46,757 bases of DNA from Actinomycetota bacterium (GTDB taxonomy: Bacteria; Actinomycetota; Acidimicrobiia; IMCC26256; PALSA-555), in NCBI GenBank assembly GCA_016870355.1, contig VGBR01000014.1:1-46757 (forward strand), given 5' to 3'. The notes below the pieces were generated by a model. The model made no database searches and had not been told where the DNA came from. It worked only from the letters and a program-made list of their open reading frames with translations. Positions within the stretch are counted from its first letter, which is position 1. Every line of letters begins with the position of its first letter. Below are positions 1 to 46,757 of this stretch, in pieces. Both the position numbers and the translations under genes were made by a program.

Positions 1-3000
1 CCCGGAGTAGGTCGTAGCGCTGTACGAACACGTCATACGCCCGGGTCATCGCGGCCACCCGGTCGGCGGGCTGGAACGGGGGCACGAACGGGCCGAGCTC
101 TACGTCGGTGTTCCCGTCGAGATACGCCTGCACGCGATCCCAGATCTTCACCCAGCCCCGGGCTTTGTTCCCCTTGGCCTCACCTTCTAGGTGCGCCTGC
201 AGGGTGCCGTGCTGGTGCCAGTCGCCGCACAGCTGCCGACCGTTCGCGTCGAAAACCATCTGGTGCTCGTAGGCTCGCAGCACCGGGAACTGCGAGTTGT
301 AGACGGCAGCCAGCCCGTCCGCCTCTACGCCCAGGATCAACGCCCCGAGCGCGTCGAGCTCGGTGAGGAGTAGCCACCGATCGAGCTCGGTTCGCACGGG
401 CACGCTCATGTCCCACGTCGTCGGCGGCGACGCGATCGACCTCGTGGCTCGCTCCGGCTGGCTGAAATCATCCTGGGCCCAACCGGGATCGAACAGACCA
501 TTCCAGAGATCAGCGAACTCGCGGGTGAGACAGTTCAGTCGAAGCGTGCGGTGCAGCAGCGGCGCGAGGAGGAGATGCTCGCCGGGCGGCGCAGGGAAGC
601 GAGCGACGACGTTGTCGTGCAAGTGGGAAGCACCGATCGCTCTGCATAAGAAGTCAACTAGTAAGCCGCTCATCATTCCGGCAAAGACCACGGTGGCGCT
701 GTCGTCCTCGAGCGCTCCCTGGTAGCAGACACTCATTGAGAGCGCATCCGGTGGAATCAGCGAGCAGAAGAGTGATCGGTAGGTGTTCGAGGGCACCATG
801 TCTCGCGCGAGCAACCTGTAGCGCTCGGTGCTCGGCTTTCCGTTCCACCGGGCGATCGCGGCATCGAATTCTGGACGGCTTGCCTTGCGCTGCCAGTTCG
901 TGCGCGGAATCACAGTCTCGGGCAACGACTCGAGGTCCAACGACTCGTAGTCCTGCTGGTGACGGCCGCTCGGGCGGGGCTGCTTCGCGAACGGCGTGCA
1001 GATGCCGATGTGCGGTCCTTGCAGGATGACCTCGTCCCATGACTGCGGGATATCGGTGCGCTCCTCGACGAGTCCACGTCTCATGTCTGACTGCTCGTGG
1101 AATCCCGGCGACCAGTAGTACGTCGTCTTGCCGAGCCGATGGGGGTAGCGCGCCATCGCGTCAGCAGCGTCGGCTTCCGCCGAGGTCACCGTCTTGACGA
1201 TCGGCGTAGAGGGCGGGTCGTCGGATGCGAGGAGCGCTGCCCAGGCGGCAAGACGCTCGTCGTCAACCTGCACGAGGCGCTCTGCGTGCGGACGAAGGTC
1301 CCAGCCGCCTTCGACGAGCTTGCGACCGGGGAGCTCGCCCGAGCCGTCGTGGCTGAGGCTGCGATCGACGACCGAAGGGTGGTAGAGGAACGCCGCCTGC
1401 ACGAAGTCCGGTGTCGACCGTTCGCCCGCGTACACATGAACGCCGTACTCGCGGGTGTCGCTGATCTCGCGGAACAGCATCAGCTCGTTGATGAAGTGCC
1501 AGTGGCGCCGGTACCGCCGGTAGGCGGTGGCTCGCAAGTTGGCGGCCTTTGGATCGCTGAGGAAGCCCTCGGGGTGAAGGAGGGTGACGACGCCGTCGGG
1601 ATGCTGGCGGCGCCAGGTGTTGGTAATGAAGAGCAGGTAGAGGTTGTTCTGCTGACCCTCGAGGAGCGGCTCGCGCGAGACGGCCCCGAGCAGAGCGTTG
1701 AGTCCTTCGTTCTCGGCCAGCTCCGCGGAGTACTGCGCGCGGGCCGCGTCGTCGGCGAGGGCGGCGGCTCGCCTCGCTTCGCGCACCTCCTGGGGGATGG
1801 CGGCGGTGACGGCGAAATAGGGGTCGTGCTCCGCGAGCGCGACGTCGTCGGACCACCGGGGGCGGACCCAGGGAGGGTTTCCGATCTGCAGTTGAAAGCC
1901 GCCGGCTGTGAAGATCGGCGCGAACTCGAGCTCCCAGTGGAAGAACCCCTGGGCCCGGGCGATGGCTTGGCACTCCTGGAGCCATCGGTGGCGCCCGAGG
2001 ACTTCGTCGACGGTCGCGCGCCCGAATCGCTCGACGGACTCGAGGGTGCCGTCCTCGAGCTCGTGGGCCGTGAACAGCGAGCCGGTATCGGCTGCGTCCG
2101 GTTGACCGAGGAGAAGCTCGGCGGCATCGAGCCAGCCGTCGAGGGTGGGGAGCTCGGTCCCGTTGGCGGGGGCCCACATCCACAGCGCGCACCAGGCGTC
2201 CATCAGCAGGCGCAACCGGGCAGCTGGGCCGTCGGGGTAGTCGAAGTCGGTGCTGCTTGCGGTGCCGGGATCGGGGAGCGCAGCCCGGTCCGCGCCCCAC
2301 ACGTCGATGGTCCGCTCGTGCGCGCGCAGGTGCCGGGCGACCTCCTTGGCGGCGGACGACCAGGCCGCTTCGACTCGCCTGGCGAGGGCAGTGGCGCGGT
2401 CGAGCTGAGCCCTGGTCGGCGACGCGAGGACTGTGCGCCGCCAGCCGCGAACGGCTTCGGCCCAGCTCTCGGCGAGGCCGGGCTCGGGACGCTTGCCCCC
2501 CTTCCCCCTGAGCTCGGGGGCGTCGGCGGCGATGCCCCAGCCCTCGCCGGGAAGCAGGAAGTGGTGGATGTCGGGCGCTTCGCTGAAGGGGACGGCATGA
2601 AGGGGCTGGTCCGTGGGTGGGACCGAGGGGCTGCTAGTGGACGCGACCCATGGCCGCTTCTTGGCCTCATCGATCGTGTAAGTGGCACGGCGGGCGCCGA
2701 TGAGGCTGTTGCCGGGACGGAGCCGGGCGCCGAACCGGGGGGCTCGCAGACCCGGGTGCATGCAGTTAAGCCACAGGCTGACTTCGGCCAGCTCGATGGC
2801 TGTTGGGTTCAGGTCGACGCCGTACGCCTGGTTGATCGCGAAGTGGGCCTTAGCCTTCTGGAGCTCGACCGGGTAGCGGTCGGGGTCGATGGTCTCGCCA
2901 GCTTCGTCTTGGGCTGCCTTGAGGTAGCGAGACGCGAGCTGGTTGATGGCCTCGTTCAGGAACGCCCCGCTGCCCAGCGCTGGTTCGCACACGGTGAGGC

Positions 3001-4734
3001 GGAGGATGTCGGACGGCGTGAGATCGGGATGCTCGTCCCAGTAGGTGTCCAACGTGTGCCGAACCGTGAACTCGGTGAGCACCTCAGGCGAGTAGTAGCT
3101 CGCTGAGCGCTGCCGGTCGCGACCGGCGAGCCGGAACACGAAGTCGCCTTCTCGGTATCGCACGCGCCGGGGTTGGCCATCGGGTCCCTCTTCGGTGAAG
3201 AAGACCTCCTCGGGAAACTCGTCGGCGCGCGTCACTGGGACGACCCAGGTACCGGTATCGGGGTCGGCGTCGCTGTCGAGCTCGTAGAGCTCCTCCGTGG
3301 CGAGGAACCCGCGGTACGCCATGAGGCCCTCGTAGACGGCGCCGAGCTGGTTGATGCCGAGGGTGGCGTAGCTGACTGCCTGGCGGGTCCGGCCGCGTTG
3401 CTCCTTCGTGAGGCACAGGTGGGCGAGCACCTGCTGGAGCGTGTGATCGGTGAGTCGGGCCCGGTCGAGGAGCGGGCAGGCGGTCCCCGCGAAGAGCGTC
3501 GAGAACAGCCCCGGGAACGTGAGCGCCCGGATGTCGGTGTCGAGCGTGGCCTCGCGTTCATAGCCGTCATTGACGAGGCGGAACAGGACGCTGAGCGAGT
3601 GCTGGAGATGTGTGGCGTTGCGGGCGTGGTCGCTCTGCAATGGGACGAGGGCGGTGTCGCGAAGCCGGGCGACGCTGTAGCCGGACTGGTAGTCAGCCTC
3701 GTGGACCGGGAGGATGCCGAGCTCGGGTCGGGCCTCGGCGTAGAGCAAGACGATGATCCGGTAGAGGTAGCGGAGGCTCTGCCGGGTGAGGTCGTCGGGG
3801 TCGATCTGCTGCCAGGCACCCTTCTGACGGTGGCGCACGTCGTGGACGACTGCATTCGCAAGGATCTCGACGCTGCGGCGGATGCCGTGACGGAGGTCCT
3901 TGGAGACGCCGGCAGACTCGTTGGCGGCCCGATCGATGAGCTCGGTGAGCACCGACTGCGCTTGGTCCCCAGGGTTGATGGCATCGGCGCCGAAAAGAGC
4001 GGCGATGGCCGCAAGCTCGCCGCGAGCCCGGTTGTCGCCCCGGGCGACGGCGTCGTCGAGGTTGACTCCGAGGTGAACCCCTTCACCCCAGCGATCCCGG
4101 TCGAGGATCGTGACGCAGCCGCCGGAGCACACGAGGATGTAGGTGGGGGGGTCGTCGGCGGTGAAGATGAGCTGCGCGGCCTCGAGGACCGTTCGCCCTT
4201 CGGGCTTATCACCGAGCCTGACGGGGTGGAGCAGGGTGCGGCCGTCTTGTCGGCCACAACCGTGGCGGGATCGGTGGCGAAGACGGTGTCGAAGGCGACG
4301 AGCAGCAGCCCGGTGGCAGTGCTGCATCTGGCTGCGACAGGGACATGGACGACCTTGTCTCCTGAGGTGAGCTCGATCGTCTCGTCGCGCGCGGGAGTCC
4401 AGCCGAGGGCCGCGAGGATCGCGTCGTTGAGGTCGGTGAGGGCGGTGACGTCGTCCTCGTCGAGGATGCCGAGATCGAGTCGTGTGTCGTTGTCAGCCAG
4501 GTCGGGAGTCGTGTTCGCAGCATCGGCGCGGTACTTGTCGAACGCGGTCGACAGGCTGCGCACCCGAGTGCGTGTCGTCGGGTCACCGTTGCGTTCGGAG
4601 ACGTCCCAGCGCTTGTAGAGCTCCTCGAGCCCCGCGTCGAGGCGGTAGCCGAGGAAATAGTCGCTGAAGTATCCGCGATTGGAGATCGACGGTAGGTGCT
4701 TCTCGGTGCTGGGGGAAGTGACGCGGCGGGGCAT
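1..4734 (-). CDS. Eco57I-class N6-adenine DNA methyltransferase, partial at left edge, with a -1 frameshift
   Basis: Large type II/DISARM-like adenine methylase; it should transfer a methyl group from SAM to adenine in DNA. The reading starts at ATG 4734, two bases after the SNF2 gene's stop, so translation is probably coupled. Residues 1-163 are in one frame; near 4246 the frame changes by one base (AAG-ACGGCC where AAG-GAC-GGC is expected). The continuation is convincing: RTVLEAAQLIFTADDPPTYI, then ASYYSPEVLTEFTVRHTLDT, the SAM-binding motif CEPALGSGAFLNEA (about 2960-3000) and the catalytic motif IGNPPWV (1865-1885). I read no stop from there to the edge (last residues VFVQRYDLLR), so more than 1,570 codons are present and the end is missing. 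The frameshift is either a real inactivation, phase variation or an assembly error. The identity as adenine methylase is firm; the assignment to a named system is not. Confidence 0.88.
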
Positions 4735-4736
4735 GG

Positions 4737-7607
4737 TCAGGTCGACGGGACGAGGGCGCCAAGCACCCGGATCAGAGGAGTGGGGGCGGGGGTGTGGTCG
4801 GCGATGAGGGCCTCGATCTGGCGCGTGACCCGGTTGATGTCGTCGAGACGACGACGCCGGTGGGGATCGGACTTGATGCCGTCTGCAATCTTTCTGGCGT
4901 CCTGTTGCCAGCGTTCGAGCCGGGCCCGTGTCGTGGCGAGCCGGTCTTCGACGTCGGCGAGCGGGCCTTCCATCCGATCGCGGAGGTTGGCCTCGACCGC
5001 GGCGGCGACCGGCGGAAGCAGTGCTTCGAGTGTGCTGAGGTCACCGGTCCAATCGGGGTTGACCATCCCAGCCTCGACACCGGCGGCTGTGAGCGCCTCG
5101 AAGAGGTCAGCGAAGGTGGCGAGCCCGTCCTCGACGGTGGCCGCGATCCACGCCGCGGCGATCGGCTCGCCGAGCCGGTTCGACCACATCCCCGAGACGA
5201 GGATCGTGGGGACGTCGACGTCGGCAGGAAGAGCGAGGGCTTCGTTGCGTTCGATGCGGAAGAGGATCTTGTCGGCGAGCCAATCGAGCACTGGGTGCTG
5301 GGGGCCGAGGTGGTGGACCTCCGGCCAGGCGGTGCCGGTCTCGCCGGCGTCGGCTTTCGCGTTGACGGCGTCATCGAGGGACCGGGCGGCAGCCTGATGG
5401 TCGCTCGTGAGTCGGAGGCGGCCACCAAGGTTCCGCTGGGCGAGGTACGACTGCGGAAGCGCATCGAGGCGGAGGAGGAGGTCGTCGGGCGGTTCGAAGC
5501 TGACGACGGGACCATCGGCTTCCCACGCGAGCTGGCTCAGATCGCCGTACACGAGGCTGAGCCCGGAGGTGAGGTAGTCGTCGACGCTGGCGAAGAGGGA
5601 CGGGAGTGGGCTCGCGGCGACCTGCATGTGCGTCGGCGCCGACAGACCACCACCGTCGAGGCCGGCGAAGGCCCAGGCGTCGAACCCGCGTGCCGTCGGC
5701 GCCGCGTCATCGAGAGCTTCAGTGCGAGCCTCTTCGGTGCGCTTGCGGAGAGCCGCGACCACGGCCTGCTCCTCGGCGGTCTCGCTGTAGAGGCCCATCA
5801 CCGAGCCGGCGTCACCAAGCGCCAAGTGAGCGACGTTCTCCTTCTCGATGAGCTTCGTCACGACACGCACATCGCTCGCCACCTCGGCGTCGGCAGGGTC
5901 GTAGATGAGGTAGCGGATCTCGGGCGAGTGCCGCTGGCCGTAGCGGTCGATGCGTCCGTTGCGCTGCTCGAGCGTGATCAGCGACCACGGCAAGTCGAAG
6001 TGGATCAGGTGGTGGCACTGCTTGTGCAGGTTGACGCCCTCCGATGCGATGTCGGACGTCACCAGCACGCGGATGGGCGCTGAGGCCATCGAGAAGCTCT
6101 CGACCATCTGCTGCTGCTCGTCGTCGCTCTTGGAGTTGTGAAACGTCTGAACCTGATCGTCGCTCATGCCGAGCTCCTCGCGGATCGCATCTGCGATCCA
6201 ATCGAGCGTCCGCAGGCGCTCGGAGAAGATGACAACCCGCGTCGCAGACATGGGTCCGACACCGATGCCGCGCAGCGTCTCGGCCAGCGCAGCGAGCTTC
6301 GCCGGCGCTTGGTCGATCGCCTCTTGAGCAGCGATCCAAAGACGACGAAGTGCCTCGGCCTCCTCGTCCTCGACGGGGATCTTCGGATCTTTCAGCACCT
6401 CGAGCCTGCGACGGGTAAGACGGTGCTCGATCGTCTCGGAGAGCGCCGCCGGCGACGACAAGGCCGCCTTCAGCAGCGTGTAGGGGAACAGCCGGTCTTC
6501 GCACGGCGCTGCGCGATCCGCGTTGAGCCAGGTCGCGCTGAGCTCCGCGAACACCGCCTCTTCTGCGGGGCTGGGAATCACCGGAACGGGCAGGGGTTCG
6601 GCACGCTCGGCCCACTGATCGCCGATCGCGGCTTTGACATCGGGCGAGTGCTTGTGGCGTCGTACGACGAGGTGAGCGATGTCCGCGGCCGTGACGCGTT
6701 CAGGATCAGGCACTGCCGTAGGGTCGAGCAGCGAGACGAGCTCGGCGAACGATTCGGGCTTGCCGTTGTGCGGCGTGGCCGATGTGAGGATGAGCGCATC
6801 GGCATTCGGCGCCAGCACGTGGGCGAGCGCGTTGTTGTACGTACCGCGGTTCACGAGCTTGTGGGACTCGTCGATCCACACGACGTCCCAGCGGACCCGC
6901 TCGAGGTGATGACGCCACCGGCTCGGGTTCTTCAGCGTGTCGATCGAGACGATGACCCGATTGAAGTAGGTGAAGGGGTTCCGCCCGGCCGGGATTCGCT
7001 GCTGGACGCGCTGGATGCCCTGGGAGTCGAGACGGACGAGCGGGAAGGCACACCGGCACCACAGCTCGTGCTGGACCTGATCGAGGATGTGTCGCGGTAC
7101 CACCGCCAGCACACGGTTGGCTCGGCCCCGGCGCTGCAGCTCCATGAGGAGCATTCCGACCTCGATCGTCTTGCCGAGCCCGACGGCATCCGCCACGAGC
7201 AGGCGCGGTTGGAGCTGAGTCGTGGCGAGGCGGAAGGGTTCGCGCTGGAAGGGTAGGTCGTCCGCGAGCATCTGATGGCCGACCGTGAGGCTCGTGTTCG
7301 ACACGGGAACCGGGGTGCGACGGACGAGGCTGTCGAGCACGAGCCGGGTCTCGATCCCGCTGGGCGAGGTGTCGAGCCGAAATCGCGTGGCGGCTGGATC
7401 CTCGGGTTCGATGCGGTCTAGGTCCGAGAAGAAGGATGCGGCTTGGTCTCGGACGAGCTCGTCACGGCCGACGCATCGGATGATCGCCGAGGAGCCCATG
7501 GCATGGCGCTCCACCTCGAGTACCTGCCAGGTCTGGTCGCGAACGATCACCCGGGAGCCGGGCGCGATCAGGTCGAGCTGGCGAGCATCGGTCGCAGGTT
7601 CCGTCAT
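4737..7607 (-). CDS. SNF2/HepA-like DEAD/DEAH helicase (DrmD-like candidate)
   Basis: SNF2-family ATPase of 956 residues that should translocate on double-stranded DNA. Start chosen at ATG 7607 (MTEPATDARQ) because AAGGAA lies six bases upstream; an in-frame start at 7640 lacks this. Visible motifs: Walker A ADAVGLGKT (about residues 139-147), Walker B WIDESHKL, motif III LTSATPHNG, motif V TSDIASEGVNL and motif VI QRNGRIDRYGQRH. The C-terminal third is unassigned and ends in a charged, probably coiled-coil stretch (RARLERWQQDARKIADGIK). It lies 38 bases after the upstream helicase gene and two bases before the methylase. A SNF2 ATPase followed directly by an Eco57I-type methylase is the drmD-drmMI order of class 1 DISARM as I remember it, but other methylase-helicase defence modules share this pair. 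Confidence 0.9.
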   Translation of the reverse strand: MTEPATDARQLDLIAPGSRVIVRDQTWQVLEVERHAMGSSAIIRCVGRDELVRDQAASFFSDLDRIEPEDPAATRFRLDTSPSGIETRLVLDSLVRRTPVPVSNTSLTVGHQMLADDLPFQREPFRLATTQLQPRLLVADAVGLGKTIEVGMLLMELQRRGRANRVLAVVPRHILDQVQHELWCRCAFPLVRLDSQGIQRVQQRIPAGRNPFTYFNRVIVSIDTLKNPSRWRHHLERVRWDVVWIDESHKLVNRGTYNNALAHVLAPNADALILTSATPHNGKPESFAELVSLLDPTAVPDPERVTAADIAHLVVRRHKHSPDVKAAIGDQWAERAEPLPVPVIPSPAEEAVFAELSATWLNADRAAPCEDRLFPYTLLKAALSSPAALSETIEHRLTRRRLEVLKDPKIPVEDEEAEALRRLWIAAQEAIDQAPAKLAALAETLRGIGVGPMSATRVVIFSERLRTLDWIADAIREELGMSDDQVQTFHNSKSDDEQQQMVESFSMASAPIRVLVTSDIASEGVNLHKQCHHLIHFDLPWSLITLEQRNGRIDRYGQRHSPEIRYLIYDPADAEVASDVRVVTKLIEKENVAHLALGDAGSVMGLYSETAEEQAVVAALRKRTEEARTEALDDAAPTARGFDAWAFAGLDGGGLSAPTHMQVAASPLPSLFASVDDYLTSGLSLVYGDLSQLAWEADGPVVSFEPPDDLLLRLDALPQSYLAQRNLGGRLRLTSDHQAAARSLDDAVNAKADAGETGTAWPEVHHLGPQHPVLDWLADKILFRIERNEALALPADVDVPTILVSGMWSNRLGEPIAAAWIAATVEDGLATFADLFEALTAAGVEAGMVNPDWTGDLSTLEALLPPVAAAVEANLRDRMEGPLADVEDRLATTRARLERWQQDARKIADGIKSDPHRRRRLDDINRVTRQIEALIADHTPAPTPLIRVLGALVPST

Positions 7608-7645
7608 GTGGAATTCCTTCGCGTCGTGGTGCTGAAGCACGCCTC

Positions 7646-10600
7646 TTACGCCGTGAGCGAGGGGGGCGACAAGTCGATTCGAAGCCGCTGCACGAGCTCG
7701 GCCAGCTCGTCCGGCGGGATCCGGTCAGCGAGGTAGTGGACAAGCTCTTCCTGGCGCGGTTGACCGAACGAGAGGCGGTAGGCCGCCACGCCCTTGAGCA
7801 GTCGATCGAGCTTGCTCAGGTCCCGGCTCAGCGGAAGGAGCGGCAGGTGGCGCTCGATCCGAGCCGGTGACCCCTCGGGGCAGAAGACCCAGTAGGGCGA
7901 CAGCTCTCCATCGGTGTCGCCCGTGGCCTTCGCAGCGCTGGCGAACATCGCCGCCCACGGGTCAGAAACCCGTTCGGCGAACGCGCGGTCCCCCATGGCC
8001 GCCGCGACGTTCTTGCGAATCGCATGTCCCTTGTAACGATGAACTCGACCCTCGCGTTGCTCGAAGTCAACGGGGTTGGTCGGGAGGTTCCAGTGCACGA
8101 CCGAGTGCGAGTAGAGGTGGAAGTCGAGGCCCTCCTGACCGATCGAAGTGGTACTGAGCACGAACGGCCAGAACGGTGAGTTGAACGCCTCACTCGCCTG
8201 TTGCGCACGCTGGGCCCGCTGCTCTCCTTCGATGGACTTGTCGCCGAAGCGAATCGCGAACCGTCCGCGCATCGTGTGCCGGTCAACCGCAATCCCAGTG
8301 CGCTTGGCGCGCGGGATATCAGTGGCGTAGCTGACGGCCCGTAGCGTGAGCGCGTTGCACGCCGTCTCCGCGAGATCCTGCAGCATTCGCTTCCTCTTCT
8401 TCTTTCCCAGGAAGCCGCGCCAGTCGCGAAGCACATGCAAGTACTCGTCGAGCATCGCTTGCAGGTTCCCAAGGGCCCCGTATTCGAAGACGCCCCGCCA
8501 GTAGATGTCGGTACCCGAGACCGTCCGCACGATGGCTGTGGCTTCTGCACCGTTGAACAGAGAACGGAAGCCCCATGCCATCCTGGCCGAGGCGTTCAGC
8601 AGGTCGGGATCCCACGACACGGAGCCGCTCGCGAGGCGACTGAGCGCACGCAACGCTGCGAGGGCAGGACTACCCATCGCACACGCGACGAGCACATCGA
8701 CCAGGTCGTCGGGCACTCGACCGAGTGGCTCCGATGGGCCCTCGAGCACGAAGTCTTCGGCCACATCGCGGTGCGCGCCGAAGTTTCCACCTTCAGCATC
8801 GTCTTCATCACCGGTCCACACACTCGACCAAGCCTCACGCTCCCACCACGTGCGGGTTGCGGCTTCATTCTCTTGAAGATCGAGGAGCAGCGGTGCCGCC
8901 CAGTACCAGCGTTGGTCAACGACGCCGGTCTTCGGCGCGCGCTTGATCTTGTCGGCAAGCGCGGCGGTCACCCGCTTGCGAATCTCTATCTCAAGAGCTG
9001 CGCGCGTCATCGGTCCGCTGCTGTTCTTCTCGTGCAAGATCTGGACGGGATCCGTCATGCGGGCGAGGGCCGGGAACGGAACCACGACCAAGAGGTTCGC
9101 CATCGACTCTGGACGTCGGCTCTCCATCTTGAAGTCGAGCAGCCGAGAGGAGCGCTTGCTGTACGCGTCGTATGGCTGCGCGTCTGCCTCCTGCGCCGCC
9201 GAGAAGAGGGCCCGCTCCGCGTCATAGCTGAGGATCGCTGAGATCACCTTTGGCACGAGGTTCCATGCCGAGAACACCAGACGCTTGGAGAACCCGCGGG
9301 CTGCATCGGTCTCGAACGCTGAGCCCGCGCGGTAGTAGGGCAGCGCGGGCGGGAGCCACAGGAGCTGCCAGAGGTCGCGTCCCACGGTGTCGTCGACCAA
9401 GGCTCGAAGTCGCGCGTTGGCTGGGTCGACGGTGGCGTACGCCTGCACATCCTCCCAGCTCAGGAGACCGCGACCCTTCTTGACGAGGTCGTGCAATCCC
9501 TCGGGAACGAGTCCTTCTGCGGTGCGCTCGTCGAAGGCGTGCTTCAGCGCGTAGCCCTCCATGAAGTTCAAGAGGTACGGCCCTGACTTCCAGAACTCGA
9601 CGACGTCATGCTGACCGAGCAGCCTGGCGGCCGTGGCGGTCGCGACATACCCCTCCACGTCGCTCTTCTCGAGCGTGATGCTCGGCTGGACAGCGGTGAG
9701 CATGCCGCTGCGGTCAGGTGTGGACGCAAGGCGCTCGGTCCTCGCCATCACCGGGCGCAGCCGCTCCGCGACGCGCTCACACGCCGTGAGCGCGGTCGCA
9801 CCTTGATCTCGATCGAGGCTGAGCAGACCACGGCGCAGCTCCTTCAGATCGCTTCGAAGCGCCCCGGCGCTTTCCTCGCTTCGAAGCAGGAAGCGCGCGG
9901 TGTGGATGAAGTCCTCGAAGTGATCGTCGCCCTGGCCGTCGTCGGCGGTGGTGTACGGACGGTAGGGCGTTGCCGAGAGCAGCAGCGTGCGAGTGAGTCG
10001 GTGGGTCTTCGGCTCCTCGTAGTCGAAGAGCTCGTGCGCCAGCTGCGCGCCCCAGCTGGGGTTGTTCGGATCCAACAGGACGCGAAACCGCTGGAACTCG
10101 TCCAAGATGACGAGGTCGGGCTGCAGCGCTTCGATCCCGACAGTAGCGAGCGCGCGACGCAGCTCCACGATGAAGCGGTTGCGCTGGCGGCGGTCACGGT
10201 TGGTGTAGCCATCTTGATACGCGAAGGCCTTCGCTAGCTGGTTGAACTCGACCTTCACGGTGGGTCGATTGTTCTCCCGGCGCAGATCGTTCAGGTGCAA
10301 CAGCTGTTGCTTGAAAGCTCGTATGACGCCCGCTGACGGCTCGCTCTCGTCGGCCTTCGCCTTCAGTCTCCGCCGAGCCTTTCGATCGTCTTCGATTCCG
10401 AGATAGAAGACTCGCTCTTCCCCGCTGCCGCGCACGACATCGTGGCCCCAGACCTCTCGGAGCACCGCGTACAGCAGCGCTCGCTCACGGAAGTTGCCTG
10501 AGCTCTGACCGAACTCCAGGCTTGTTCCTGGAGTGACGGCGATGAGGTTCAACTCCCGTTGCTCGAGTCGATCGATCTCGTTGGCGAGCAGCGTCAGGCG

Positions 10601-10909
10601 ATCGGCTTGGGTGATCGCGTCATCGTCAGCGATGTTGAGCTTGCGGAGGTTCTGCCGGGCGATCGCTGCGTTGGAGCAGATGTAGACGATGTCGACCCTT
10701 CGGTCTCCGATGGAACGGAGATGCTCGACAACCTGCGCGATGACGCCCCGAGCGACGAGCGTCTTCCCGAGCCCAACCTCGTCAGCGACGAGGAACCGGG
10801 GCGTTGCATCGTTGGCGTCATACAGACGCGCGTATGCGTACTCGGCCGTCACGCGCTGGAACAGCTTGAGGTCTTCGAGGACCTCTGTGCTCGACTGCAC
10901 CGCGCTCAT
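7646..10909 (-). CDS. Large SF2 helicase of a helicase-PLD-DUF6361 module
   Basis: DEAD/DEAH-like SF2 ATPase, 1087 residues. Start at ATG 10909 (MSAVQSSTEV), which overlaps the PLD gene stop as ATGA. Motifs: Q-like LFQRVTAEYAYARL, Walker A VADEVGLGKT (41-50), Walker B LVILDEFQRFR (DEFQ rather than DEAH), LLLSATPYRPY, motif V TSIGQEGLDFHLYS, and motif VI DFEQREGRVHRYKGHAIRKN. About 450 residues separate the two helicase halves, an unusually long insertion with no domain I can name. The 'GQEGLDFHLY..VVHWNLP..P.D.EQR.GRVHRY' block is typical of helicases in phage-defence islands. Immediate partners are the PLD protein and the DUF6361 protein upstream and the SNF2 and methylase genes downstream, all closely packed. 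Confidence 0.88.
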   Translation of the reverse strand: MSAVQSSTEVLEDLKLFQRVTAEYAYARLYDANDATPRFLVADEVGLGKTLVARGVIAQVVEHLRSIGDRRVDIVYICSNAAIARQNLRKLNIADDDAITQADRLTLLANEIDRLEQRELNLIAVTPGTSLEFGQSSGNFRERALLYAVLREVWGHDVVRGSGEERVFYLGIEDDRKARRRLKAKADESEPSAGVIRAFKQQLLHLNDLRRENNRPTVKVEFNQLAKAFAYQDGYTNRDRRQRNRFIVELRRALATVGIEALQPDLVILDEFQRFRVLLDPNNPSWGAQLAHELFDYEEPKTHRLTRTLLLSATPYRPYTTADDGQGDDHFEDFIHTARFLLRSEESAGALRSDLKELRRGLLSLDRDQGATALTACERVAERLRPVMARTERLASTPDRSGMLTAVQPSITLEKSDVEGYVATATAARLLGQHDVVEFWKSGPYLLNFMEGYALKHAFDERTAEGLVPEGLHDLVKKGRGLLSWEDVQAYATVDPANARLRALVDDTVGRDLWQLLWLPPALPYYRAGSAFETDAARGFSKRLVFSAWNLVPKVISAILSYDAERALFSAAQEADAQPYDAYSKRSSRLLDFKMESRRPESMANLLVVVPFPALARMTDPVQILHEKNSSGPMTRAALEIEIRKRVTAALADKIKRAPKTGVVDQRWYWAAPLLLDLQENEAATRTWWEREAWSSVWTGDEDDAEGGNFGAHRDVAEDFVLEGPSEPLGRVPDDLVDVLVACAMGSPALAALRALSRLASGSVSWDPDLLNASARMAWGFRSLFNGAEATAIVRTVSGTDIYWRGVFEYGALGNLQAMLDEYLHVLRDWRGFLGKKKRKRMLQDLAETACNALTLRAVSYATDIPRAKRTGIAVDRHTMRGRFAIRFGDKSIEGEQRAQRAQQASEAFNSPFWPFVLSTTSIGQEGLDFHLYSHSVVHWNLPTNPVDFEQREGRVHRYKGHAIRKNVAAAMGDRAFAERVSDPWAAMFASAAKATGDTDGELSPYWVFCPEGSPARIERHLPLLPLSRDLSKLDRLLKGVAAYRLSFGQPRQEELVHYLADRIPPDELAELVQRLRIDLSPPSLTA

Positions 10910-12741
10910 CGTCGGAGCTCCTCGGCGACGGCCCAAACTGGCGCCCAGATGGCCATCAAGCTCTGCGGAACGATCGCCTGACCCTCGGGCTCCGCCTGCA
11001 GGTCGGCGAGCAGGCGCTGCACATGCTCGAGACGATCGGGGTCACGAGCAAGCGTCCGAAGCAGCGCCTCGAGCAGCGGGATCGCGTCCATCAACACCTG
11101 CCAGCGACCCCCGTCGGGGTCGTCGAGCCCTTCCAAGATCTCTGACAGCCCCGGCAGATCGGCCGTCTCGTCGGCCAACAAGAGCAAGAGGTAGCGCAGG
11201 AAGCGCTCGGCGTCGCCGAGCAGCATTCGAAGCAGTCGGCTGGACCGGTTCGCGGGTGCTTCCTCGAGGTCGGCCCTCAACACGAACCGCGTCATGACCT
11301 CACCGAGCACGATCTCGCTGGCGAGGAACGCAGTGATCCCTTCGAAGGAGACAGCGAACTCGATGTCTTGGGCGGCGGCGCTCACCGGCTTGGCCGCCCC
11401 CTCGGAGCCTGTGATCGGCCAGCACCGCCATGTGGCCCCTTCCGGAAGCTGTGGAAGGGACGACTGCCACGAGAAGGAGAGCGTGAAGTGATTGTCGTCG
11501 CCGGCCGAAGCGGCACGTGCTCGAAGCGGCACCGCCGCAATCGACCGACGGAGCGAGTCGAGCTCGTCCGATGTTGAGTCGAGGGCCGCAGGCGCATCGA
11601 CGTCGGGGACATCGAACGGAACCAAGAACGATCGGAGCGTCTGAACGTCCTTCGTTGGCTCGGCCAGGAGCTTCTCGACGCCAAGTTCAGAGCGCGGTCC
11701 GACGAGCTCGGTCAGGAACTCGACGTTTGAGCCGAAGCCTGCTCGTGTGGCGTTTGCAGAACCTGTGAAGACGGTTGATGTCGTGCCCACATCGAACACG
11801 TACAGCTTGGCGTGAAGGCCTTCGAACGGGACGCCGGGGTCTTCGCGACTCGCTGATTCGGCCGCCGCCTCTACGGCCAGCGAGGCATCAGGATCCAGAG
11901 TCAGCGTCTCATCGAAGACCTCGTGAACCTTCTTTGCGCACGCTGCCATCTCTTCGGGCCTCGAGATGAGCGTCCTTCGCCCACGCGCTCGCGGCAGCTC
12001 GTCGATCAGGGAGCCACTGAGGAAGGGAGAGATGACCGCGAGGCGGTCGGCCCGACGCGGGAATGGTGAGCCATTGTTGGAGTGCTGCAGGCCCAGCGCT
12101 CGGAACGTCCCACCCGAGAACCCGTCCGGAGCCGCCCATCGCACAGCCTGAAGCTCAGCGCTCAAGCTTGTCAGCGCGCTCCGGCGCTCATCGTCGAGCT
12201 TCCCCACGACCAGATCGGGAAGCGCAGCGACGAGGCTGGCCAGCTCTCCCGACTCGAGCAGCGCGCGGCTCGACTCGGAATCGTCAGCCGAGTCAAGGCG
12301 CAGCATCGTGTCCCAGGATCGGTCGAACGTGAGGTTCCGAGACGCGCACAGCAGCCGATAGGCAGGGGCCGCTTCAGGAGCGTCGAATCGAAGCACCCAC
12401 ACCTTCGGATGAAACACGCCACCGAGCGGCGCGGTCACAGGTATGAGCGCGCCTTCTAGGTAGGCAAAGAGCCGACGTTGCACGGGAACGGTGACCTGTC
12501 CCGCTTGAAAGAAAATCGTGAAGCGATCGGCGTGACGGCGAAGTGAGTCAAGGAGCTCGAGAGGCTCCACGCCGCGCTCCTCTTGAGCGACGGCGGCCGC
12601 ATGCAATGCGAACGCAGCGGGCGCGGTGAGCGCGGCATCGAGGTTGAGCGAGAACGTGGTGCCTACCGCCATCCCGAGGCTGTAACCAGGGGGTGGCCGC
12701 AGCGCATCGAACAACGTGAGGCGAGCGTCGGGTGCGAGCAT
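10906..12741 (-). CDS. Phospholipase D-like nuclease-fold protein
   Basis: 611-residue protein with two PLD half-sites: HPKVWVLRF followed by CASRNLTFDRSWD in the N-terminal part, and HAKLYVFDVG followed by FTGSANATRAGFGSNVEF in the middle. HxK plus GSxN is the catalytic signature of PLD-family nucleases and DISARM DrmC-type proteins. The first site has SRN in place of GSxN, so the two halves are not equivalent. The C-terminal 200 residues are Leu/Asp/Glu-rich and unassigned. The ATG at 12741 follows the DUF6361 stop directly (TAGATG), and the gene's own stop overlaps the helicase start (ATGA). This tight three-gene packing implies fixed stoichiometry, and I infer a nuclease plus motor complex. 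Substrate unknown; DNA is most likely from context. Confidence 0.85.
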   Translation of the reverse strand: MLAPDARLTLFDALRPPPGYSLGMAVGTTFSLNLDAALTAPAAFALHAAAVAQEERGVEPLELLDSLRRHADRFTIFFQAGQVTVPVQRRLFAYLEGALIPVTAPLGGVFHPKVWVLRFDAPEAAPAYRLLCASRNLTFDRSWDTMLRLDSADDSESSRALLESGELASLVAALPDLVVGKLDDERRSALTSLSAELQAVRWAAPDGFSGGTFRALGLQHSNNGSPFPRRADRLAVISPFLSGSLIDELPRARGRRTLISRPEEMAACAKKVHEVFDETLTLDPDASLAVEAAAESASREDPGVPFEGLHAKLYVFDVGTTSTVFTGSANATRAGFGSNVEFLTELVGPRSELGVEKLLAEPTKDVQTLRSFLVPFDVPDVDAPAALDSTSDELDSLRRSIAAVPLRARAASAGDDNHFTLSFSWQSSLPQLPEGATWRCWPITGSEGAAKPVSAAAQDIEFAVSFEGITAFLASEIVLGEVMTRFVLRADLEEAPANRSSRLLRMLLGDAERFLRYLLLLLADETADLPGLSEILEGLDDPDGGRWQVLMDAIPLLEALLRTLARDPDRLEHVQRLLADLQAEPEGQAIVPQSLMAIWAPVWAVAEELRR

Positions 12742-13977
12742 CTACTCGCCTTCGTGGTCGGCAAGGTCATCGAGGATCTGCCGAGCGCTTCTCCAGCGAA
12801 AGGCCATCTGGGATCGACTGAAGGGCTGGCCGTTCCAGTTCTCAAGGGCGCGAGGCTGGGTCAGCCGGGCGAGATTGCGCTTGAGCTGTCGCTCTCGTTC
12901 CACCACGAGCTCGGCGGCCTTCGTATCGGGTTGGACCGCCGACGGATCGGCGAGCGCAAGGTCAGCCCACTGCAGGACGAAGCGCCGCGCGCGCGGGTTG
13001 ACGGGTGCTCGATGTTCGATCGTCGCCCAGAACTCCTCGCCCTGAGACCACTCCCGCAGCTCAGCGCGACGGCCGTCTACGAGATTGCACCAATCCTCGA
13101 GATCGCTCGTGAGCGTCTCTTGGAGATCAACCGTGTCCCATTGCAACACTCGCTCCGCCTGCCGAGCCAGGAGAATGTTGTAGAGCACTTGCGCGCCGTG
13201 CGTGATCTCGGAGAAGCATCGAGCGTGATGCAGCACTCGCCGGACGCGCGCGCTCGGTTGGTGCAACGGAACGTCCCACGGGAGGTCGGGAGTGCGGTCG
13301 ACATCGAGATCACGCGCGAGCTCGCCCAGCATGGACTCAGGATGTGCCGTCACGATCTTGCCGACGAGGTACTCGCTCTCCGTCCTTGTGAGGGCCAACG
13401 GGAGCGCAGCGGTGGGAAACCCAGGCGGCGCCTTCGGGAGATCTGGGTCCCACATGCGGCGCGCGGTCGAGACTCGTTGGCCGTCGTCGTCGACATCGAC
13501 CAACACGTCGGCAGTCGCGAGACGGTGAGCGATGCCGCGGTACTCGGGAATGGAGAGCCTGAGCAATCTGATCTCGAACGCGTGCACGCCGTTCCAGTAG
13601 ACGGATGAGGGGAATCGCTTCAGGCGAGCCCGCGCACGGTGGCCGATGACACCGTCACTCGGACCGGCGAGCTGCCGCAGCGATTCGATGAGCGTGATCT
13701 CCAGCTCTTTCAGGCGGCGGTTGAAGTCGCCGGGCGACGTCCGCTCGTGTTCGAGCATCTGCATGATCCAGGGCACGAAGAAGAAGTACCGGGCGCGCGT
13801 CTGGATCGTGCTGGTCCCGGGAAAGAGCTGGTCCGAGAGAGAGTCTCGGATGACGCCGAAGCCGAGCGAGTCGATGGTGTCCTTATCGTCGAAGGCTCCG
13901 AAGACCTCGCGCATCTGATCCGCGGCATCTTGGTCGTAGTCGAGCCACCCGAACGACGATTCAGGCGTGACGGCCAT
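12742..13977 (-). CDS. DUF6361 family protein
   Basis: 411-residue protein recognised from its N-terminus (GWLDYDQDAADQMREVFGAF, then LGFGVIRDSLSDQLFPGTS, then ARYFFFVPWI), the pattern I associate with DUF6361. No catalytic motif of a known enzyme is visible; the protein is rich in Arg, Asp and Trp. The start is ambiguous: GTG 13980 or ATG 13977 within GTGATG, both overlapping the DUF429 stop. It is followed at once by the PLD protein and the large SF2 helicase, which is the reason for treating the three as one module. Function unknown; a sensing or scaffold role in the helicase-nuclease complex is only inference. Confidence 0.75.
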   Translation of the reverse strand: MAVTPESSFGWLDYDQDAADQMREVFGAFDDKDTIDSLGFGVIRDSLSDQLFPGTSTIQTRARYFFFVPWIMQMLEHERTSPGDFNRRLKELEITLIESLRQLAGPSDGVIGHRARARLKRFPSSVYWNGVHAFEIRLLRLSIPEYRGIAHRLATADVLVDVDDDGQRVSTARRMWDPDLPKAPPGFPTAALPLALTRTESEYLVGKIVTAHPESMLGELARDLDVDRTPDLPWDVPLHQPSARVRRVLHHARCFSEITHGAQVLYNILLARQAERVLQWDTVDLQETLTSDLEDWCNLVDGRRAELREWSQGEEFWATIEHRAPVNPRARRFVLQWADLALADPSAVQPDTKAAELVVERERQLKRNLARLTQPRALENWNGQPFSRSQMAFRWRSARQILDDLADHEGE

Positions 13978-14636
13978 CACGACGCTCGCACTCGCGTCGG
14001 ACGTGGCAACCAGATCGCAGAGCCGTCGTGATCTGGATGGTCGTGGCTGGCGCAGACCCCGTCGTCGCCGTCGGCTGCTACGACGGCGGCGGCCATGGCA
14101 TCCAGGCCGTCATGGGACCAGTGCTCGATTCCCGTTGGCAGGGTGACGCGTGTGGCCAGTGCTGCGACCCGCGCTCGCCGTCCCGCAGCTGTTGCCTTGC
14201 TGGGCATCTTCCCTCCAAGTGCCAAGAAGACGGCGTGTGGATAGGTCTCGCGCGGCTCGTGCGCGGCCTGTCGCAGTGTCGTCCACACGGAGAACCCTGT
14301 GACCATCCAGCTGCTACATGCCGACTTACGAGAGGGAGTGACCCACGGGGCCCATGCTTTGTGCTCTTGTCCCGGGGCAATCTCGCAGCAGCGCGCAACG
14401 CGGAACTTCTGGCTCAGCGACCGGTCACGGCTGTGACGTCGACGACTCAGCGCACTCGGCGCGTCGATCGCCACCCTGTCGGCCGTCTCGCAGAACGCCG
14501 TCAGCGTCTCATCGTCCCCCGCGTCGATGATCGCCGCCGTTCTAATGCGGAGCTTCCCCCGCTCTCCACTACGCAGCCGAACTGCGTGAACGAGCCGGCC
14601 GCCGAGATCGATGCCTACGAACTCGCCCGCGCTCAT
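13977..14636 (-). CDS. DUF429 family protein (predicted RNase H-fold nuclease)
   Basis: 219 residues. Start chosen at ATG 14636 (MSAGEFVGIDLGGR) because it forms an ATGA overlap with the upstream helicase stop; a longer reading from 14714 would run far into that gene. The order GIDLGG, AIDAPSAL, RCCEIAPG, ETYPHAVF and HDGLDAMAAAVVAA matches the DUF429 family, predicted to have an RNase H-like fold with conserved Asp/Glu residues near the first strand, the IDAP turn and the final DAMAAA helix. It is translationally coupled to the RecB-helicase fusion upstream, suggesting a shared nucleic-acid role. The biochemical activity of this family is not settled as far as I know. Confidence 0.8.
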   Translation of the reverse strand: MSAGEFVGIDLGGRLVHAVRLRSGERGKLRIRTAAIIDAGDDETLTAFCETADRVAIDAPSALSRRRHSRDRSLSQKFRVARCCEIAPGQEHKAWAPWVTPSRKSACSSWMVTGFSVWTTLRQAAHEPRETYPHAVFLALGGKMPSKATAAGRRARVAALATRVTLPTGIEHWSHDGLDAMAAAVVAADGDDGVCASHDHPDHDGSAIWLPRPTRVRAS

Positions 14637-17600
14637 CTGCCCTCGCTGAGGGTGTCCATCTCGACGAATCGACACAATGCGTTTGCCAGCGGCACCTGGC
14701 CGGCCGTGGTACACAGCACCTTCAAGAGCGCGGGACTTCCCACGACGACGCTCACCGCGCGTGCTCGCGACACCGCCACGTTGAACCGGTGCAGGTCATA
14801 CAGGAAGCTCATGCCACGTGGAGCGTCTTCCGGCGTCGACGTCGCCATCGAGTAGATGCTGACCGGTGCCTCTTGGCCCTGGAACTTGTCGACGGTCCCG
14901 ATGCGCGCGCCGTCTGGAAGGTGGCGTCGCAGGCAAGCCACCTGCGCGTTGTACGGGGCCACGACCATGATCTGGTCAAGCTCCAGCGGTGCCGACCTCT
15001 TCTCGTGATCCCGCCAAGTTCTGCCAAGCAGAGAACCGATCAGAGCCGCGATGGCCTTGGCCTCCTCTGGTGAGCTCGTCCGATTCCCCACGTGATCCAC
15101 GGCGACGAACTCGAGGCCCGACACGCCACCAACCGCCTGGTTCTCTCGATCTGGCGCAGAGACGAGGCGGCTCTCGTAGACGACCTCGGAGATGAATGCA
15201 GTGATGGCGGGATGCATCCGATAGGTCGCGTCAAGGAAGAGACCTCGCTCGGGCGGGATCGTCTGATGATCCCCGAGCACGTGCTCAAGCGCCGACGCGC
15301 CTGCACCATCGGGATGGCTCGCTTGTGATGGCTGCGCCAGCTGCTGGGGATCTCCAAGGAGCACCAAGCTCTCCGCTGCACCGCTCACTGCCAGCACGTT
15401 CGCGAGGGAGAGCTGACCGGCCTCGTCCACGAACAGGAAGTCCACGCTGTGGCGCATGTCCTGACGCGCCCAGAGCCACGCCGTGCCTGCGGCGAGCTTG
15501 ACCTGCCCATCTTGAAGCGCGGTGAGCACTCGGTCATTGTCCGTAGCGCGCTCGATGTGATCGACGTCGCAGTGCTCGAGCTCCTCACACCTCTGGATCC
15601 CCACGAAGGTGTCGCCCCGGTCGAGTGCGACCTTTGCGATCTCCTTCAACAACGTGCTGATCGCGGCGTGCGACAGCGCTGTCACGCCTACCCGCTTTCC
15701 CGCCTTGATGAGGTCGAGGATGACGTGGGCACCCGTGAACGTCTTGCCGGCACCGGGCGGACCTTGAACCGCGAGGCAGCTGGAGGCGAGCTGCGGCACG
15801 AGTCGTCGGGCAGCTTCCAATGGCGTCTCCTCGGGACCGGCGAGCGTGGTGCCCTCTCGACGGTTGAATACGCGGGGCGAGCGAGCGAGCAGTAGGTCGC
15901 GACCGGCGCGCCATTCACCCTCGGCATCCACGCCGTGCTCAGCCACCCATTCCGCAAGCTCGATCAACGCATCGCGCTGCTCTCGGTCGCGGAGTGGCGG
16001 GCACGGGATCAGTGACCGCGGGTGCGGCACTTGGCTCGTTGCACCGCGCCTCAGGTCGATCGTTCCTTCGGCGTCGTCGACGCCCATGACGAACCCGGCC
16101 GAGTCTTCGGTTGCTGGGTCGTAGGAGTACTGACCTCGTCGGATCTTGTGATCTTGCGGCTCGAAGCGATATCGATGGATCTCGGACTTCTTGACGGTTC
16201 CGACGACCCCTTCGTACGTGAGACCCCCGATGCAGTCGGGGTCATCGACGAAGTCCTCGTCCACCATGTCGCGCACACGATGGAAGAAGAGCCACCATCC
16301 CGGCTTCGCCTCGCGTCGATGCCATTGCAACAAGTCACCGAGGAGCCAGCACGCACTCTCCTCTTCGGAGCGCGCAGCTTCCTCCGTCGGGATCCCGTCT
16401 CGCAGGCGATCCGTGAGGTCGTCGAGGTACTGCTCGTGCTCCGTCAGCTCTTCGGGCGGAGCACCGTCGCGCACAGCGGGGCGAGGTATCGGGCCGAATG
16501 CATCTTCAGCCTCCGCGCGTCGCTGCTCGAGCCACTCTTGGAGGCCCACGAGCGACAAGCAATCTTCCTCGTTGTAGGCCGCGATCTCGTCGAGAAGGCG
16601 CTGCTCGCCGTCGACGAGCCACTGCTCGTACGTGACGATGCTCGAGCCGGCGTCCATGACCTCGGTCGCCTCGCGAGTGAAGTAGCACCGCTCAACTTGC
16701 TTGAGCGAGTACGACTCGGTCGAGAGGCGCATCGACTGTCGAACGACTTGGTAGAGGTCGACCAAGGCTTCGGAGCGCAGCAGAGCATCGACTTCGGACT
16801 CTCGGGTGCCGTGCAGCCCCATGAGACGGCTGATGGCGGTCCGCTCGTAGGGCGCGTAGTGGTACACGTGAGCGTTGGGGTCCTTGCCGAGCCGGTCGGT
16901 GATGAGGTCGATGGCTTGCTCGAACGCCAGACGTTCTTCAGCGCGTGTGTGGGCCCAGAAGCGGTGGTACACGGGCGCGCCGTCGACGACCTCCACGATG
17001 CCGAACAGGTACTCCAAGCCTCCATCGAGCGCGTAGGGATCGCTCTCCAGGTCGAGGAAGACGTCGCCGGGCGATGGCTCGGGCAAGGCGGCAAAGCCCT
17101 TCTCCGGGCCCTCCTCATCCGGGACCTCGGGTTCAAGAAGCTCCCACAGAGGGGTGGCGGCGCCATCACCCTTCACCTGCAAGGCGGCTTGGGCACGGAG
17201 CCGTTCGAGCGCAGCCGCGCTAATAGAGAGGGTGTCGGTCCCTGGCTCCATCCCGGCCAGTGCCGCCCGGCTGGTGATGCCCGCAGCGACGAGGTGTCGG
17301 GTCTGGTCTCTGCGCATGCCGGCAACGAGGGACAGGTGATCGTCGGCACGTCGCTGCCTCGCACACTGGGCACCCCACCGACAGATACGGCAATGGTCAA
17401 CCGGCTCGGGATACGTGTCGCCGTCTGATCCTGCGAGCGCCCCAGCGAGGCGGCTCCGGAGCGCGCGGTAGTACGCGGCGAGGCTCGCCAGCCGGTACGT
17501 GTGCGTCTCACCGTCGCCCGTCAGCACATGCACATGGTCCGGAGGGACACCCTGGATGCGCTCGACGTGGTCGGAGTAGGCACACACCTGCACGAGTGCT

Positions 17601-18043
17601 GCCGCCTTCACGGAGCGTGCGAGCTTCGCATCCGCGACCTCGTAGCTCCACGCGCCGAGATTGGGACTTGGTGTCTCCACCCACGTCAAGTAGTCGGCGT
17701 GGCCGACCCAGCCGTCATGGAAGAACGTCGCCTGGTAGATCACGTCGACGCCCTCGCGCATCGCATCCTCGGTAGCAGTGGCGGCTGCTTCTAGGTCGGC
17801 CCTGGTCTTGGTGATTGGTGCGATGTCAGCCATCGTCCGTCCACCGGCCGCGAGCTCAGCGAGCAGCTTTGCCTCGTGCTCACCGCCGAGGCGCGAGAGG
17901 ACATCGAGCAGCGGGTCGTTTCGCCTTGGCCGCTCGAGCTTGCCTGCCGCGACCAGCGAATTGAGGTGCGTGAGGTGCGCGCAGGCAGAGAAGCCGGTGA
18001 GATCGCTGGGGCTCAGGATCAGCTCGCCATCGAGGAGCCTCAT
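14633..18043 (-). CDS. TM0106-type RecB-like nuclease / RNase H-like / SF1 helicase fusion
   Basis: 1136-residue three-part enzyme. The N-terminal RecB-like nuclease has D117 (VGHADYL), D138-A-K140 (YEVADAK) and Q152, with Cys 21, 218, 221 and 227 (CRICRWGAQC) placed like the Fe-S cluster of Cas4/AddB nucleases. The middle part is an RNase H/DEDD-like domain (FLDLESDPYALDG ... HYAPYERTAI ... YNEEDCLSLV). The C-terminal SF1 helicase has Walker A QGPPGAGKTFTG, Walker B FLFVDEAGQLS, GDPQQLAQP, TVDKFQGQEAPV and FNVAVSRARAV. It resembles a self-contained end-processing machine for DNA or RNA-DNA. A promoter-like TGTCCCA element lies 30-51 bases upstream, so it may start its own transcript. It overlaps DUF429 by ATGA. 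Confidence 0.92.
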   Translation of the reverse strand: MRLLDGELILSPSDLTGFSACAHLTHLNSLVAAGKLERPRRNDPLLDVLSRLGGEHEAKLLAELAAGGRTMADIAPITKTRADLEAAATATEDAMREGVDVIYQATFFHDGWVGHADYLTWVETPSPNLGAWSYEVADAKLARSVKAAALVQVCAYSDHVERIQGVPPDHVHVLTGDGETHTYRLASLAAYYRALRSRLAGALAGSDGDTYPEPVDHCRICRWGAQCARQRRADDHLSLVAGMRRDQTRHLVAAGITSRAALAGMEPGTDTLSISAAALERLRAQAALQVKGDGAATPLWELLEPEVPDEEGPEKGFAALPEPSPGDVFLDLESDPYALDGGLEYLFGIVEVVDGAPVYHRFWAHTRAEERLAFEQAIDLITDRLGKDPNAHVYHYAPYERTAISRLMGLHGTRESEVDALLRSEALVDLYQVVRQSMRLSTESYSLKQVERCYFTREATEVMDAGSSIVTYEQWLVDGEQRLLDEIAAYNEEDCLSLVGLQEWLEQRRAEAEDAFGPIPRPAVRDGAPPEELTEHEQYLDDLTDRLRDGIPTEEAARSEEESACWLLGDLLQWHRREAKPGWWLFFHRVRDMVDEDFVDDPDCIGGLTYEGVVGTVKKSEIHRYRFEPQDHKIRRGQYSYDPATEDSAGFVMGVDDAEGTIDLRRGATSQVPHPRSLIPCPPLRDREQRDALIELAEWVAEHGVDAEGEWRAGRDLLLARSPRVFNRREGTTLAGPEETPLEAARRLVPQLASSCLAVQGPPGAGKTFTGAHVILDLIKAGKRVGVTALSHAAISTLLKEIAKVALDRGDTFVGIQRCEELEHCDVDHIERATDNDRVLTALQDGQVKLAAGTAWLWARQDMRHSVDFLFVDEAGQLSLANVLAVSGAAESLVLLGDPQQLAQPSQASHPDGAGASALEHVLGDHQTIPPERGLFLDATYRMHPAITAFISEVVYESRLVSAPDRENQAVGGVSGLEFVAVDHVGNRTSSPEEAKAIAALIGSLLGRTWRDHEKRSAPLELDQIMVVAPYNAQVACLRRHLPDGARIGTVDKFQGQEAPVSIYSMATSTPEDAPRGMSFLYDLHRFNVAVSRARAVSVVVGSPALLKVLCTTAGQVPLANALCRFVEMDTLSEGR

Positions 18044-18072
18044 GTTGCGCCCGCCGGTCCCATCATGAGAGC

Positions 18073-18094
18073 ACCCTGGCAGCGGGCTGGGACA
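18073..18094 (-). promoter_or_regulatory. TGTCCCA-type promoter of the RecB-helicase gene
   Basis: Reads TGTCCCAGCCC at the upstream end and CAGGGT as the -10-like box, with the A and final T at the same distance as in the four sister sites. It lies in the 65-base gap before ATG 18043. The -10 resembles TAGGNT of the mycobacterial RecA-NDp (PafBC) promoter. Promoter function is inferred from position and similarity only. Confidence 0.5.
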
Positions 18095-18108
18095 TCCACA
18101 CGCCCCCG

Positions 18109-18972
18109 CTAGATGTCGAAGCTCGCAAAGATCGGCCGATGATCGCTATGAGTCCACCATGTTGGATCAGGGTCCGCCCACGAGCTCTGCAGCCGATCCC
18201 GCAGCGCAGGGGTGGCCAAGAAGAAGTCGAGCTGATGAGGGCGATTCTCGGGCTTCGACTGATGCAAGTAGGTGTGCACGTGGCGACACGAGGTGTCGGG
18301 ACATGGGCACCGCTCGAGGCGCGCCTCGTGCTCAGGTCGTAGCGGACCGCAGATCTCGAGTCCGTACGCGGCCAGCCGTGAGAGGACCGTCATCCCTCGA
18401 TCGCCCCAGACACTGCCATCGGAGTACGAGTAGATGTTGAGATCGCCGCCGACCAAGACGTACTCGCTCGATGCGTGTTGGAACACCGACGTCAGGTCCG
18501 AGACCGCTCGATGCAGCGTCGCTTCGGGGTAGATCTGACCGCTGTCTTCCATGCGGTCCCAGATTCCGTACAGGCTCACGACCGTGAGGACGCGTTCATC
18601 ATCGAGCTTCACGTTTGCCACTGCGAACTGCCCAGGATGGCTGCACGCGAATGTTCCGTCAGGTGCCTCGTGCAGCTCCAGCGGCTCGCGTGCCTCGACC
18701 TGCAGATCCCCAGTCGAAGCGATGGCCGAGCAGAACCACCGCCGCGTCTCTTCGAGCTTGCCGTCCTTGGTCTTGAAGAACCGCGGGACGGAGAGCCGCC
18801 AGCGGGCTTCGTCCGAAGGAGGCGGTTGGACCTGCCAGCCCGCGAGGGTCTCGTTTGGTCGCTTGGCCTCCTGCAGGAGCGCCAGCCTGATGTCATGAGC
18901 TCGTGCGAGATCCTCGAGGTGCGCCCACGCGTCCTTGCGCTGATTCATGTTCCAGGATGCAACCGTCAGCAT
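18109..18972 (-). CDS. Endonuclease/exonuclease/phosphatase (EEP) family protein
   Basis: 287 residues with the ordered EEP (DNase I/exonuclease III-like) metal and catalytic motifs: SWNMNQR (N8), LLQEAK (Glu metal ligand), SLYG, VGGDLNIYSYSDG (D-x-N), QLDFFLAT and the terminal SDHRPIFASF (D-H pair). No signal peptide is seen, so a cytoplasmic nuclease acting on nucleic acid is more likely than a secreted phosphatase. A local Cys/His cluster CPCPDTSCRHVH sits in the second half and may bind metal. It lies between the 64-residue gene (60-base gap) and the RecB-helicase fusion, and belongs to the same minus-strand series. Confidence 0.87.
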   Translation of the reverse strand: MLTVASWNMNQRKDAWAHLEDLARAHDIRLALLQEAKRPNETLAGWQVQPPPSDEARWRLSVPRFFKTKDGKLEETRRWFCSAIASTGDLQVEAREPLELHEAPDGTFACSHPGQFAVANVKLDDERVLTVVSLYGIWDRMEDSGQIYPEATLHRAVSDLTSVFQHASSEYVLVGGDLNIYSYSDGSVWGDRGMTVLSRLAAYGLEICGPLRPEHEARLERCPCPDTSCRHVHTYLHQSKPENRPHQLDFFLATPALRDRLQSSWADPDPTWWTHSDHRPIFASFDI

Positions 18973-19032
18973 GAGCCCTTCCCGCTAGTGGCTGATCACT
19001 CAGTCGTTCGTGACGACAGCAGCCAGGTTGCT

Positions 19033-19227
19033 CTAGGTCCCGAGGTGTTCACCTCGCGGCCCCTGAGGCCAATACTCACCGTTGAGCCACCGGACGAAGA
19101 TGGCCGAACGGTCCACGTACGTCCGAATCGAGTTCTCGCTCAATCGCGCCGCGCGCAACTCGGCTTCGAACCGCGTGAGCTCCCTCTCCAACTCGGGGAT
19201 CGTCCAACTCACAGCTGTGCTCGTCAC
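19033..19227 (-). CDS. Small protein resembling an integrase SAM-like N-terminal domain
   Basis: 64 residues from GTG 19227, preceded by a good ribosome site (GAGGGAG, four-base spacer). The sequence LERELTRFEAELRAARLSENSIRTYVDRSAIFVRWLNG has the 'L..sTir.Yv..l..Fl.WL' look of the core-binding (SAM-like) domain of tyrosine recombinases, but no catalytic domain follows. Stand-alone versions occur in defence islands and could be DNA-binding accessory proteins. It starts nine bases after the upstream gene. It is short but its position, ribosome site and coding pattern support it as real. Confidence 0.65.
   Translation of the reverse strand: MTSTAVSWTIPELERELTRFEAELRAARLSENSIRTYVDRSAIFVRWLNGEYWPQGPRGEHLGT
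19041..19056. other. Perfect 16-base palindrome at the end of the 64-residue gene
   Basis: CGAGGTG-TT-CACCTCG. It overlaps the last codons of the small gene and lies 69-84 bases before the EEP start, so it could be an operator or a processing/pausing structure. The two-base centre is too small for a standard terminator loop. Confidence 0.35.
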
Positions 19228-19236
19228 GGCTCTCCC

Positions 19237-19971
19237 TCAGTCGTCCTCGACGGCCGCATCCTGACCCCCACGTCCTTCACGCCACTCGTCCTGGTAGCTC
19301 CCGAGGTCGAGAGCGCTCAACCGCTCGATGCGAGCACGCGCGAGCTCTCTGCGCTCGCCTTGAGACATCTTGCCGGCGGCTTCTCGCGTCATGGCACGCA
19401 CGACGACTGCGCTCGCCTTTGCGCCTGCGTAGCGGTGATCGATGCGTCGTCGATGGTCGGCAAGGGCCGCCACGGATGCGGCTTGAAGAACCGGACGCTC
19501 TAGTTCGATGCCTTCGGCGCGCGCCTTCGAGACCATGAACGAAGAGAGCACGCGAAGGTCCCAGAGCACACGACGAACGCCCGCTTGGGCCGGGCCCGCA
19601 GCCATGGTGGCTCCCGTCGCCACGGCCGCCGTGGCTGGTCCTCCAACTCTGGCGAGCCAAGGCGCGCGCGTTGCGAGCCTGGTGATCAGCTTGGGAAGTG
19701 TCTTCGCCGCTGCGGTGCTCACGACGAAGGAAGAGGCCGCATTGCTCGGGACATCCTGACTCAAGAGCTCGACGGCATGCTCTTCGTCAGGAACCTCGAA
19801 GTAGTCACCGAAGACCTTCTGGAGGAGCTCGTCAACCATGGAACGGGCTTTCGCCAAGACGGACGAGAAGCCGGCGCGGGCGAGCTGACCTGAACGCGTG
19901 GCGATGCCCAACATCCCAGTGAGCGCGCTCTTGAACCGCCTACTCTCGTCAGTTGCGTCGTCAGGAGTCAT
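19237..19971 (-). CDS. Uncharacterised 244-residue protein with a small-residue-rich segment
   Basis: I do not recognise the family. The N-terminal half is helical (MLGIATRSGQLARAGFSSVL ... SMVDELLQKVFGDYFEVPDE). The middle is a Gly/Ala/Thr-rich stretch (VGGPATAAVATGATMAAGPA) that could insert into or lie on a membrane, similar in flavour to glycine-zipper or EcsC-like proteins. The C-terminus is strongly charged (MSQGERRELARARIERLSAL). ATG 19971 overlaps the preceding stop as ATGA, so it is co-translated with the Cys-rich small protein. In a defence operon, a protein with a membrane-active segment next to a HEPN-like protein could be an effector; this is speculation. Confidence 0.75.
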   Translation of the reverse strand: MTPDDATDESRRFKSALTGMLGIATRSGQLARAGFSSVLAKARSMVDELLQKVFGDYFEVPDEEHAVELLSQDVPSNAASSFVVSTAAAKTLPKLITRLATRAPWLARVGGPATAAVATGATMAAGPAQAGVRRVLWDLRVLSSFMVSKARAEGIELERPVLQAASVAALADHRRRIDHRYAGAKASAVVVRAMTREAAGKMSQGERRELARARIERLSALDLGSYQDEWREGRGGQDAAVEDD

Positions 19972-20258
19972 CGCGCCTCGTCAGATCGGCCCACATACTT
20001 CAAGACCGATGAATAGCACTCCTCACAGCACGCGTGCATCTGCTGATGTCCCCGGTTGTTCTCCGTCACAACGATGCGCGTGGCAGGCACGGGGTCGACC
20101 TTGGTGTGGTTCCACGCGCAACTCGTGTATCCAAGCTGCTCGGGCGAGAAGAGCGCACGAGCGCGCCTCACGGTCCATGGGTACTCGGTGATGAGCTTCG
20201 GTGTCGGCTTCTCGGGCACCTGCACTCCCCTCCTCGGCGTATTGGCGCTTGAGTCCAT
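19968..20258 (-). CDS. Small Cys/His-rich protein, probably metal-binding
   Basis: About 96 residues; start at ATG 20258 or the adjacent TTG 20261, three or zero bases after the HEPN-like gene's stop. It has Cys47 and His51, then a compact cluster HQQMHACCEECY with two His and three Cys near the C-terminus, suggesting a structural zinc site. The N-terminal half contains TEYPWTVRRARALFSPEQLG. I do not recognise the family. Coupling on both sides (short gap upstream, ATGA overlap downstream) argues that it works with the ATPase-HEPN pair. Confidence 0.68.
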   Translation of the reverse strand: MDSSANTPRRGVQVPEKPTPKLITEYPWTVRRARALFSPEQLGYTSCAWNHTKVDPVPATRIVVTENNRGHQQMHACCEECYSSVLKYVGRSDEAR

Positions 20259-20261
20259 CAA

Positions 20262-20654
20262 CTACGGCGCTGTTGTACTCGTCAGATCGGTTCGCAGCTG
20301 GAGCTCGACCTCCGTCACCGCGTCCATCCAACCTCGCAGCTCATCGATTGTCGGATCCAGCTCATAGGCGTGCACATGGCACGCACGGCTCAGCGCAGCC
20401 CAGAGCTGGTTGATCTCTCGGCCGAGCTCGGGGTCTTTGAGGTACGTCTCGAGGCACAGCAGCTTCGGACGCCAAGCGCGGGACTGCGCGACAGCTGTTG
20501 CACGATCGGCCCAGAAATCGTCGATCGCGATCTCAAGAGACTGTCGCGTGAGCAACGCGACTGCCCGCGGCCACCGTCCGGCGAGATCGGCGGGAGGATA
20601 CGCCGAGAGTCGACGAGCGACGTCGAGCAGCTCACCTGCCGACGTGGCGCTCAT
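20262..20654 (-). CDS. HEPN-like small protein coupled to the SMC-like ATPase
   Basis: 130 mainly helical residues. The motif R90-A-C-H-V-H95 in LWAALSRACHVHAYELDPT fits the R-x4-6-H signature of HEPN ribonucleases, which is placed in the last long helix as here. ATG 20654 overlaps the ATPase stop (ATGA). A HEPN protein beside a zinc-hook ATPase is a recurring toxin-sensor arrangement in anti-phage systems (RloC and PrrC carry the RNase in the same chain). The family assignment rests on this motif and length only, so it is moderate. Confidence 0.65.
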   Translation of the reverse strand: MSATSAGELLDVARRLSAYPPADLAGRWPRAVALLTRQSLEIAIDDFWADRATAVAQSRAWRPKLLCLETYLKDPELGREINQLWAALSRACHVHAYELDPTIDELRGWMDAVTEVELQLRTDLTSTTAP

Positions 20655-23095
20655 TGGGTCGAGCTCAGCTTCTCGACGAGCTTCTCGGCATCGCGGACGA
20701 ACCCCTTCAAGTCACCCGCGTACGCGTCGTGTGAACCCTTGTTGCACGCCTTGAAGACGTCCCCCGCCCAACCTCCGAACGTGTTCAGCCGGGACATCAC
20801 CTCGCCCCCACGATCCTCGTCACCAAAGAGCGCGAGTGCAGCGCGCGTCGTGAGTGTGGTCACGCCCACAAGACGCTCCTCAACTTCGTCGTGACCGGCG
20901 CCTGCGGCGAACAGCTTCCGGCGCGAGATCTCGTTCAAGACGGCCTCGAGCGCGTGCCGGCAGTACCCCGGCACCACGCGTCGCTTGACTTCATCAGGCA
21001 GGTCGTTCGTCAACACGATCGAACGGGCGTCGTCGATGTACACAGAGGACGGACTGCCGACTTCTCGGATCTCCACAGCGGAGCCGTCGCTCCTCGTCAC
21101 TTGGAGCACCTTGGCATCGATGCCAAGTCGACGGACCGCTTCCGGCAGGCGATCGTCATGGGTGAACACCACCACCTGGCGCGTCTTCGCCGTGTCCTCG
21201 AGAACTCGGGAGAGACCTTCCACCTTGGCTGGGTCCATCGCCTGCACCGGGTCATCGATCACCAAGAAGCGGAATGGACTGTCTGCTCTGGTTGCACGAG
21301 GGAGGAAGATCGCGAGCGCCAGCGCGTGGAGCTCACCCTGGCTCATCACCGAGAGTGCGACCGAGTCAACGCCGTCGACAGTCACGTCGAGATCGACCCG
21401 ACGCTTCGGGCCTGTGCCCTTGAGCTTGATCGGTCCGAGCGCAACGTTGCTGTGCTGACTGAGCTGCTTCCAGATCGCCGCTGCCTGCCGGGCGATCGGC
21501 GCGAGGCGCTCGTCGCGCAGCTCGTCGGCAACACCGCGCAGCCAGCCCTCAGCCTTCGTCACTCGCGGCAGCGCCAGCCGTGCGGGCTCGGCGGCGCGAG
21601 CGCGCTCCAGCCACGCCGCGACCTCTTCGGCCACTGGCTGCCATACATCTTGGCGTTCAGCGAACGCCGCGGCCGCCGAGGTTCTGAGAGCTTCGATTCC
21701 GGCCGTGAGCGCGGGGAAGAGCCTCTCGAAGGAATCCGCTGCTCCGCCGAGATCGGAAGTGTCCACTCCCAGCCACTGCTCCCATCCTCGTCGTGCACCC
21801 TCGGCATCAAGCTCGAGGCGAGTCGCCTCCGGCAAAGAGGTGGACGGCAGCTTCTGGAGTGATTCAAGGCGTTGTCGCGCCGAGCGCTCAGACTCCACGG
21901 CATGGCGCACGGCGTGCGCGATCCGGTTGAGGCGTTCCACCTCTGCTTCGGTCTGCTCGGCCCACGCCTTGTCGAGCTGACCTTGCCCGCACACTGGACA
22001 AGCTTCGTCGCCGGCGTGTTCGTGGTGTGCGAGGGCCTGCTCGAGGAGCTCAGCGAGTCGAGCAGCACCCTCGGCGTCGGTGCCGACGAGTGCCGCTCTC
22101 TCGGCAACGGCAGCACGAGCACGTTCGAGTGCGGTGCGCACCATCTCGGGGTCGGGTCCGGTGAGCTGAGTGAAACCACGCAGCAGATCGAGGTCGATCG
22201 AAGAACCCGCCACTTCACCCGTGCCCGTCACGACACTTGCGATGCCTTCGAGGTTCCACTTCGTCGTCGACATCGCAGAGCGGCAGCGCTCGGCACGCTC
22301 GTCATCGATGTCTTCAAACGTGCGGACCAACACCTTTGCTTCTTCCTTGACCGCATCAATCCTGTTGTCGAGCTGCAGCCGAGCTGACCGCAGCCGAGCG
22401 AAGGCGTCGGTCACCTCATCGACGCCCAGGATTCGGACCAGCGCGTCGTAGAGGTGCGCTGGGCCTTCGTCGAGGATCGAGCCAAGCTCGTTGTAGGAGA
22501 GGATCGGCCGATAGGCCACGAGGGCGTCACTCCAGGCGAGATCTTCGAGTGCACCCTTGGGCTTGCCGTGGGCTTGCGCGGTCGTGATGGCGTCGTCGAG
22601 ATCCGCACCGGTCTTCCACTCGCGGACCAAGCTTGTGAGCCCAGCGGAACGATCGATCGAGAACGTCGCCCGAACGGATGATGGATCCGGGTGGTGCAGG
22701 TTGCGCCAACCTTCGCGCCAAGACTTCTGTCGACTCGCCCATCGGCGCGAGTCGCCCGTCAGCAGCACCTCGAGTGCCTCGACGAAGCTCGACTTGCCCG
22801 AACCGTTGCGGCCGACCACCAACGTCAGCCCTGGCCCAGCAGTCAGCGGCAGCGTCCGGGCCTCCCCAACACCTCGGAAGCCTTCGACGCCGATCGACGC
22901 GAGATAGGCGCCCGCCGGTTCCGGCAGCTCCGCATCATGTGGCGCGGGGTCAGTGAGCTGAGGCTGCCGCCCGCCGATCGCCTCCGTGAGCGCGTCGTCG
23001 CCTTCGCACGCTGCGAGTACGAGCAGCCCGGTCTCGTCATCGAGATCTGAAGCATCGAGACGGCTTGCCACCGTCGTGAGCAATCGCTCGTCCAT
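20651..23095 (-). CDS. SMC/Rad50-like AAA ATPase with zinc hook and C-terminal HEPN-like motif
   Basis: 814 residues. After a roughly 60-residue N-terminal helical domain come the ABC-type ATPase motifs: Walker A VVGRNGSGKSSF (93-104), zinc hook CPVCG in the centre between coiled-coil-like Glu/Arg/Ala-rich arms, signature LSVMSQGELHALAL, Walker B FRFLVIDDPVQAMD and H-loop VVVFTHDDR. The last about 140 residues form a separate helical domain ending in A-C-N785-K-G-S-H789, similar to the N-x3-H part of HEPN active sites, but with Lys or Cys where the Arg would be. It should bind DNA ends or broken replication intermediates. ATG 23095 is 66 bases after a TGTCCCA-type promoter and is the first gene of the tightly coupled group that follows. 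Confidence 0.9.
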   Translation of the reverse strand: MDERLLTTVASRLDASDLDDETGLLVLAACEGDDALTEAIGGRQPQLTDPAPHDAELPEPAGAYLASIGVEGFRGVGEARTLPLTAGPGLTLVVGRNGSGKSSFVEALEVLLTGDSRRWASRQKSWREGWRNLHHPDPSSVRATFSIDRSAGLTSLVREWKTGADLDDAITTAQAHGKPKGALEDLAWSDALVAYRPILSYNELGSILDEGPAHLYDALVRILGVDEVTDAFARLRSARLQLDNRIDAVKEEAKVLVRTFEDIDDERAERCRSAMSTTKWNLEGIASVVTGTGEVAGSSIDLDLLRGFTQLTGPDPEMVRTALERARAAVAERAALVGTDAEGAARLAELLEQALAHHEHAGDEACPVCGQGQLDKAWAEQTEAEVERLNRIAHAVRHAVESERSARQRLESLQKLPSTSLPEATRLELDAEGARRGWEQWLGVDTSDLGGAADSFERLFPALTAGIEALRTSAAAAFAERQDVWQPVAEEVAAWLERARAAEPARLALPRVTKAEGWLRGVADELRDERLAPIARQAAAIWKQLSQHSNVALGPIKLKGTGPKRRVDLDVTVDGVDSVALSVMSQGELHALALAIFLPRATRADSPFRFLVIDDPVQAMDPAKVEGLSRVLEDTAKTRQVVVFTHDDRLPEAVRRLGIDAKVLQVTRSDGSAVEIREVGSPSSVYIDDARSIVLTNDLPDEVKRRVVPGYCRHALEAVLNEISRRKLFAAGAGHDEVEERLVGVTTLTTRAALALFGDEDRGGEVMSRLNTFGGWAGDVFKACNKGSHDAYAGDLKGFVRDAEKLVEKLSSTQ

Positions 23096-23160
23096 CTACC
23101 CATCCCCAAGCGTCCCTGCACTGCTGGCTCGGCGCGCAGCAGCCTGACACGAATCGCCCG

Positions 23161-23182
23161 ACGTTAGAAGGGGGTTGGGACA
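23161..23182 (-). promoter_or_regulatory. TGTCCCA-type promoter of the SMC-like ATPase operon
   Basis: TGTCCCAACCC upstream and TAACGT as the -10-like box. It lies in the 90-base gap between the DUF3427 helicase stop and ATG 23095 and reads toward that ATG. This is the best -10 match of the five sister sites together with 29123. Function inferred. Confidence 0.55.
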
Positions 23183-23185
23183 GCG

Positions 23186-26100
23186 TTATGCGCCCCGGGC
23201 AACGAGCTCGGTGTTCGCGAGGAAGTCTTGCGGGATGGGGTGCCGCATCCTCCAGGTGATCGCGATCGGCCGCTCCCCTTCATGCGATACGTAGTCCACG
23301 GGCCCGAGAAATAGGTAAGCCTGCGTGGCGCCGTAGCTCGTGACGCGGTGTTCACGGACGAAGAGGAACACCTGGGTGCCCAACGAGGCGTGGTTCAAGT
23401 AGCGCTGCCCGGCCTTGGAAGCCAAGGCCGTGTTGTTTTGAGATTCCCAATGGAACAAGCGCGCCGACAACGGATAGTCGCGATACATGGTCGTTGGTGA
23501 ATAGTGAGCTTCGGTCTTGTGCACGGTTACGAACAACGAGTCGACCTTGTTCACATCGTCGTAGAAGACCCCAGCCTGCATCGAGAACGGCTTCTCGGGC
23601 TCTAGCTGACCCAACGCCGCGAGTACCTCCTCGCGCGAGTAGCGACTGTGCACGCCGAGTGGAACATCTGTCAGATCATCAAGAGGTCGCGCAACGTGGC
23701 GGGCGCGGTCATCCAGAACGTCGAAGAGTTCCAACAGTTCGCGCTGGATTGCTGGATGGGCCGAGAGCCGCGCCTGCGAATCGCTGAGTGACAGTCCGGC
23801 TTTGATGCCCCACAGTGCGAAGCGGAGCATGGCGAGCAAGCGCTGTGCTCGTTGCGTGAGGCGATCAATATCGAGATCAGAACCCTCGGCGACGAAGCGT
23901 CGATACGCCGAAAGGCGCTCGGGATCGTCAACGTGCAGCATGCGGCCGACGGCCCGCGCCAAGGCCGACTCGTGCGGCCCTTCTGGGGGGACGTCGTGAC
24001 CGGCGGCGCGTCGCAACAGGGTCCAGTGTCCGTTCCCGGTATAGATGTCCTCGAGTTCAAACCCGGTCTCCGCGAGAAATGCGGTGAGGGACGTATCCTC
24101 GAGTCGACGAAGTTCATCGACAAGCGTCCTGCGCGACGACCGCAGCGAATTCCGAACATTGCTGAGAATGATCTCTTGAGCGATGCGGTCGAGTTCAAGG
24201 TTGCAACCCGCTGGCAGGAAGGGAAATCCCTCTTCGATGTTCTGAGCGACCTCTCGGCGCGAACCTCCTGTAAGGGCTCGATACCGAAGATCGAATCGAA
24301 ACTCGCGGTGCTGCTGACCGATGAAGTCCAGCACCGTCAGGTGAGACTTCCCGGACGCGAGGCGCAAGCCGCGCCCGAGCTGTTGCAGGAACACTGTGGC
24401 GCTCTCCGTGGGCCGGAGCATCAAGACCGTGTCAACCGACGGCACATCGACACCCTCGTTCAAGACATCCACGGAGAAGACGATCTGTACATCTCCGGCC
24501 TCGAGTGCAGTGAGCGCAGCATCTCGATCATGCTCTGGGGTCTTTCCCGTCACCGCGACTGCATTGAACCCGGCCTCAGTGAATCGAAGCGCCATGTATT
24601 CGGCATGCCACACGCTGACGCAAAACCCGAGCGCTCGCATCCGTCCGGGCTCGGCGACGTGTTCGTGGAGTCGATCGAGGACAAGTTGCACTCGGCGGTC
24701 ATTCCCCGTGTACAGGGCGTCGAGCTGTGCGAGTTCGTACCCGCCCCGCTTCCATTCGACCTGCTGTAGGTCCGTGCCGTCATGGAGCCCGAAGTAGTGG
24801 AACGGACTTAGGAGCTGCTGAGCGAGTGCATCCCAGAGGCGCAGCTCCGTCGCGAACCGCTTGCCAAACCACACCGACACGTCGCGACCGTCCATGCGCT
24901 CCGGCGTGGCGGTGAGCCCAAGAAGCACCTTCGGCGTGAAGTGGTTGAGCAGTCGCTCGTACGTCGGAGCCGCGGCTCGATGGAACTCGTCGACGATCAC
25001 CATGCCAAATCGATCTGGGGGGATCGATGCGAGATCGACGTTCGCAAGGGATTGCACCGAGGCGAAGACGTGCTTTCCCTCACTCGGACGTATGCCGCCA
25101 ACGAACAGTTCCCCGAAGTTCGGATCGCGTAGCACGCCTCGGAACTGTTCAAGACTCTGCTCCAGGATCTCCTTCCGGTGTGCGACGAACAGCAGCGACA
25201 AGTCGCCGAATTGTTCACGAAGGCGCCGGTAGTCGAACGCCGCCACCACGGTCTTTCCCGTGCCCGTCGCAGCAACCACCAAGTTGTGCCATCGCCCGTG
25301 ACGCTCTCGCTCCACGTCAAGTTGCTCGAGAATCTGCTCCTGGAAGGGATACGGGCGGATGTCGAAGAGCACTCTTGGTCCGACGCTCTTGTCGTCACGA
25401 TTCGCGCCGAGTTCAGCGTCGAGGCGAGCCGCGTCTCGAGCGGGGTCGTATGACTCAAAGTGTGGATCGAGCCAATAGCTCTCGAACGTCGAGCGGAACG
25501 TATCGAAGACTGCCGGCGACTCAACCGTGGACAGCCGAACATTCCATTCCAGACCGTCGAGCAACGCGGAACGCGAAAGGTTCGAAGAGCCGACATATGC
25601 GGTCGCGAATCCAGTGTCTCTCCTGAACAGCCACGCCTTGGCATGCAACCGTGTCCGTTGATGGTCGTAGGCGATCTTGACCTCAGCGCCCAGCTCGACG
25701 AGTAAGTCAACGGCTTTGCGCTGAGTCGCACCGATGTACGTCGTCGTGAGAACGCGTAGTGGCGCGCCTCGCACCGTGAGACGGCGCAGTGGCTCCTTAA
25801 GGAGTACGACGCCAGGGAACCGGACGAATGCGCATATGAGGTCGACGCCGTCGGCCGACTCCAGCTCCCGCGCGATCTCCTGCTGGAGACTTGGCTCCTC
25901 AGATCCATTCACCATCAATCGATTCGTGCTCAAGGGCGTCAGTGGGCGGACATACCGAGGCTGTTCGGCGAGCTCGTCCTCTGGTGGGAGCACGGCTAGG
26001 AGTTGCTCGAGCGGCACAGCGAAACGATCAGATGGTCCACCGATACGCCGACTCAGGAACTCCAAGATTTCGTTGCAGATCGCGACGCGCTCTTCGACTT

Positions 26101-26284
26101 GGGGGACGGTCCGAAGTGCGGCAGCCAGTTGGCTCGACGCCGCACGGACGAGTGTCGAGACTGCTTCTTCCTCGACAGGATTCTCTCGTTGCACCGTGCG
26201 GTCGCCGGCGAGGCTCAGGAGCTGCGCTTCGAGCTGTTCCGTGATGAGGGTCTCGTAGAGTCCTTCAGGAATCGGCTCAGACAT
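23186..26284 (-). CDS. DUF3427 helicase with N-terminal PLD nuclease-like domain
   Basis: 1032 residues. N-terminal PLD-like domain with H214-A-K216 (RLHAKAWLF) and G232-SSNLS, one complete HKD-type half-site. Then an SF2 helicase: Walker A ATGTGKTVVA (340-349), VIVDEFHRAAAP, LLGLTATPERMDG, SVDVLNEGVDVPSVD and FLQQLGRGLRLASGKSHL. The C-terminal 300 residues correspond to DUF3427 (VHSRYSREEVLAALGQLEPE ... VFLFVREHR). This PLD-helicase-DUF3427 layout is common in bacterial defence islands and often stands alone. It is the first gene of the minus-strand series; its ATG is only 14-23 bases from the divergent MazG-like start, so no ordinary two-way promoter fits between them. Base composition looks slightly less GC-rich than the flanking genes. 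Confidence 0.92.
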   Translation of the reverse strand: MSEPIPEGLYETLITEQLEAQLLSLAGDRTVQRENPVEEEAVSTLVRAASSQLAAALRTVPQVEERVAICNEILEFLSRRIGGPSDRFAVPLEQLLAVLPPEDELAEQPRYVRPLTPLSTNRLMVNGSEEPSLQQEIARELESADGVDLICAFVRFPGVVLLKEPLRRLTVRGAPLRVLTTTYIGATQRKAVDLLVELGAEVKIAYDHQRTRLHAKAWLFRRDTGFATAYVGSSNLSRSALLDGLEWNVRLSTVESPAVFDTFRSTFESYWLDPHFESYDPARDAARLDAELGANRDDKSVGPRVLFDIRPYPFQEQILEQLDVERERHGRWHNLVVAATGTGKTVVAAFDYRRLREQFGDLSLLFVAHRKEILEQSLEQFRGVLRDPNFGELFVGGIRPSEGKHVFASVQSLANVDLASIPPDRFGMVIVDEFHRAAAPTYERLLNHFTPKVLLGLTATPERMDGRDVSVWFGKRFATELRLWDALAQQLLSPFHYFGLHDGTDLQQVEWKRGGYELAQLDALYTGNDRRVQLVLDRLHEHVAEPGRMRALGFCVSVWHAEYMALRFTEAGFNAVAVTGKTPEHDRDAALTALEAGDVQIVFSVDVLNEGVDVPSVDTVLMLRPTESATVFLQQLGRGLRLASGKSHLTVLDFIGQQHREFRFDLRYRALTGGSRREVAQNIEEGFPFLPAGCNLELDRIAQEIILSNVRNSLRSSRRTLVDELRRLEDTSLTAFLAETGFELEDIYTGNGHWTLLRRAAGHDVPPEGPHESALARAVGRMLHVDDPERLSAYRRFVAEGSDLDIDRLTQRAQRLLAMLRFALWGIKAGLSLSDSQARLSAHPAIQRELLELFDVLDDRARHVARPLDDLTDVPLGVHSRYSREEVLAALGQLEPEKPFSMQAGVFYDDVNKVDSLFVTVHKTEAHYSPTTMYRDYPLSARLFHWESQNNTALASKAGQRYLNHASLGTQVFLFVREHRVTSYGATQAYLFLGPVDYVSHEGERPIAITWRMRHPIPQDFLANTELVARGA

Positions 26285-26307
26285 CGCTACGGCTCCGGGT
26301 GCCCGAC

Positions 26308-26589
26308 ATGGATCTCAGTCAGCTCCAGCGCAAGATGCATGAAACCTACGGCACGAGGGACCGAGAGCGCGGGTTAGACGCAACGGTCGCATGGCTTGCC
26401 GAGGAGCTCGGCGAGCTCGCTCGGGCCGTGCGTAAGGAGTCGAAGGAAGCTCAACTACACGAGCTTGGTGACGTCCTCGCCTGGGTCGCGTCGCTGGCAA
26501 ACCAGCTCGAGCTCTCGCTCGATGACGCCGTCGCACGGTACGCCGAGGGTTGTCCCCGCTGTGGATCTTCTCCGTGTTCTTGCGGGTGA
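26308..26589 (+). CDS. MazG-like nucleotide pyrophosphohydrolase with C-terminal zinc-ribbon-like tail
   Basis: About 93 residues from ATG 26308 (GTG 26299 is an alternative in the same frame). EELGELARAV and HELGDVLAWV give the E-x2-E and E-x2-D metal-binding pattern of the MazG/all-alpha NTP-PPase superfamily, which hydrolyses (d)NTPs to monophosphates. The tail CPRCGSSPCSCG adds a four-Cys cluster after the catalytic helices, which could bind zinc. It is divergent from the DUF3427 helicase and 45 bases before the GIY-YIG gene. Nucleotide-pool sanitising, or depletion during phage attack, would both fit the context. Confidence 0.85.
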   Translation: MDLSQLQRKMHETYGTRDRERGLDATVAWLAEELGELARAVRKESKEAQLHELGDVLAWVASLANQLELSLDDAVARYAEGCPRCGSSPCSCG

Positions 26590-26634
26590 GGACGCCATGA
26601 CGCTTCCGCCGAAATGCACGAGTAGTGCCTGGCC

Positions 26635-27228
26635 ATGACGCATGCATCGGAACCGAACTCCGAGCTCCTCACCCCGGAACGTCTCTGGACGCGAGACGAG
26701 GTCCTGGCTCGCCCGAGCCCGGTACCGAACACTGCTGGTGTGTACGCGTGGTGGTTCAAGCAAGTTCCTCCGGGAATTGCCGTCGAACCCTGCCGATCAC
26801 ACGAAGGGCGCACACTCCTCTACATAGGCATCTCACCACGCGCGCCCTATCAGGACGGGCGAGTCAGCTCTCAACACTTGAGGAAACGGCTTCAGTACCA
26901 CTACCGAGGCAATGCTGCCGGATCAACCCTTCGTCTCACCTTGGGTTGCCTCCTAGCTGATGAACTGGGCATTGAACTTCGTCGGACTGGCAGCGGCCAA
27001 CGGATGACGTTTGGTACTGGCGAGGAGCGGCTCTCGCAATGGATGGGCGCATCAACTGCCGTGAGCTGGTTCGCAACGTCCGAGCCGTGGATTGTCGAGC
27101 ACGAACTCATCGCAACGACATATCTGCCACTCAATCTCGATCAGAATGCCGCGCATCCGTTTCACCGAACGTTGAGTGACCTTCGCGCCCGAGCTCGCGC
27201 AACAGCTCGACAGCTACCCGTCATCTAG
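26635..27228 (+). CDS. GIY-YIG nuclease family protein
   Basis: 197 residues. GVYAWWF (35-41) and LLYIGIS (61-67) are the GIY and YIG strands, followed by LRKRLQYHY with the catalytic Arg candidate, a Glu in WIVEHELI and Asn in PLNLDQN. This is a complete single-domain GIY-YIG fold without an obvious DNA-binding extension. The ATG at 26635 follows a short 45-base gap from MazG, so the two may be co-transcribed. The 3' end overlaps the convergent DUF6308-like gene by 15 bases. Local codon use is less GC-rich than in the islands on both sides, suggesting separate acquisition. Confidence 0.87.
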   Translation: MTHASEPNSELLTPERLWTRDEVLARPSPVPNTAGVYAWWFKQVPPGIAVEPCRSHEGRTLLYIGISPRAPYQDGRVSSQHLRKRLQYHYRGNAAGSTLRLTLGCLLADELGIELRRTGSGQRMTFGTGEERLSQWMGASTAVSWFATSEPWIVEHELIATTYLPLNLDQNAAHPFHRTLSDLRARARATARQLPVI

Positions 27229-27879
27229 CGCCGGATCCTCGTTGGTCGCGGTATCTGATTTCGACCAGGTGACGATGTCCAAGGCGCGAAGCGGAGTTAC
27301 CAGCCCCTCAGAGAGCTCGGACCATTGCTCGGCTGAGCGGCGCAGGTCCTGTTGCATGGAAGATACCAATAGACGCATGAACTGAACCCATGATCGATTG
27401 CGATCGCGTTCGATAGGTGCGCCCGGCATATCGCGATACACGTGGCGCACCTTTGAGTCGTACAAGGGAATTAGCCCGGGTCGCTTCCGATGCATGACCT
27501 TCGAGAGCACCGAACCTCGCACGCCCGAGGTCTCGACCTCAGGGTCATCCAAGACGGCGAATAGCCCTGCCACCTGATCGAGTTCCTCTGCAGATGCATC
27601 GGCCAGCTGACGATCAGCTGGCGTCTCCCGCAACATGGCTTCGAGTTGGCCCCGGACCTCTACAAGCGAACGGAAGGCACCGAGTGTTACCGGAGCGTTG
27701 AGCAACACAGGCGCGAGGAAATCGCCGTCGGAAAGCATGTTGCTATCGGAGGTTGTCTCAAGTCGGTCGTAATACGGGAAGGCGTACGTCGAGCCGTCTG
27801 GAGAGTGCAGGTACTTGCGCACCGTCTCCTTCGCGTCCTCGAAGGCCAACGACAATCCCCCGACGTGAAGCTCACTCAT
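27214..27879 (-). CDS. DUF6308-like protein
   Basis: 221 residues from ATG 27879; GGGAG five bases upstream decides this start over one 33 bases further upstream. The block KVMHRKRPGLIPLYDSKVRHVYRD resembles the DUF6308 core, where a short K/R-P-x-L-x-P-x-x-D motif is conserved in a DNA-glycosylase-like helical fold; I am only fairly sure. No signal peptide or membrane segment. It is convergent with the GIY-YIG gene and has no close upstream partner. Such genes are common beside restriction-like loci, but the function is unknown to me. Confidence 0.7.
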   Translation of the reverse strand: MSELHVGGLSLAFEDAKETVRKYLHSPDGSTYAFPYYDRLETTSDSNMLSDGDFLAPVLLNAPVTLGAFRSLVEVRGQLEAMLRETPADRQLADASAEELDQVAGLFAVLDDPEVETSGVRGSVLSKVMHRKRPGLIPLYDSKVRHVYRDMPGAPIERDRNRSWVQFMRLLVSSMQQDLRRSAEQWSELSEGLVTPLRALDIVTWSKSDTATNEDPALDDG

Positions 27880-27973
27880 GGAGTCTCCCGTGATCGTGCG
27901 ATTCGGCGCCAAACATCACCGAATCGACGCGCTACAAATCGCCAGCGATCTGCGCATTGTCGCAGATCGTGGC

Positions 27974-29089
27974 TCACAGGTATGCCCCAGGCGCGGGGCA
28001 CTCGGCTTGAACGCCAAGCTCCGTGTCACCATCGCGCAACTGAAAAAGTTCGGCCAACGTCGCCCCGTGCGCCGGCGCCGTCCCTGCGTCGCCGAGCCAA
28101 TCCTGGGCTTCCTTGCGCTCGAAGCGAGCGAACTCGACGATTGCAAGACAGCGACCCGGGCGCACGACTGCGGGGTGCAGGCGACCGAGCTCGTCGTTCG
28201 TCGTGAGGAGGATGATCGTCCGGTTGCCCCGCCCGATGATCCCGTCGCTGACGTTCAGCAGTCGTCCCAGCGCCGGCCCTGAGCGTGCACGGGCGTCGGA
28301 CCGCAGGTAGTCGTCGGCGTCTTCGGCGATCACGAGGTTCCAATGGTCCTGTTCGCGTAACCGGGGCTCGATGAAGCTGCTCGGGGTCGCCGTGAGGACG
28401 TCGTGGAGGTAGTTCGCCTCCAGGAACATCCGCTCCGGATCGGCGATCACGTGCCCGGAGCACCACTCCCGCCATGCTTCGAGCAGCGCGAGCACAGCGG
28501 TCGTCTTGCCCGTCCCCGGTGGACCATGCCAGAGGACGAGGCGGGCGGTGCCCGCCGGCGCCTCACTCTTGACAAGCCGTTCCAGCCGGTGACGAACGGC
28601 GCTCGGGTAGTTGCACGCGATCTCCGACCAGCTCGGCGCGATCAGCCGGCGGCTGATCGACCGGGATCCGCCCGACCCGTAGCTCCAGATCGAGACGTCG
28701 AGCTCCTCGTCGCGAACCTCGCCGACCAGGGACTTGACCGTCTCGCGAACTTGGGTAACCACACTGTCGAGACACTCCAGGCTGTCGGCGCTGACACGCA
28801 CGCCGGTGGTCCCGAGGAAGCGGTGGATGTGCAGCGTCGCGCCGTCCCTCCTCGCGAGCAGCTCAGAGCCCGACCCCCGCACTACTGCCGTGACCACGAA
28901 CTCGGGCGGCACAAGGTCGGGCGGTTCGACCGCAGCCGGGATCGTGAGCTGCTCCACGAACGGCTGCTCGCCCCCGAGCACGGTCTCGGCAAATGCGTAC
29001 CGAGGAGCGTCCATCCCTGTCGCGCGCTCGCCGATGGTGACGATCGGTTCGGTCGATCGGGCGCGAGCTGCCAAAGGTTGCTTCGTCAC
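27974..29089 (-). CDS. AAA ATPase with DUF5925-like N-terminus
   Basis: 371 residues from GTG 29089 (GGAGGA eight bases upstream; GTGA overlap with the upstream stop). The N-terminal 180 residues fit DUF5925 as I recall it (VTAVVRGSGSELLARRDGAT ... SRRLIAPSWSEI). The AAA core has Walker A WHGPPGTGKTTAV, Walker B LVIAEDADDYL, sensor 1 IILLTTNDELGRLHPA and R-finger-like VRPGRCLA. The layout resembles single-ring chaperone-like AAA proteins of actinobacteria with no known substrate. A TGTCCCA-type promoter inside the 3' end of the upstream gene sits 34-55 bases before the start. The preceding 185-residue gene is probably its partner. Confidence 0.82.
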   Translation of the reverse strand: MTKQPLAARARSTEPIVTIGERATGMDAPRYAFAETVLGGEQPFVEQLTIPAAVEPPDLVPPEFVVTAVVRGSGSELLARRDGATLHIHRFLGTTGVRVSADSLECLDSVVTQVRETVKSLVGEVRDEELDVSIWSYGSGGSRSISRRLIAPSWSEIACNYPSAVRHRLERLVKSEAPAGTARLVLWHGPPGTGKTTAVLALLEAWREWCSGHVIADPERMFLEANYLHDVLTATPSSFIEPRLREQDHWNLVIAEDADDYLRSDARARSGPALGRLLNVSDGIIGRGNRTIILLTTNDELGRLHPAVVRPGRCLAIVEFARFERKEAQDWLGDAGTAPAHGATLAELFQLRDGDTELGVQAECPAPGAYL

Positions 29090-29643
29090 GTGGTCGTTCC
29101 TCCGCTGCTGGTTGAAGCCGGAAAGCTACGGGTGGGGTGGGACACACGCTCGAGCTCGCGACGGCGCATCGCCCTCCGCTGATAGATCCACCACGCCTCG
29201 CTGTAGGGCTCGCACAGGTCCTCGTCCCACTCGAGGTGAGACAGCGCGTGACGACTGCTGACCGTCGTAGCCGGGAACGCGGCGCGCAGGGCCGGCAGGC
29301 GGTCTTCCTGCGGAAGGTGCTCGGTGTACGCGTGGGCCCAGCGGTAGAGCTGGCTCAGCTTGTCGGCCTCGCGGCGTTCGACCACGATGTCGCGAATGCG
29401 GTGTTGCGGCCACATCGTGAGGTCGGCACGCTCGTCCAGCGCCGCGTCGAGGACGTCGGCCGCGGGCCCGCGGTACATGCCGAGCCGGGTGCGGATCGCG
29501 CGACGGGCCACCCGGTGCACGAAGCGCAGGTCGTCACGCGCGCCCTTGCGGCGCGTGGACGGCAGGATCGAGCGCTGGATCTCGAGGTGCTTACGGGTGC
29601 CGTAGACCTTGCGGTTCGCGGCCCCGCGACGGGTGGTGGGCAT
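29086..29643 (-). CDS. Uncharacterised 185-residue basic protein, partner of the AAA gene
   Basis: I do not recognise the family. The N-terminus is very basic (MPTTRRGAANRKVYGTRKHL), then a helical central part (RFVHRVARRAIRTRLGMYRG ... VVERREADKLSQLYRWAHAY) and a Ser/Thr-rich tail. A ribosome site GGAGG precedes ATG 29643 at eight bases. The stop overlaps the AAA ATPase GTG, so the two proteins are made together. The high Arg content suggests nucleic-acid or acidic-partner binding, which is inference. Two inverted repeats lie just upstream. Confidence 0.72.
   Translation of the reverse strand: MPTTRRGAANRKVYGTRKHLEIQRSILPSTRRKGARDDLRFVHRVARRAIRTRLGMYRGPAADVLDAALDERADLTMWPQHRIRDIVVERREADKLSQLYRWAHAYTEHLPQEDRLPALRAAFPATTVSSRHALSHLEWDEDLCEPYSEAWWIYQRRAMRRRELERVSHPTRSFPASTSSGGTTT
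29123..29144 (-). promoter_or_regulatory. TGTCCCA-type internal promoter for the AAA gene
   Basis: TGTCCCACCCC upstream and TAGCTT as the -10-like box, inside the last codons of the 185-residue gene and 34-55 bases before GTG 29089. TAGCTT differs by one base from TAGGNT of the RecA-NDp promoter. Because it is within coding sequence, part of the match could be protein-driven, but orientation and spacing agree with the other four sites. Confidence 0.5.
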
Positions 29644-29662
29644 GACGACGACCTCCGATGGC

Positions 29663-29685
29663 GTCGCCAGGACGATCCTGGCGAC
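29663..29685. promoter_or_regulatory. Operator-like perfect inverted repeat upstream of the 185-residue gene
   Basis: GTCGCCAGG - five bases - CCTGGCGAC, 20 bases before ATG 29643. A second short repeat, GGTCCG-GTG-CGGACC, follows at 29692-29706. With a possible -10 (CATAGGT) between the two arms, a repressor operator or 5' leader structure is plausible. The rest of the 187-base gap up to 29830 shows no gene. Confidence 0.4.
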
Positions 29686-29830
29686 CTATGAGGTCCGGTG
29701 CGGACCAACATCGGTCGTCGAGCATGGGAACCACGTCTTCGTTCGGCCCTGTTCCTGTCGCAAGGCAGTCGATCAGTGTGCACCCGCTGTCAAGCCCCCG
29801 CGATGGCCGGCGGCGCCTGCGCATTCGTGC

Positions 29831-30232
29831 TCACTCCGCTGGCATGAAGCCGATGCCCCGAAAGACGTCCAGAACGGTGAGCATCTGCAAGAGCTCATTG
29901 CTCGCGGCTGCATCTGCGAACCCCAACTCGAAGAGCACCTCGTCGAGGAGCCCGTATGAGCGCATCCACTCCTCCCTGATCTCGTCGCGAGGGCGTGGGT
30001 CGGGATCGTCGATCAGCTCGCGAAAGAGGGACAGCGCGAACAGCAACGCTCGCATCTGTGCGAAGAAGCCCTCGACCACTTCGGCGCCCTTGTCGATCGA
30101 CTCGAGCATGCGAGGCAGGTCCAGCTCGCGACCTTCCGCCGCTTCCTGCTCGTAGACCATGTAGAGACCCCATGCGAGGTCGATGGCTCGATCGGGGCCG
30201 TAGTCGTCGTCGTCGTGGATCGGGTCGATCAT
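29831..30232 (-). CDS. Uncharacterised acidic 133-residue protein
   Basis: Not recognised. The sequence is acidic, especially at the start (MIDPIHDDDDYGPD), and mostly helical (YMVYEQEAAEGRELDLPRML, then FFAQMRALLFALSLFRELID). No signal peptide, metal cluster or catalytic motif. It lies downstream of a hairpin terminator-like repeat (30254-30274), so it probably has its own promoter. It could be an inhibitor-like or regulatory partner of a basic protein such as the neighbouring 185-residue product; this is only suggested by charge and proximity. Confidence 0.65.
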   Translation of the reverse strand: MIDPIHDDDDYGPDRAIDLAWGLYMVYEQEAAEGRELDLPRMLESIDKGAEVVEGFFAQMRALLFALSLFRELIDDPDPRPRDEIREEWMRSYGLLDEVLFELGFADAAASNELLQMLTVLDVFRGIGFMPAE

Positions 30233-30253
30233 GGGATTCCTCGCGCGGAGAGA

Positions 30254-30274
30254 GCCCGAGCCTTCGGCTCGGGC
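30254..30274 (-). terminator. Perfect hairpin GCCCGAGCC-TTC-GGCTCGGGC
   Basis: Nine-base-pair GC stem with a three-base loop, 24 bases after the stop of the small membrane protein gene. No T-run follows, as is usual for GC-rich actinobacteria. It fits termination of the NYN-membrane protein transcript. Confidence 0.6.
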
Positions 30275-30297
30275 AGTCGAATGGGGTCCGGGCGCGG

Positions 30298-30435
30298 TCA
30301 GGCGCCGAAGATGAAGGGGCCGAACAGGATGAAGATCGGGATGATGAAGACCAGCGCCACGATGACGAACGCCAAGGCCAGCAACACCAGCAACATGAGC
30401 ACGAACGCGCTCCAGATCAGCTGGATCACGACCAC
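30298..30435 (-). CDS. Tiny single/double-span membrane protein
   Basis: 45 residues from GTG 30435, which is three bases inside/after the NYN stop (TGATGTGG), so translation is probably coupled. Almost the whole chain is hydrophobic (VLMLLVLLALAFVIVALVFI, then IPIFILFGPFIFG), consistent with one long or two short membrane helices. A longer in-frame reading exists to 30540 but would lie inside the NYN gene. Its coupling to a cytoplasmic NYN nuclease is unusual and might tether or regulate it. Real status is likely but unproven because of its size. Confidence 0.5.
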   Translation of the reverse strand: MVVIQLIWSAFVLMLLVLLALAFVIVALVFIIPIFILFGPFIFGA

Positions 30436-30436
30436 A

Positions 30437-30919
30437 TCACGCAGCCAGCGCCAGGGTGCCACCGCCTGACGAAGCGCTGCCGTCGAACGCGGCGACCGGC
30501 AAACCCGCGCGGCGATAGCCGCGGCTGCACCCGTCGGCACGCGCCACGATCAGCACGCCCACACCGAGGTCGCGCACCGCCATCGCGCGCCGCAGGAAGA
30601 TGTGGTCGCCGCTCCCGATCACCAAGCGGTCGTAGCGGCGCGCGACGAGCTCGGCGGGCGCCCCACCCAGCAGGACGGTGTCGGCCGCGTCCTCGCCCCG
30701 CACCGCGTGCAGGCTGCAGGTGACGGGCTTGTCGAACCCGATCTGACGGATGATCTCGTGGTCCGCGGCCACCACCACCTGGTCGCCGGGTGACCAACGG
30801 GCGAGCTCGAGGTAGTGCACGAGCCCACCTCGGGCCACGTCGTGCTTGCGCTGCTCGCCGAGCAGGTTCTCGAGATCCACCAGGTGCAGCGTGCGGCATC
30901 GGTTGGTGTGGTTCTGCAT
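30437..30919 (-). CDS. NYN/PIN-like ribonuclease domain protein
   Basis: 160 residues from ATG 30919, chosen for the strong GGGGGAG ribosome site. The Rossmann-like NYN pattern is clear: LHLVDLENLLG (first Asp), VVVAADHEI, GEDAADTVLLG (second and third Asp), LVIGSGDHIFL (S/GD motif) and LGVGVLIVARADGCSRGYRRAG. These acidic residues bind Mg2+ in PIN/NYN RNases. A much longer in-frame reading upstream is antisense to the WYL gene and is rejected. A TGTCCCA-type promoter and a palindrome lie between it and the divergent WYL pair. Confidence 0.85.
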   Translation of the reverse strand: MQNHTNRCRTLHLVDLENLLGEQRKHDVARGGLVHYLELARWSPGDQVVVAADHEIIRQIGFDKPVTCSLHAVRGEDAADTVLLGGAPAELVARRYDRLVIGSGDHIFLRRAMAVRDLGVGVLIVARADGCSRGYRRAGLPVAAFDGSASSGGGTLALAA

Positions 30920-30944
30920 GGCTCCCCCTCTGTCCATGCCGGCC

Positions 30945-30966
30945 AACGTCGCACGGGGGTGGGACA
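30945..30966 (-). promoter_or_regulatory. TGTCCCA-type promoter of the NYN gene
   Basis: TGTCCCACCCC upstream and GACGTT as a weak -10-like box, with the shared A and final T, 26 bases before ATG 30919. It partly overlaps the palindrome at 30965-30990 in the divergent region facing the WYL pair. Confidence 0.45.
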
Positions 30967-30990
30967 CGGGCGCCGGGCCTAGCGCCCGTG
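30965..30990. promoter_or_regulatory. Palindrome between the NYN gene and the WYL pair
   Basis: CACGGGCGC - eight bases - GCGCCCGTG, perfect arms. The right arm (CCCGTGCC) can also pair with GGCACGGG near 31009, giving two alternative hairpins in the leader of the WYL transcript. It could be an operator for autoregulation or an attenuator. Confidence 0.45.
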
Positions 30991-31042
30991 CCACACTTCC
31001 GCCTCGCGGGCACGGGTCGTCAGACCAAGACGGCGGGCGGCG

Positions 31043-31975
31043 ATGACCACACCCACAGAGCGCATCCTCAACTTGGCGGCCTACCTCGACCGAGCCGGGC
31101 ACCGGGGCGTCACCCTCGACGACATCACCCGAGACGTCGCGGGCTACGACCACACCGCCGGCCGGGACGAGACCGGCACGCTCATCGCCGAGGGCAACGA
31201 GTGGGAGACGCTGCGCAAGCAGGTACAGCGAGATGTGAAAGACCTGCGTGACGCGTGGGGCATCGACGCGCAGTTCGACGAGGCCGACGCCGTCTATCGA
31301 CTCCGTCCGCCGTTCTTCACGTCTGAGGAGCGCCGGGCGCTGATCGCCGCGGCGGCCACCGTCGACGTGGAGGGAGTGGAGGACACGCCCGGACACCTCG
31401 CCGCCACCGTGGACGACTCGATGGCGCAAGTGGTGCTGCGCGTGCACGAGCTGGTGGCCGACCTGCGCGACGCCATCGGCACTCGCACCGCCGTGCGCTT
31501 CGGACACGAAGGGCGACAACGCATCCTCGAGCCGTACGCGCTCGGCATGTGGAGGACGCGGTGGTACGTGGCGGGGTGGGATCCGGAGATGGAGGCGATG
31601 CGCCGATATCGCCTCGATCGCATCGAGCACGACGGCCCGCTCGAGCGCGTCGGGGAACCCGGTGCGTTCGAGGTCGCGGACTGGTTCGACCCGAGGCTCG
31701 CGTTCGACTTCGACCCGAACATGTGGGGGCGGGACCCACGGGTCCGTGCCCGCGTGCGCGTCGAGCGCGACTGGCTGCCCGAAGTCCTGGCGGAGTTCGG
31801 TGCCGAGCTCGACGGGACTGACGATGGTGAGCCCGTCGTCGCGTTCGACGTGCGCCACCACGAATCGACACGGAACCGGCTCCTCTTCTTCCGTGACCAC
31901 GTCCGGTTGCTCGGCCCGCCCGAGCTCGTGACCGAGATCCGCGCGCATCTGACCGCACTGGCAGGCGGTGAGTGA
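31043..31975 (+). CDS. WYL-domain transcriptional regulator, first of a PafB/PafC-like pair
   Basis: 310 residues. An N-terminal winged-helix-like region (TERILNLAAYLDRAGHRGVT ... ETLRKQVQRDVKDLRDAWGI) is followed by the WYL domain, where the WYL core reads ILEPYALGMWRTRWYVAGWD and RYRLDRIE, and a C-terminal extension domain. Its order with a second WYL gene that overlaps by one base matches PafB-PafC, whose products act together as a DNA-damage activator that senses single-stranded nucleic acid through the WYL domain. Identity is by architecture; residues are diverged from mycobacterial PafB as I remember it. No proteasome genes are next to it in this window. Confidence 0.88.
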   Translation: MTTPTERILNLAAYLDRAGHRGVTLDDITRDVAGYDHTAGRDETGTLIAEGNEWETLRKQVQRDVKDLRDAWGIDAQFDEADAVYRLRPPFFTSEERRALIAAAATVDVEGVEDTPGHLAATVDDSMAQVVLRVHELVADLRDAIGTRTAVRFGHEGRQRILEPYALGMWRTRWYVAGWDPEMEAMRRYRLDRIEHDGPLERVGEPGAFEVADWFDPRLAFDFDPNMWGRDPRVRARVRVERDWLPEVLAEFGAELDGTDDGEPVVAFDVRHHESTRNRLLFFRDHVRLLGPPELVTEIRAHLTALAGGE

Positions 31976-32910
31976 TGGCCGCGCTTGCGAAGGTTCGCCA
32001 GTTCGAGACGCTGCGCGCCGTGCTCGGCCTCGTGGAAGAACGCGGCTCTGCGACGCTCGACGAGTGCGCCGAGCTCACCGAGGTTCCCGTCGACGTGCTG
32101 CGCGAGGTGCTCGCCGCCGCGTTGTTCGTCGACTACTACACCGCCGACGGCACGCTGGTGAGCGAATCGAGCTGCTTCCTCCTCACCGAGGACGACGTGG
32201 TGATGCTGACGCAGCGACACTGGCTGCGGGATCTCGACGCCGCGCCACCCTCGCCGAGCACAGCACTGAGGTTGCTGCTCGCGGGCGTGGCCGTGCAGGC
32301 GCTCGTCGACCGGTCGACGCCCCACCTCGACTCCGCAGTCACGAAGCTGCGCGGCGTGGTGGCGTGCGAGCTGCGCGTCCCAGTGGAACCGCCGGCCGCG
32401 CTCGCGGCAGTGCGTCAAGCGATCGACGAAGGCCGATCGCTCCTCGTGCGATATCGGTCCGAAGCGGACGACGACGCACGCGACCGAGAGCTGCTTCCCT
32501 ACCGCGTCTGGTCGCGATGGGGGCACTGGTATCTCACCGCCCGCGACGCGACGGAAGAGACCAGCAAGCAGTTCCGCCTCGACCGGATGCTGAGCGCCGA
32601 GGTGGGGACGACATCCTTCGAACCACCCACCGACGTCGAGGTGCCGACCTGGTTCGACCTGAGCGAGAACGACCGCACCGTGCGCATCCGCATCGGAGAG
32701 AACGACCTCGAGAGCTTGCCGGCGCCCCACGAGCTCGGCGAGCCGTCGCCGGTCGGTGATGGGCAGATCGAGCTCGACGTGACGGTTGCGGGCGATCGAC
32801 GGCTCGATCACCTGCTCGTGTCACTGCCAACCGGCGCCGAGGTTGTCTCACCCGAGGAGTACAAGGTGCGGCGGCGCAACCATGCGCGCGAGCTGCTCGC
32901 ACGCTACTGA
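31975..32910 (+). CDS. WYL-domain transcriptional regulator, second of the pair
   Basis: 311 residues; ATG 31975 shares one base with the upstream stop (TGATG). N-terminal helix-turn-helix-like segment (TLDECAELTEVPVDVLREVL), a central region, then the WYL block LLPYRVWSRWGHWYLTARDA and FRLDRMLSAEV, and a C-terminal domain ending in EEYKVRRRNHARELLARY. Together with the first gene it should form a heteromeric regulator. The pair is the natural candidate to act on the TGTCCCA-type promoters in this window. An alternative is local control of the EVE-HNH gene 31 bases downstream, as many WYL proteins regulate adjacent defence genes. Confidence 0.87.
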   Translation: MAALAKVRQFETLRAVLGLVEERGSATLDECAELTEVPVDVLREVLAAALFVDYYTADGTLVSESSCFLLTEDDVVMLTQRHWLRDLDAAPPSPSTALRLLLAGVAVQALVDRSTPHLDSAVTKLRGVVACELRVPVEPPAALAAVRQAIDEGRSLLVRYRSEADDDARDRELLPYRVWSRWGHWYLTARDATEETSKQFRLDRMLSAEVGTTSFEPPTDVEVPTWFDLSENDRTVRIRIGENDLESLPAPHELGEPSPVGDGQIELDVTVAGDRRLDHLLVSLPTGAEVVSPEEYKVRRRNHARELLARY

Positions 32911-32941
32911 CCGTTACTCACACTCAAGGACTGAGAGCGCG

Positions 32942-33757
32942 ATGCACACGTTTCTTTGCACCTGGAACCCAGACCTGTGGGAATGGCCAGACAACGAGCT
33001 CCGAGCCGAGATTGCCCAAACTGAGCGTGGCGCTCTAGTGGCTCGCCGATGGTCCGTCGGCAACCGGACCCACGGCATTGAGGCTGGCGATCGGGTGTTC
33101 TTGCTCCGTCAACACCGTGATCGCGGAATCGTCGCGGCGGGCGAATTCACGACTGAAGTCTTTCAAGATCCCCATTGGGACGAGACGGGTCGTGAGGCGA
33201 ATTACGCCCGCGTTGCCTGGGACACCGTCCTTGCCTACGACGATCGGCTGCCAGTTGAGGTGCTCAAGGCTCAGGTGAAGGGCGTGCCATGGGACCGCCT
33301 CCAAGCTTCCGGCGTCGAAGTACCCAAGTCCGCGATCCCTGCATTGGAAGACCTTTGGGAGACGCATCTCCTGCAATGCGGACGCTTGCTTCCTTTCTCA
33401 CCCAATGAAGTCCATCGTTCAGAGACGGTCGTTGAGGGGGCAGTGTCTCGAGTGCTCGTAAATCGATATGAAAGAGATCCGCGCGCGCGTGAGCAGTGCT
33501 TGGCGCACTGGGGACGAACCTGCGTCGTCTGCGGGTTCGATTTCGGCGAGGTCTACGGGGCGCTGGGCATCGACTTCATTCACGTTCATCACACTCGAGA
33601 GATCTCCACTCTTGGCGGTCGGTACAAGGTTGATCCTGTCAAGGATCTGCGCCCTGTGTGTCCGAATTGCCACGCGATGCTCCACGCGCAGCGGCCGGCA
33701 CTCGACGTCAAGGAATTGAAGAAGTTGTTGAAGACCGGGACCGCGCGTACGCGCTGA
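32942..33757 (+). CDS. EVE-HNH modification-dependent (type IV-like) restriction endonuclease
   Basis: 271 residues from ATG 32942. The N-terminal PUA/EVE-like domain (FLCTWNPDLWEWPD ... IEAGDRVFLLRQHRDRGIVA ... GEFTTEVFQD ... ARVAWDTVL) is the fold that flips and reads modified bases. The C-terminal HNH nuclease has CVVCGFDF, the His pair IHVHHTREIS and LRPVCPNCHAMLH with the second Cys pair for structural zinc. EVE/SRA-HNH fusions cut DNA containing 5mC, hmC or related bases. It follows the WYL pair by 31 bases and precedes the metallo-beta-lactamase gene by two bases. Lower GC content than neighbours suggests more recent arrival. Confidence 0.88.
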   Translation: MHTFLCTWNPDLWEWPDNELRAEIAQTERGALVARRWSVGNRTHGIEAGDRVFLLRQHRDRGIVAAGEFTTEVFQDPHWDETGREANYARVAWDTVLAYDDRLPVEVLKAQVKGVPWDRLQASGVEVPKSAIPALEDLWETHLLQCGRLLPFSPNEVHRSETVVEGAVSRVLVNRYERDPRAREQCLAHWGRTCVVCGFDFGEVYGALGIDFIHVHHTREISTLGGRYKVDPVKDLRPVCPNCHAMLHAQRPALDVKELKKLLKTGTARTR

Positions 33758-33759
33758 TC

Positions 33760-35013
33760 ATGAGGATTCGTATACATCGCGGCGCCCACGAGATCGGCGG
33801 GAACTGCATCGAGGTTGCCGCGGATGATGGACGACGGCTCGTCCTGGACGTCGGTCGACCGCTTTCCGCGGGCTGGGACGAGGTTGTCGGCCTCCCCGAG
33901 GTGAGCGGCTTCGCCACGCCCGACCCTTCACTGCTCGGGGTGGTCATCTCACATCCGCACCTGGATCACTACGGCTTGGTCAGCCAGGTTGCCGAGAAGG
34001 TCCCGATCTACATCGGCAAGGAGGCGGCCGCTCTGCTCAACGCCGCTCGCTTCTTCAGCCCGGTCAGTGGCGGCTTCGATCCGGTCGGTCATCTGCAGCA
34101 CGCTCAGGAGCTCACCGTCGGCCCGTTCACGATCACGCCGCACCTCAACGACCACTCTGCCTATGACGCGTACTCGCTGCTTATCGAAGCCGACGGGCGG
34201 CGGCTCTTCTACACGGGTGACATCCGCGCGCACGGCCGCAAGCACAAGATGTTCAAGGCCCTCGTGAAGCGACCGCCAGCGGACGTAAACGTGCTGATGA
34301 TGGAAGGCACCCACGTGCGCGTCGGGGGCGCCCACGACGAAGCAACCTTCGAGACCGAGTCGAAGCTCGAAAAGCGATTCGTGAAGTTGGCGAAGGAGAC
34401 CGAGGGCGCGATCGTCACCTTCGGTTCGATGCAGAACATCGATCGCCTCGTGACGGTGTATCGAGCCGCGAAGCGGTCTGGTCGCGTCCTCATCATGGAC
34501 CTGTACGGAGCAACAGTCGCCGCAGCGACCCGATCATCGATCCCACAGCCTGGGTTCAAGGGTCTGCGGGTGTACGTGCCACTTCTGCAACGCATCAAGG
34601 TGAAGGAAGCGGCGGAGTTCTGGCGGGTGCAGGACATCGCGTCGTGCCGCGTGTTTCCAGAGGAGCTCGCCGCGGATCCTGGCCGGTTCGTCTTCCACGT
34701 CCCGTCATCCACGGCTCGTGAGCTCCTCAAGAGCGAGGTCTTGGACGCCTCCGGCGTCGCGGTGTGGTCGCTGTGGGAGGGCTACCGATCTACGCCGTCG
34801 GGAAAGGCGCTCGAGAAGCTGCTCGCCGACAAGGGCGTCGAACTCGTCTCGCTCCACACCTCGGGGCACGCTTCGGTGCCCGACCTCAAGAAGCTCGTCG
34901 AGGCGCTCGACCCGGACCGCGTGGTGCCGATCCATTCCGAGGCCACCGACCGGTTCGCCGAGCTCTTCCCCCGAGTCGAGCCGCACACAGACCGCGCCTG
35001 GTGGGCGGTCTGA
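33760..35013 (+). CDS. Metallo-beta-lactamase-fold hydrolase, RNase J/beta-CASP-like
   Basis: 417 residues from ATG 33760, two bases after the EVE-HNH stop. The MBL metal motif is SHPHLDH, followed downstream by TPHLNDHSAYD and the Asp of FYTGDIRAHGRK. Ordering and the later TFGSMQNIDRL, HTSGHAS and VVPIHSE blocks fit a beta-CASP MBL nuclease such as RNase J or an MBL exonuclease. The N-terminus IRIHRGAHEIGGNCIEVAAD is characteristic of this group. The very short spacing to a modification-dependent nuclease suggests co-translation; it may process DNA or RNA ends. It is not the housekeeping RNase J by length (about 550 residues expected). Confidence 0.85.
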   Translation: MRIRIHRGAHEIGGNCIEVAADDGRRLVLDVGRPLSAGWDEVVGLPEVSGFATPDPSLLGVVISHPHLDHYGLVSQVAEKVPIYIGKEAAALLNAARFFSPVSGGFDPVGHLQHAQELTVGPFTITPHLNDHSAYDAYSLLIEADGRRLFYTGDIRAHGRKHKMFKALVKRPPADVNVLMMEGTHVRVGGAHDEATFETESKLEKRFVKLAKETEGAIVTFGSMQNIDRLVTVYRAAKRSGRVLIMDLYGATVAAATRSSIPQPGFKGLRVYVPLLQRIKVKEAAEFWRVQDIASCRVFPEELAADPGRFVFHVPSSTARELLKSEVLDASGVAVWSLWEGYRSTPSGKALEKLLADKGVELVSLHTSGHASVPDLKKLVEALDPDRVVPIHSEATDRFAELFPRVEPHTDRAWWAV

Positions 35014-35021
35014 GGAGGCCG

Positions 35022-35043
35022 TGTCCCACCCCCTTGTCATCCT
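35022..35043 (+). promoter_or_regulatory. TGTCCCA-type promoter of the VWA gene
   Basis: TGTCCCACCCC upstream and CATCCT as a weak -10-like box with the shared A and final T. It starts nine bases after the metallo-beta-lactamase stop and lies 28 bases before ATG 35072. This is the only plus-strand member of the five-site family. Confidence 0.5.
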
Positions 35044-35071
35044 GGGGTGAACCAACACGAGGAGACTTCAC

Positions 35072-35722
35072 ATGGCGCCTTCACCCGAGATCACCGATCA
35101 CCCCGCCCACATCTGGTTCCTGCTCGATCGCTCGGGGTCGATGAGCTCGCTCTACCAGGACGTGGTGCTGGGCCTCCAGGAGTTCGTGCGCGAGCAGCGC
35201 ATCGCTGATCCCCGAGCCCGCATGACGCTGGTGCAGTTCGACAGCGAGGACACCCACGACGTGATCCTCGACGGCATGACCCTGTCCGAGGTGGACGAGG
35301 CCCGAGCGACCAAGCGGTTCGAGCCGCGGGCGGCGACACCGCTCTACGACGCGATCGCGGCGCTGATCGGTCGGGCCGACAAGCACATCGCCAACGGCGG
35401 TGACGATGCTGATCAGCTCGTGGTGATCTTCACCGATGGCATGGAGAACGCCAGCACCGACTGCAACCGAGCCAAGGCGTTCGAGCTCATCAAGGAGCGT
35501 CGTGGGCGAGGCTGGGCGTTCGCGTTCCTCGGCGCGAACCAGGACGCCTTCGAAGCGGGTGAGGCCATCGGCATCGCGCCGGCCAACCGGATGGGGTGGG
35601 AAGCGACGGGTCCCGGAGCGCGGGCGACGCTCGGCTTCGCCAGCCGGAAGTCCGCCGAGCAGCTTCGCCGAACCCGTTCCGAGCGCCGGGAGAAGCGAGA
35701 CGACTTCTTGGAGGACGACTGA
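35072..35722 (+). CDS. von Willebrand factor A (VWA) domain protein
   Basis: 216 residues; ribosome site GAGGAG seven bases before ATG 35072. A complete MIDAS: FLLDRSGSMSS (D-x-S-x-S), Thr in PRAATPLYDAI and Asp in IFTDGMENAS. It is cytoplasmic, without signal peptide or anchor, and ends in a charged helix (RRTRSERREKRDDFLEDD). Stand-alone VWA proteins usually act as metal-dependent adaptors. It is 32 bases before the ADP-ribosylglycohydrolase-phosphatase fusion and has its own TGTCCCA-type promoter, so the two probably form an operon. Function beyond protein binding cannot be read from the sequence. Confidence 0.88.
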   Translation: MAPSPEITDHPAHIWFLLDRSGSMSSLYQDVVLGLQEFVREQRIADPRARMTLVQFDSEDTHDVILDGMTLSEVDEARATKRFEPRAATPLYDAIAALIGRADKHIANGGDDADQLVVIFTDGMENASTDCNRAKAFELIKERRGRGWAFAFLGANQDAFEAGEAIGIAPANRMGWEATGPGARATLGFASRKSAEQLRRTRSERREKRDDFLEDD

Positions 35723-35754
35723 GCCGCCATGATCGAGCGAGCAGGATCACGGAG

Positions 35755-37242
35755 GTGACCTCGCCGCCACGAGATCTGTCGACGCCGGTGTTGGACCGCG
35801 CCGCGGGAGCACTGCTCGGACTGGCCACCGGGGACGCGCTCGGCGCCGGGTACGAGTTTCGCGCACCCCTGACCGGCGACGCCGAGATGATCGGTGGTGG
35901 GCTCGGCAACTGGGCCCCAGGCGAGTGGACCGACGACACCCAGATGGCGCTGTGCATCGCCGAGGTGGCCGCGACCGGTGAGCTCGATCCGTTGTCCGTG
36001 GCGGAGCGGTTCCTCGGCTGGTTCGGCGACGCGCCGAAAGATGTCGGCATCCAGACGAGTGAGGTGCTGCGCAGCTCCTCGTCAGCCCTCGACGTGCCGC
36101 TCCGGGCCGCGGCCCGATTCGCGGCTCGACCCGATGCCTCGGCCGGGAACGGCAGCCTCATGAGGACCTCACCCGTAGCACTCGCCCACCTCGGGGATGA
36201 CGATGCGATCGTGCGCGCGGCGCACGAGATCTCGGCGCTCACGCACGCCGATCCGCTCGCGGGTGAGGCATGCGCGATCTGGTGCATCGCGATCGCCCGC
36301 GCCGTGCGCGGCTCGAACTTCGACGGTGTCTGGGAGGGTGTCGACATGCTCCCTGCATCGGCGCAGCGGCGGTGGGCGCAGTGGCTGCACGAGGCAGAGA
36401 CGAAGCCGCCGGCATCGTTCACGCCCAACGGGTTCGTGGTGAGCGCGCTGCAAGCGGCATGGTCCGCGATTCGTCAGACCCCGGTGCCGACGGACGTGCC
36501 GTGCCTTCACCTCCAGCACGCACTGCACGCTGCGGTCCGGATCGGCCACGACACCGACACGGTTGCGGCCATCGCCGGGGCGCTGCTCGGCGCGCGGTGG
36601 GGTTCGACCGCGATACCGCTGCGCTGGCGGGCGCTGTTGCACGGCTGGCCCGGGTACCGGGCCAAGGACCTCGTTCGGCTCGCCGTGCTGACCGCCCGTG
36701 GCGGCGCGACTGACGAGCTCGGCTGGCCGGCCGCCGAGGACGTCACCAACTGGTACACCAGCAACTACCCGATCGAGCCCTTCGTGGTGCAGCTGGTCGA
36801 CGACCCCGGCGTGGTCCTCGGCAACGCTGCGTCCGCAGTGACGGCAGAAGCCGACGTCGTCCTCAGCCTGTGCCGGATGGGCACGAGACCGTCACCAGGG
36901 GCCAGCGAGGCGCACGAGCTGATGGTCGTCGACTCTCCCGATGTCCGCCACAACGCCAACCTCGACTTCGTGCTGGGCGACACGGCCGACGCGATCGTGC
37001 GCTGGCGCGACGAGGGCAAGACGGTGTTCCTCCACTGCGCGGCGGGTGTCAGTCGCACCTCGGCGTTCGCGGCGGCCTATCTCTCAAAGCGCCTCGGCAT
37101 CAGTGGACTGAGTGCTCTTGAGCGGGTCACAGCGTGCCATCCAATCGCGGACCCCAACCCCGGGTTCCTTGCCGCGCTTGCGAGGATCCCGCGTCAGGAG
37201 GATCGGCGGCCTGCATGGTCAGATCGCGAGCACCCGCCGTAA
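35755..37242 (+). CDS. ADP-ribosylglycohydrolase (DraG-like) fused to a dual-specificity phosphatase
   Basis: 495 residues from GTG 35755, with AGGA eight to nine bases upstream; no ATG exists in frame between the previous stop and this point. Residues 1 to about 330 carry all ADP-ribosylglycohydrolase motifs: GALLGLATGDALG, the Mg-binding T59-D-D-T62, GNGSLMRTSP, THADPLAGEA and GHDTDTVAAIAGALLGA. Residues about 350-490 form a DSP/tyrosine-phosphatase domain with H427-C428-AAGVSR434-T, followed by the expected helix. Both active sites look intact. The combination implies removal of ADP-ribose and of phosphate, or hydrolysis of a phosphorylated ADP-ribose product. It follows the VWA gene and overlaps the convergent HNH gene by 24 bases. 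Confidence 0.9.
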   Translation: MTSPPRDLSTPVLDRAAGALLGLATGDALGAGYEFRAPLTGDAEMIGGGLGNWAPGEWTDDTQMALCIAEVAATGELDPLSVAERFLGWFGDAPKDVGIQTSEVLRSSSSALDVPLRAAARFAARPDASAGNGSLMRTSPVALAHLGDDDAIVRAAHEISALTHADPLAGEACAIWCIAIARAVRGSNFDGVWEGVDMLPASAQRRWAQWLHEAETKPPASFTPNGFVVSALQAAWSAIRQTPVPTDVPCLHLQHALHAAVRIGHDTDTVAAIAGALLGARWGSTAIPLRWRALLHGWPGYRAKDLVRLAVLTARGGATDELGWPAAEDVTNWYTSNYPIEPFVVQLVDDPGVVLGNAASAVTAEADVVLSLCRMGTRPSPGASEAHELMVVDSPDVRHNANLDFVLGDTADAIVRWRDEGKTVFLHCAAGVSRTSAFAAAYLSKRLGISGLSALERVTACHPIADPNPGFLAALARIPRQEDRRPAWSDREHPP

Positions 37243-37833
37243 GCCGTCCCAACGGTCTTCCTGTGGTGGTCGTCCGCGCGGATCCGCGATGCACAGCTCC
37301 TCGCAGGTCCAGCCCATCTTTCCGAAGTTGCAGGCGTAGCAACAGCAAACGAGGTTCTCGAGGTCTTCGGCGCCGCCGAGGAACTGGGGTTCGACGTGGT
37401 CGGCCACTGCACGGGTGATCAACAGCGCCGCGTGTCGTTCCTTGTCGGTTCTTGCCCAGAGCGTTGTGTTCGGCAAGAGACCGACGAGCTTCTTCAATGC
37501 GTCAGGATCGACGGCGCGAATGCCGCAGTACCTGCAATGCCAGCCGTCACGCTCGAAGACAGCTCGGCTCAATCGTCTAGGAACCGCCCTCCTATTGCCG
37601 CCAGCCGGACGGGCGCCGAGCTCGCGCCGAAGCTCGTGACCTCGCTCATCCTTCAATCGCCAGAAGTCGCGGAGCACGGCGTCGCCTTCGATCGCACGGA
37701 TCTGCTGCTCCGCGGCAGGCACGTCGCCTTGGACCAAGAGCGTCGCGGCGACGTCAAAGCGGTCGAGCGCCGCGTCGATCTCAGGAATGAGCGGCTGAAG
37801 GCACTCTTGATGCTCAAACGGCGGTCGGTTCAC
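37219..37833 (-). CDS. HNH endonuclease
   Basis: 204 residues from GTG 37833, whose GTGA overlaps the P450 stop. The first 85 residues are helical and unassigned; then RDGWHCRYCG, a long spacer, ADHVEPQFLGGAEDLENLV (the central His-Asn part of HNH) and CCCYACNFGKMGWTCEEL. This is a ββα-metal nuclease with paired zinc-binding Cys. It is placed downstream of a P450 on the same transcript and convergent with the DraG-phosphatase gene. It may be a mobile or restriction-type nuclease or a solitary housekeeping HNH; nothing nearby decides this. Confidence 0.88.
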   Translation of the reverse strand: MNRPPFEHQECLQPLIPEIDAALDRFDVAATLLVQGDVPAAEQQIRAIEGDAVLRDFWRLKDERGHELRRELGARPAGGNRRAVPRRLSRAVFERDGWHCRYCGIRAVDPDALKKLVGLLPNTTLWARTDKERHAALLITRAVADHVEPQFLGGAEDLENLVCCCYACNFGKMGWTCEELCIADPRGRPPQEDRWDGLRRVLAI

Positions 37834-39020
37834 GCGGCCACGATCGAGACCGGCAGGCTTCGCGGTCCGTTGGCCCAGAAGACTGGGACCGGTTCGCGCT
37901 GGTACCCGTCGGCGAGCTGTGCGGCAGTCACGCGCTTGAGGAACACCTCGAGCGCGACCCGTCCCTCGAGTCGGGCGAGCGAGGCACCCGGGCAGACATG
38001 CGGCCCGCCGCCGAAGGCGAGATGGTCCCGCGGGTTCGGGCGGTCGAGGCGGAACGCGTCCGCATCCTCATATATGTGCGCGTCACGGTTCGCCGATGCG
38101 AGGCCGAAGCCGACTTTCGCTCCCGCCGGTATCGAAACACCGCTCATCGTTGCGCCGTGCGGGCAGTCGCGCATCAGGACGTGGATCGGTGGGTCGTGGC
38201 GCAGCGATTCCTCCACCACAAGTGCGATCGCGTCATCGCTCGCGCGCAGATGCATCAGCAGGGCGGGGTCGGCGCAGACCGTCTCGAGCATGTTGGCGAT
38301 CAGGTGCCGGGTCGTCTCGTTGCCCGAGATGAGCAAGAACGCGAGCTGGGTGCGCATCTCGAGGTCGCTGAGGCGCTGGCCGTCGATCTCGGTGTGCAGC
38401 AGCCGGGTGACGAAGTCGTCGGGCGGGTCGGCCGCGGCCCGACGCTCGGCGATCATCTGGTCGATGTAGGCGATGAACTCCGGCGCCACGCCGGCCAGGC
38501 CCTCGCCGTCGACGCCATCCTCTCTTCTGTTCTTGGTGGCGTAGGTGCTCTGCACCACGAGGTCGGACCACTCGGCGAAGCGGTGGTGATCGGCGGGGTC
38601 GGCGCCGAGGAGGTGCGCGATCACCGACGCCGGGATCGGCGTGACGTACTCGGCCACCAGGTCGCCGCCGCCCCGCTCGAGCAGGCCGTCGAGCAGACGG
38701 TGGCACAGCTCGCGGGCAAACGGCTCGACCCGGCCGATGCGGTGCTGGGCGATCGCCGAGTTGATGATGCGACGGACCTGTCCGTGCCGCGGCTCGGGGA
38801 TCTCGCTGATCAGCTGCTCCTCGGGCGGCACCACCACCCCGGGCTCGCGGAAGCTGGCCTGGAAGGCGTGGACGTCCTTGGTCGCCGCGAGCACGTCGGC
38901 ATGACGGGCCAGGAACCACGCACCCGAACTCGTCTGAGAGACAGGACACTCGACGCGCAGCCGAGCCAGCGTCTCGTACGGGACGCCAGCGGAGTTGTCG
39001 AGCGGATCCGTGGCGGTCAT
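37830..39020 (-). CDS. Cytochrome P450
   Basis: 396 residues from ATG 39020; in-frame ATGs at 39053 and 39107 would add up to 29 residues without P450 similarity. The I-helix oxygen-binding motif is ISGNETTRH, the K-helix E-x-x-R is EESLRHDPP, and the heme-binding loop is FGGGPHVCPGASLAR with the thiolate Cys. Soluble class I bacterial P450 that needs ferredoxin and a reductase, neither of which is adjacent. Substrate unknown. Upstream there are two inverted repeats (39147-39163 and 39207-39224), one of which may be its operator. Confidence 0.92.
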   Translation of the reverse strand: MTATDPLDNSAGVPYETLARLRVECPVSQTSSGAWFLARHADVLAATKDVHAFQASFREPGVVVPPEEQLISEIPEPRHGQVRRIINSAIAQHRIGRVEPFARELCHRLLDGLLERGGGDLVAEYVTPIPASVIAHLLGADPADHHRFAEWSDLVVQSTYATKNRREDGVDGEGLAGVAPEFIAYIDQMIAERRAAADPPDDFVTRLLHTEIDGQRLSDLEMRTQLAFLLISGNETTRHLIANMLETVCADPALLMHLRASDDAIALVVEESLRHDPPIHVLMRDCPHGATMSGVSIPAGAKVGFGLASANRDAHIYEDADAFRLDRPNPRDHLAFGGGPHVCPGASLARLEGRVALEVFLKRVTAAQLADGYQREPVPVFWANGPRSLPVSIVAA

Positions 39021-39146
39021 GCAGGCTGCATGGTGGCACGTAGCCAGCTCCATGAGCTGGCCTGCGCCTCGTGGAAGAGGACGGCACGCAGGCGGAGGCG
39101 CAGACACGACTCCTAGTCCAGGCGACCTTCGTCAGGTGATCTTGGT

Positions 39147-39163
39147 CGCGCGATCATCGCGCG
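39147..39163. promoter_or_regulatory. Inverted repeat CGCGCGAT-C-ATCGCGCG
   Basis: Perfect eight-base arms around one base, in the intergenic region between the P450 and the small zinc-ribbon gene. Operator-like. No terminator features. Confidence 0.35.
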
Positions 39164-39206
39164 CGCTCGGCAGGATCTCAGAAATATCTCATGTATCCGA
39201 CGCGCG

Positions 39207-39224
39207 GCGGTACACGTGTACCGC
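39207..39224. promoter_or_regulatory. Perfect 18-base palindrome, probable operator
   Basis: GCGGTACAC-GTGTACCGC. A palindrome of this size and symmetry is typical of TetR- or GntR-type dimer sites. It lies between the P450 and the zinc-ribbon-like gene, right before the latter's likely start at 39246, with an AT-rich stretch (AAATATCTCATGTAT) just upstream. No regulator gene is adjacent. Confidence 0.55.
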
Positions 39225-39245
39225 GCAGTTTGGAATCTCTGGGTC

Positions 39246-39578
39246 ATGAACGATCCGAATCGCGCCGGGGACGTCTTGATTCTGGAAAGCTCGAGATGCG
39301 AGCCGTCATCCCAACCAGGCGCGGGCGGCGTCACAGCCCCGGTGTACAACTGGGGAGTGGGACCCGACCGTTCGACCGAGCCGCCGAGGTGCCCCGGGTG
39401 CGGCGCCCCGGGCATCCCGATCCTCTACGGGATGCCCGATCCCGAGCTCATCGAGGCATCCGAACGCGGTGACGCCGCGATCGGCGGATGCGTCATCGAT
39501 GCCAGGAATCCGACGCACCAGTGCTCCCGGTGCGAGACCAGCTGGATCGAGGAGTCCGCCGACAACGCTGGCGGATGA
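39246..39578 (+). CDS. Small zinc-ribbon-like protein
   Basis: 110 residues from ATG 39246 (a GTG at 39216 inside the palindrome is in frame). The C-terminal half has two Cys pairs separated by about 40 residues, RCPGCGAPG and CSRCETSW, with the intervening ILYGMPDPELIEASERGDAA and a GGC. This is the pattern of a small actinobacterial zinc-ribbon family of unknown function. The first 45 residues look disordered. It stands alone between minus-strand genes. Confidence 0.7.
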   Translation: MNDPNRAGDVLILESSRCEPSSQPGAGGVTAPVYNWGVGPDRSTEPPRCPGCGAPGIPILYGMPDPELIEASERGDAAIGGCVIDARNPTHQCSRCETSWIEESADNAGG

Positions 39579-39617
39579 TGACGCACCTCACCGGCCAGCA
39601 TGGCGGTGATCGGAACG

Positions 39618-40067
39618 TCACGCGCCCGCGTTGGTCGTGATCCGCTCGGGCGTCACCAGGACCGCGGCGCGTCGTTCGGTGGCCATCACCCGGTCGTACT
39701 CGTCCCAATCGTCGTGGGTGCCGCCCGCGGCGCTGAACACGTCGCGCAGCAGCTGCGGCAGTCGATCCGGTGCGAAGCCGTCGGCCGGGTCGTCGGGGCC
39801 GACGATGGTCGTGGCACCTTCGACCGCGACCCACTCCCACCCCGCGCGGAAGACGACCGTGGCGTGGGGGAAGCGACGCAGGTTGGCAAGCTTCGCGGTA
39901 CCGGCCGCGGCGACCGCGGCGACGACGTCACCGTCGCCGAGCGGGTTGGCCAGCACGCCCGCGTTCACCACGGACGCCTGCACGGTGCGATCGGCACGGG
40001 TCGTCGCGAGCACGACCAGGCCGTGATCGGCCGCGCCGAGACTGCGTACCAGTTCGAGATCAGCCAT
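39618..40067 (-). CDS. Split-barrel flavin/F420-dependent protein (PPOX class)
   Basis: 149 residues. LATTRADRTVQASVVNAGVL, KLANLRRFPHATVVFRAGWE and WVAVEGATTIVGPDDP are the successive strands of the pyridoxamine-phosphate-oxidase-like barrel, and the wording is close to the F420-dependent TIGR03618-type family of actinobacteria as I remember it. Likely a small reductase or F420-binding protein. It starts 28 bases after the alpha/beta hydrolase and is probably in the same transcript. Confidence 0.85.
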   Translation of the reverse strand: MADLELVRSLGAADHGLVVLATTRADRTVQASVVNAGVLANPLGDGDVVAAVAAAGTAKLANLRRFPHATVVFRAGWEWVAVEGATTIVGPDDPADGFAPDRLPQLLRDVFSAAGGTHDDWDEYDRVMATERRAAVLVTPERITTNAGA

Positions 40068-40095
40068 GTACCGATCTTGACACGCGACCTCGCGC

Positions 40096-40785
40096 TCAGA
40101 GGCTGCGCTCCACGAGCCGCTCGCCGTCGGCCGCGACGAGCACCGTCGGAACGGACGCGAACCCCAACGACGCGAGCACGAAGTCGGTCGTCAGGCGATG
40201 CCACTGCCGCGCCCGGCGCAGCATCGCGTGGCCCGACCCGCGCAGCGCGACGTACCAGATCCGTTCCGCGACGGTCGACGCCTCGCGCGCGAACTCGAGC
40301 GATCGTTGCGGGCTCGTGCGGCGGTCGGTCGAGCCGTGCACGACGAGCACCCGGCACCCGCCGAGCTGGCTGACCGGCTCGCCCGCCGGGACCCACGGGG
40401 CGAGCCCGACGAGCGTCCGGGCCGAGCCGCCCGCTGATCGCATCGCGGCCCGGCCCCCCATCGAGTGCCCGACGAGCACCACCGGGACGTCGCCGTGGCG
40501 GGCGTGGATCTCGTCGAGCGCGTGGCGCACATCGGCGAGCGGCGACATCTCGTCGCCGTTCCAGCCGCGTACCCGGTAGCGCAACCGCCACACGGCGAGT
40601 CCGTGCCTGCGGCCGCGTCGGCGCAGGCTCCACGCGAACGGCAGCATCCGCACCGCGGGGGTGGCGCTGGCTCGGGTTGGCCGCAGGCTCACCTCGGTAC
40701 CCCCGTGCAGCACGAGCGCGGCGGCGCGCGCGGCGCGGGCCGAACGTCGCGGTCGATGCAGGGTCGGGCCGGTGCGGATGGCCAC
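40096..40785 (-). CDS. Alpha/beta hydrolase
   Basis: 229 residues with VLHGG (oxyanion-hole turn), nucleophile elbow VLVGHSMGGRA, acidic residue in VVHGSTDRRTSP and catalytic His in LRGSGHAML. All parts of a serine hydrolase triad are present in the right order. The basic N-terminus is not a clear signal peptide, so it is probably cytoplasmic. Substrate cannot be predicted. It is followed by the PPOX gene in the same direction and divergent from the DUF1684 remnant. Confidence 0.88.
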   Translation of the reverse strand: MAIRTGPTLHRPRRSARAARAAALVLHGGTEVSLRPTRASATPAVRMLPFAWSLRRRGRRHGLAVWRLRYRVRGWNGDEMSPLADVRHALDEIHARHGDVPVVLVGHSMGGRAAMRSAGGSARTLVGLAPWVPAGEPVSQLGGCRVLVVHGSTDRRTSPQRSLEFAREASTVAERIWYVALRGSGHAMLRRARQWHRLTTDFVLASLGFASVPTVLVAADGERLVERSL

Positions 40786-40820
40786 GGCCGACGGTAGCCC
40801 GACCCCGGTACGGTGCCGCG

Positions 40821-41091
40821 ATGTCCCTGGCGGTACTCGACTGGCGGCGGCGGGCTGTTCCTGCCCATGAAGGACCGCAACCCGCAGACCTACGGCGGCG
40901 GTCGCTACGTGCTCGACACCGTGAAGGGCGCCGACCTCGGTGGCGACGACGGCCGGCTCGTCGTCGACCTCAACTTCGCGTACAACCCGTCGTGCGCGTA
41001 CGACCCGGCGTGGGCCTGCCCGCTCGCGCCGCCGGGCAACACGCTGGCCGCCGAGGTGCCGGTCGGCGAGCTGGTCAGCTCAGCGCACTGA
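40821..41091 (+). pseudogene. DUF1684 gene remnant with internal deletion
   Basis: ATG 40821 begins MSLAVLDWRRR, which is how DUF1684 proteins start as I remember them. One frame over, the sequence continues GGLFLPMKDRNPQTYGGGRY, then VVDLNFAYNPSCAYDPAWAC and ends like the DUF1684 C-terminus (PPGNTLAAEVPVGEL). The family is usually above 180 residues, so most of the middle is missing. The junction falls in CGGCGGCGGG near 40848-40855, consistent with deletion between short GC repeats plus a frame change. A 74-residue C-terminal piece could still be translated from ATG 40867. Confidence 0.7.
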
Positions 41092-41163
41092 GCGTCTCGG
41101 GGGACACGCGTCGGTCACACGACGCGCAGGATGACCGACATCAGGGTGATCGTCGCGAGGAAG

Positions 41164-41853
41164 TCACGCAGACTCACACGCCGCGCCGTCGCCGTTGCCG
41201 TCGAGGTTGTGCGGGTCGTCGCCGACGATCGTGATCGGCCGGCCGATGTCGTCGCAGTCGAGGTCGGGTGGGACGGGTGGGACACACGCGCCCTCGTAGT
41301 CGTCGAGGCAGCCGCCCACCGCGCTGCGCGGCTGCCCGCCCGACGTCGGGCACCGGGACCACAACCCCAGCTCGGCCTTCCGCGCTTCGCGCGCGAGGCG
41401 CACGAACTCTTCGGCATGCTCGACGTTCGGTGGGACGGTCTCGACGTACGCGTAGCCCTCGCCGATGATCTCGGCGTTGACGAACAGGCCGTCGCGTTCG
41501 CGAAAGACGTACGCGAGCAGACGGTCGTACTGGTCGCGGCGATCGACGTCGAACTCGAGCTGGAGCTCTTCTCCCGGCGACAGCAACGACTCCACGAACC
41601 GGGTCGCCCGGTGCCCGAAGCACTCGTCGCCGAAGTCGGGGTGCTGGGTCTCGGGCGTGTTGATCCCGATCAGCCGAACCCGCTCGCCGTCGTCGAGGGC
41701 CAGGGTGTCGCCGTCGACCACGTAGTCCAAGGTGACCCGCTCGACCCGCGCGGACGCGTGGTCACGATCGTTCGGCGTCGCATCACCACAGCCGGCGAGC
41801 GCGAGCAGCCCCGCGAGCGCGAGCAGCGCCGCGAGCGTCGGACCGGCACGCAT
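41164..41853 (-). CDS. Thermonuclease (SNase-like) lipoprotein with excalibur domain
   Basis: 229 residues. Lipoprotein signal with lipobox LALAGC (Cys22), so exported and membrane-anchored. The SNase domain has VVDGDTLAL, RVRLIGINTPE, DQYDRLLAYVF and later GYAYVETVPP, giving the Asp, Arg and Glu active-site residues of staphylococcal nuclease. The C-terminal tail CDDIGRPITIVGDDPHNLDG plus NGDGAACE is an excalibur Ca-binding motif, usual in secreted actinobacterial and firmicute proteins. It likely degrades extracellular nucleic acid at the cell surface. Confidence 0.92.
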   Translation of the reverse strand: MRAGPTLAALLALAGLLALAGCGDATPNDRDHASARVERVTLDYVVDGDTLALDDGERVRLIGINTPETQHPDFGDECFGHRATRFVESLLSPGEELQLEFDVDRRDQYDRLLAYVFRERDGLFVNAEIIGEGYAYVETVPPNVEHAEEFVRLAREARKAELGLWSRCPTSGGQPRSAVGGCLDDYEGACVPPVPPDLDCDDIGRPITIVGDDPHNLDGNGDGAACESA

Positions 41854-41866
41854 GTCTCAGGATTCT

Positions 41867-41905
41867 CGGCACGCTGAGGGAGACATAGACACCCTCAACG
41901 TGCCG
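41867..41905 (-). terminator. Long hairpin between the Zn-motif gene and the thermonuclease gene
   Basis: CGGCACG-c-TGAGGG, an 11-base loop, CCCTCA-a-CGTGCCG: 13 base pairs with a single mismatch. It lies just before the thermonuclease ATG on the minus strand, so it may end the upstream transcript or shape the 5' leader of the nuclease mRNA. Confidence 0.5.
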
Positions 41906-41934
41906 AAAAACCTTGGGGTTGAGGTGCCCTCGGC

Positions 41935-42120
41935 CTAGTAGCCGTCGGAGACGTGGACCTCGACGAGGCGGAGGCGCCGGTTCTTCGGGTTGGTGCGCAG
42001 GCGCATGCCGCTCGAGCGCCACTGCTCTGCGTGCTTCGTGCACAGCATCTGGCGCTGTTGGGTGTCCAGGTCGTAGGAGCCCTTGTTCGAGCAACGCTCG
42101 ATGTCGCAGGTCTTTGCCAT
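41935..42120 (-). CDS. Small basic Cys/His protein
   Basis: 61 residues from ATG 42120 (ATG 42132 is an alternative). CDIERCSNKGSYDLD ... MLCTKHAEQWRSSGM gives a C-x4-C and C-x2-H arrangement that could hold one zinc, with a basic C-terminal half (RLRTNPKNRRLRLVEVHVSD). Reminiscent of small zinc-finger proteins of actinobacteria, family unknown. It follows the desaturase gene on the same strand by 73 bases. Confidence 0.6.
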   Translation of the reverse strand: MAKTCDIERCSNKGSYDLDTQQRQMLCTKHAEQWRSSGMRLRTNPKNRRLRLVEVHVSDGY

Positions 42121-42193
42121 CAGTCGCACCATCTCATAGAAGGAGAGTAATTCCCAATCGGCGGTGTGGAGATGCCGTGCAGAGGGCCGGAGG

Positions 42194-43288
42194 TCACCGC
42201 ACTCGGGGCGGCGGGCTGCTCCCGACCGGCACCGTGGCAGGGACGACCCGGCCGTTGCGGATGTCGGCCCAGGAGACGAGCCGGTCGCCGCCTTCATCCC
42301 ACAGCTTCAGGCGCACCGCCCGCAGGCCGCGCCACAGCGACACCTTCGGCACGCGGGCGAACACCGGGGTGTCGTCGTGGGCCCGGGGAAGGTTGTAGTT
42401 GGGGATCTTCGGGTTCAGGTGGTGCACGTGGTGGAACCCGATGTTCCCGGTGAAGAACTGGAGCACCTTCGGCAGCTTCAGGTACGAGCTGCCGCGCAGC
42501 GCGGCGTCGGCGTAGTTCCAGTCTTCGGAGCGCTCCCAGTAGGTCTCGTCGAACTGGTGCTGCACGAGGAAGAGCCAGATCCCGGCGCCCCCGGCGAGCG
42601 GGACGAGCGGCGCCTCGACGAGGAGGAACTCCTTCCAGCCGAGCAGCCAGCACAGCAGACCGAGGCTCACGATGATGGCGAGGTTCGTTCGCCACACGCT
42701 GCGCTTGATCGCGGGACGGGCGGTCTTGTCGGCGAAGCGGGGCATGGCGAGCATCGCCCACACCGGTCCGATCCCGAACATCACGAACGGGTTGCGGAAG
42801 AACCGATACCAGAAGCGGGCGCCGAGGGGCTGCGCTTGGTACTCGGCCACGGTGAGGGTGGGCACGTCGCCGACACCACGGCGGTCGAGGTTTCCAGCCG
42901 TGGCGTGGTGATGCAGGTGCTCGTGCCGCCAGCGGTTGAACGGCGTGAAGCTGATCAGCGCGAGCGCGGAGCCGAGCCACGCGTTGGCGCGCGGCCACGG
43001 CAGCAACGACCCGTGCGCGCAGTCATGAAAGAGGATGTAGGTGCGCAGCAGGAAGCCAGCGGTCGGAAGCGCAAGCGCCAGCGTGAGCAAGTAGGACACG
43101 TCGAGCGCGAAGTACATGAGTGCCCAGCACCCGATGAACGGCACGACCGAGGTGAGCAGCGAGAACGCGGTGCGCCAGAGCGACGGCCGCGCGTAGCGGC
43201 TCACCGTGTGGTGCCAGGCGTCCTCGTCGAGCAAGAGATCCTCGGCGCCAGACGCGGCACGCGGGCGTTCAGTCAGAAGGGCAGTCAA
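42194..43288 (-). CDS. Membrane fatty acid desaturase
   Basis: 364 residues from TTG 43288, supported by GAGGA six bases upstream. Three histidine boxes of the di-iron desaturase family are present: HDCAH, HEHLHHH and HHVHH. Hydrophobic segments lie around TSVVPFIGCWALMYFALDVS, LLTLALALPTAGFLL and LAIIVSLGLLCWLLG. It should insert a double bond in membrane acyl chains (omega-6/delta-12-like group; regiochemistry not certain), using an external electron donor. The upstream gene is a cyclopropane-synthase-like methyltransferase, whose substrate is an unsaturated chain, so the two fit one lipid-modifying unit. Confidence 0.92.
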   Translation of the reverse strand: MTALLTERPRAASGAEDLLLDEDAWHHTVSRYARPSLWRTAFSLLTSVVPFIGCWALMYFALDVSYLLTLALALPTAGFLLRTYILFHDCAHGSLLPWPRANAWLGSALALISFTPFNRWRHEHLHHHATAGNLDRRGVGDVPTLTVAEYQAQPLGARFWYRFFRNPFVMFGIGPVWAMLAMPRFADKTARPAIKRSVWRTNLAIIVSLGLLCWLLGWKEFLLVEAPLVPLAGGAGIWLFLVQHQFDETYWERSEDWNYADAALRGSSYLKLPKVLQFFTGNIGFHHVHHLNPKIPNYNLPRAHDDTPVFARVPKVSLWRGLRAVRLKLWDEGGDRLVSWADIRNGRVVPATVPVGSSPPPRVR

Positions 43289-43415
43289 TGGCCATCCTCA
43301 AGAGGGCTGAATCAGGAGAGCCGTTGACTCCGTGTGGATCCCCGCACGGAAGCGTCGCGCTCTGCTGGTGCGAACGTCCCCACCGTACACCGGCGGTCTC
43401 GAAAAGTGACGAACG

Positions 43416-44351
43416 CTACGAAGGAAATCGACCCTTTTCCACAGGTTCTGTAGGCCGTTTCTCGAAGACCAGCCGGAAGTGGTCGAGCAGCTCCCGCTCG
43501 AAGCAGACGCTGTTGGGGCTGACGCCAGAGGTGAAGGCGAGGCGGAAGTCGGCGCTGGTGAGCCAGCGGGGCACCAACCTGAGCTTGAAGAGCAGCTTTC
43601 GCAAGGACGGCTCGCCGAAGCGCTGGCGCCACTGCTTGATCGTCTCGATGTAGTCGAGCCGGCCACTGGTGGTGGCGACGAGCTCGAAGTCGTGATCGGC
43701 GGCCTTGATGACCTGCTCAGACCCGAACGGGAGGCACGAGCCCGGGAACTGCCGGCCGAGCAGCGCCAGGTACCAGGCGTCGGACTCCCGCGGGGCGTCG
43801 ATGTCGACCTGGTCGAGCGGGATCATGTTGGCACCGAAGACCATCGTCTGGAGGTAGAAGCGGCCGCCGTCGGGCAGCATGCTGGCGACGTTGGTGAAGA
43901 GGTCACGGTAGATGTCGTCCTGCTGCCCGTCGGCCTGCTCCTCGGGCGAGCAGAAGTGCTCGAACGCTCCGAGGCTCACGACCGCGTCGAAGGGGCCGAA
44001 GGTGTCGCGGTCGACGGTGCGGGCGTCCATCAGGTGGACGTCGAGTCCGTGACGACGACACGCGTCACGCTGCGCAGTAGAGAGGGTGACGCCGACGCCG
44101 GTGCCGCCCTTGCGGCGCACGAAGTCGAGCATCGGGCCCCACCCGCAGCCGAGGTCGAGCACCCGACGGTCCGGGCCGATGCCGACCGACTCGGCGACGT
44201 AGTCGTGCTTGCGGGCTTGGGCCTCCTCGAGCGTCATCGAGAAGTCGCCGTCGTACTTGGCGCCGCTGAAGTCGGCCATCTCGCCCAGGCTCAGGCGGAA
44301 CAGCCGGTCGATCAGCGAGTACGTGAACTCGAGGTCCTTCTGGTCGGCCAC
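43416..44351 (-). CDS. Cyclopropane-fatty-acid-synthase-like SAM methyltransferase
   Basis: 311 residues. SAM-binding motif I is VLDLGCGWGPMLDFV, then GVGVTLSTAQRDACR and VHLMDARTVD; the later VSLGAFEHFCSPEEQ matches the CFA/mycolic-acid methyltransferase pattern. The N-terminus YSLIDRLFRLSLGEMADFSGAKYDGDF is also typical of this family, where it covers the lipid pocket. Likely adds a methylene or methyl group to unsaturated phospholipid chains. It is 127 bases before the desaturase on the same strand. Confidence 0.87.
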   Translation of the reverse strand: MADQKDLEFTYSLIDRLFRLSLGEMADFSGAKYDGDFSMTLEEAQARKHDYVAESVGIGPDRRVLDLGCGWGPMLDFVRRKGGTGVGVTLSTAQRDACRRHGLDVHLMDARTVDRDTFGPFDAVVSLGAFEHFCSPEEQADGQQDDIYRDLFTNVASMLPDGGRFYLQTMVFGANMIPLDQVDIDAPRESDAWYLALLGRQFPGSCLPFGSEQVIKAADHDFELVATTSGRLDYIETIKQWRQRFGEPSLRKLLFKLRLVPRWLTSADFRLAFTSGVSPNSVCFERELLDHFRLVFEKRPTEPVEKGRFPS

Positions 44352-44421
44352 GCGCTCAACTTACCCAGATGGCCGCCACCTAGCGCGGTGAGCGGCCGCG
44401 GCAGCACCAGTAGAAGAGGTC

Positions 44422-44745
44422 TTAGGACGCGCCGTCGACGGTGATCTCGATGGCGGTGCCCCGGCCGTTCTTCGCCCGCTTGCCAAGGTTGAGGACGCGA
44501 TGGGCGTCAGCCGCGGCTCGCAGCTCCCAGGCGCGCTCGTCGCGACCGGGCAGGTTGCGGTCAGGTGTCGACGGGACGGATGCCTCCACGTGGAGGGTCG
44601 CGCCAGGGCGGACCACGAAGTCGACGCTGCGCTCGGCGGTGGGACCGCTCAGCAAGCTGCCGTTCTCATCACGCACAGACAGACGATGACGGTTCATGTG
44701 CGGTGGTGCATCGATCGCGAAGCGTACCTTCACATCTTCGAGCAT
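44422..44745 (-). CDS. Uncharacterised 107-residue protein
   Basis: Start at ATG 44745 (MLEDVKVRFAIDAPPHMNRH); a longer in-frame reading to 46008 is antisense to the DEAD-box gene and is rejected. The sequence looks beta-rich and non-enzymatic (SVDFVVRPGATLHVEASVPS), with a helix RAWELRAAADAHRVLNLGKR. No family recognised. Divergent from the DEAD-box gene across a 285-base region. Confidence 0.6.
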   Translation of the reverse strand: MLEDVKVRFAIDAPPHMNRHRLSVRDENGSLLSGPTAERSVDFVVRPGATLHVEASVPSTPDRNLPGRDERAWELRAAADAHRVLNLGKRAKNGRGTAIEITVDGAS

Positions 44746-44867
44746 CGAACCAGCGTAGACGACTGCGCGCGTCGTTGTTGCAGCGAAGCACGTCGGCGTG
44801 AACGTTGCGTGCCGAGTCGGTGACAACGGTGTGGTATCGTGGATCCGTTCTCGATGTTGCTCGTGTG

Positions 44868-44897
44868 GATGCGCGCGCATCGAGCCCGCAACGGGCT
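44868..44897 (+). promoter_or_regulatory. Structured leader upstream of the DEAD-box/cold-shock gene
   Basis: GATGCGC-GCGCATC palindrome (44868-44881) followed directly by AGCCCG-CAA-CGGGCT hairpin (44883-44897), 133-163 bases before GTG 45031. A folded long leader would suit a cold-shock-type mRNA. No other gene is seen between 44746 and 45030 and no clear -35/-10 pair. Confidence 0.35.
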
Positions 44898-45030
44898 GTG
44901 TCGTTTCTCGCAACTCGACTCCCGCAATCTCGGTTGCTCGAGTCAGCGTCTCGGGGATCGCTGCTTCGCCCCTGTGAGACCTGACATCCGTCGCCACTGA
45001 GCGACCACAACCGAATCGAGTCAACACCAA

Positions 45031-46437
45031 GTGTCTGTGACCTTTGCCGACCTCGGCACTCCACCTGATCTCGTCGCGGCGTTGTCCGCGCGCGGGATCC
45101 ATCAACCCTTCTCCATCCAGTCCCTCGCCATCGCGGACGGCATCGCCGGACGCGACGTGTCGGCGAAAGCGCCGACGGGCTCGGGCAAGACGATCGCGTT
45201 CGGCGTTCCGCTCGTGACGCGTGTGCGGCGCGCGGAGCCGCGCAGGCCGCGTGCCCTCGTGCTCGTGCCCACCCGCGAGCTGGCTGCGCAGGTGCGCGAC
45301 GAGCTCGAGTGGCTCGGCCGCCCTCGCAAGCTGCGGGTTGCCGCCGTCTACGGCGGGATGGGCTTCGACACCCAGCGCAAGGCGCTGCGGCGCGGCGTCG
45401 ACATCCTCGTCGCCTGCCCCGGCCGCCTGGCCGACCTGATCGAGCGGCGTGACGTGAGCCTCGGCCGCGTCGAGATCGTCGTGCTCGACGAAGCCGATCG
45501 CATGGGCGACATGGGGTTTCTCCCCGCCGTGAAGGCGCTCCTCGACCAGACGCCGAAGACCCGCCAGACGTTGCTGTTCTCGGCCACGCTCGACGGCGAC
45601 ATCGCCACGTTGCTGAAGCGCTACCAGCGCGATCCGGTGCGGCACGAGGTCGACCCGCCGGCCCGCAAGAAGGCCCGCGTCAACCATCTCTTCTGGGCGA
45701 CGGAGCGAAGCGAGCGCGTGCGAATCTGCGCCGACGTGGTGCAGCTCGCCGGGCCAACGATCGTGTTCTGCCGCACCAAGCACGGCACCGACGCGCTGGC
45801 CAAGAAGCTGGCCCGCACTGGGGTGCGTGCCGCGGCCATCCACGGCAACCGATCGCAGAACCAGCGCGAGCGCGCGCTGGCCGCGTTCTCCGGCGGTGAC
45901 GTGGATGCCCTCGTGGCCACCGATGTCGCCGCCCGCGGGCTGCACATCGACGACGTCGCGTGCGTCGTGCACTTCGATCCCGCTCCGGACATCACCGACT
46001 ACACCCACCGCTCCGGCCGCACCGCACGCGCCGGCGCCGCGGGGACGGTCGTCTCATTCGTCTCGTCAGACCAGAAGCGAGACGTGGCCCGGCTCCAGCA
46101 ACGCCTGGGGCTCCCGCCACGCCTGACGAGGCCAGACCGCGGTGCGCTCACTAGCGTGAGCGTCACCGGGGACACACCCCCGCCGAAGCCTTCGGGCACG
46201 AACGGGAAGCACACAACACCAACAAGGAGCACCATGGCTACAGGAACCGTCAAGTGGTTCAACAGCGAGAAGGGCTTCGGCTTCATCTCGCGCGAAGGCG
46301 CCGACGATGTGTTCGTCCACTTCTCGGCGATCCAGGGCGACGGCTACAAGTCGCTCGACGAAGGTCAGAAGGTCGAGTTCGACGTCGGCCCCGGCCGTAA
46401 GGGCGAAGAGGCCACGAACGTCCGCGTCATCGGTTAG
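45031..46437 (+). CDS. DEAD-box RNA helicase with C-terminal cold-shock domain
   Basis: 468 residues from GTG 45031. Helicase core: APTGSGKT (47-54), [66 protein letters not shown] and [12 protein letters not shown], i.e. all DEAD-box motifs of a RhlE/CshA-like enzyme. A 28-residue Thr/Pro/Ser linker then leads without a stop into residues 402-468, a complete cold-shock domain with RNP1 KGFGFI and RNP2 VFVHFSAI. It should unwind and bind RNA, for instance structured mRNA in the cold. An internal start at 46234 may also yield the cold-shock protein alone. The start GTG lacks a ribosome site and may be leaderless. Confidence 0.9.
46141..46167 (+). other. Hairpin in the linker between helicase and cold-shock domain
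   Basis: GCTCAC-TAGC-GTGAGC, extended by GGTG...CACC with a bulge to about ten base pairs. It sits 67 bases before the internal cold-shock ATG, where a 5' leader hairpin would be expected if that ATG is used. Confidence 0.5.
46234..46437 (+). CDS. Cold-shock protein, possible independent internal translation product
   Basis: 67-residue CspA-like protein ([20 protein letters not shown] ...) in the same frame as the DEAD-box helicase. AAGGAG ends four bases before ATG 46234, the best ribosome site in this part of the window, and the length and N-terminus are exactly those of free-standing Csp proteins. RNP1 (KGFGFI) and RNP2 (VFVHF) are intact. It is therefore likely that both a fusion and a free Csp are made. 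The alternative is a recent stop-codon loss in the helicase gene. Confidence 0.7.
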
Positions 46438-46452
46438 TCACTCCGGTCGATC

Positions 46453-46482
46453 GGAGGACGCGCCGAGTCAGGCGCGTCCTCC
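46453..46482 (+). terminator. Strong hairpin terminator after the cold-shock gene
   Basis: GGAGGACGCGCC - six bases - GGCGCGTCCTCC, a perfect 12-base-pair stem starting 15 bases after the stop codon. No T-run, as usual at this GC content. Confidence 0.75.
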
Positions 46483-46663
46483 GTCACCGGTCCCTCCGCC
46501 AGCGGCGTGCGTCAACGTCACTCCGGCCCATGCTGGCTGTCACCGCGGCCAAGCGCCACGAGGTCGTCGTGCCGTGTCGGATCTAGCGAACGCGCTCGAC
46601 CGAGAGCGAGCGTTCCCTGGCCAGTAGAACGGGGTTCGACCGCGGTGCCGCGGTGCGTCGTGG

Positions 46664-46757
46664 TCACGGCGTGGGCTGACCCGCCGATTCGAGCTCCCGG
46701 TGGCGGTCGTAGGCCCAGCCCGGTCCGTGCACGACGTATGAGAGTCGCTCGCGCCAG
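46664..46757 (-). CDS. C-terminal end of an unidentified protein, possibly sterol desaturase family (partial)
   Basis: The last 30 residues run in from the right edge: WRERLSYVVHGPGWAYDRHR, then ELESAGQPTP and a TGA at 46664. The 'L.yv...PGW..D' ending resembles the C-termini of sterol desaturase/fatty-acid hydroxylase-family proteins, but this is too short to be sure. No gene is seen between 46483 and 46663. Confidence 0.4.
   Translation of the reverse strand, partial: WRERLSYVVHGPGWAYDRHRELESAGQPTP

Follow-up and report, generated by a model that had tools for sequence, protein, structure and literature searches.

A three-gene locus in an Actinomycetota bacterium matches the anti-phage system Azaca

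Azaca (ZacA-ZacB-ZacC) is an anti-phage system that Millman et al. reportedly tested against phages. It is named as a defence system having a PLD domain (PMC10952713), and PMC12278908 names ZacC as its helicase; Millman et al. 2022 is the work cited for it by PMC13321033, and a 2026 review places it among the systems of unknown mechanism (PMC12926258). No paper in the literature we searched was found to mention DUF6361, and none joins Azaca with AddAB.

The DNA analysed here, which we call the window, is a 46,757-nt stretch of contig VGBR01000014.1 (GCA_016870355.1) from an Actinomycetota bacterium, and all positions refer to its forward-strand numbering. Three consecutive genes on the minus strand (7646-13977/13980) encode, in this order, a protein of the DUF6361 family, a PLD protein with two half-sites and an ATPase of SF2/SNF2 type. 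The first of these, zacA (12742..13980), encodes 411-412 aa, with an ATG at 13977 and an in-frame GTG at 13980. It is followed by zacB (10906..12741, 611 aa), a PLD-superfamily nuclease gene, and by zacC (7646..10936), for which there are two candidate starts, a TTG at 10936 and an ATG at 10909; the latter, which lies in the ATGA overlap with zacB, is the probable one. The zacA-zacB junction reads gagTAGATGctc (TAGATG) and the zacB-zacC junction reads cgATGAgcg (ATGA), in agreement with the initial annotation.

Profile matches leave little room for doubt about what these genes are. The ZacA model of PADLOC-DB matches the DUF6361 protein over residues 8-408 (E = 2.7e-112), the ZacB model matches the PLD protein over residues 1-609 (E = 2.3e-160), and the ZacC model, 1019 positions long, matches the ATPase end to end (residues 15-1091, E = 0, 1065.8 bits). 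All three components are thus present, adjacent, in A-B-C order and on one strand, and the triad is almost certainly Azaca, in a copy that is complete and looks intact, with its motifs preserved. The initial annotation had proposed a possible uncharacterised defence unit. The defence role stands, Azaca being cited as a defence system, but "uncharacterised" has to go: all three genes are named Azaca components in PADLOC-DB, and Azaca is cited in several papers. In the same way, the view that DUF6361 has no known role still holds biochemically, but the family now has an identity, ZacA. The triad is a member of a system already catalogued, and the identification takes it off the list of unknown candidates. 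The new results are an all-alpha model of ZacA, predicted with high confidence, the recognition of an SNF2-type core in ZacC and of where its largest insertion lies, and the invariant half-sites of ZacB; the conserved residues, the ZacC core and the ZacA model are also handles for mutational tests of Azaca.

Linkage of the three genes and their neighbours

When the genome contigs of 84,980 species were scanned with one short ZacA peptide pattern, 444 stretches were found to encode a ZacA relative, and the best 80 of these 444 were kept for comparison. Among those 80, 59 loci have at least 6 kb of sequence beyond zacA, and in 58 of the 59 zacB and zacC follow on the same strand in the order A-B-C; in the sole exception (L065) zacB is broken. 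Shorter contigs are consistent with this order as far as their sequence reaches, and 74 of 75 loci have a zacA-zacB spacing of -30 to +40 nt. The order is found in archaea, Actinomycetota, Pseudomonadota, Chloroflexota, Cyanobacteriota, Bacteroidota, Bacillota and others, as well as on plasmids from Halomarina to Bradyrhizobium, and even the most divergent plasmid copies (~22-28% identity) keep it. The window's proteins are ~22-60% identical to the other copies compared, the nearest relative being L016 (54-60%). On Haliscomenobacter plasmid pHALHY01 (L014), zacABC separates the M/S genes of a type I restriction-modification system from its R gene. All three genes also occur on one scaffold labelled "phage" (L015), a label that is unverified, and no ZacA relative was found among the IMG/VR candidates.

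A survey of 396 genomes of the window's own phylum gave the same picture, DUF6361 being present wherever ZacB or ZacC was present. Two genomes carry only N-terminal DUF6361 fragments, without zacB or zacC (L103, 8093-8920, and L105, 7505-7780, both on the plus strand of their contigs); these are probably decayed Azaca loci. The idea that DUF6361 is an orphan family, or one with varied partners, was rejected on the 58 of 59 ordered loci and the phylum survey; the initial annotation had named just such a pattern, DUF6361 mostly alone or beside unrelated genes, as the one that would refute it. The pairwise distance matrices of ZacA, ZacB and ZacC across 73 loci correlate at r = 0.95-0.98, and we conclude from this that the three proteins have been inherited together. 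Co-inheritance is not proof of physical contact; it makes a single complex of the three plausible.

The upstream genes are as tightly coupled as the triad is within itself, and the downstream ones begin within a few bases of it, so that tight junctions do not delimit the triad. On the upstream side, a DUF429 gene meets zacA in a TGATG junction, and a gene for a RecB-like nuclease-helicase of the TM0106 family (14633-18043) meets the DUF429 gene in an ATGA junction. On the downstream side, a DrmD-like SNF2 helicase gene (4737-7640, minus strand) opens 5-38 bases after zacC, followed at once by a gene for an Eco57I-like type IIG methylase resembling DrmMI (2-4734, minus strand; PADLOC REase_MTase_IIG, E = 5.8e-275); other DISARM genes are not nearby. 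The methylase is split over two frames, its N-terminal part running from 4734 and the rest from ~4240, and looks frameshifted, whether in reality or through an assembly error.

Since the flanks are coupled in this way and other loci show no constant neighbour, we take the boundaries of the module from comparison rather than from junctions. Neither a DUF429 homologue nor the DrmD-like and methylase pair in the window's arrangement stands next to any of the 80 other zac loci (the best 80 of 444), and a full-length homologue of the RecB-like helicase is nearby in only two of them, ~1 kb upstream in L054 and downstream in L080. By this comparison of gene neighbourhoods, neither the upstream nor the downstream neighbours appear to belong to Azaca, and the initial annotation's description of a separable module, together with its proposed check that DUF6361 keeps its PLD and helicase partners across genomes, is borne out: the order A-B-C persists while the flanks differ. 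The DrmD-like helicase and DrmMI/IIG-like methylase next door also raised the idea that the triad belongs to a DISARM-like locus; we set this aside because the pair does not accompany other zac loci.

The wider surroundings are rich in defence genes, including, besides the type IIG methylase, a type IV enzyme with PLD, ResIII, Helicase_C and DUF3427 domains (23186-26284, minus strand; PADLOC mREase_IV, 4.5e-286). Adjoining the latter is an SMC/RecN-like ATPase gene (20651-23095, minus strand), a homologue of which directly follows zacC in L102. The island extends over ~1-29.6 kb of the window, and two adjacent WYL/WCX proteins (31043-32910, plus strand) signal that ordinary chromosomal genes resume.

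The three Zac proteins

ZacB carries the catalytic signature of the PLD superfamily, two HxK...N half-sites, and matches Pfam PLDc_2 (1.6e-5). The first half-site, H111-P-K113 ... R-N136 (12334..12411, minus strand), has its H, K and N invariant in all 75 homologues compared, with R118 sitting where HKD enzymes have D, so that the Asp of HKD is absent there. The second, H310-A-K312-x4-D317 ... G-S328-A-N330 ... E341 (11719..11814, minus strand), does have the Asp, and its H, K, S, N and E are invariant in the same 75. The two half-sites are thus unequal, as the initial annotation had it. A family profile of the second half of ZacB matches the PLD domain of PDB 7clg (E = 6e-7), a PLD-helicase protein which we take to be SauUSI. 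The invariant residues and this match support ZacB as a probable active phosphodiesterase, and nuclease activity would follow from the same motifs and folds.

ZacC has two RecA lobes, motifs I-VI and an SNF2-like core. Its motif I (GLGKT, 10760..10774, minus strand) includes K58, present in all 64 rows having letters at that position; motif II reads DEFQ (10091..10102, minus strand), as first annotated, and is invariant in 65 of 65 homologues, as is motif III, SAT (residues 321-323; 9968..9976, minus strand). Motif IV corresponds to residues 551-558, and motifs V-VI (TSIGQEGLDFH ... QREGRVHR; 8036..8149, minus strand) likewise hold invariant residues. The single helicase insertion of roughly 450 residues first described is there as extra sequence, but in two stretches rather than one: ~225 residues separating motif III from motif IV, and a larger stretch of ~315 residues that interrupts RecA2 after motif IV and before motif V (residues ~590-905; 8222..9169, minus strand), placed by the secondary structure of the model and by alignment and modelled as helical with a terminal beta-hairpin. 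Because the ZacC model matches residues 15-1091 end to end, these insertions are a feature of the family. The AlphaFold2 model (pLDDT 86.9, pTM 0.89) has a core resembling the SNF2-type dsDNA translocases SRCAP, SWR1, INO80, ALC1 and Rad54 (Z ~16 over ~440 residues). At the level of sequence, Pfam SNF2-rel_dom gave no match in ZacC, and its profile gave no useful match to solved structures. The motifs and the predicted fold point to an enzyme that would translocate on DNA.

ZacA matches Pfam PF19888 (DUF6361; 5.8e-50), and its AlphaFold2 model is all-alpha (pLDDT 90.7, pTM 0.87). Against the PDB this model gave no clear match with Foldseek (best E = 1.9) and, with VIA-align, matches to scattered helical bundles only (best Z = 4.6); the sequence profile, compared with solved structures, gave no useful match either. 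The absence of a PDB match does not amount to the demonstration of a new fold.

Mechanism and composition of the system

These features suggest direct restriction as the likeliest mechanism, to which we give an even chance. ZacC, with its SNF2-type core predicted by modelling, would use ATP to move along dsDNA, and in moving would carry or activate ZacB, delivering the nuclease to phage DNA. The two PLD half-sites of ZacB, whose residues are conserved, would together form one active site for the presumed cutting, and the all-helical ZacA may be an adaptor or sensor that either ties ZacB to ZacC or recognises a state of phage DNA. Phage DNA would in the end be cut, either as it enters or as it replicates. 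Complex formation, DNA as the substrate, the order of events and the role of ZacA are all, as stated here, what we infer from the predicted parts.

The same identification is compatible with a different division of labour, in which ZacC, as a sensor of nucleic acids, would keep ZacB inactive until it frees the nuclease to degrade DNA indiscriminately, a form of abortive infection. In Hachiman, which also pairs a helicase with a nuclease, the helicase is the sensor and sets the nuclease free (PMC12278908), but the likeness of the ZacC core to SNF2-type dsDNA translocases fits movement on DNA, the fold itself being silent on gating, and we hold abortive infection to be possible but somewhat unlikely. 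A larger system, with the DUF429 protein and RecB-like nuclease-helicase, the DrmD-like helicase and IIG methylase, or all of these as required subunits, is suggested by the single direction of the genes, by junctions that overlap or nearly do, and by the RecB-like homologues close to L054 and L080. The comparison of neighbourhoods given above tells against it, as do the nearest relative L016, which has an AddAB-like pair instead, and the best relative of the RecB-like gene (G418, 56%), whose genome gave no ZacC match; we regard required flanking subunits as highly improbable.

The pair in L016 raises the question of whether Azaca instead has a dedicated AddAB-like end-processing pair, for which the RecB-like gene, found in that place in the window, would be a local substitute, ZacABC then attacking prepared DNA ends. 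Of the best 80 of 444 loci, 13 have, immediately upstream of zacA, a gene for an AddA-like protein that combines a UvrD helicase with a PD-(D/E)XK nuclease, and in most cases an AddB-like gene comes before it. Twelve of the 13 are among the 63 loci with at least 3.3 kb upstream. The pair is seen in L016, L042, L059, L060, L066, L069, L072, L073, L075, L079, L085, L087 and L090, and also in L011. The ZacC tree requires at least six changes between having and lacking the pair nearby. Ten alphaproteobacterial genomes with the pair also encode a separate AddA elsewhere, at ~30% identity, and the zac-linked pair is therefore not the housekeeping copy. These observations favour a dedicated pair, but most Azaca loci lack it, and a reverse search found a ~60-70% identical pair on plasmids without DUF6361 (L125-L130), beside BREX (L125, L127), Shango-like (L128, L129), multiubiquitin/ThiF (L126) and restriction endonuclease (L130) genes, the version found there being the alphaproteobacterial one. 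A dedicated pair is accordingly improbable, and the initially strong case for AddA and AddB as fourth and fifth Azaca genes was weakened by the same reverse search and set aside. From its distribution the pair appears to be a promiscuous helper or a defence module in its own right rather than an Azaca subunit, and it looks like a portable component of defence islands, distinct from housekeeping AddAB. If it functions with Azaca, BREX, Shango-like and ubiquitin-like loci alike, it would be a shared DNA-end-processing helper of such islands. A bolder extension of direct restriction, in which ZacA, with an all-alpha fold not seen before, senses the state of phage DNA and licenses a ZacC-driven PLD nuclease, with Azaca often drawing on a portable AddAB- or RecB-like end-processing module shared by unrelated defence systems, is speculative, and we think it unlikely as a whole.

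Comparison with known systems

Set beside the Azaca described previously, the window shares all three families, the gene order and full-length matches; it differs in its neighbours and, at ~22-60% identity, in sequence. SauUSI-type IV enzymes, and the window's own protein at 23186-26284, likewise couple a PLD nuclease to an SF2 motor, but they do so in one polypeptide with DUF3427, whereas Azaca consists of three proteins, one with two PLD half-sites and one being DUF6361. The arrangement of PLD, helicase and DUF3427 in a single chain was not found in the triad, whose PLD and helicase are separate chains and which has no DUF3427.

DISARM (DrmA, DrmB, DrmC, DrmD, DrmMI) also combines a PLD protein with SNF2-like helicases, and ZacC is weakly similar to DrmD around motifs V-VI. 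ZacB, however, matches DrmC at only E = 0.058, no DrmA lies next to the triad, and the combination of DrmB and DrmA with DrmC was not seen, there being no DUF1998 match among the nine proteins scanned around it.

In INO80/SWR1-type remodellers, RecA2 is likewise interrupted by a large insertion between motif IV and motif V. INO80, SWR1 and SRCAP, with their split lobe 2, thus share with ZacC both the core fold, as modelled, and the place of the insertion, the insertions themselves being comparable in position alone. Hachiman (HamA-HamB) and Gabija, lastly, have the logic of helicase plus nuclease in common with Azaca, a logic that the three systems realise with different protein families.
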